Source of the DNA: a virus
IMG/VR virus record: IMGVR_UViG_3300048837_000693
Span: 1-29,355 of that record
DNA: 29,355 bases
Strand: one strand, 5' to 3'
Below, one piece after another: positions 1-29,355 of this stretch. Numbering within the stretch: the first letter of the stretch is position 1; the number at the start of each line of letters is the position of its first letter. The position numbers and the translations under genes are program-made. Under the pieces are notes generated by a model. That model was given only the letters and a program-made list of their open reading frames with translations, did no database searches and had not been told where the DNA came from.

Positions 1-101
1 GTGGTGCGTCGACTTCCGCTACGGCTTCGTCAACGACCTCGGCCACGACGGCGAGTGCTTCGTGCGCGCGGTCCGCGTGGCGTCGCCGGCGGCCAGTCAG
101 T
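1..101 (+). repeat. DGR variable repeat 1 (VR1), truncated by window edge
   Basis: Aligns without gaps to the template repeat at 5483-5583 and to VR2 at 4818-4918. Relative to the template, 12 of the 19 adenines in the 14-codon variable stretch (11-52) are replaced, and no non-adenine base in that stretch differs. The invariant 3' part (53-97) corresponds to the initiation-of-mutagenic-homology region. At position 98 it has C where the template has G. Identity with VR2 continues past the stop codon to about 116, farther than identity with the template. Confidence 0.93.
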
Positions 102-103
102 AA
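2..103 (+). CDS. DGR target protein 1, C-terminal end (5' part outside window)
   Basis: Only the last 33 codons and a TAA stop are present. They read WCVDF, then a short variable stretch, then ECFVRAVRVASPAASQ, which is the C-terminal end of a DUF1566 / C-type-lectin-like (CLec) fold. The last strand with FVRAVR is nearly invariant in such proteins. The reading frame was chosen because it matches the C-terminus of the complete second target gene (4207-4920) residue for residue outside the variable codons. In DGR systems this part of the protein forms the ligand-binding face. Everything upstream, including the start codon and any attachment module, lies outside the window. Identification as a DGR target is strong because its differences from the template repeat fall only on template adenines. 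Confidence 0.9.
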   Translation, partial: WCVDFRYGFVNDLGHDGECFVRAVRVASPAASQ

Positions 104-135
104 TTGGCCCTTTGGATCACTCCCAGGAGACGGCC

Positions 136-705
136 ATGAGCCTGATCGCAGATATCCGTGCACAGATGGCCCTCGAAAGCGGGCCCGTCCACCCCAAGCA
201 CCTCGCCGAGGTCCTAGATCAGGACCTCGCCACCGTTCGCAACACGATGAACCAGGCCAGCACCAAGGGCCACGGCATCGAGCGTCTCGATGACGGCACG
301 TTCTCGCTGATCCCGGGCTGGAAGCCCGCCCGCGGGCCGAACGCCGCCGCCGAGTCGGCGGAAGCGCCTACTCCCCTGAAGAAGCCCGCCAAGGTGAAAG
401 CAGCGAAGCAGAAACCTGCTGCCGCCAAGAAGGTCGCCAAGGCCAAGCGTGCTTACGTCAAGAGGGCCAAAGCCGAGAAGGCCGAGCCACAGAAGCGCAC
501 CTACCTGCGGCGCAAGAACGCCGAGTTCGCACCGGTAGAAGCGACACCGTTCGCGAGGCCCGAAGTGCACAGCAAGGAAGGCGTGTTCTTCAGCCGAACC
601 AGCCTGGCGCTGCTGGTCGAAGGCGTACTGGACGGCAACGCGCCGATCACGGGCGCGCTGCGGGTCGCACTGCGCGAGGCCACTTCCCACGCCCTCCCCT
701 TCTGA
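136..705 (+). CDS. Small basic DNA-binding protein with histone H1-like lysine/alanine tail
   Basis: 189 aa. ATG 136 is preceded by AGGAG at 125-129 with good spacing; the open frame extends to the window edge but that part is the wrong frame of the upstream gene. Residues 1-60 look like a small winged-helix unit (helix, PKHLAEVLDQ helix, then a GIERLDDGTFSLIPGW wing). Residues about 75-135 are Lys/Ala/Pro rich with KKPAK, PAAAKK and AKRAYVKRAK blocks, like histone H1 or AlgP tails. The C-terminal 55 residues are less biased. A role in DNA compaction or transcriptional control is inferred; no catalytic motif is visible. The large ParB-like protein nearby carries a similar tail. Confidence 0.8.
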   Translation: MSLIADIRAQMALESGPVHPKHLAEVLDQDLATVRNTMNQASTKGHGIERLDDGTFSLIPGWKPARGPNAAAESAEAPTPLKKPAKVKAAKQKPAAAKKVAKAKRAYVKRAKAEKAEPQKRTYLRRKNAEFAPVEATPFARPEVHSKEGVFFSRTSLALLVEGVLDGNAPITGALRVALREATSHALPF

Positions 706-712
706 GGTCGCC

Positions 713-958
713 ATGCCTGCCTACGCCGAACTGACCCCGAAGAAGCGTGCCGCCCTGGCGGACTGCGCCCGCGCGGTGCTGCGCCGCTGCAAGGACGGCT
801 ATCGCATCCAGGAAGGCGAAGCGGTCCACAGCAAGCGCGTCTGCAACCAGCTCGCGGCCGATGGCCTGGTCGTAGTCACGGCGTTCGAGCGCGAGGTCCA
901 GATCACCCCGCTCGGCACCGAGGTGGCCACGGTCGTCGGCCTGGCGAACGCGGCATGA
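713..958 (+). CDS. Hypothetical phage protein, possible winged helix
   Basis: 81 aa, ATG start 7 bases after the previous stop, with GAGG overlapping that stop as a ribosome site. The sequence TPKKRAALADCARAVLRRC then SKRVCNQLAADGLVVVTAFEREVQITPLG has the helix, recognition-helix, beta-wing pattern of a compact winged-helix domain (ADGLVVV, then a wing ending in ITPLG, as in restriction-system Mrr N-like or MarR-like domains). Three cysteines are present but not in a metal-binding pattern. Its position in a run of small overlapping genes suggests an early phage operon. Function is not known. Confidence 0.75.
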   Translation: MPAYAELTPKKRAALADCARAVLRRCKDGYRIQEGEAVHSKRVCNQLAADGLVVVTAFEREVQITPLGTEVATVVGLANAA

Positions 959-1179
959 CGGCCGCGGATCCGCAGTACGACATCGAGGGCGAGCTGCTCA
1001 GCCTCGAGCAGATCGCCAAGGTCGCCGCCCGCGTCCACCTACCCCGCGCCACCGTCCGCACCCGCCTGCAGCGCGGCGATCGCACCTGGGCGCAGCTGCT
1101 GCGCCAGACCGACCGCAAGCCGCGTCTCAATTTCGGCCGAAACCGCGGCGAGCGCCGCACGGCCCCCACCGGAAAATGA
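955..1179 (+). CDS. Hypothetical small basic phage protein with possible HTH
   Basis: 74 aa. The ATG start overlaps the preceding stop as ATGA, indicating translational coupling. The middle segment (LLSLEQIAKVAARVHLPRATVRTRLQRGD) resembles a helix-turn-helix of the kind found in phage homing-associated or HNH-adjacent proteins, where a HLPRATVRTRL recognition helix is followed by GDRTWAQLL. The C-terminus is strongly basic (RKPRLNFGRNRGERR). It is probably DNA binding; its target and role are unknown. Confidence 0.72.
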   Translation: MTAADPQYDIEGELLSLEQIAKVAARVHLPRATVRTRLQRGDRTWAQLLRQTDRKPRLNFGRNRGERRTAPTGK

Positions 1180-1787
1180 CCATGCTCAAGATGCTCGCCA
1201 ACGCGCTCTACCACCGCATCGCGATCCCGACCGCGCTCGCGCGGCGACCCGACCAGGTCATCGGCACCGCGGCCGACCCCTACCTGCACCGCTGGTACCT
1301 GACGCCATGGCGCACAGCCTACGAGGACGTGCCGGAAGAATCGCGCACCCGCTGGCAGCGCTTCGTGAGCCGCCTGCCGAACGTCTACCTGCACTGCATC
1401 ATGCGCAGCGACGACGAACGCGCCCTGCACGACCACCCGTGGCACTGGGGCAGCCTGATCCTGGCCGGCAGCTACGTCGAGGTCTGCCATGCACCGCTCA
1501 AGGTCGGCCGCCTGCCGCTGCGCGGTGCTGACGCGATGACCGTCGAGGTGGACACCGAGCGCCTGACGCTGTCTCGCCGCTACAGCGCCGGCGCGCTCCG
1601 ATTCCACCGGGCCACGTTCGCCCACCGCCTGGTCGTGCATGACGGCAACTACGCTTGGACGCTGCTGTTCACCGGGCCTCGCATCCGCGACTGGGGCTTC
1701 CTGTGCCCCTCGGGCTGGGTCCACTGGCGCAAGTTCACGGATCCCGCTACCGATGGCGCGACGGTTGGCCAGGGCTGCGAGCCGTGA
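1176..1787 (+). CDS. Cupin-like phage protein
   Basis: 203 aa. The ATG at 1176 overlaps the upstream stop; a second in-frame ATG at 1182 is possible. It carries a cupin-style metal-binding signature: ALHDHPWHWGSLILAGSYVE (His-x-His-x2-x-His followed by a Gly and a beta strand), and later FHRATFAHRLVV, which would supply the second-motif histidine. The N-terminal 20 residues are weakly hydrophobic. Cupin enzymes include dioxygenases and isomerases, but many phage members have no assigned reaction. Here I can support only a single double-stranded beta-helix metal-binding protein. It sits in an overlapping run with two tiny Cys-rich proteins downstream. Confidence 0.78.
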   Translation: MTMLKMLANALYHRIAIPTALARRPDQVIGTAADPYLHRWYLTPWRTAYEDVPEESRTRWQRFVSRLPNVYLHCIMRSDDERALHDHPWHWGSLILAGSYVEVCHAPLKVGRLPLRGADAMTVEVDTERLTLSRRYSAGALRFHRATFAHRLVVHDGNYAWTLLFTGPRIRDWGFLCPSGWVHWRKFTDPATDGATVGQGCEP

Positions 1788-1990
1788 ACAGGACCTGCGC
1801 CGACTGCGCCGCGTTTGACCGCGAGCATCTGATCCATCACGCCCAGCTGCTGGGCGATATCCGGCACCCGGCCGTGGCGCGCTGCCGACGCACGCCGCCG
1901 CCCTGGCAAACGGTCAACGACAACGACTGGTGCTTGGCCTGGCAGGCCCGACCACGGCCCCTCGCGCTTCACGAGGACAACGGCCCATGA
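1784..1990 (+). CDS. Small Cys-containing phage protein (GTG start)
   Basis: 68 aa. The GTG start at 1784 overlaps the TGA of the upstream gene (GTGA), which fits the overlapping style of the whole string. The protein starts MNRTCADCAAF, a CxxC knuckle, and has two further cysteines (ARCRR and DWCLAW), so a small zinc-binding fold is possible. It is similar in plan to the next gene. No specific function is recognised. The longer open frame upstream of 1784 is a shadow of the cupin gene. Confidence 0.65.
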   Translation: MNRTCADCAAFDREHLIHHAQLLGDIRHPAVARCRRTPPPWQTVNDNDWCLAWQARPRPLALHEDNGP

Positions 1991-2175
1991 ATCTGACCCT
2001 CTGCGAAGGCGAAGGCATCCGCCTGTGCGCCAGCTGCGCCCGCAACGTCGACAACGCGCCCAAGCCCAAGGGGCCCGATCTGCGCAGCCGACTCCACCCC
2101 AACACCCGCGGCGAGCGCTGCACCGAGTGGTACCCGCTCCCGCACACCCCCAAGCCGGCCACACCGGCCACCTGA
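1987..2175 (+). CDS. Small Cys-containing phage protein
   Basis: 62 aa. ATG 1987 overlaps the previous stop as ATGA. It has CEGEGIRLCASCARN at the N-terminus (C-x7-C-x2-C) and one later cysteine (ERCTEWYPLP), which together could bind one zinc ion. The C-terminal end is Pro/Thr rich. This type of short zinc-knuckle protein is common in early phage operons. The function is unknown. Confidence 0.65.
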   Translation: MNLTLCEGEGIRLCASCARNVDNAPKPKGPDLRSRLHPNTRGERCTEWYPLPHTPKPATPAT

Positions 2176-2188
2176 CCCGGAGATCCGC

Positions 2189-4210
2189 ATGCACCAGAAC
2201 ATCACCGTCCCGCTCGACCAGCTCAGGCTGTCGAGTCGCAACGCCCGCAAGACCGGCGGCGACGACGTGGCCGACATGGCCGCCTCGATCGCTGCTGGCG
2301 GCCTGCTGCAGAACCTGGTCGTCATCGATGGCCCCGACGGGTTCGAGGTCATCGCCGGCGGCCGCCGGCTAAAGGCCATGCAGCAGCTGGCCAAGGACGG
2401 CCGCCTGCCGGCCGAGCTGCTTACCGACGGCGTGCCATGCCGCCGCCTCACCGACGAAGAAGCGATCGAGGCGAGCACCGCCGAGAACACCATTCGCGTA
2501 CCGATGCACCCGGCCGACCAGTTCGACGCGTTCAAGGTCATGATCGACGCCGGCAAGTCGATCACCGACGTCGCCGCGCACTTCAGCATCACCGAGACCG
2601 TGGTGAAGCAGCGCCTCAAGCTGGCCAACGTCCACCCCAAGCTGGTCCAGGTCTATCGCGACGACGGCATGTCGCTGCAGCAGCTGCAGGCGCTCGCCGT
2701 GACCGACGACCACAAGGCGCAGCTCGACGCCTGGACGAAGCCGAAGAATGAGTGGGAACGCGACGCACATTCGCTGCGCCAGCGCCTCACCGAGAAGGAG
2801 ATTCGCTCGACGGATCCGCGGGTGAACTTCATTGGCCTCGATGCGTACGAGGCCGCCGGCGGCGCGGTGCGGCGCGACCTGTTCTCGACGCGGGACGAAG
2901 CCTTCCTGGCCGACGGCAATCTGCTCGATCGCCTGGTGGCCGAAAAGCTGGAGCGCGTGATCGAGGAGCTGCGCGCCGAGGGCTGGGCCTGGGTGGAGTA
3001 CAAGCCCAAGCTCGACTACAGCGGGCAGGCCGAATACGCCCAGCACCCGCTCGAACCCACCAAGCAGCCGCCCACCGCCGAGCAGAAGGCGCGGCTGGCG
3101 GAAATCAATGCACGGCAGCGAGCAGTGGGGAAAGAGCTGGACCAGTTGGAACGCGCTGGAAAGGACGAAACCGACGAGTACTCGGCACTCATCGACGAAA
3201 ACGACGCTCTTGAGGAAGAGCACGCCGAACTCAGCGCGGGCACCGAAGTCTGGCCGGACAAGGTCAAGACCGAGGCGGGAAGTCTCCTGGTGATGGACGG
3301 CGCCGGCGGTGTGGTGATCCTCCGCGGTCGCCTGAAGCCCGGCCAGTCGATCAAGGCCGGCAAATTGGCGGGCCAGCCGAAGGAGCCGACCAAAGCCAAG
3401 AAGCTCGAGCTCAGCGACGCACTGGTCCATCGCCTCACGGCGCACCGCACGCTGGCCCTGCAGGCGGCGCTGGCCAGCAACCCCGATGTCGCGCTCAAGG
3501 AGGTGGTGTGCATCCTGATCGAGAACGTCGAGCGCGGCATGGACATCAGCGGCTCCTCGGCCGTGAAGCTCTCGCTCAGCCGCCCGTCGATCCCGGACGC
3601 GCCGGACCTCAAGAAGTGCCGGGCCACGCTGGCGCTGCAGATGGCGCTCAAGGGCTGGCGCGAGGCAGGCCTGCCCACGACCGCGGCCGAGCGCCGGAAG
3701 TGGATCTACGGCCAGCCGATTGCCACCCTGCACGGCCTGCTGGCACTGGCCGCCGCCTACGGCGTCGACGCGGTGCACGAGAAGAACTCCCGGGCCCCGG
3801 CGGCCGACGCGCTGGCTGAGGCCCTGAAGCTGGACATGGCTGCCTGGTGGCAACCCACGGCCGACACCTACCTGGGCACCGTGCCCAAGGCGCTGGCGAT
3901 CGAGGCCGTCGCCGAGGCCTGCGGCAAGGAAGCAGCCGCCAGCCTGGTCAGCCTCAAGTCTGCGGCCGTGGTGGCCGAGGCCGGCAAGAAGCTCGCTGGC
4001 ACCGGCTGGCTGCCGAAGTTGCTGCGCGGCCCGGGCTACGGCATCGCCAAATCGGCCGGCGCACCGGCCGTCGCCCTGAAGAAACCGCAGGCGGCGAAGA
4101 AACCGGTCGGCAAGCCCGCTGCCGCGAGCAAGAAGTCGGCCATCAAGAAACCTGCTGCCAAGAAAGCAGCAGCCAAGAAGCCCACGACCAAGAAGGCATC
4201 CAAGAAATGA
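2189..4210 (+). CDS. ParB/Srx-fold protein with long C-terminal region and histone H1-like tail
   Basis: 673 aa, with GGAG at 2179-2182 before ATG 2189. Residues 1-110 form a ParB N-terminal domain: VIAGGRRLKAM carries the GGRR nucleotide-binding motif at 57-60, and AENTIRVPMHPADQF matches the ParB box II region. Residues 120-170 contain a helix-turn-helix (SITDVAAHFSITETVVKQRLKLA). A charged, probably coiled-coil stretch lies near 300-350 and has lower GC than the rest. The last 50 residues are AKKPAAKK-type repeats as in histone H1. ParB proteins are CTP-dependent DNA clamps; several phage and plasmid relatives are nucleases or regulators. No ParA partner is visible. Its stop overlaps the start of the DGR target gene as ATGA, so the two are translationally coupled. 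Confidence 0.88.
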   Translation: MHQNITVPLDQLRLSSRNARKTGGDDVADMAASIAAGGLLQNLVVIDGPDGFEVIAGGRRLKAMQQLAKDGRLPAELLTDGVPCRRLTDEEAIEASTAENTIRVPMHPADQFDAFKVMIDAGKSITDVAAHFSITETVVKQRLKLANVHPKLVQVYRDDGMSLQQLQALAVTDDHKAQLDAWTKPKNEWERDAHSLRQRLTEKEIRSTDPRVNFIGLDAYEAAGGAVRRDLFSTRDEAFLADGNLLDRLVAEKLERVIEELRAEGWAWVEYKPKLDYSGQAEYAQHPLEPTKQPPTAEQKARLAEINARQRAVGKELDQLERAGKDETDEYSALIDENDALEEEHAELSAGTEVWPDKVKTEAGSLLVMDGAGGVVILRGRLKPGQSIKAGKLAGQPKEPTKAKKLELSDALVHRLTAHRTLALQAALASNPDVALKEVVCILIENVERGMDISGSSAVKLSLSRPSIPDAPDLKKCRATLALQMALKGWREAGLPTTAAERRKWIYGQPIATLHGLLALAAAYGVDAVHEKNSRAPAADALAEALKLDMAAWWQPTADTYLGTVPKALAIEAVAEACGKEAAASLVSLKSAAVVAEAGKKLAGTGWLPKLLRGPGYGIAKSAGAPAVALKKPQAAKKPVGKPAAASKKSAIKKPAAKKAAAKKPTTKKASKK

Positions 4211-4920
4211 GCCTGAACATCCGCATCACCGAGCACCCTGACGGCGGCCGCAGCATCGAGATCGGCGATGCGCCAGCGTCGCCGAAGATCAGTCCGTTGC
4301 TTTTTGGTCCTGCACCGCGCTATCACGTCGGCGGCATGACCGGCTTGGCGTCCGACGAAGTGCCCGCCATCCTCCATCGCGGGCAAGATGTCCCGACCAG
4401 GGAGAGTCTGCGGAAGCCGCGTCCGGCGGCTATGTCTGCTGACGCGCAGAACCTCTCCGACGGTATCGCGGTCGCGACGCTGACCCAGCCGCGATTCATT
4501 AAGCTCGGCGGCGCCGGCGAACCGCTGGCGGAAGATGCATCGAGCTGGGCAGCCGTGCAGGACAAGACGACCGGCCTGATCTGGTCGGCCGAGAACGTTG
4601 CGCCCAAGCGACTGCCCCACGCGAAGGCCGTCGCCGTCTGCCAAAAACTCGAGCTTGCCGGTGCCAAGGACTGGCAGCTTCCGACCCGCACGCAGCTGCT
4701 GACGCTGGTCGACGACACGCGCCACGAGCCGGCGATCGACACGGACTACTTCCCGAAGACCGAGAACGGCTACTACTGGACGAACACTCCGTGCGCCTGG
4801 CGCCCGGGTTCGGCGGCGTGGTGCGTCGACTTCCTCAACGGCCGCGTCCACGACTTCGGCCACGGCGCCGAGTGCTTCGTGCGCGCGGTCCGCGTGGCGT
4901 CGCCGGCGGCCAGTCAGTAA
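4207..4920 (+). CDS. DGR target protein 2: variable DUF1566 (C-type-lectin-like) protein with a tape-measure-like N-terminal module
   Basis: 237 aa, start coupled to the ParB-like gene. Residues 28-62 (ISPLLFG, APRYH, DEVPAIL, RG) are 26/35 identical to the C-terminal region of the tape-measure protein encoded at 21327-24221. Residues 115-233 are a DUF1566/Lcl domain: TGLIWS, DWQLPTRTQLLTLVD, YYWTNT, AWCVDF and ECFVRAVRV. Codons 194-237 are the variable repeat, and residues 208-221 are the diversified positions. No signal peptide is seen, so it is not an obvious secreted protein. DUF1566/CLec proteins are established DGR targets that bind ligands. I infer a phage tail-tip adhesin, with the N-terminal module as the attachment part. 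Confidence 0.93.
   Translation: MSLNIRITEHPDGGRSIEIGDAPASPKISPLLFGPAPRYHVGGMTGLASDEVPAILHRGQDVPTRESLRKPRPAAMSADAQNLSDGIAVATLTQPRFIKLGGAGEPLAEDASSWAAVQDKTTGLIWSAENVAPKRLPHAKAVAVCQKLELAGAKDWQLPTRTQLLTLVDDTRHEPAIDTDYFPKTENGYYWTNTPCAWRPGSAAWCVDFLNGRVHDFGHGAECFVRAVRVASPAASQ
4288..4392 (+). repeat. Tape-measure-like module inside DGR target gene
   Basis: This 105-bp segment and 21522-21626 (minus strand) are 76/105 identical in DNA without gaps and 26/35 identical in protein. Most DNA differences are in third codon positions, so the protein sequence has been kept while the DNA diverged. This is therefore an old, selected similarity rather than a fresh duplication. Confidence 0.85.
4788..4918 (+). 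repeat. DGR variable repeat 2 (VR2)
   Basis: 131 bp aligned gap-free to the template repeat at 5453-5583. Thirteen differences lie in 4828-4869 and all are at template adenines (AAC to GAC, CTC, CGC, CAC, TTC, GCC; GAC to GGC). The only other difference is position 4915, C where the template has G, the hallmark distinction between the homology-initiation sequence of VR and that of TR. A GGCCA...TGGCC inverted repeat brackets the stop codon at 4909-4927. Confidence 0.96.
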
Positions 4921-4950
4921 TTGGCCCTTTGAAGGAAGCCTGAGCCCGCC

Positions 4951-5388
4951 ATGACCCATTTCGCCCCGCCCGTCGTCAAGGCCGCCGAACGCATCCTGCT
5001 CGATGTCGAGCTGGCAGTGCGTCGGTGGCCCCGATCGCACCGTTACGCGATCGGGGGCGACCTGCGCAAGCAGGCGCTCGCTCTAGCCGTCCGGGCGAAC
5101 CTCGCCTGGCGCGAGCAGGGCCGGCGTGGCGAGCACGTGCGGGCACTGGTGACGGGCGTGGAGGCACTGAAGGTGCTGCTGCAGTTGGGCAGCCAGCTCA
5201 AGGCCTTCAACAGCTTCGGGCAGTTCGAACAGCTGGCACGCCAGGCGCACGATCTCGGGCGCCAGGTGGGCGGCTGGTCAAAGAGTGAGCAATGCCCCAA
5301 GACCCAGAATTGCGGACGCCAGGATGGCGCGCCGCAAGCGAGGTCAGGAACTGAGTACTCGCGCCGCCCCCGCGGGGCCAACCGATGA
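4951..5388 (+). CDS. avd: Avd-like DGR accessory protein (four-helix bundle)
   Basis: 145 aa. Features of the Avd / 23S-rRNA-intervening-sequence four-helix family are present: ILLDVELAVRRWPRSHRYAIGGDLRKQALALAVRANLA matches the hallmark arrangement (helix, Pro-x-x-x-Arg-Tyr, Gly-x-x-Leu-Arg, long helix), followed by a third helix around VRALVTGVEALKVLL and a fourth around FEQLARQAHDLGRQVGGW. Avd is a basic pentameric barrel that binds the reverse transcriptase and the template RNA and is needed for mutagenic cDNA synthesis. The basic residues along the helices fit this. The last 30 residues (Gln/Arg/Gly rich) are beyond the usual fold. The gene lies between the target and the template, the classic position. 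AAGGAAG at 4931-4937 is a possible but distant ribosome site. Confidence 0.87.
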   Translation: MTHFAPPVVKAAERILLDVELAVRRWPRSHRYAIGGDLRKQALALAVRANLAWREQGRRGEHVRALVTGVEALKVLLQLGSQLKAFNSFGQFEQLARQAHDLGRQVGGWSKSEQCPKTQNCGRQDGAPQARSGTEYSRRPRGANR

Positions 5389-5452
5389 CGAAGCCGCGCT
5401 ACGCCAACACGGACTGCGGGGCCGGGTCGCAAGTGCGCGAGGATGCGCTGGA

Positions 5453-5583
5453 TCCGTGCGCCTGGCGCCCGGGTTCGGCGGCGTGGTGCGTCAACTTCAA
5501 CAACGGCAACGTCAACAACAACGACCACGACAACGAGTGCTTCGTGCGCGCGGTCCGCGTGGCGTCGCCGGCGGCCAGTGAGT
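5453..5583 (+). repeat. DGR template repeat (TR)
   Basis: 131-bp template between avd and the reverse transcriptase. In the variable window 5493-5534 it is written almost wholly in AAC and GAC/CAC codons (19 adenines in 14 codons). The 40 bp before the window contain no adenine, and the 49 bp after it contain only a few (one in GAG at 5536, the rest in the last 7 bp). It encodes in frame the same WCVxF...ECFVRAVRVASPAAS sequence as both targets. Together with its flanks it should be transcribed as the template RNA for error-prone reverse transcription. Confidence 0.96.
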
Positions 5584-5585
5584 TC

Positions 5586-5615
5586 CCGGGTGAACCCGGC
5601 ATGGAGGTTTCCATG
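5586..5615 (+). promoter_or_regulatory. Double hairpin at TR 3' end overlapping RT ribosome site and start
   Basis: Two perfect stems are stacked end to end. CCGGG-TGAA-CCCGG at 5586-5599 follows the template directly and has a GNRA-like small tetraloop. CATGGA-GGTT-TCCATG at 5600-5615 contains the GGAGG ribosome site (5603-5607) and the RT start codon (5613-5615). The first probably marks the 3' boundary of the template RNA; the second could hold RT translation low. The structures are seen in the sequence; the roles are inferred. Confidence 0.6.
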
Positions 5616-6770
5616 CAAATGCTCCACGCGGCGTGGCAGGAAGCCAGGCGCGGCAAGACCCCGAGCGTCAACCAGCTGCGCTTCGACGTCGATTGGATCG
5701 GCGGGTTGCTGCAGCTGCAGGGGCAGATCAACGCCGGCGCGTGGGAGCCGCGGCCAAGCACGTGCTTCATCGCCACTCGGCCCAAGGCTCGGGAGATCCA
5801 TGCGCCCGACTTCGCCGATCGTGTTGTCCACCACCTCGTAGTGCCCCACCTCGAAGCGCTGTACGAGCCGACCTTCATCCACGATAGCTACGCCAACCGC
5901 CCAGGCAAAGGCACACACGCGGCCGTTCGGCGCTTGCAGGCGTTTGTCCGACAGACCGACGCCGGCGAAGGCGGCGGCTGGTACCTTCAGCTCGACGTGC
6001 ACAACTTCTTCAACTCGATCCATCGGGCAACCCTGTATCGGCTGCTCAAGCGCCGCATGGAGCGCGAACGTCTGCCGCTGGTCTACCAGCGCATCACGCA
6101 CGCCCTGTTGCGACGTTCCCCGCTCGACGCCGGCGTCACTTACCGGGCCACCGGGGCCGAGCGTGCTGCCGTCCCTGCACACAAGCGCCTGGAGAACGCA
6201 CCGCCCGGCTGCGGCCTGCCTATCGGCAACCTGAGCAGCCAGTTCTTCGCCAACGTCTACCTGGACCAGCTCGACCAGTTCGTGAAGCACACGCTCAAGG
6301 CCAAGCGCTATCTGCGCTACGTCGACGACTTCGTTCTGGTCCACCACGACCGCGCCCAGCTGCAAGCCTGGCATGGACATATCGAACGCTTCCTGGCTCA
6401 CCGGCTCGGGCTCTCGCTGAAGGCGGACGTACGACTGCGTCAGCTATCCAGCGGAATCGACTTCCTGGGCTACGTGGTTCGGCCCAGCCACACGCGGGTC
6501 CGGCCTCGCGTGGTCGCGCATGCGCGCCAAGCGCTGACGGCATGGGCCTGCGAGCACGTCACGGAACGCGGGCTGCGCGCCACACCCGCCGATCTGCGCC
6601 GCATTGGCGCCGTCTGGGGCAGCTACCAGGGGCACCTGCAACACGCCGCCAGCTGGCGTCTGCATCGCGATTTCCACCGCCGTTTCCCATGGCTGGCCAG
6701 CGCCACCCGGCCACGCCGATTCGCCCCGTCCGTCGAGGGACGGCTGATGAACTTCCCCTATGGAGTATGA
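5613..6770 (+). CDS. DGR reverse transcriptase
   Basis: 385 aa from ATG 5613, chosen because GGAGG lies 5 bases upstream; an in-frame ATG at 5601 is also possible, and the frame is open all the way through the template from 5385. Reverse-transcriptase motifs in order: LQLDVHNFFNSIHR with catalytic Asp about residue 128; GLPIGNLSSQFFANVYLDQLD, where residues 204-210 IGNLSSQ fit the DGR-type [IVL]GxxxSQ signature rather than the QG signature of retrovirus or group II enzymes; RYVDDFVLV with YVDD at 236-239; then LSLKADVRLRQLSSGIDFLGYVV. No maturase, nuclease or RNase H domain is present, as usual for DGR enzymes. It copies the template RNA with errors opposite adenine and works with Avd. Confidence 0.96.
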   Translation: MQMLHAAWQEARRGKTPSVNQLRFDVDWIGGLLQLQGQINAGAWEPRPSTCFIATRPKAREIHAPDFADRVVHHLVVPHLEALYEPTFIHDSYANRPGKGTHAAVRRLQAFVRQTDAGEGGGWYLQLDVHNFFNSIHRATLYRLLKRRMERERLPLVYQRITHALLRRSPLDAGVTYRATGAERAAVPAHKRLENAPPGCGLPIGNLSSQFFANVYLDQLDQFVKHTLKAKRYLRYVDDFVLVHHDRAQLQAWHGHIERFLAHRLGLSLKADVRLRQLSSGIDFLGYVVRPSHTRVRPRVVAHARQALTAWACEHVTERGLRATPADLRRIGAVWGSYQGHLQHAASWRLHRDFHRRFPWLASATRPRRFAPSVEGRLMNFPYGV

Positions 6771-6774
6771 AGCC

Positions 6775-7026
6775 ATGAGCAACAAGACTGTCGTCGTATA
6801 CGGCCCTGCCGGGAGCGGCAAGACCCATTACGCACAAGCACTCGCCCGCCACTTCGGGCTCGGAACGATCGTGGAAGGCTGGAACGGCCGATCCAAGCTC
6901 CCGGCGACGGGCGTCCTGGCGCTCACGAATGCTGATATCAAGCCGGATCCGGCCGAGCGGCGCGTCTACAGAATCGATGCGGCACTCAAGGCTGCCGGTA
7001 TTGCGGGCGAACAGCGCAATGGTTGA
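6775..7026 (+). CDS. Small P-loop NTPase-like protein
   Basis: 83 aa from ATG 6775, with GGAG at 6762-6765; an ATG at 6760 would add five residues but overlaps the RT stop and has no ribosome site. VVVYGPAGSGKTHYAQALARHFG is a textbook Walker A (GPAGSGKT). VLALTNADI may serve as a Walker B-like strand. At this length it covers only the first half of a usual AAA+ or kinase-type NTPase, so it is either a minimal nucleotide-binding protein or a domain remnant. Phages often have such short genes next to nucleotide-metabolism or recombination genes. Its role with the DGR, if any, is unknown. Confidence 0.75.
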   Translation: MSNKTVVVYGPAGSGKTHYAQALARHFGLGTIVEGWNGRSKLPATGVLALTNADIKPDPAERRVYRIDAALKAAGIAGEQRNG

Positions 7027-7072
7027 GGAACGCCTCTGCAGCCAGTGCGGCCGCTACAAGGTATCGCCCTAG
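7019..7072 (+). CDS. Possible 17-residue zinc-knuckle microprotein
   Basis: ATG 7019 overlaps the end of the P-loop gene; 17 codons ending in TAG, giving MVEERLCSQCGRYKVSP with a CxxC. It could be a real coupled microprotein, or the stub of a larger zinc-ribbon gene cut by the lower-GC segment that starts just downstream. Length alone makes it weak. Confidence 0.25.
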   Translation: MVEERLCSQCGRYKVSP

Positions 7073-7104
7073 ATGCCAGTACCAATTCTCAGCCGGAGAA
7101 AGCT

Positions 7105-8223
7105 ATGAACGAACAGACCGAACACTCTGACGATTCCGCTGTCGAACTTTTCGCCGCCGCCATGAAGGCCAAGATGGCAAAGCAGCGCGAGAAGGGCTAC
7201 GGCGAATGGGATAACCCCGCTGCGTGTCCGGCTGACAGGCTGGCGCGCTGCCTGCGTGAGAGCGTCCTCAAAGGCGACCCGGTAGACGTTGGGAACTTCG
7301 CCATGATGCTGTTCAACCGTGGCGAACGCGGCACGGCGGAACAGCCTTACAACCGCCACAACACGCCGAACCCTCCGACCGCGCTCGACTTCGATCGAGC
7401 CGCCAGCGGTCTGCCGAGCATGAGTTCCATCATCCCGACAACGCCTGCGAGTGAAGTTGACTCAGATGGCATGCGCAAAGAGGCTGACGGATGTCCGAAT
7501 GAACAGGCCGTGCTGCAAATGTGCGCCGCCGAAGACGCCGAACTACTTGGCACAGGTTTCCTAGTCGACGGCCAACAAATCCACCCGTCGCGCGTTACTG
7601 TCGTGGCCCGAGCGTCCACAGCACGGGAGGGGACGCGCCCACTTGCGCCTTCCTTTGGGCAGATCACCATTACCGAAACGCCCGCTGCCGGCGGATGTTA
7701 CGCCGCAATCCAAGAGTGTGTGATGCAGTTGCCGGCCGGCGTCTATTGCGTGGTCCACAAGGATGATCTTGAAGCCCTGCGCGATGCTGCATTCTTCGCC
7801 ACCCCCACCGAACCGACTGCCAGCGGGGCGGAAATAGTGGGCCACAAGACGCTCAGCGACGGCCACGGTGGCTTCCGACACGAACCGCTGACCCGCGCCG
7901 AAGCTGATGCCTTGATCGCGCATTGCGAGTCCGAGGACGAGCGCCGTAAGGCCCTGATGCCGGACGAGCGATCGGCGATCCGGATGATGATGGACGCACA
8001 CACCCGGCTGACCGATATGGGCTGGAAGGATGCCATCTACTGCCCCAAGGACGGCACCGTGTTTGAGGTTATCGAACCGGGCAGCACCGGCATCTTCAAG
8101 TGCCTGTACGAAGGCCAGTGGCCGAAAGGTAGTTGGTGGATTCTTGAAGACAGCGACATGTCGCCTTCGCGCCCCGTGCTTTTCCGTCCGCTGGCCGCGA
8201 CTCTGGTCGGCGGTCGCCCATGA
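7105..8223 (+). CDS. Phage protein with accessory-gene type N-terminus, function unknown
   Basis: 372 aa. ATG 7105 is preceded by GGAG at 7095-7098; the frame is open 60 bases further but without a ribosome site. The N-terminal part (FAAAMKAKMAKQREKGYGEW, then RLARCLRESVLKGDPVDVGNFAMMLFNRGE) is a module found in many phage accessory proteins, some annotated as dATP/dGTP diphosphohydrolases, where it precedes variable segments. The C-terminal part (ARTRL-like DAHTRLTDMGWKDAIYCPKDGTVFEVIEPGSTGIFKCLYEG) resembles a second small domain seen in phage proteins of unknown role. The middle is low-complexity and probably flexible. Base composition is lower in GC and codon use is less biased than in neighbours, which suggests separate acquisition. 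Confidence 0.78.
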   Translation: MNEQTEHSDDSAVELFAAAMKAKMAKQREKGYGEWDNPAACPADRLARCLRESVLKGDPVDVGNFAMMLFNRGERGTAEQPYNRHNTPNPPTALDFDRAASGLPSMSSIIPTTPASEVDSDGMRKEADGCPNEQAVLQMCAAEDAELLGTGFLVDGQQIHPSRVTVVARASTAREGTRPLAPSFGQITITETPAAGGCYAAIQECVMQLPAGVYCVVHKDDLEALRDAAFFATPTEPTASGAEIVGHKTLSDGHGGFRHEPLTRAEADALIAHCESEDERRKALMPDERSAIRMMMDAHTRLTDMGWKDAIYCPKDGTVFEVIEPGSTGIFKCLYEGQWPKGSWWILEDSDMSPSRPVLFRPLAATLVGGRP

Positions 8224-8537
8224 AAGTTCGCTACGCACTCCAGACTGCATGGCCGACAGGCGTTCCTAATCCGGAACGGTTCGATGCGGTCGATTGGTTC
8301 CAAGAGGGCGATATCCCGTTCGTGCCTCACGCCGGACTGATGATCGATTGCGGTGATGGCGACCTTCGTGAAGTGGATACCGTGTACTGGATAGCAAACC
8401 AGCCCGACAGGATCGAGTTGTACTTCGCGGACGAGAATGTCGTCCGCGAGTTCGCGTACTGGGCTTCAGGCGGCTGGGAAACCACCGATCTTGTAGCTCC
8501 GCAGAAAAAGACCTCGAGGGACAAACGGCGTGGCTGA
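8220..8537 (+). CDS. Hypothetical phage protein
   Basis: 105 aa, ATG overlapping the previous stop (ATGA). The sequence is mostly acidic with several aromatic residues (WFQEGDIPF, DTVYWIANQPDRIELYF, FAYWASGGWETTD) and ends in a short basic tail (KKTSRDKRRG). No domain is recognised. It belongs to the same lower-GC block as the upstream gene and probably moved with it. Confidence 0.7.
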   Translation: MKVRYALQTAWPTGVPNPERFDAVDWFQEGDIPFVPHAGLMIDCGDGDLREVDTVYWIANQPDRIELYFADENVVREFAYWASGGWETTDLVAPQKKTSRDKRRG

Positions 8538-9654
8538 CCACACCCAAATCGAGTGGACCGACGCCACCTGGAACCCGATCACGGGCTGCAGCGTCGTCTC
8601 GGCCGGCTGCAAGCACTGCTACGCTATGAAGCTGGCCGGCACCCGCCTGCAGCACCACCCCAGCCGGGCCGGCCTTACGGTCGAGACCAAGGCTGGGCCC
8701 GTCTGGAGTGGCCAGGTGCGCTTCAACGAGCAGTGGCTCGACCAGCCGATGAAGTGGAAGCGGCCGCGACGCATCTTCGTCTGCGCCCATGGCGACCTGT
8801 TTCACGAGTCGGTGCCATTCGACTGGATCGATCGCGTGTTCGCAGTGATGGCGCTCGCGCCGCACCACACGTTCCAGGTCCTCACGAAGCGGCCGGCGCG
8901 GATGCTTGAGTACATTGCCTACGACGCTGACATCGGGCGCGCGGGCTTCGTCGAAGGGCGCGCCAGGCAAATGGCCACCATTCCGGCGCACCTGACGCTT
9001 GCCACCGCCTGGCCCTTCCGAAACGTTTGGCTCGGCGTCAGCGTCGAGGACCAGGCGACGGCCGACGAGCGAATCCCGCTGCTGCTGGAGACGCCGGCAG
9101 CGGTGCGGTGGATATCCGCTGAGCCGCTGCTCGGTCCGGTGGATCTTACCGACGTCGACGGCGGCGCATGGCGAGGCCTGCCGGCCGAGGAATGGCTCGA
9201 TGACATGGATGACGACGACAGCCCGCCGGCGATGCGCATCGACGCGCTGGCCGGCGAGAAGCTGCACCGGTTCGGCGACTATGTCGAGCGGTGCCCCCGG
9301 ATCGACTGGGCCGTCGCCGGCGGCGAGTCCGGAACCGGCGCGCGGCCGATGCACCCGGATTGGGCACGTTCGCTGCGCGACCAGTGTGCAGACGCCAGCG
9401 TGCCGTTCCTGTTTAAGCAGTGGGGCGCGTGGGCGCCGGACTGGGAAGGTGCGATGACATGCGAGTCCTGCGGCGCTACGAAGCACGACGCCGCTGTGAT
9501 GCGAAAGGGAGTCGACGAATGCAGCAACTGCGGCGAGCGCTTCTGGCTCGAGGCTCAGCGGCCGCTCAACAGCCTGCGCCTAGCCGGCAAGAAGGCCGCT
9601 GGCCGCCTGCTCGATGGCGTCCAACACGACGGATACCCTGAGACGGTGGTCTGA
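8530..9654 (+). CDS. Phage Gp37/Gp68 family protein (DUF5131) with an extra zinc-ribbon insertion
   Basis: 374 aa from GTG 8530. The N-terminus (IEWTDATWNPITGCSVVSAGCKHCYA) is diagnostic for the Gp37/Gp68 family, with cysteines 20, 27 and 30 in a Cx6Cx2C cluster like that of radical-SAM enzymes. Further family blocks are FVCAHGDLFHE, HTFQVLTKRP, NVWLGVSVEDQ, RWISAEPLLGP, DWAVAGGESGTGARP and KKAAGRLLDGVQHDGYPE. Iron-sulfur radical chemistry is likely but the substrate is unknown. Between the FLFKQWG block and the C-terminal block it has CESC (311-314) and CSNC (331-334), an added zinc ribbon not needed for the family fold. Confidence 0.9.
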   Translation: MADHTQIEWTDATWNPITGCSVVSAGCKHCYAMKLAGTRLQHHPSRAGLTVETKAGPVWSGQVRFNEQWLDQPMKWKRPRRIFVCAHGDLFHESVPFDWIDRVFAVMALAPHHTFQVLTKRPARMLEYIAYDADIGRAGFVEGRARQMATIPAHLTLATAWPFRNVWLGVSVEDQATADERIPLLLETPAAVRWISAEPLLGPVDLTDVDGGAWRGLPAEEWLDDMDDDDSPPAMRIDALAGEKLHRFGDYVERCPRIDWAVAGGESGTGARPMHPDWARSLRDQCADASVPFLFKQWGAWAPDWEGAMTCESCGATKHDAAVMRKGVDECSNCGERFWLEAQRPLNSLRLAGKKAAGRLLDGVQHDGYPETVV

Positions 9655-9812
9655 TGTCTAGCTTGCACCCCGCCCTGCTGCAGCTAATCGAGGCCCTGGC
9701 CCAGCAGGCTGCGCACGAGGATTATCTGGCGGCTCAGGCCGCACAGCAGCAGCCTGACGGCGAGCAGCGCACGAAGCCCGTCCCGTTGCCCGCTACCGAG
9801 CGGGCGGCGTAG
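9654..9812 (+). CDS. Small phage protein upstream of recombinase
   Basis: 52 aa. The ATG overlaps the Gp37/Gp68 stop (TGATG) and the gene ends in TAG, a rare stop in this window. LHPALLQLIEALAQQAAHEDYLAAQAAQQQ is predicted to be one or two amphipathic helices, followed by a Pro-rich tail. Short helical genes of this kind often sit just before serine or tyrosine integrases in related phages. No function can be assigned from the sequence. Confidence 0.6.
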   Translation: MSSLHPALLQLIEALAQQAAHEDYLAAQAAQQQPDGEQRTKPVPLPATERAA

Positions 9813-9822
9813 GGTTCGCGCC

Positions 9823-10143
9823 ATGAAGCTCAGGTCCGTCACGCCCGCGCCCCGGCCGCCACAGCACTGGAAGGTCATGCTGCCGTGCCCGTTCTGCGAC
9901 GGCGAAGCCAAGATGCTCAGCTCGGCGATGCTAAGTGTCCCGAACTTCGGCAGCAACGCGTGTGTGATTTGTTCGCGCTGTGGGAGCGGCGGCCCTGTCG
10001 TGGAGCCCGTGAAGGAATACCGCACGCTTGAAGCGATCGAGCGGCATGCGGTCAGGCTGTGGAACCGCCGCGGATCACATCAGGCAGCAGAGTGGAAGCT
10101 CCGCCGCATCGCCCAGATACTGAACAGCGAGCACGCCGGCTGA
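9823..10143 (+). CDS. Lar-like zinc-ribbon protein (restriction alleviation family type)
   Basis: 106 aa from ATG 9823. The CPFCDGEAKM block (Cys 22 and 25), the CVICSRCGSGGP block (Cys 47, 50, 53) and the closing AVRLWNRRG block (WNRR 80-83) follow the order of the Lar / phage zinc-ribbon family, in which the final WNxR is the best conserved feature. The founding member, Rac prophage Lar, eases type I restriction; most phage relatives are untested. Its stop overlaps the recombinase start (TGATG), so it is co-translated with the integration gene. Confidence 0.8.
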   Translation: MKLRSVTPAPRPPQHWKVMLPCPFCDGEAKMLSSAMLSVPNFGSNACVICSRCGSGGPVVEPVKEYRTLEAIERHAVRLWNRRGSHQAAEWKLRRIAQILNSEHAG

Positions 10144-11699
10144 TGCGCATCGCCGCGTACGCCCGTTACAGCTCCGACGCTCAACGCGAGGCGTCCCTCG
10201 AGGACCAGCTGCGGAACTGCCGCGCCTACTGCACGCGCATGGGCTGGCCGGCGCCGGCGGAGTACCAAGACGCTGCGATCAGCGGCAGCCGTAACGACCG
10301 GCCGGGCTACCTGCGCCTGCTGGCCGATGCCACTCGCGTCGACGTGATCCTGGTGGACGACCTGAGCCGGCTCAGCCGCGACAGCATCGAAAGCGCCACG
10401 GCGATCCGGCGCCTGAAGTTCGCGGGCGTGCGCGTGGTCGGCGTCAGCGACGGCTACGACACGGCGCAGAAGGGCCACAAGGCCAACGGCGCGCTGCGCG
10501 GGCTGATGTCCGAGCTCTACCTCGACGACCTGGCCGAGAAGACCCACCGCGGCCTGACTGGGCGCGCACTGGCGGGCGCCAGCGCCGGCGGCCTGCCGTT
10601 CGGTTACGCCGTGGGCGTGAAGGCTGGCCAGCGAATCGTCGAAGAGCTGCAAGCGGACGTGGTGCGCCGCATCTTCTCCGAGTATCTGGCCGGCGGCACG
10701 CCGCGCTCGATCGCCGCGGGCCTGAATCGGGACGGCGTCCCCAGCGCGCGGCTAGGCAAGTCCTGGGCCGCGTCGGCCATCCATGGCGACGTGAAGCGCG
10801 GCATCGGCATCCTCGCCAACCCGATCTACATCGGGCGCCAGGTCTGGAACCGGAGCCACTGGATCAAGCACCCGGACACCGGCCGCCGGATTCGCCAGGA
10901 GCGCCCGCGCGAGGACTGGATCGAGCAGATCCTGCCCGAGCTGGCGATCGTTGACCGCGCGACGTGGGACGCCGTGCAGGCGCGAATCAAGCGCCAGGGC
11001 GCGTGCACCGGCAAGCGCGGCGGGCCAGGCCGGCCGCCGAAGTACCTGCTCAGCGGGCTGCTCCGCTGCGCCGAATGCGGCGGGCCGCTGGTCATGGTCG
11101 ACGCCAAGGCCTACGCCTGTTCGGTGGCCAAGGAGCGCGGCACCTGCGGCAGCCGCCTGCGCCTGCCGCGGCGCGAGGCCGAGGCGAACCTGCTCGCCGG
11201 CGTGCAGCAGCAGCTGCTGAGCGACGAGGCGTTCGCCGCGTTCCGCAAGGCCTACGCCGCGGCCGCCAAGGCGCGCAAGCCGGACAGCGACGCCGCAGCG
11301 CAGCGCCTGGCGACCGCCGAGCGCGAGCGCGGCAACCTGATGGCGGCCTTGCGCGCGGGAATCATCACGCCGACCACGAAGGCCGAGCTGCTGTCGTGCG
11401 AGGCGGCGGTGGCCAACGCCCAGGCCGAGCTTGAGCACGCACGCGCGACCACGCCGGCGCGCCTGGTGCCGCAGCTTAAGGAACGGTGGGAAGGTATCGT
11501 CGCAGCCCTGGCGCAGCGTGGCCGGAACATGCCGGCGGCACGGGATGCGCTGCGAGAATTGATCGGCGAAGCGATCGTCAGAAACGAAAACGGCGCGATC
11601 CTGTTAGAGATCACGCCGTGTCCGATTAACGTGGTAGCGGGGGCAGGATTCGTGGGCTATCTGCCCGGGCCCGTCCGCATCCAGCTAGTTGGCTCATGA
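10143..11699 (+). CDS. int: Large serine recombinase (phage integrase)
   Basis: 518 aa. The start ATG 10143 overlaps the upstream stop; the frame is open farther upstream, but that sequence is the Lar-like gene in another frame. Residues 1-140 are the resolvase catalytic domain: AAYARYSSDAQREASLEDQL gives nucleophile Ser10, and VDDLSRLSRD plus the GLMSELYLDDLAEKTHRG helix complete the active site. Residues 150-260 are the recombinase domain (GGLPFGYAV, IFSEYLAGGTPRSIAAGLNRDGVPS). A zinc ribbon (Cys 309, 312, 326, 335) and a coiled coil (about 350-440) follow. It should carry out attP x attB integration. The C-terminal part of its gene contains a tRNA-like att core. Confidence 0.95.
   Translation: MRIAAYARYSSDAQREASLEDQLRNCRAYCTRMGWPAPAEYQDAAISGSRNDRPGYLRLLADATRVDVILVDDLSRLSRDSIESATAIRRLKFAGVRVVGVSDGYDTAQKGHKANGALRGLMSELYLDDLAEKTHRGLTGRALAGASAGGLPFGYAVGVKAGQRIVEELQADVVRRIFSEYLAGGTPRSIAAGLNRDGVPSARLGKSWAASAIHGDVKRGIGILANPIYIGRQVWNRSHWIKHPDTGRRIRQERPREDWIEQILPELAIVDRATWDAVQARIKRQGACTGKRGGPGRPPKYLLSGLLRCAECGGPLVMVDAKAYACSVAKERGTCGSRLRLPRREAEANLLAGVQQQLLSDEAFAAFRKAYAAAAKARKPDSDAAAQRLATAERERGNLMAALRAGIITPTTKAELLSCEAAVANAQAELEHARATTPARLVPQLKERWEGIVAALAQRGRNMPAARDALRELIGEAIVRNENGAILLEITPCPINVVAGAGFVGYLPGPVRIQLVGS
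11632..11652 (+). other. Putative attachment core: tRNA 3' end in reverse complement
   Basis: Read on the minus strand, these 21 bases are a perfect tRNA 3' end: the CGAAT half of a T-loop, CCTGC T-stem strand, CCCCGCT acceptor strand, discriminator A and CCA. The upstream part of a tRNA is absent, so it is not a gene. It lies inside the last 25 codons of the serine recombinase. The GCGGGG acceptor strand it would pair with is the kind seen in initiator tRNA-Met, but the isoacceptor is not certain. An inverted repeat CTGCCCG/CGGGCAG (11661-11667, 11702-11708) lies beside it. Confidence 0.6.
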
Positions 11700-11733
11700 T
11701 ACGGGCAGGCACCCGGCGGCGCAAGGCGGGGGC

Positions 11734-11949
11734 CTAACCGGCCTTCTGTGAGGCCATCTCCCGCGCCAGCGCCTCAGCCTGGCCCAGCTACGCCCGCATG
11801 CCCTCGACGGCCACCAGCGCCTCCTCCAGCCCGCCCTGACCCGCTGACAGCCGGCACAGCGCCTGCCGCAGCCCGTCGGCCTGGCATTCGAGGGTGCGCC
11901 CCTGGACTTGGGCAGCCGTGTAGAGGCGGGAGGCGTCGTTGCGTGGCAT
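11734..11949 (-). pseudogene. Small coiled-coil phage gene interrupted by in-frame TAG
   Basis: From ATG 11949 the frame encodes 53 residues (MPRNDASRLYTAAQVQGRTL, then a helical Gln/Leu/Ala-rich stretch) up to TAG at 11788-11790. It then continues in the same frame for 17 more codons (LGQAEALAREMASQKAG) to a second TAG at 11734-11736. The helical heptad character runs across the first TAG, so the ancestral product was probably 71 residues long. It is the last gene of the minus-strand operon and converges on the integrase gene. It is either a nonsense-mutated gene or one expressed by amber readthrough. A short 53-aa product is also possible. It fills the 300-bp gap between the integrase and the methylase; no clear terminator was found there. 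Confidence 0.5.
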
Positions 11950-12001
11950 CCGGGAACGATAGGGGGCTGCGGCTCAAGATAATCAGGCGCCCGGGCTGGC
12001 G

Positions 12002-12793
12002 TTAAATCAACTGCGCCTGACGATCGTCCCAGCTCTTGATGATCAGCTCGCCCGCAGGCTGTTCCCTGCCCTCCCGACCCACCGTGTACCGGATTTGCAG
12101 TGGGATCATCGCGAACCCCTCGAACACTCGGCGAATCTCCGGATGGTCGTTAATCGACAGCACCGCCCTCCCCTGCAAGCTGCGCATCAGATCGGCCATG
12201 CGCTCGTACTCGCCGAAGGGGAAGTCGACACCGTAGCCCTCGGTCTCCCAGTAGGGCGGATCCAGATAGTGCAGCGTGGCCGGGCGATCGTAGCGCTGCA
12301 GGCAGTCGTGCCAGGGCAGGTGCTCGACGATCACGTTGGCCAGGCGCACATGCACGGCGCTGAGCTCCTCCTCGATACGCAGCAGGTTCAGCCGGGGCCC
12401 GCTGCCGCTGGCCACGTAGCCGAAGTTCTGGCCGGAGACCTTGCCGCCGAAGGCCAGCTTCTGCAGGTAGTAGAACCTGGCCGCCCGCTGGATGTCCGTC
12501 AGGGTCTCGGGCCGCTCGAGCTGGCACCACTCGAAAAGCTGCCTCGAGACCAGGGACCACCGGAACATGCGGACGAACTCGTCCAGGTGGTGCCGCACGC
12601 AGCGGTACAGGTTCACCAGCTCGCCGTTGATATCGTTGAGGACCTCCACCGGCGCCGGCGTCGGCCGCAGAAGAAGCGCGGCCGCGCCGCCGGCGAAGGC
12701 CTCGACGTAGCATTCGTGGGCCGGGAAGTGGGGGTACAGGTGTTTCAGGAGCCGGCGCTTGCCGCCTGGCCAGGGAATGATGGGATTGGGCAT
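12002..12793 (-). CDS. Dam-type DNA N6-adenine methyltransferase
   Basis: 263 aa, D12 class of N6-adenine methylases. PWPGGKRRLLKHL is motif X (S-adenosylmethionine-binding Gly-Gly-Lys), YVEAFAGGAAALLLRP is motif I with the FxGG loop, EVLNDINGELVNLY is the following acidic strand, and HYLDPPYW is catalytic motif IV (DPPY). Length matches Dam-like phage enzymes. It is expected to methylate adenine in a short recognition sequence, which the protein sequence does not reveal; protection against host restriction or packaging control are usual phage roles. The gene lies at the end of the late operon, after a hairpin-rich spacer, with AAGG about 9 bases before its ATG. Confidence 0.93.
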   Translation of the reverse strand: MPNPIIPWPGGKRRLLKHLYPHFPAHECYVEAFAGGAAALLLRPTPAPVEVLNDINGELVNLYRCVRHHLDEFVRMFRWSLVSRQLFEWCQLERPETLTDIQRAARFYYLQKLAFGGKVSGQNFGYVASGSGPRLNLLRIEEELSAVHVRLANVIVEHLPWHDCLQRYDRPATLHYLDPPYWETEGYGVDFPFGEYERMADLMRSLQGRAVLSINDHPEIRRVFEGFAMIPLQIRYTVGREGREQPAGELIIKSWDDRQAQLI

Positions 12794-12827
12794 GTCTCAA
12801 CCTTTGCGATCCAAGGGGTAGAACCTT

Positions 12828-12855
12828 GGCCCTCTCCCGCGGGGGAGGCAGGGCC
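12828..12855. other. Hairpin-forming inverted repeat
   Basis: GGCCCT (12828-12833) pairs with AGGGCC (12850-12855), and CTCCC inside pairs with GGGAG apart from a small bulge, making an 11-bp GC-rich stem. It resembles extragenic palindromes of high-GC proteobacteria. No function is assigned. Confidence 0.5.
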
Positions 12856-12866
12856 TTGGCTGGGAT

Positions 12867-12890
12867 CACGCGGGTTGCTCGCGTGTTTTT
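12867..12890 (+). terminator. Intrinsic-terminator-like hairpin reading rightwards
   Basis: CACGCG (12867-12872) and CGCGTG (12880-12885) form a 6-bp GC stem with a 7-base loop, followed at once by TTTTT on the plus strand. The orientation would stop plus-strand (antisense to the late operon) transcription, since no plus-strand gene precedes it closely. Confidence 0.45.
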
Positions 12891-12893
12891 GGT

Positions 12894-12925
12894 GGCTGCG
12901 CCGGTGTTCGAGCACTGGCGCAGCC
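12894..12925. other. Strong 13-bp hairpin
   Basis: GGCTGCGCC (12894-12902) and GGCGCAGCC (12917-12925) pair perfectly. A G-U pair and GTG/CAC continue the stem inward to a 6-base loop TTCGAG. It lies 42 bases from the stop of the 12967-13188 gene on the minus strand and could stabilise or end the late mRNA before the methylase. No U-run follows on the minus strand. Confidence 0.55.
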
Positions 12926-12966
12926 GCCCTGTCTTTGGCGCGCTGAATCACGCCACACGTTCAATG

Positions 12967-13188
12967 TCAGCTGATGTTGAACCTCTCTTTCAGGAGCGCG
13001 GTGATGACCGCCCCCATCCGCTCAATCTGCAGGTTCGCCGCGGCAAGAGTCTTGGTGCTGCCATTCTTCCAGGCCAGGTGCTGGTCTTGCCAAGCGCGTG
13101 CCTTGGCAACCTCTGCCTCATGCTCGCGCGTAGCCGTATCGTCAATTTCGTACTTGACGCCGGCGAGCGCCTTTCCTTTCTCAGTCAT
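12967..13188 (-). CDS. Small phage protein after tail fibre gene
   Basis: 73 aa from ATG 13188, which overlaps the stop of the collagen-like gene (ATGA). It is charged and helical ([50 protein letters not shown]) with heptad character in the last 30 residues. Its location right after a fibre gene suggests an assembly helper or fibre subunit, but no family is recognised. Confidence 0.72.
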
Positions 13189-14261
13189 GGGATCGCCTCC
13201 ACCTGAACCTGGAACCAATTGCGCCAGCCGGGCGCGTTCGCGCTGGTCTCAACCGAAAGGGCAGCGGCAGCACTGGGCGGGCTGTTGAAGCCTCCGGTGC
13301 GCTGGGCGCTCTCAGCGCTGTCGTACAGGGACAGCACCATCTGGGACGCCCCTGGCGCAAAGATGGGCACACACATCGGCGAAAACGGTTGGTAGTAGAT
13401 CTGCGCGGCTGTACCGCCGCCCCCTATGAACATTTTTGCGTAGGGCTTGTCGGGGTTGAGGTCCGCGAAAGCCGCGCCATTGGTGAAGGTCTTGGTGCCG
13501 CCGCTGCTGGTGTCGGCCGTGCCCCAGTCCACCACCAGCGCCCCGGGCTGCTCGTTTACGGGGTCCCACTCGCAAATGCCAGCGCGCGCCATGGTGCCAG
13601 CGGACCCGGACACCACCTCGATGGTCGGATTGCTCACCCGCACCCGGCCGATGGGCCGGCCCAGCAGGTAGTAGAGACGGTCATTGGTCGGCGCTACGCC
13701 TTGGCGTGCGCCGGAAGTGGTGCCGAGGAATGCAGAAAGCGAGAGGTTCCCACCCCAGTCCAGGACCGGCGGCAGCTGGCGTACCGGACCGCCGAGCGCG
13801 GCCTCAATGCTCGCCTGGGTCACCGTCGCATCGGAACCATCGGCGCCCGCCGGCCCGGTGGCACCGGCGGCTCCAGCAGGTCCGGGCTCGCCCTGCGGAC
13901 CGGAAGGTCCCGCTGGCCCTGGTTCGCCCTGGGGGCCCTGATCGCCAGCTGGGCCAGTAGCTCCCGTGGGGCCGGCCTCTCCCGGCGCACCTGCGGCCCC
14001 GGGTTCGCCCTGCGGGCCTTGTTCGCCCGCCGGGCCCGGATCCCCCTGGGGCCCTGCAGGTCCGGCAGCGCCAGCGGGCCCGGTCTCTCCCTGCAGCCCC
14101 TGCGCGCCCTCCGGACCCGCAGGACCTGCAGGCCCCGCGGGCCCAGGCATGCCATGGGGCTGGATGGCGGGCATGACGACCCGCTGCACAACCCGCGGCT
14201 GGACGACCAGGTTGGCGACCTTGCCGTACGGGATGCCGTGCTGGGTCAGCCGGACCTTCAC
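13185..14261 (-). CDS. Collagen-like phage tail fibre protein
   Basis: 358 aa. The GTG start at 14261 overlaps the upstream TGA (GTGA); longer starts would run into the upstream gene. Residues 1-36 form a short attachment part, residues 37-141 are 35 uninterrupted Gly-X-Y triplets ([12 protein letters not shown]), and the remaining 215 residues form a globular tip containing [37 protein letters not shown] and a [13 protein letters not shown] end. Collagen triplets in phage fibres make rigid trimeric stalks, and the globular tip is then the likely receptor binder. Gene order (fibre genes after the tip gene) agrees. Confidence 0.9.
13839..14153 (-). repeat. Gly-X-Y collagen repeat region
   Basis: 315 bases coding 35 collagen triplets. 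It is nine-base periodic and very GC rich, with short direct repeats such as those coding GPQGEPGPA. It is prone to slippage, so the number of triplets may differ between phage isolates. Confidence 0.9.
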
Positions 14262-14629
14262 TTCGTGACCTCGGGCACCCACTGGACCGTGTAGGTGCCG
14301 CCGTCCACCACGCATTCGCTCGTGTCCAGGTCGAAGATCTCGATGTCCGAGACCAGCGGCGCCGGCGACGTCGGCCCGTCGATCGCCGCCGTCCGAGAGC
14401 TGGGCACGGCAATCTCGAACGCCTGCCCGACGCGCTGCGCTGCTGGCTCGTCGCCAACGCTGCTGATTGAGAGCAGCGCGGCGCTGTCAGCGTAGGAGCC
14501 ACGGAACTGCATGCGGAATCCGCAGTTGGACGGCAGCTCCAGAGCGGTGGCGCCGTCGTCGTCCAGAAGTTCGAACGTAAAAGCGAACGGCTTGCCCTGC
14601 TTGAGGATGAGCTGGTTGGTGCTGGACAT
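14258..14629 (-). CDS. Phage tail/baseplate-associated protein
   Basis: 123 aa. ATG 14629 follows AGGAG with good spacing. The protein begins [29 protein letters not shown], resembling the beta-sandwich start of baseplate upper proteins that open with a KQG motif and take a polarisation of the tail fibre or diet of short phage peptides. The rest is beta-rich ([27 protein letters not shown]). I infer a small tail-tip or fibre-anchoring beta-sandwich; a precise family is not recognised. Confidence 0.72.
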
Positions 14630-14662
14630 GCTGTACTCCTGTTGTCAGCGGCCGAAAAAACG

Positions 14663-15520
14663 TCACGCGGCGAGGATGGCCTCGATGTCGGCGCGAATGG
14701 CGGAGGCATCGGCGTTGTAGACGACCAACTGGCGAATCAGCGCGGAAGACGGGAATCCACCGCCATTGCTTCGCGATCCGACGTTCATGTTGGCATTGGC
14801 AAACGTGCCTCCCACGTCGGTGGTGTTGACGCCTGTTGGCGTCATTGCCGTCCCGTCGCGCCAGGCTTTTACCTGGTCCGACCCCGTCGCCGCCTTGTCG
14901 AATAGGTAGGTCCAGTAGTCGATACCTGAGGCGTTCGCGAAAGATGTCAATCGCGCCCCGGAGATTCCGAATCCGCCCAGCATTTCGCCGATGCTGCCTT
15001 GGGTATAGATCGCGAAATGGTTGTTGTTGGCGCTGTAGTTGTCGCTCATCTCTGCGATAACGCGCACGCTCGCATCGTCGACGCACTCCCATTCTGCGAA
15101 CACCCACGCCCGGGACGTCCCCATCGTGAGGGTCTCTGACACCAGGCAGTCGTTGGAGAAATCGAACACCATCGCGGCGTCGAAGACGCCGGCCAGCACG
15201 ATGCGCGGCTGCTTCGCAGAGTCGCCTTGCCCCAGGTGCCGACCGTTTCCGGTCTGGTCGTAGACGTTGGTCACGAACGCATCGTTGGCGCCCACGAAGC
15301 TGGCCAGCGCGCCAGCGTCGAGGACGTCACCCGAGAAACCGATGTCGCTCTGCGTGTTGTCGCTACTGCGCCGCACCCGGATCGCGACAGTCGCACTACT
15401 CACGAGCTTGCGATTCATTGACCACGCCGCCACCGGCGTGACCGCCAGTAGGTCGAGGTAGTCGCCGCCGGGCGCGGGCGCGCTGACTGCCCGCGAGGCA
15501 ACGATGCCAAGGGGTATCAC
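14663..15520 (-). CDS. Tail fibre protein with concanavalin/LamG-like domain
   Basis: 285 aa from GTG 15520, which overlaps the stop of the upstream gene; an open frame farther upstream is a shadow. DLLAVTPVAAWSMNRKLVSSATVAIRVRRSSDNTQSDIGF then FVTNVYDQTGNGRHLGQGDSAKQPRIV match the YDQ-GNGR-QP region of arabinofuranosidase-like / concanavalin-like jelly-roll domains that recur in phage tail proteins. The later YNADASAIRADIEAIL end is typical of LamG-type domains. It probably binds host surface glycans. No hydrolase residues can be assigned with confidence. Confidence 0.85.
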   Translation of the reverse strand: MIPLGIVASRAVSAPAPGGDYLDLLAVTPVAAWSMNRKLVSSATVAIRVRRSSDNTQSDIGFSGDVLDAGALASFVGANDAFVTNVYDQTGNGRHLGQGDSAKQPRIVLAGVFDAAMVFDFSNDCLVSETLTMGTSRAWVFAEWECVDDASVRVIAEMSDNYSANNNHFAIYTQGSIGEMLGGFGISGARLTSFANASGIDYWTYLFDKAATGSDQVKAWRDGTAMTPTGVNTTDVGGTFANANMNVGSRSNGGGFPSSALIRQLVVYNADASAIRADIEAILAA

Positions 15521-15978
15521 GGCGCCGCCTCCATGCGGCCCACGACCGCCCAGGTGTCCGTGTCTCTCTTGACCAGCGAGCAGAAGGTGTAGCGCTCCGC
15601 CATGGCGAGGGTGTCGCTGGCCGGATACTCCAGCGTCACCGCCCCGTCCTCCGGAGCGAACGTCGGCTGGCCAACGCCCAGCCAATAGCAGTCGCAGCGC
15701 CAGCCGATCGGGAGGGCGACCGTGGCGTTCTTCGGGACCGTCACCGTGATCGCCGCGGCGTTGCTCAGCGTCACGATCTTGTAGGCATCGCTCAGTGCCA
15801 GCGTATAGCTCGTCCCAGTCTGCGCATTGAACCGATACAACAGCGCGAACAGGCGAAGCAGTAGCAAGGTGACCTTGCCGCTGGTCCAGACCGTGGAGAT
15901 GTCCTGGGCAGTGGCCACGATGTCGGTGTCGGACAGCGGCGCTGCATCGGGCAGATCGGTGAACTTTTTATCGGCCAT
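15517..15978 (-). CDS. Phage tail fibre-associated protein
   Basis: 153 aa. Start MADKKFTDLPDAAPLSDTDIVATAQD is a common opening of phage tail fibre and tail-tip accessory proteins (FTDLP...L.D.D). A TSYTLALSDAYKIVTLSNAAAITVTVPKN segment resembles a beta-helix or jelly-roll strand set used in trimeric fibres. The stop is overlapped by the GTG of the next gene, suggesting coupled expression and a complex of the two proteins. Confidence 0.8.
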   Translation of the reverse strand: MADKKFTDLPDAAPLSDTDIVATAQDISTVWTSGKVTLLLLRLFALLYRFNAQTGTSYTLALSDAYKIVTLSNAAAITVTVPKNATVALPIGWRCDCYWLGVGQPTFAPEDGAVTLEYPASDTLAMAERYTFCSLVKRDTDTWAVVGRMEAAP

Positions 15979-15982
15979 GGGG

Positions 15983-18373
15983 TTACTCCGTGGTAAGGGC
16001 GTCGCCGGCTTCGGTGACGAAAGCGTCGCCCGCTTCGGTGATCAGGGGTTCAGGCGCGGAAGCGGTGTAGGCAAACTCGGCCGCGGCCGCTTGCCAGCTG
16101 GCGAGGCCACCACGCACGCTCTCGACTTCGACGCGCACCAGGCCATTGCCACTGACGGTGTAGGGCGTGCCAGACGTGCCTGTGATACCGGTCTCTTCCT
16201 CGTCGAGCACGCCCTCGAGGTAGTAGCGGACGGTGTACGTGGTGCCGGCCTCCGGCCCGACGCTGGCGGCCGACTCATCGATCAGCTGGTCGTCCTGCAG
16301 CACGCGGTCGCGGTGTGCCCAACTGACCGTCAGCTCGCCGATCGCCGACGCCGGATAGGCGACGTCGCTGGCCAAGTCGTCGGTGATCCGCAGTCGCCCG
16401 GGAGGGTATGGCCGCGCCGCCCGTGCCGCGAGCGTGACGAGCTGGGTAGGCGCTGCCTCCAGAAGCAGCACGTTGCTCGCGGTACGACTGAGCAACTTGA
16501 GCTTGACCAGCTCGCCATCGGCGTACTGCCGCGAATCCGTGGCCGTCCAGGCGTCGTAGAACCACAGCCGGGTGCCCGGGGCGTGCTCGATCGCCGGCAC
16601 CGTATCGGCGCATCCCCGGGCCAGGCTGAGGGTCTGCGCGTCCGCGTCGATGGCGGTCACGCGGCAGATCTCGCCATCCCACAGGACGGCGCTGCCCACG
16701 GCCACGCGATCCAGGTCAGTTCCGCTCTCGAGAATCAGGTCCTGCTCGAGCGGGCCGACCACGCCGCCGGCGTCGACCAGTGCCGTCGGGCACCAGTCGC
16801 CGCCGCCGCGGTCCTCGTAGGGCTCCGAGCCGAGCGACGACCAGACGTCGTAGTTCAGGCCGGCCGAGGGCCTGGCGGCGACCGCACCGACGTAGCCGGC
16901 GTCGCTGGCCAGCGCCGTGAGCTCGGCTTCGGGCAGCGTCCCCGCCAGCTCGATGTAAGGCACCTCGAACGCCAGCTGCGCCGGCGGCACGGTGGCGAAG
17001 CTGGGCGGGCGGGTATCCACGCCAGGCTCAGGCACCACGTAGGTGGAGCTTGGCATGCGCGACACGTCCTGGATGGCCGACAGGCGCATCGATCCCGATC
17101 GGCGCGTACCCGAGCTCAGGTCGCCCACCATGCACACCATGTCGGCGATGCCGCGGCGAGGTGCCTGCAGGCGGAAGAACTGGCCACCGCGCCATGCGTA
17201 CGGCGTCCGGTCGGTGGTCAGTTCGAACCGCTTGAGGCCGCTGGACTTCAGGGCGAGGTTTCGTGCCCCGACACGCAGCGCCAGTGCTTCGGTCGGGATC
17301 TCAGGGTGCTGCAGCGTCTCGGCAATGACGCCACCGGCGGCAGTGATGGCGCCGAGCGACTGCAGGGGGCCCGCCGCGCGCTCCTGCTTGCGCACCGGGT
17401 CGAACCACTCGACCGTGACCTGGTTGACCGCCTCGAGCGGATCGGTCGGCTCCTCGGCGTACTCGAGGATGTTGTCGTCGCCCAGGATCGGCAGCGACTC
17501 GAGATCGTAGTCGTCCCGGACCAGGGTGATGCGGTACTTGCCGTCCACCCGGCTCTGGCTGCAGCTGGCGCCCAGGACGTTGAGGATCCGCTTCTGGAAG
17601 TCCTCCACCGTCTCGCTGCCGGCGTCGTATTCGGTGCACAGCCCAAAGCCCTCGTCGTAGGCCCGATCAGCCGCCGCCGCGAAGTTGTCGGCGTCGATGA
17701 GGTCCGCCGGCTCACCCTGCATCTGCGGGTGGGTGATGCTGTCGTAGAGGATGTGCACGGCGTTCATGCCGAACAGCTCCGTCGAGGCGATAGGCGCTGT
17801 GCGCAGCTCGGCCGTGCAGTTGAACAGGTCGGGGCGGGCGTCGGCGAACATGGCCACGTAGGCCTGCGTGGACACCGTCGGCTCACTATCGCCGCGGTCA
17901 TAGACGAACTTCGGCAGGCCGCTTGCGATCGGGCCCAGCAGGTCCTCGCGCCCCTCGGACTGCAGCAGTGCATCGAGCGCGTCCTGGTCGGCCGGCAGCC
18001 CGTACCAGCCGCTGTCCCACACCACATTCCCATCCATCCGGAACAGGTGCCGGCGCGGGTAGGTAGCGTCGACGTAGGCATCCGTCAGCGCCAACGTGGT
18101 GAGCTGGACCTGGGCCGGATAGTCCTCCCAGTCGACGGGGGCGAACGTGTTGACGTAATCCTGCAGCGAGGGCGTGCTCGCCGCGCCGTTGGCGCCGCCG
18201 TTCTGCCCGATCAGGACCGACGCTTCACTGGGGTCGCCCGACAGCAGGATGCCCGCCTTCTCCGGATACCAGCAGTCGTCCTCGTGCCAACCCTCGTAAA
18301 TTCGTCGGGTCTTGGCGGCGAGCGGCTTCGGGTAAGGGTTGAAGGCGCCGTAGAACCCACCCTTGAACACCAT
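15983..18373 (-). CDS. Tail tip (J-like) protein, main C-terminal part downstream of in-frame TAG
   Basis: 796 aa from ATG 18373, with AAGG just upstream so re-initiation is possible. The same frame continues upstream through TAG at 18401-18403 into the 18401-18679 fragment, giving 898 codons in all. It begins FKGGFYGAFNPYPKPLAAKTRR, the expected continuation of the tail-tip family seen with BR0599-type tail operons. Later stretches contain fibronectin-like segments (ELTVSWAHRDR, TYTVRYYLEG), and the end is a short repeat (ITEAGDAFVTEAGDALTTE). This is the central tail hub/receptor region, the equivalent of lambda gpJ. It is one of the largest genes, and a real break would likely stop infection. 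Confidence 0.88.
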   Translation of the reverse strand: MVFKGGFYGAFNPYPKPLAAKTRRIYEGWHEDDCWYPEKAGILLSGDPSEASVLIGQNGGANGAASTPSLQDYVNTFAPVDWEDYPAQVQLTTLALTDAYVDATYPRRHLFRMDGNVVWDSGWYGLPADQDALDALLQSEGREDLLGPIASGLPKFVYDRGDSEPTVSTQAYVAMFADARPDLFNCTAELRTAPIASTELFGMNAVHILYDSITHPQMQGEPADLIDADNFAAAADRAYDEGFGLCTEYDAGSETVEDFQKRILNVLGASCSQSRVDGKYRITLVRDDYDLESLPILGDDNILEYAEEPTDPLEAVNQVTVEWFDPVRKQERAAGPLQSLGAITAAGGVIAETLQHPEIPTEALALRVGARNLALKSSGLKRFELTTDRTPYAWRGGQFFRLQAPRRGIADMVCMVGDLSSGTRRSGSMRLSAIQDVSRMPSSTYVVPEPGVDTRPPSFATVPPAQLAFEVPYIELAGTLPEAELTALASDAGYVGAVAARPSAGLNYDVWSSLGSEPYEDRGGGDWCPTALVDAGGVVGPLEQDLILESGTDLDRVAVGSAVLWDGEICRVTAIDADAQTLSLARGCADTVPAIEHAPGTRLWFYDAWTATDSRQYADGELVKLKLLSRTASNVLLLEAAPTQLVTLAARAARPYPPGRLRITDDLASDVAYPASAIGELTVSWAHRDRVLQDDQLIDESAASVGPEAGTTYTVRYYLEGVLDEEETGITGTSGTPYTVSGNGLVRVEVESVRGGLASWQAAAAEFAYTASAPEPLITEAGDAFVTEAGDALTTE

Positions 18374-18400
18374 CGTGACCTTGCCCCGGAAGGCTGACTG

Positions 18401-18679
18401 CTAGGGCCCCAGATTTGCGGCGAGGTAGGCATTGGGCATCTGCGTGCCCTCGCCCATCATCACGTCCAGGTCGCCCTGGATGCCGCCCTCCGCCTTCTCC
18501 CCGCCCCACAGTTCCTTGGCATTGATCGTGATGGTGCCGCTGCCTTCCTGCACGCCCGTCCAGGCGGTCTTGTCGCCGCCTCGCAGCTCGAGCAAGGCGT
18601 CGACCGGGCCTTGGCAGACGCCCAGATGCAGCAGGACCTTGTACCAGTAGCCGATGGTCGGCTTGGATTTACTGCCCAT
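18401..18679 (-). CDS. Tail tip (J-like) protein, N-terminal fragment ending at TAG
   Basis: 92 aa from ATG 18679 with GGAGG upstream, overlapping the preceding gene. It starts MGSKSKPTIGYWYKVLLHLGVC and has INAKELWGGEKAEGGIQGDLDVMMGEG, the standard N-terminus of this tail-tip family. It stops at TAG in LGP-stop-QSAFRG; family members have an uninterrupted LGG..PGFRG-type stretch of the same length here, so a single-base change fits best. The fragment alone cannot be a functional tail tip. Confidence 0.8.
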   Translation of the reverse strand: MGSKSKPTIGYWYKVLLHLGVCQGPVDALLELRGGDKTAWTGVQEGSGTITINAKELWGGEKAEGGIQGDLDVMMGEGTQMPNAYLAANLGP

Positions 18680-18887
18680 GCCCGGCCTCCTTGCGCGCAT
18701 GCGCTACCAGCGCGGCCGCCATGCCGTCCCCCGTGGCCAGCAACTGCTCGTCGTCGATGCCGGCGCGGATGAAATCCGACCAGCTCAAGCCGTGCCGGGC
18801 GAACCAGCGGCGTCCACCGCGGGCGCAGAAACCGGGCTTGTCGCTGAACCCCGGACAGGTGCGGAAATGGTGACGGGTCACTTTCAT
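18669..18887 (-). CDS. Small conserved phage tail-operon protein
   Basis: 72 aa from ATG 18887, overlapping the previous stop (ATGA). The CARGGRRWFARHGLSWSDFIRAGIDDEQLLATGDGMAAALVAHARKEA pattern is frequent in phages that have the BR0599 tail protein, always between the small membrane protein and the J-like gene. It is probably a tail-assembly factor; its exact role is unknown. Confidence 0.82.
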   Translation of the reverse strand: MKVTRHHFRTCPGFSDKPGFCARGGRRWFARHGLSWSDFIRAGIDDEQLLATGDGMAAALVAHARKEAGHGQ

Positions 18888-19351
18888 TTCTTGCCGCCCT
18901 TGGCCTTGATTGGCTGCGTGCCCATCTGCTTGTAGCCAATGACCTGCGGATCCGTGTGCCATATCTCGCCGTAGGTTCGCCGGATGGTTCGACCGTCGCT
19001 CGCAACCGGGGTCTGGGGCTTGGCTTGCTCAGGCGACTTCACCTTCGGTCGGAGCGCATAGCTCACCAGCGCCGAGACCAGCATCACGGCGACGTAGATC
19101 CAGATGTTGAACACGCCTTGCGCGACCGGCAGGCCTTCCACCGTTGCCGGCGCCGCCAGCTCAGCGATCAGCCCGGCCGTCGCGCCCACCAGGACCGCGG
19201 CCGCCGCGAGCAGCGCCGTGGCCCGATGGGCCAGCTCGCGCCACGGCAACAGCAGCAGCTGTGCGCCACGCAGGCGCAGGACGGCGAGGTACCAGCGCAG
19301 GCTGGGCAGGCGGGCACCTGGCAGGCGATGTCGCCACAGGCGCGGGCTCAT
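18884..19351 (-). CDS. Small membrane protein of tail operon (position of lambda gpI)
   Basis: 155 aa from ATG 19351, coupled to the upstream stop. After a basic start it has two hydrophobic segments (ATALLAAAAVLVGATAGLIAELAA and GVFNIWIYVAVMLVSALVSYALRP) and a basic, hydrophilic C-terminal tail ending KAKGGKK. Position and size match the hydrophobic assembly protein located before the tip gene in lambda-like tail operons. It likely acts in assembly rather than being a major virion part. The tail segment TIRRTYGEIWHTDPQVIGYKQMG is well conserved in this class. Confidence 0.78.
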   Translation of the reverse strand: MSPRLWRHRLPGARLPSLRWYLAVLRLRGAQLLLLPWRELAHRATALLAAAAVLVGATAGLIAELAAPATVEGLPVAQGVFNIWIYVAVMLVSALVSYALRPKVKSPEQAKPQTPVASDGRTIRRTYGEIWHTDPQVIGYKQMGTQPIKAKGGKK

Positions 19352-20169
19352 GTCGGATTCCCGTCGAAGGGTGTCTTGATCGGCGCGTAGACCGTGCCGC
19401 CGAAGTTGGGCTCGTTCTCGAAGTCATCGCGGCAAGCTGCGAAGTTGTGCGGACAACCACGGAAAGCGGTCCCCGCGAGGTCTTCCTCGAGGGTGTCGCT
19501 GCCGTAGTTGAGCACTACCGTCTCGCCGGCATGGGAGAGGATCGTGCGGTACTCGGTCTCACCGTCCGGCCGCTCCCACTCGAACACGCCACCGGCGAGG
19601 ATCCCGCTGGCCAGCAGGCCGAAGGCCTCCGCCTGGATGACGGAACCTGCCACGCTGGTCAGGACCGCCGGCGTGGCATGCAGCGCCCGGTCGGCGTTGC
19701 ACATGCCCAGCCCCTGCGAATACACCACCAGCGGGCACGTGTACTGCCACTTCATCGACGCCGAGCGGCTGCGCTGGTTGCCGCTGGAAGGCTCGCAGTT
19801 GAGCTGCAGCAGCGTGTCGGTGAACCGGGGAGCGACGACGCGGCCGATCCACTCGACGTTGACCTCATCGTCCCCCGAATGCGTTGCCAGCCAGACCACG
19901 CCCACGCGGCCGCTGGGCGGGTACGGGCGCCACCACGACGCCACCGGCGCATCGACCGGCAAGGTCAGGGTCAGCATGTTCTTCAGGCGCTGGGAGCTGT
20001 CCCGGATCTCCGAGCGCGCCAGGCCCGCCAGCGGGAGGTAATCGTCGCCGCCCCGGGTCACCACGCGATCGGCGTCGGTGTAGAGCTCGACCACGGCGCC
20101 GCGCGACAGCCGCAGCAGCCCGATCGGGCGCCCCAGGTTCCGGCTCAGCTCGAGCAGGTTAAAGCTCAT
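19348..20169 (-). CDS. Phage BR0599-family tail protein (gpL-like, four conserved cysteines)
   Basis: 273 aa from ATG 20169, overlapping the previous gene. The DUF2163/BR0599 layout is clear: N-terminal beta domain, then KWQYTCPLVVYSQGLGMCNAD, and near the end FRGCPHNFAACRDDFENEPNFGG. Cysteines 145, 157, 239 and 246 are arranged like the four that bind an iron-sulfur cluster in lambda minor tail protein L. By analogy it is part of the tail tip between distal tail protein and hub; the cluster itself is inferred. No tail-tip membrane segment is present. Confidence 0.88.
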   Translation of the reverse strand: MSFNLLELSRNLGRPIGLLRLSRGAVVELYTDADRVVTRGGDDYLPLAGLARSEIRDSSQRLKNMLTLTLPVDAPVASWWRPYPPSGRVGVVWLATHSGDDEVNVEWIGRVVAPRFTDTLLQLNCEPSSGNQRSRSASMKWQYTCPLVVYSQGLGMCNADRALHATPAVLTSVAGSVIQAEAFGLLASGILAGGVFEWERPDGETEYRTILSHAGETVVLNYGSDTLEEDLAGTAFRGCPHNFAACRDDFENEPNFGGTVYAPIKTPFDGNPT

Positions 20170-21334
20170 GCTTGAACCCCCGGAACCCGAGCTCCGAGGA
20201 CAAGACATCCTCGCTCCAGTAGCGCAGCAGGTTGGTGTCGGACTCCTGACGGCACAGGCTCAGGAACGACACCAGCACGACGTCGGAGGCCCCAACATCC
20301 ACACCCAGGTTGGCATCCAGCACCAGCCGCTCGACGCTGGCACTGATCTCGCTGCGCTCGGTGATGCGGCGATAGATTACCGTGCCGTCGAGCAGCTCGA
20401 TCCGCAGGTCGCGGCGGTTGACCTGCAGCGGCCATTGGCTGATGCCGGCCCACTGCACGTCCATCACCGGGCTGCCGCTGGCCAGCGGCGCCACCGGCAC
20501 CAGGTCCTGCGCCTTGCTGGGGATCCAGATCGGGCTCCAGCGCCCCGCCAGGCCGTACAGCAGCGATCGGAAACCGGCCCGGGCATCGCGTCCCACCAGA
20601 TCACACTGGAAGCGGTAGACGGCCAGCGGGATGCCCGGCTGGTCGAAGTACGCCGGCACGCCGGTGGCGTTGTCCACGACCGCCACGTCACGGTCCGGAC
20701 GATGTTCCGGATCGGTCGCCCAGCCGATGTCGAGCTCGAGCACCGGCGCGCCGCGGTAGGTGGGCATGCCGTGCTCATCGCTCCAGTCCATCGCCTCGAG
20801 CAGGCGAAAGCTGATGCGGGTCTGGACGTCGTCGCCGGTGAACCGCGGCAGCAGCGGCACGCTATCGAGCCGCCCCTCGACCAGGGGCACCACCACGGTG
20901 CCGGCCGGCCAGCTGCTGGCGAGCGCCGTGGCCAGCTCGATCTCGGTGTCGCTCACCGCATCGACGGCATGCACTTCGAACCGCCGCGGGTCCTGGGCGA
21001 TCACCAGCGCCCGGCCACCCACGCGGAAACGCCGCAGGCGGGCGTCCAGCTCGAGCGTGGTGGTCCCGTCGCTGGCCCCGACCTCCAGCACCGAGGCATC
21101 GGGCATCAGCGGCACGTCCCAGCTCCCCGCGCCGTTGAGGGTGATCGCGTGCTCCATCTGGCGCCGGGACGCGCCGCTGTGAAGCGTGTCGAACTCCAGG
21201 AACACCCGCGGGGCCTCCCGCTGCCGGCGGCGCTGCTCGGGCCCGGTCGGGGCGTGCATGACGTCGGTGAGCCAGTCCAGACGTTCGGAGACGTCGCCGG
21301 CGGCGGCGAAGGCCCAGGGGAACGCGTCAGCCAC
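20159..21334 (-). CDS. Distal tail / minor tail protein (after tape measure)
   Basis: 391 aa from GTG 21334, overlapping the tape-measure stop. It is beta-rich with FLEFDTLHSGASRRQMEHAITLNGAGSWDVPLMPDASVLEVGASDGTTT and repeated short strands, without catalytic motifs. Its place right after the tape measure and before the BR0599/gpL-like gene matches the distal tail / gpM position in siphophages, although it is much larger than lambda gpM. The C-terminal region contains a domain with RRITERSEISASVERLVLDANLGVD. I judge it a structural tip or ring protein. Confidence 0.78.
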   Translation of the reverse strand: MADAFPWAFAAAGDVSERLDWLTDVMHAPTGPEQRRRQREAPRVFLEFDTLHSGASRRQMEHAITLNGAGSWDVPLMPDASVLEVGASDGTTTLELDARLRRFRVGGRALVIAQDPRRFEVHAVDAVSDTEIELATALASSWPAGTVVVPLVEGRLDSVPLLPRFTGDDVQTRISFRLLEAMDWSDEHGMPTYRGAPVLELDIGWATDPEHRPDRDVAVVDNATGVPAYFDQPGIPLAVYRFQCDLVGRDARAGFRSLLYGLAGRWSPIWIPSKAQDLVPVAPLASGSPVMDVQWAGISQWPLQVNRRDLRIELLDGTVIYRRITERSEISASVERLVLDANLGVDVGASDVVLVSFLSLCRQESDTNLLRYWSEDVLSSELGFRGFKHEL

Positions 21335-24221
21335 CGGCGGCGCTCCCGCGCATCAGCGCTTCCCAGTTGTTCCGGACGTGGGTCAGCACGACGTCCTCGC
21401 CCGCCAGTCCGGCCATGGCGTTGGCCACCGCGTCGTCGCCGATCGCGACCACCGGCGTGGTGACCCGGCCACCGCCTTCGCGACCGCCGTTGCCGCGGTG
21501 GCGGGGATCGGTCTCGGTGATGACCTCCTCGCCGCGGCGCAGGATCGCCGGCACTTCATCCGGTGCCAGGCCGGCGATGCCGCCGCCGTGGTAGCGCGGG
21601 GCCTGTCCGAACAGCAGCGGCGAGACGCCCTCGCGGCGGATGCCCAGGCGCCCGGCAATGCCGCCGCCGTGCCCCACGCCCACGTTCAGACTGGCGGCCG
21701 TGGCCTTGCCCAGTCCCGGGTAGATGGCATCGAGCAGCTTGAGCACCAGGAACGTGGCCAGCGCCCGGGCGGCGATCTGGGCCATGCCCTGCACGAAGCT
21801 GAGCACGAAGTCGCGCAGCGCGTCCTTGGCTTTTTTGGCGCCCGTGGCCAGGTCGGTGAACAGGTTGGTCACCGAGTTGATGGCCTGGTCCTGCACCTGC
21901 TGCCGGAACTGCTGCTGCGAGGCGGCCACCTGGGCGATGCTGCCGTCGAGCTCCTGCAGGAACTGCAGCACCGACGGATCCTTGGTCTCGGCGTAGTAGG
22001 CCGCGACCGACTGGCGCAGCGCCTGCAGCGTGGCCAGCGACGCCGAGCGGGCCTGGTCGATCTGGCGCTCGGCCTCTGCCGCGCCAATGGCACCCGCCTC
22101 GGACTGCGCCCCGACGGACGTCTCGGTGGTGCGCAGGCTGCCCAGCGCCGCTTGCATCTGGGCCTGGAAGGCCTGCAGGCGCGCCGATATCAGCTCGCGG
22201 TTGAACACGGCGTCGACCAGGGCCAAGCCGGTCTCATTTCCCTCGCGCTCCAGCTGCGCCCGCACCTCCCGGAACTGCTCGACCAACTTGATGGTCGAGG
22301 CCGCCTCGGCGTTGCCATTCAGCTCGAGCAGGCGGACGCTCAGCTCCTGCAGCTTCTTGGCCAGCTCGCCCTCGGCGGCGGCCTGCTCGCGGGCGGCGCG
22401 GGGACCAATCTCGGCGCGATCGCGCTGCAGCTTCACGATCTCGGTGAGGATCGTGGACTGCTGCTCGGTGGTTTCCGCCACGCGCAGCTCCTCCTGCGCC
22501 TGCCGGATAGCCAGGTCCACGGCCTCGGTCTCGAGTTGGACCTTCTTGTCGAAGTAGGCCTGCAGGCTGAGCTCGCCGGCGTCGTACATGCGCTGCAGCT
22601 CGCGGATTGAACGATCCACCGCGTCGCGCAGCAACGCCAGGCTGTTTGCCGCTGCGCGGCCTGCGGCAGCAGTCACGGTGCCGGCGCCGCCTCCGTCCTC
22701 ACCAACCGAGGCATCATCGCCGCCGAGGAGCTTGTTTTCGATCGCAGCCTTGGCCAGCCCCTCGAAATCACTCTCGATCCGCGCAACAGCGTCTTCCGTG
22801 GCGAGCGCTGCACTCCTCGCCTGGTCCTTGAAGTCTGCAAATGCCGAGCCGCCTTCACGCACCAAACCGGCGATCTTGCGTGCCTTGGCTACAGCGCCAG
22901 CGTTGAAGCCGAATACGTCCACGCCTTCGGCGAGGCTGGCAATGTTCTCCAGTCCGCCTGCCACGGCATTCTTACCCGCGTTGAAGGCGCCGACGATGGC
23001 CTGCTTGATCGCCAACCCCATCACGCTTGCCGCCAGCTTCAGGCGCTCGAATGCCACCAGCAAGCCACTGACCAGGGCAATGCCGGCCAGCTCCACCTCG
23101 AGGAACTCGTTCTTGAGGTAGGTTCCGACCTCCCAGCCGACGAAAGCGGCGGCGACGGTGGCAGCCGCGGTCTTGAGGCGCCCCGCCCACGTGCCAGCGG
23201 TCTTGATGCCCAGGGTCTGCGCCAGGTTGGTCGCGATGACCTGGTTCTTGTAGAGCGTCAGCGCGCCGGTGGCCAATGCGATCGCGGCAGGCCCGGCCCG
23301 GAACGCCAGGAAGTAGGCGACCAGCACCTTCGTGCCCAGCACTAGCAGCGAGGCGATCACCGGCAGGTTGTCTGCCACCGCCTTCAGAAACTGGATTATC
23401 ACCTGCGCGGCGCTGTTGGCCTGGTTGGAGTCGTTGATGAAGGCCAGCAGCGCGTTCGACAGGCGAGTTACCGCGCCGGCGATGGTGTCCGGCAGATTGC
23501 GGGCCTCCGCCTGCAGCTTGGCCTGCTGCGTCAGGATGGCGCGCACGATCAGGTCCGGCGTGAGCTGGCCCTCCTTGGCTAGCTTTCTCAGGTTTTCGGC
23601 GCCCTTCACGCCCAGCTCGACCAGGCCGTCCTGGATGGCCTGACCCAATCGCGGCGTCTGCTCGAGCACGCTGTTGAGCTCCTCGCCCCGCAGCGTGCCG
23701 GAGGCCAGGCCCTGTCCCAGCTGCACGATTGCCGCGTCCAGTCCCTGCTGGGAGGCGAATGACAGTCGGCCCGCCTGCAGGATGGTTTCGGTCAGGTTCG
23801 CCTGCGCGCCCTGCCCCAGCCTCAGGTTCCGGGTAGCCCGGCCCAGGCGGCCGTACAGGTCCACCGAGGTCTCCAGCGAGACCTGATTGCGCTGAGCGAT
23901 GTTGAACGTATCCCGCTGGGCCCGGTTGAACTCCGCCTGCGATCGCGTCGCCAGCCGCAGGCGCCCCTGCAGCTGCGCCGCCTGGTCCGACAAGCGGGCG
24001 AAGGTGCGAAGCCCTTGGATCGACAGGTACGTGCCGGCGATCGCTGCCAGCTCCTGCCGGGCCCGCCGCAGTCCGTTCACGAAGGCGTTGTTCTCGCCAA
24101 GGCTGGTCGCGGCCGACTTCTTCACCCCCGCAAGATCGCGCTGCAGCGTGACCAGGCCGTTCTTGATATCGGCCAGGTCGGCGCTGATGCGGACGCGAAG
24201 GTTAGTTTGTGGGCTTGCCAT
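21327..24221 (-). CDS. Tail tape-measure protein
   Basis: 964 aa. The N-terminal part is long helical coiled coil (LVTLQRDLAGVKKSAATSL), followed by the tape-measure signature LASGTLRGEELNSVLEQTPRLGQAIQDGL and hydrophobic segments about residues 290-420 that form the membrane-inserting part (NLPVIASLLVLGTKVLVAYFLAF). More helical repeats follow to 820. The C-terminal region at 866-900 (VSPLLFG, APRYH, DEVPAIL, RRGEEV) is the module also present in the DGR target. The length sets tail length; roughly 1.5 angstroms per residue would suggest about 140 nm, by general rule only. It starts at ATG 24221, overlapping the frameshifted T region. Confidence 0.96.
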   Translation of the reverse strand: MASPQTNLRVRISADLADIKNGLVTLQRDLAGVKKSAATSLGENNAFVNGLRRARQELAAIAGTYLSIQGLRTFARLSDQAAQLQGRLRLATRSQAEFNRAQRDTFNIAQRNQVSLETSVDLYGRLGRATRNLRLGQGAQANLTETILQAGRLSFASQQGLDAAIVQLGQGLASGTLRGEELNSVLEQTPRLGQAIQDGLVELGVKGAENLRKLAKEGQLTPDLIVRAILTQQAKLQAEARNLPDTIAGAVTRLSNALLAFINDSNQANSAAQVIIQFLKAVADNLPVIASLLVLGTKVLVAYFLAFRAGPAAIALATGALTLYKNQVIATNLAQTLGIKTAGTWAGRLKTAAATVAAAFVGWEVGTYLKNEFLEVELAGIALVSGLLVAFERLKLAASVMGLAIKQAIVGAFNAGKNAVAGGLENIASLAEGVDVFGFNAGAVAKARKIAGLVREGGSAFADFKDQARSAALATEDAVARIESDFEGLAKAAIENKLLGGDDASVGEDGGGAGTVTAAAGRAAANSLALLRDAVDRSIRELQRMYDAGELSLQAYFDKKVQLETEAVDLAIRQAQEELRVAETTEQQSTILTEIVKLQRDRAEIGPRAAREQAAAEGELAKKLQELSVRLLELNGNAEAASTIKLVEQFREVRAQLEREGNETGLALVDAVFNRELISARLQAFQAQMQAALGSLRTTETSVGAQSEAGAIGAAEAERQIDQARSASLATLQALRQSVAAYYAETKDPSVLQFLQELDGSIAQVAASQQQFRQQVQDQAINSVTNLFTDLATGAKKAKDALRDFVLSFVQGMAQIAARALATFLVLKLLDAIYPGLGKATAASLNVGVGHGGGIAGRLGIRREGVSPLLFGQAPRYHGGGIAGLAPDEVPAILRRGEEVITETDPRHRGNGGREGGGRVTTPVVAIGDDAVANAMAGLAGEDVVLTHVRNNWEALMRGSAAGG
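21522..21626 (-). repeat. C-terminal tape-measure module shared with DGR target
   Basis: Codons 866-900 of the tape measure; the partner of 4288-4392. RYHxGG, GLAxDEVPAIL and RG are common to both. A related Gly-Gly...Val-Pro-Ala-Ile-Leu...Arg-Gly-Glu pattern is frequent near tape-measure C-termini, so it is a functional tail-tip module. Confidence 0.85.
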
Positions 24222-24477
24222 GCGTGAGCACCCTCAGATACGCGTTGAACTCTTGCTTCGGATACTTCGCTGCCCGCAGGTTCACCACCTGGTCGGCCAG
24301 CTCCCTGCGCTTCGCTCGCTCGGCGGCTTCCGTGAACGTGCGCAGCTGCCCAAGGGTGTAGCCGCGCACGTCCTCCAGGCTGTGACCGCGCTCGATCAGG
24401 AGTTGGACGGTGTCAGCCCAGCCCCACTCAACAAACTTCCGCCCTGGCTTCCCAGGAGCGGTCCGAGCTTCTGGACG
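24202..24477 (-). CDS. Tail assembly chaperone T region (reached by -1 frameshift)
   Basis: 91 codons in the -1 frame relative to the G gene. Joined after the slippery site they give a 205-residue G-T fusion. The sequence (RKFVEWGWADTVQLLIERGHSLEDVRGYTLGQLRTFTEAAERAKR) is the TLGQ(L)...EAAER type of T domain in lambda-like and HK97-like phages. The T domain contacts the major tail protein and brings it to the tape measure. There is no own start with a ribosome site at the right place; it overlaps the tape-measure start by 20 bases, typical of G-T / tape-measure junctions. Confidence 0.82.
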   Translation of the reverse strand, partial: RPEARTAPGKPGRKFVEWGWADTVQLLIERGHSLEDVRGYTLGQLRTFTEAAERAKRRELADQVVNLRAAKYPKQEFNAYLRVLTHGKPTN

Positions 24478-24818
24478 AAAAAATCCCGGTTCACCTCGAC
24501 CAGGGCCTTGGCCAGCACCACGAACTCGTCCAGGTCGCCGCCAGCCACCCACTCCGGCGTCTTGCCGATGCAGATCGCCGCGGCCTGGTAGATGGCCTCG
24601 CCGTGGTCGGCCACCAGGCCCACCAGCAGGTCCACGAACCCGTCGCCGTCGGCATCGTCGGGCAGCGTCTGCAGCGCCAGGACGGCGTTGATGACGGGCC
24701 GGGCGGTGCGCACCAGCTTGGGCAGCTGGCCGATGGTCAGCGGCTTCACGTCGATCAGCTCGCCGCGGTAGGTGACGCTGGAGCCCGAAGGCTCCAGCAC
24801 GTCGAGGGCGTCGGTCAT
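24396..24818 (-). CDS. Tail assembly chaperone G
   Basis: 140 aa, ATG 24818. The composition (YRGELIDVKPLTIGQLPKLVRTARPVINAVLALQTLPDDADGDGFVDLLVGLVADHGEAIYQAAAICIG) is that of the phage tail assembly chaperone G family, located between major tail protein and tape measure. It is predicted to coat the tape measure during tail growth and to be absent from the virion. A fraction of ribosomes would shift at T TTT TTC (24477-24483) to make G-T. Confidence 0.85.
   Translation of the reverse strand: MTDALDVLEPSGSSVTYRGELIDVKPLTIGQLPKLVRTARPVINAVLALQTLPDDADGDGFVDLLVGLVADHGEAIYQAAAICIGKTPEWVAGGDLDEFVVLAKALVEVNRDFFVQKLGPLLGSQGGSLLSGAGLTPSNS
24477..24483 (-). promoter_or_regulatory. Programmed -1 frameshift site T TTT TTC
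   Basis: The minus-strand heptamer TTTTTTC, with zero-frame codons TTT TTC, is a canonical X XXY YYZ slippery sequence. Slipping back one base joins codon 114 of G to the T region. It lies 27 codons before the G stop, the usual position. Confidence 0.85.
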
Positions 24819-24825
24819 GGCCGGA

Positions 24826-25572
24826 TCAGTCCTCCATCTCGATCGTGGCGTACTGGCTGATGCCGGTGCCGGACTTGGTGGTGTCGGTCAGCAGCGCGCC
24901 ATTGATCTCGCCGGCGCCGTAGTCCTCGCCAAGGGCCGCCATCTGCTGCAGCACACCACCGGAGACCTTGTGGCAGGTGATGCGGGTGCGCTTGCCGGAC
25001 TGCGCTTCGTTGAGGCCCATGAACAGCAGCTCGTACTGCTTGTTCGGGTTCACCAGCGCCTCGACCTTCTTCTGGGCCGCGTAGGTGTAGGTGACGTCGA
25101 TGTTGGCGGCGCCGGCCACCGGATCGGTGATCGTGCTGGTGCTCGGGATGTAGATCTGGCCGTCGCGCAGCTCGTAGTCGGTGCCTGCCGTGAACGCGGT
25201 GCCGCCGCCGGCCGGCTCGACCAGCGTGATCGCGGTCGCGATCTTGTCCAGCGGGCTGTAGCCGCCCTTGTAGGCGACCACGGCTTCTTCGGTCGCGGTG
25301 CCGCCGGCGATCGAGGACACGGCCGCGCGCAGGCCGCGGGCGAAGTTCTCGGCCGAGAAGTCATGGAACGTGTAGGCGATGTCCACGCCGCTGACACGGC
25401 GCACCTGGTTGCGCAGGCCGCCGCCGGGCTTGGTGAAGTCCTGCAGCTGCTTGACGTCTTCCTGGGGCGAAAGGGTCAGCGCGGAGCAGTTGCCCACTTC
25501 CATGAACGGGGCCGCGGCGCCGAACTCGCGGATGAGGATGTTGCCGGAACCGATGTAGCTCTTGTCTTCCAT
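24826..25572 (-). CDS. Major tail tube protein
   Basis: 248 aa from ATG 25572 with GGAG upstream. MEDKSYIGSGNILIREFGAAAPFMEVGNCSALTLSPQEDVKQLQDF, with FHDFSAENFARGLRAAVSSI and the mid-part NIDVTYTYAAQKKVEALVNPNKQYELLFMGLNEAQSGKRTRITCHKV, shows the beta-sandwich style of siphophage tube proteins; the size equals lambda gpV (246). Hexameric rings of this protein form the tail tube. Gene order (before G) supports this assignment. Confidence 0.88.
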   Translation of the reverse strand: MEDKSYIGSGNILIREFGAAAPFMEVGNCSALTLSPQEDVKQLQDFTKPGGGLRNQVRRVSGVDIAYTFHDFSAENFARGLRAAVSSIAGGTATEEAVVAYKGGYSPLDKIATAITLVEPAGGGTAFTAGTDYELRDGQIYIPSTSTITDPVAGAANIDVTYTYAAQKKVEALVNPNKQYELLFMGLNEAQSGKRTRITCHKVSGGVLQQMAALGEDYGAGEINGALLTDTTKSGTGISQYATIEMED

Positions 25573-25595
25573 GGTGATTCTCCGAGGGTTGCGGG

Positions 25596-26033
25596 TTAGC
25601 CGATCTGCACGTGCGTGGTGTAACGAACCTCGACGCCGATCCAGTCGATGCCCTTGTCGGGCGGAAGGGGTGTGGCGCTGACGAAGGTGGGGAAGGCGCG
25701 GCCGGTGCCGAACTGGCGCTGCTGGCCCGCCAGGGCGCGCTCGATGTCGGCGATCAGCTGGTGCAGGCGCAGCTGCGCGTTGTCCGCGCTGGTGCTGACC
25801 TTGCCGACCACCAGCACGGTGACCTGCCGGTGCGTGCGCGGCGGCGCCGGCGGCACGGAGACGGCCAGTGCGTCCAGCGCGATCGCGATCAGGGCGCCTT
25901 GCGCCTCCGGGATCTGGCCCGGCTCGAGCGTGACGTACGCGCCGGCATCAGTGTGGTAGCCGCCGGCCACCCGGATGACGGCCAGGCAGGCCTTGAAGTC
26001 CTCGAGCAGCGACCAGGTGCGCGGGTCAGCCAC
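25596..26033 (-). CDS. Tail terminator / gpU-like protein
   Basis: 145 aa from GTG 26033, overlapping the upstream stop. LLEDFKACLAVIRVAGGYHTDAGAYVTLEP, then VTVLVVGKV and LRLHQLIADIERALAGQQRQF, match the alpha/beta fold of phage tail terminators (GpU-like), of similar length to lambda gpU (131). Location just before the major tail protein agrees. It should cap the tube at the head-proximal end. Confidence 0.8.
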   Translation of the reverse strand: MADPRTWSLLEDFKACLAVIRVAGGYHTDAGAYVTLEPGQIPEAQGALIAIALDALAVSVPPAPPRTHRQVTVLVVGKVSTSADNAQLRLHQLIADIERALAGQQRQFGTGRAFPTFVSATPLPPDKGIDWIGVEVRYTTHVQIG

Positions 26034-26349
26034 GGGTCACCACCCAGCGCTCGAGGGACGCGTCCCGGGTTTCCAGCGACGCGAGCATGTAGGCCTGGCC
26101 ATCGGCGACGACTACCGCGCCACGCTCGGGGGTCGGCACCTCGGCCAGGAACAGGCCTACCAGGGTGCGATGGCCGGCCACTTCGCCCGCGCCCTCGCCG
26201 AAGAACTGCGCTTCATCGTCCACGAGCACCCGGCACGGAATGCCGGCGCCGCCGGGCGGGGTGTAGAGCGCGGTGTCGGCGAGCCCGGCGCCGACAAAGG
26301 CGTCGACGAGCGAAGCGTCTAGGGCTCGCAGGGCGGCTTTCTGGCTCAT
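26026..26349 (-). CDS. Head-tail connector / completion protein
   Basis: 107 aa from ATG 26349, coupled to the previous gene (ATGA). It has the beta-rich pattern of head-tail joining proteins: FVGAGLADTALYTPPGGAGIPCRVLVDDEAQFFGEGAGEV, followed by FLAEVPTPERGAVVVADGQAYMLASLETRDASLERWVVT. Size and order match lambda gpFII or its relatives. Exact family assignment is not certain. Confidence 0.72.
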   Translation of the reverse strand: MSQKAALRALDASLVDAFVGAGLADTALYTPPGGAGIPCRVLVDDEAQFFGEGAGEVAGHRTLVGLFLAEVPTPERGAVVVADGQAYMLASLETRDASLERWVVTRG

Positions 26350-27131
26350 CGGGTGAACGCCTTGGACCAGGCACTGGCGACCGCTGTCGCCAGCGCCTTG
26401 TTGAAGTTGGCCGGGTAGCGGCGGTCGAAGATGGTCTGGGCCATCTGGAAAATCGGATAGCGGCGGCGGTAGCGGACCGAGCGCACGAAGTACAGGACGC
26501 TGCGCAGCGCGCTGCCGAACCCGGTCGCGATGCGCTCGTACACGCCGGCGGCCAGACCACCCTCGCGCTGCTTGACGGCGAAGTAGTTGCCGCCCCGCAC
26601 GCCCTTCTTGGCGTTGCGCTTGAGGCGGCGGCCGCGGCTGGCCGGCGATTCATTCGACAGGGCATCGCCCTGGATCCCCAGCTGGGACTTGATCTGGTTG
26701 AGCTGGCTGCGCGGCAGGTTGCCGTGCTGGTCGAGCTTGGCACCCTGCCCCGGCACCACGAACATGCCGGCCGGCAGGATGCCCCGGGCCGTCAGCTGGC
26801 GCTCGATGCCCTTGGTGCGGCGGCTGCCGCCCATCACCTGCGCCTCGAGGTACTTGGCCGGCGGCGTGCCTTTGAAGGCCTCGTCGCGGATGAAGACCTC
26901 GGCGGCAAGGTTGGCCTTGCTGGCCTTGGTGTACAGCACGGCCTGGCGCGTGAGCGCGGTCGGCCGGTCGAAGATCCGCGGCATCACCTCGGCCCACCGC
27001 TGCCGGGTATCGAAGGCCGTGGCATTGATCGCCGTGGCTGTGGCAAACGGCAGCTGCGTCCGCTCCAGCTCCGAGAACTGGCGCGAAACTACGTTGCCTC
27101 CGTCCACGGCGATGCGGATCAGCTGGCTCAC
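26346..27131 (-). CDS. Tail completion protein (gpZ-like position)
   Basis: 261 aa from GTG 27131, overlapping the Rz1 stop (GTGA). It opens VSQLIRIAVDGGNVVSRQFSELERTQLPFATATAINATAFDTRQRW, the start of a family of phage minor tail / completion proteins in this operon type. The remainder is basic (SRGRRLKRNAKKGVRGGNYFAVKQREGG, YRRRYPIFQMAQ). By position it equals lambda gpZ, but length and sequence differ, so only a role in tail completion is suggested. It lies directly after the spanin genes. Confidence 0.7.
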   Translation of the reverse strand: MSQLIRIAVDGGNVVSRQFSELERTQLPFATATAINATAFDTRQRWAEVMPRIFDRPTALTRQAVLYTKASKANLAAEVFIRDEAFKGTPPAKYLEAQVMGGSRRTKGIERQLTARGILPAGMFVVPGQGAKLDQHGNLPRSQLNQIKSQLGIQGDALSNESPASRGRRLKRNAKKGVRGGNYFAVKQREGGLAAGVYERIATGFGSALRSVLYFVRSVRYRRRYPIFQMAQTIFDRRYPANFNKALATAVASAWSKAFTR

Positions 27132-27433
27132 GGGCGCGGGTTCTCCTGGCGGGTGCCCTGGATCTGCTCGATCTGTTCGAGCCTGGCGTTGCAGCGCAGC
27201 AGCGCGGCCTTGCGCTCGGCAGCCACCTGCGGGCACATCGACAGCGGGCCTTCCGCGACTGGCTCACGCCCGACCAGGGCGCTGTCGATCGGTACGTACA
27301 CGATGCGCTCCACGATCTGGACCTGCGGCACGACGGCCCTGCCCGGATCCGGCAGGTCAGGGCGGGCCGCCTGGCTGCAGGCCGCCAGCAGCAGGCAGGC
27401 AGCGAGCGTCAGTAGGTGGACAAGGCGGGGCAT
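27128..27433 (-). CDS. Outer membrane spanin (Rz1-like lipoprotein)
   Basis: 101 aa from ATG 27433, overlapping the Rz end by 25 bases in another frame. Signal peptide LVHLLTLAACLLLAACSQ has a lipobox LAAC with lipid-bearing Cys19. The mature part is Pro rich at first (ARPDLPDPGRAVVPQ), then has a helical end (AAERKAALLRCNARLEQIEQ). It should work with Rz to fuse the inner and outer membranes in the last step of lysis. The size is longer than lambda Rz1 (60 aa) but within range. Confidence 0.87.
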   Translation of the reverse strand: MPRLVHLLTLAACLLLAACSQAARPDLPDPGRAVVPQVQIVERIVYVPIDSALVGREPVAEGPLSMCPQVAAERKAALLRCNARLEQIEQIQGTRQENPRP

Positions 27434-27864
27434 GCGGCCTCCAGGGTGGCGAGCGCTTTGGCGCAGTCGGGACGACGGGACTCGGTGGCGAACTGGGCGA
27501 CGAACTTGGTCAGGGTGCGATCGGCGTCGGTGGCGGCCGCCTTGGCCGCAGCGATCGCCGAGCGCGACGCCGCGTCCAGCCGGCGCAGGTCCTGCTGCGC
27601 CTGCGCGAGCTCGCCCTGCACGACAGCGAAGGCGTCTTTCCAGCCGGCGTTGGCCACCTCGAGCTCCGCGACCCGGCCCTTGTAGGCGTCGCGCTCGGTG
27701 GTGCGCGTGGCCAGGTCGGCCTTGGCCGTGTCGCGCCCGGCCCGGGCTGACGTCGCCTCGGCCTGCGCCAGCTGCAGCAGCACGAACTGGCCGACGGCCA
27801 GCACCAGCAGCGCGGCAATCGCCCAGAGCAGCGGCTTGATTGTCAGCTTGTCCAGCAGGCTCAT
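27409..27864 (-). CDS. Inner membrane spanin (Rz-like)
   Basis: 151 aa from ATG 27864, coupled to the endolysin stop (ATGA). One N-terminal membrane segment (PLLWAIAALLVLAVGQFVLLQLA) is followed by a long coiled coil (TAKADLATRTTERDAYKGRVAELEVANAGWKDAFAVVQGELAQAQQDL) and two late cysteines (RPDCAKALATLEAACPAL) that may form a disulfide. This matches Rz of lambda in length and plan. It forms a complex with the Rz1-like protein encoded in its overlapping frame. Confidence 0.88.
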   Translation of the reverse strand: MSLLDKLTIKPLLWAIAALLVLAVGQFVLLQLAQAEATSARAGRDTAKADLATRTTERDAYKGRVAELEVANAGWKDAFAVVQGELAQAQQDLRRLDAASRSAIAAAKAAATDADRTLTKFVAQFATESRRPDCAKALATLEAACPALSTY

Positions 27865-28751
27865 GAGGTGCGCTCCACGGTCCGCGCTTCATCGTCGCGG
27901 CGGTCCTGCAGGCCCTTCGAATCCGGCCACAGGCGTTTCATCGCGCGGATCTGCGCCGCGTTGCACCCGACGTCGCCACGTGGCACGCAGTCGTCGCGGA
28001 TGGCTCGCTTCTCGCGGTTTCGGTCGCCACGCATTGACCAGCCGCGGTTGTAGCCCAGCGACGTGTTGCCGGCCTGAGCGAACGGTGTGAGCCCGTGCCA
28101 GCCGTCGTCCAGCGCCCGCTCCGCCGCCATGCGGTAGGCCGGCAGGCTGTCATGCGCGAACACGCGGCTGGCCAGCGCATAGTCGATGCGGATGTCGGTG
28201 TGCTGGGCGCGCCAGGCGCGGCAGTTGGCATCGCCCACCACTCCCGACGCCGAGGCCAGCCGGTCGACCGCCGGGTGCATCGACCAGGTCTGCAAGATGT
28301 CGGCGCGAGTCTGATGCCCGAAGTCGTAGCCGATCCCACCCGTCGGGCCGCTGGCGCCGCCCGGGCAGATGATCCCCTCCCACTTGCGCGTGTACGCCGC
28401 CGGGCTGCTGACCTCCCAGCGCACGATCAGCGCCGTCGCCACCTCGGTGCCGGCCCACGCCGGCGCGTCACCCAGGTCGGGCGCCAGCGGCGCGAGCGTG
28501 TCCTGCACGGCTTCCTGGACCACGAGCACGGCGGGGACGGCCGCCTGCGCCACTACGGACCGCGTGTCGGTGACCGCCGGGGCGATGGCCGCCCCGAACG
28601 CCGCCTGCGCCTGGCCAAACACCGGCGGCGTGGCGGACGACGCCACCGCGCCTGGCGCCGCTTTCGTGCCCTCCGCCGTGGTCGGCGGCTGGCAGGCGGC
28701 TACCAGTGCGGAAAGAAGAAGAGCGACCAGAAGGCAAGATGCGCGAGCCAT
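27861..28751 (-). CDS. Phage endolysin (lysozyme-like) with lipoprotein signal
   Basis: 296 aa from ATG 28751 with GGAG upstream. N-terminus RASCLLVALLLSALVAAC has a lipobox-type VAAC at 17-20, followed by a 75-residue Ala/Pro linker. From 108 on, LIVRWEVSSPAAYTRKWEG and GGASGPTGGIGYDFGHQTRADIL form a lysozyme-like muramidase domain, with Glu113 as a candidate acid and GIGYDFGH (139-146) as the active-site Asp/His region. Later cysteine-rich loop NREKRAIRDDCVPRGDVGCNAAQI. The product should cleave peptidoglycan. The lipobox would anchor it to the membrane, unlike standard holin-released endolysins. Confidence 0.82.
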   Translation of the reverse strand: MARASCLLVALLLSALVAACQPPTTAEGTKAAPGAVASSATPPVFGQAQAAFGAAIAPAVTDTRSVVAQAAVPAVLVVQEAVQDTLAPLAPDLGDAPAWAGTEVATALIVRWEVSSPAAYTRKWEGIICPGGASGPTGGIGYDFGHQTRADILQTWSMHPAVDRLASASGVVGDANCRAWRAQHTDIRIDYALASRVFAHDSLPAYRMAAERALDDGWHGLTPFAQAGNTSLGYNRGWSMRGDRNREKRAIRDDCVPRGDVGCNAAQIRAMKRLWPDSKGLQDRRDDEARTVERTS

Positions 28752-29047
28752 GCGAAGGTCTCCAGTTGAAGTAGGCGAAGGGCGGCCGCGTCGCCGTTCG
28801 CGGCGCGCTCCATGAGGCGGGAACGTTCGACGTTGTCGATGTTCATGCCCGTGATGTGCATGCCCAGCACGCACGCACCGCCGGCGGCGGCCGCGTGGCA
28901 GGTGATCACTGGCAGTTCGGCGAGCCAGGCGAGGATGTCGCCGGTGAAGCGGGCACCAGGCATGGCGCCCAGCACGATCCAGCCCAGGATGCTGAGCAGC
29001 GCCAGCAGCGGCAGCCAGATGGCAAAAGCCTTGAAGGAGTAGGTCAT
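28700..29047 (-). CDS. Putative holin (membrane protein)
   Basis: 115 aa from ATG 29047, coupled to the upstream gene. Three likely membrane segments: FAIWLPLLALLSILGWIVLGAMPG, WLAELPVITCHAAAAGGACVLGMHITG, and the C-terminal FAWLAHLAFWSLFFFPHW. It is encoded directly upstream of the endolysin, overlapping its start by 52 bases, the common place for holins. No holin family motif is recognised, so the call depends on context and topology. Confidence 0.65.
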   Translation of the reverse strand: MTYSFKAFAIWLPLLALLSILGWIVLGAMPGARFTGDILAWLAELPVITCHAAAAGGACVLGMHITGMNIDNVERSRLMERAANGDAAALRLLQLETFAWLAHLAFWSLFFFPHW

Positions 29048-29355
29048 GGCGTCCTCGTGCTGCGCTCGAGGACGCGCAGGCGTTCCTCGTGGTTCTCGAT
29101 CTGCTTGGAGTTGGCGTCTACCTGCCGGATCACCCGCTCATCCATGCGCGTACTCAGCACCGCGACATCGCGTTGGATCTCGGTGATGCGCTTTCCTTGC
29201 TCCGTCATGACGGCGCTTTGTTCGCGCTGGGCGTGCTCCATGCGGCCAACAGTGCCGACCAGGAACCAGCCGATGATGGCCAGCAGGATCGGCGTGCCGA
29301 AGCGCGCCACGAGCTTCGCGAACGTCGACTCGGCGGCCGCTTCCAATCGGTGTCC
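29044..29355 (-). CDS. Small membrane protein with coiled coil, 5' end at window edge
   Basis: The frame is open to the right edge; a TTG at 29346 would give 100 aa, but the real start may lie outside. One membrane segment (TPILLAIIGWFLVGTVG) precedes a helical coiled coil (QGKRITEIQRDVAVLSTRMDERVIRQVDANSKQIENHEERLRVLERS). This resembles XhlA-type or other small lysis-cassette membrane proteins. It may be a holin partner or antiholin. Confidence 0.62.
   Translation of the reverse strand, partial: GHRLEAAAESTFAKLVARFGTPILLAIIGWFLVGTVGRMEHAQREQSAVMTEQGKRITEIQRDVAVLSTRMDERVIRQVDANSKQIENHEERLRVLERSTRTP

Follow-up and report, generated by a model that had tools for sequence, protein, structure and literature searches.

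The DGR cassette and the tail genes of the window

The window analysed here, a single IMG/VR record that is linear and 29,355 bases long, is one metagenomic contig that carries a diversity-generating retroelement (DGR) cassette and the genes for a tape-measure protein (TMP) and a tail tip (Table 1). The DGR is genuine and complete, with a reverse transcriptase (RT), Avd, a template repeat (TR) and a variable repeat (VR) in a protein of C-type-lectin fold. VR and TR differ at 14 sites, 13 of which are TR adenines, and the RT has relatives that are up to 75% identical. The VR copy in the remnant of the second target is a different variant from the VR of the complete target. The cassette and the TMP gene lie on opposite strands, as they do in every phage checked (G003, G009, G016, G497, G515, and G1292), which places the variable proteins outside the tail operon.

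Table 1. Features of the window, with positions, strand and basis of assignment.
Feature	Position	Strand	Basis
C-terminal remnant of second DGR target, last 33 residues (WCVDFRYGFVNDLGHDGECFVRAVRVASPAASQ*)	2..100	+	truncated by contig start
DGR target, 237 aa, C-terminal Lcl_C / C-type-lectin domain (residues 116-229)	4207..4920	+	Pfam PF07603 E 5e-28
N-terminal beta-hairpin of target (residues 1-22)	4207..4272	+	AF2 strands 4-9 and 15-20, pLDDT 81-91
Tape-measure-like module in target (residues 28-62), ISPLLFGPAPRYHVGGMTGLASDEVPAILHRGQDV	4288..4392	+	26/35 identity to own TMP; PHROG TMP profiles
Variable repeat (VR)	4788..4918	+	direct repeat of TR
Avd accessory protein	4951..5388	+	PHROG Avd E 1e-15, Pfam bAvd E 3e-8
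Template repeat (TR)	5453..5583	+	direct-repeat partner of VR
DGR reverse transcriptase, conserved part	5607..6770 (open frame from 5385)	+	RVT_1 E 2e-17, PHROG RT E 3e-97
Large serine-recombinase-like protein, 546 aa, integrase or invertase	10059..11699	+	by eye
Collagen-like protein, probably a fibre	13185..14315	-	GPAG/GPQG repeats; end of tail gene cluster
Central hub / tip attachment protein	15983..18373	-	8rk3 E 3e-94; 8vjh E 9e-86
Baseplate hub 1 / upper baseplate protein	19348..20208	-	8vjh 'Baseplate hub 1' E 3e-29; 8rk3 DUF2163 E 2e-20; Phage_BR0599
Distal tail protein	20159..21334	-	8rk3 (JBD30) E 4e-53; 8vjh (Chi) E 2e-20
Tape-measure protein, 964 aa	21327..24221	-	Pfam TMP_3 E 2e-49; many PHROG TMP families
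Predicted TMP C-terminal helix, equivalent of hub-anchored coiled coil in solved tips	21336..21437	-	AF2 helices 154-162, 164-187 of C-terminal fragment
Module in TMP (residues 866-900), VSPLLFGQAPRYHGGGIAGLAPDEVPAILRRGEEV	21522..21626	-	ends 64 residues ahead of TMP C-terminus

The AF2 model of the target has a mean pLDDT of 82.6, with a lectin domain at about 97. Among solved structures, its best match is the C-terminal domain of Legionella Lcl (8q4e, Z 13.8), and Mtd (Z 8.9) and TvpA (Z 8.8) are matched as well. The N-terminal hairpin has the pattern IxI..DG..IxI, which is common to the target and its relatives L005, L007, L013, and L039. Between hairpin and lectin, residues of about 21 to 90 are predicted to be disordered, and the tape-measure-like module lies within this stretch (pLDDT about 50-59). 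Inspection shows no signal peptide in the target, suggesting that the virion rather than the cell surface is the natural reading of its location. The target is not itself a tape measure by domain content. It has no TMP domain in Pfam, its resemblance to TMPs is limited to stretches of 43-52 residues matched by PHROG profiles, and the TMP C-terminal anchoring helix has no counterpart in the AF2 model of the target.

A tape-measure segment in the target linker

The module of the target is identical to the corresponding segment of the TMP of the same phage at 26 of 35 residues and at 76 of 105 bases. These values, together with the coordinates and the reading frame, agree exactly with those in a preliminary description of the window. 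The local alignment score of the two segments was 143, and the maximum obtained with shuffled target sequence was 55 (200 shuffles), which rules out chance similarity. In addition, two PHROG tape-measure profiles independently matched the target, at residues 24-66 and 19-70.

Outside the DGR targets, the module behaves as a tape-measure signature. All or nearly all of the more than 200 other copies examined belong to TMPs, in which the segment almost invariably lies 42-78 residues from the C-terminus. When viral contigs were scanned with a TMP-module profile, all 80 loci found (80/80) were TMPs, TMP fragments or frameshifted pieces, with the module usually 45-78 residues from the C-terminus, and 3 homologous loci among them had tandem module copies, one of which lies farther upstream. 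The tandem copies indicate that the module is able to duplicate within TMPs too. TMPs with two tandem copies 75 residues apart were observed at L098:3102-5738, L103, L105, L332, and L336. The invariant core of the module is A-x-R-[YFML]-H-x-G-G-x-x-G-L-x-x-x-E-x-P-x-x-L-x-x-G-E. In TMPs the constant module is followed by a C-terminal helix of several unrelated versions (e.g. the VVLTHVRNNW and TILNILQRN types), suggesting that the boundary between module and helix is a modular junction in tape measures.

The module was carried by 288 of 50,697 phage records, in which the features listed were tape measures, tail proteins or unnamed. In samples of bacterial genomes from the family (395), the class (369), and the phylum (398), every real match was a TMP. 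Short module-bearing frames in bacterial genomes proved to be truncated TMPs once they were read; the match in L381 was weak and apparently spurious, and that in L056 was a spurious frame. The preliminary description had regarded the occurrence of the motif in many unrelated non-tail proteins as evidence against its proposal. Such proteins were searched for, and a promiscuous motif is rejected, as every intact copy among some 1,150 bacterial genomes was in a TMP.

The preliminary description had also suggested looking for proteins with the motif outside tape measures and next to DGRs, and one clear second DGR target with the module was recovered. The record L225 (IMGVR 3300048586_000149), found independently, has two tandem targets, and MNQITIHVAGNLFAPQLATLAAGITKALPGPADYNAAVRYHSGGIAGLRPDEVPAILQPGERIRTAFTKV... 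occurs in the first of them. A sequence profile of the TMP module (RYHxGG..GL..DEVPAIL..GE) matched both clear targets, that of the window with 63 bits and that of L225 with 62.5 bits (E about 2e-17). The sister phage L256 is 86% identical to L225 across the cassette, and in it KALPEP and FTKVTAEG are separated by 16 unrelated residues instead of the module; the two phages are a clean natural presence/absence pair. The L225 record has no tail genes. A longer, near-complete contig of 37,690 bases (G1292) is 99.65% identical to it over 4 kb, and its TMP carries the module (INPMVFGAAPRYHDGGIAGLRPGEVPAILMEGERIRTAEQEK), as was expected beforehand from the window case. The window and this second phage have homologous tip proteins (distal tail protein E 9e-108, hub E 1e-182). 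When each target module was compared with 116 distinct TMP segments, the TMP of the same phage came top for G1292 (25/30) and shared the top place for the window (27/37).

That the window is one metagenomic contig could favor an assembly artefact as the source of the match. However, the second case was seen in a pair of contigs from two datasets with 99.65% identity, and with the alignment score given above, an explanation by chance or artefact is refuted and retains next to no probability. It is well supported that a TMP piece of 35-40 residues was copied into the target, and likewise that TMP pieces entered the target linker, between the N-terminal hairpin and the variable lectin, at least twice.

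The module is not a generic DGR feature, as nearly all targets of the clade are without it. It was absent from the targets of the 46 nearest RT loci (0/46). Among about 330 distinct N-termini of Lcl_C targets, from all DGR loci retrieved, two gave clear module scores (64.5 and 64.4 bits) and one a weak half-copy. A further 182 Lcl_C frames yielded no new phage with a module-bearing target, and searches of phages, plasmids and ParB neighbours yielded no additional one. Arenimonas caeni, the nearest relative of the window, is collinear with it on both sides and has a target without the module. A frameshifted module was sought in all six frames of the nearest relative L005, and none was found. 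The weak third case is the half-copy GPRFHRGGFTG in Luteimonas sp. FCS-9, which scored 9.9 bits against a maximum of 5.4 in 1,650 shuffles; this prophage (L160:8663-9343, G531) has a probable half-module target and a module-bearing TMP. Of 100 other DGR records, many of them fragments, 10 include a TMP with the module, and the co-occurrence of module-bearing targets with module-bearing TMPs gave a Fisher p of 0.013 for two cases and 0.0016 with the weak third.

The target and TMP segments of the window differ at 7, 4, and 18 bases in codon positions 1, 2, and 3, with silent differences in 14 codons and residue-changing ones in 9. The preliminary description was right that most differences are in third positions, but its conclusion that the amino acids are therefore selected had to be refined. 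Silent identity between the window module and its own TMP is 12/26 codons (0.46), no higher than to unrelated TMPs (mean over all TMPs 0.44, SD 0.09), indicating that the window pair is saturated at silent sites, and constraint on the module amino acids could predate the transfer, acting in the TMP lineage. Recent copying from the TMP of the window phage itself is unsupported, since the silent sites are saturated against every TMP. The window module is possibly an old copy kept under constraint, or one derived from an unsampled TMP. In L225 silent identity was higher than in the window, with 17/25 to its own TMP and 19/23 to another TMP.

Both target modules retain nearly all TMP-invariant positions. 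In the window target, residue 60 is changed from E to Q, and this glutamate (of GE) is invariant in 107 TMP modules. Five positions of the window module have residues found in none of the 107 TMPs, and its similarity to TMPs falls in the lowest 3% of the TMP-like range. The window module thus seems to be under genuine or recent constraint that is more relaxed than the constraint on TMPs.

These observations bear on the possibility that the in-frame duplication of a TMP piece is tolerated as a mere spacer between hairpin and lectin, with the hairpin or something else making any attachment. We consider this somewhat doubtful, yet it deserves serious weight. Among related targets the linker is free to differ in both sequence and length, as in the unrelated residues of the sister allele; the loss of the invariant glutamate and the five unusual positions of the window copy point the same way, and a tolerated linker fits both the rarity of the module and its predicted disorder, module-free targets being the rule. 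However, what appeared twice at the same place was one and the same TMP piece rather than random phage sequence, with its invariant positions nearly all kept, and when the target linkers were compared with 22,780 ORFs of a TMP-rich set, no other linker matched a non-target structural protein.

The tail tip and a possible docking role

Judged from homology of the distal tail, hub-1, and central hub proteins, the tail tip of the window is Chi/JBD30-like (8VJH is phage Chi; PMC11945409). In such tips the C-terminus of the TMP is located at the tail tip, in line with the preliminary description (PMC11445458, PMC11945409, PMC12724387). The TMP residues modelled in the baseplate core are the last 33 in JBD30, 36 in T1, and 32 in Sf11 (PMC11445458, PMC11945409, PMC12724387). 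In JBD30, these C-terminal residues of the TMP are in contact with hub-1, the upper baseplate protein, and a TMP 'hook' farther upstream is predicted to anchor inside the baseplate post-ejection (PMC11445458). In the window TMP the module is 64-98 residues away from the end of the protein, upstream of and outside the tip-resolved helix. It has no confident fold in the AF2 model of the TMP C-terminus, and a profile search of solved structures found it in the Chi TMP only, not in JBD30. The earlier suggestion that the target replaces the tape-measure end is not supported, as the last 32-36 or so residues bound at the tip are downstream of the module and absent from the target.

Of 95 module-bearing TMP loci, 83 encode a homologue of hub-1 just downstream, which makes hub-1 the first candidate partner of the module; the distal tail protein is found there in 45. 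In the Luteimonas sp. FCS-9 prophage, the 38 kb read contain no detectable homologue of the window tip proteins, and the presence of a module-bearing TMP in this region is a point against a hub-specific partner.

The reading that we place first, with a probability not far below even, is that the module is a tail-docking peptide whose putative binding would place the diversified lectin at the tip of the virion. It leads chiefly on three grounds: one and the same TMP segment was taken up, its core was kept, and the TMP of the same phage was matched. According to this proposal, a TMP piece was copied into the target linker and would have been kept through binding the same tail component as in the TMP. 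The binding site would most plausibly lie inside the baseplate, adjoining the hub-1/upper baseplate protein. The module may attach the diversified lectin at the tail tip, or help to load it there, and changes in the lectin at the tip would then alter host recognition. Several points stand against docking. The TMP site is enclosed in a narrow lumen that would leave little room for a 15-kDa lectin. The tip-anchoring TMP helix is absent from the target, and the module is predicted to be unstructured in both proteins. The invariant glutamate is lost, and nearly all targets of the clade do without the module. Finally, the cassette and the tail operon are transcribed in opposite directions.

Alternatively, the module might be read by the tail-assembly chaperones or the tube lumen, so that the lectin would be inside the tail, or handled together with the TMP, instead of being an exposed adhesin. 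Tape-measure proteins are cargo of the lumen, which counts for this reading, as does the report that TMP-related proteins have turned into ejected effectors in contractile systems (PMC13277306). The Luteimonas prophage region without a tip-protein homologue, and the 12 of 95 module-bearing TMP loci that show none, would also fit a partner other than the hub. However, a receptor-diversifying lectin has no obvious use in the tube and the target has no long coiled coil, and we regard this explanation as unlikely.

A further alternative is that the target mimics the TMP and competes with the TMP segment of its own or a superinfecting phage, as an exclusion or assembly-control factor. The opposite orientation of cassette and TMP in every phage checked is consistent with this, and the HK97 TMP work cited in PMC10053308 makes the C-terminus of TMPs a known target during genome injection. 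However, such mimicry leaves the hypermutation of the lectin unexplained and has no known binding partner, which makes it highly improbable.

Beyond the window, docking through the module would mean that phages attach a hypermutable recognition protein to the tail by way of a peptide copied from their own TMP, a generalization that we put forward tentatively. If it is true, the TMP-derived module is a portable virion-targeting tag for hypermutable recognition proteins. In a large survey, no domain was recognisable beyond the variable region in 71% of the main-cluster targets (PMC8144416). Our results bear on the way in which small DGR lectins that lack an obvious attachment domain reach virions, and the question of attachment is directly testable with the natural pair of alleles, of which one has the module and the other does not. 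They also highlight a very conserved, unexplained TMP segment and provide a second context in which its partner can be found.

Comparison with known DGR targets and tape measures

The preliminary description knew of no account of a DGR adhesin targeted in this way. In agreement with this, no description of a DGR target with a TMP segment was found in the most relevant open-access papers joining diversity-generating retroelement and tape measure. The cassette is similar to the BPP-1 DGR (Mtd) in its RT, Avd, adenine mutagenesis between TR and VR, and variable protein with a C-terminal C-type lectin, and Mtd is among the structural matches of the target. However, Mtd attaches by a beta-prism/beta-sandwich N-terminus and has no tape-measure segment (PMC10743442), and the identity of its RT to that of the window is only about 31%. 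The closer relatives are the Lcl_C / DUF1566 targets of Xanthomonadaceae (Lysobacterales) prophages, for example in Arenimonas caeni, Stenotrophomonas, and Xanthomonas, which share an RT clade of up to 75% identity, Avd and Lcl_C, often with tandem targets. Apart from two clear exceptions, one of them the window, the linkers in that group are without the TMP module.

The module itself is similar to the 35-42-residue module in TMPs of Chi-like siphophages (residues 1331-1371 of 1431 in the Chi TMP, 8vjh_Q), whereas the target has none of the TMP_3 domain, the helical body and the C-terminal anchoring helix of these proteins. Similarly, tentaclins, the hypermutated phage proteins with C-lec and Ig domains, consist of a DGR lectin fused to a presumed virion-anchoring part (PMC10743442). 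In tentaclins, however, the anchor is a C-terminal Ig-like domain rather than a TMP-derived peptide (PMC10743442).
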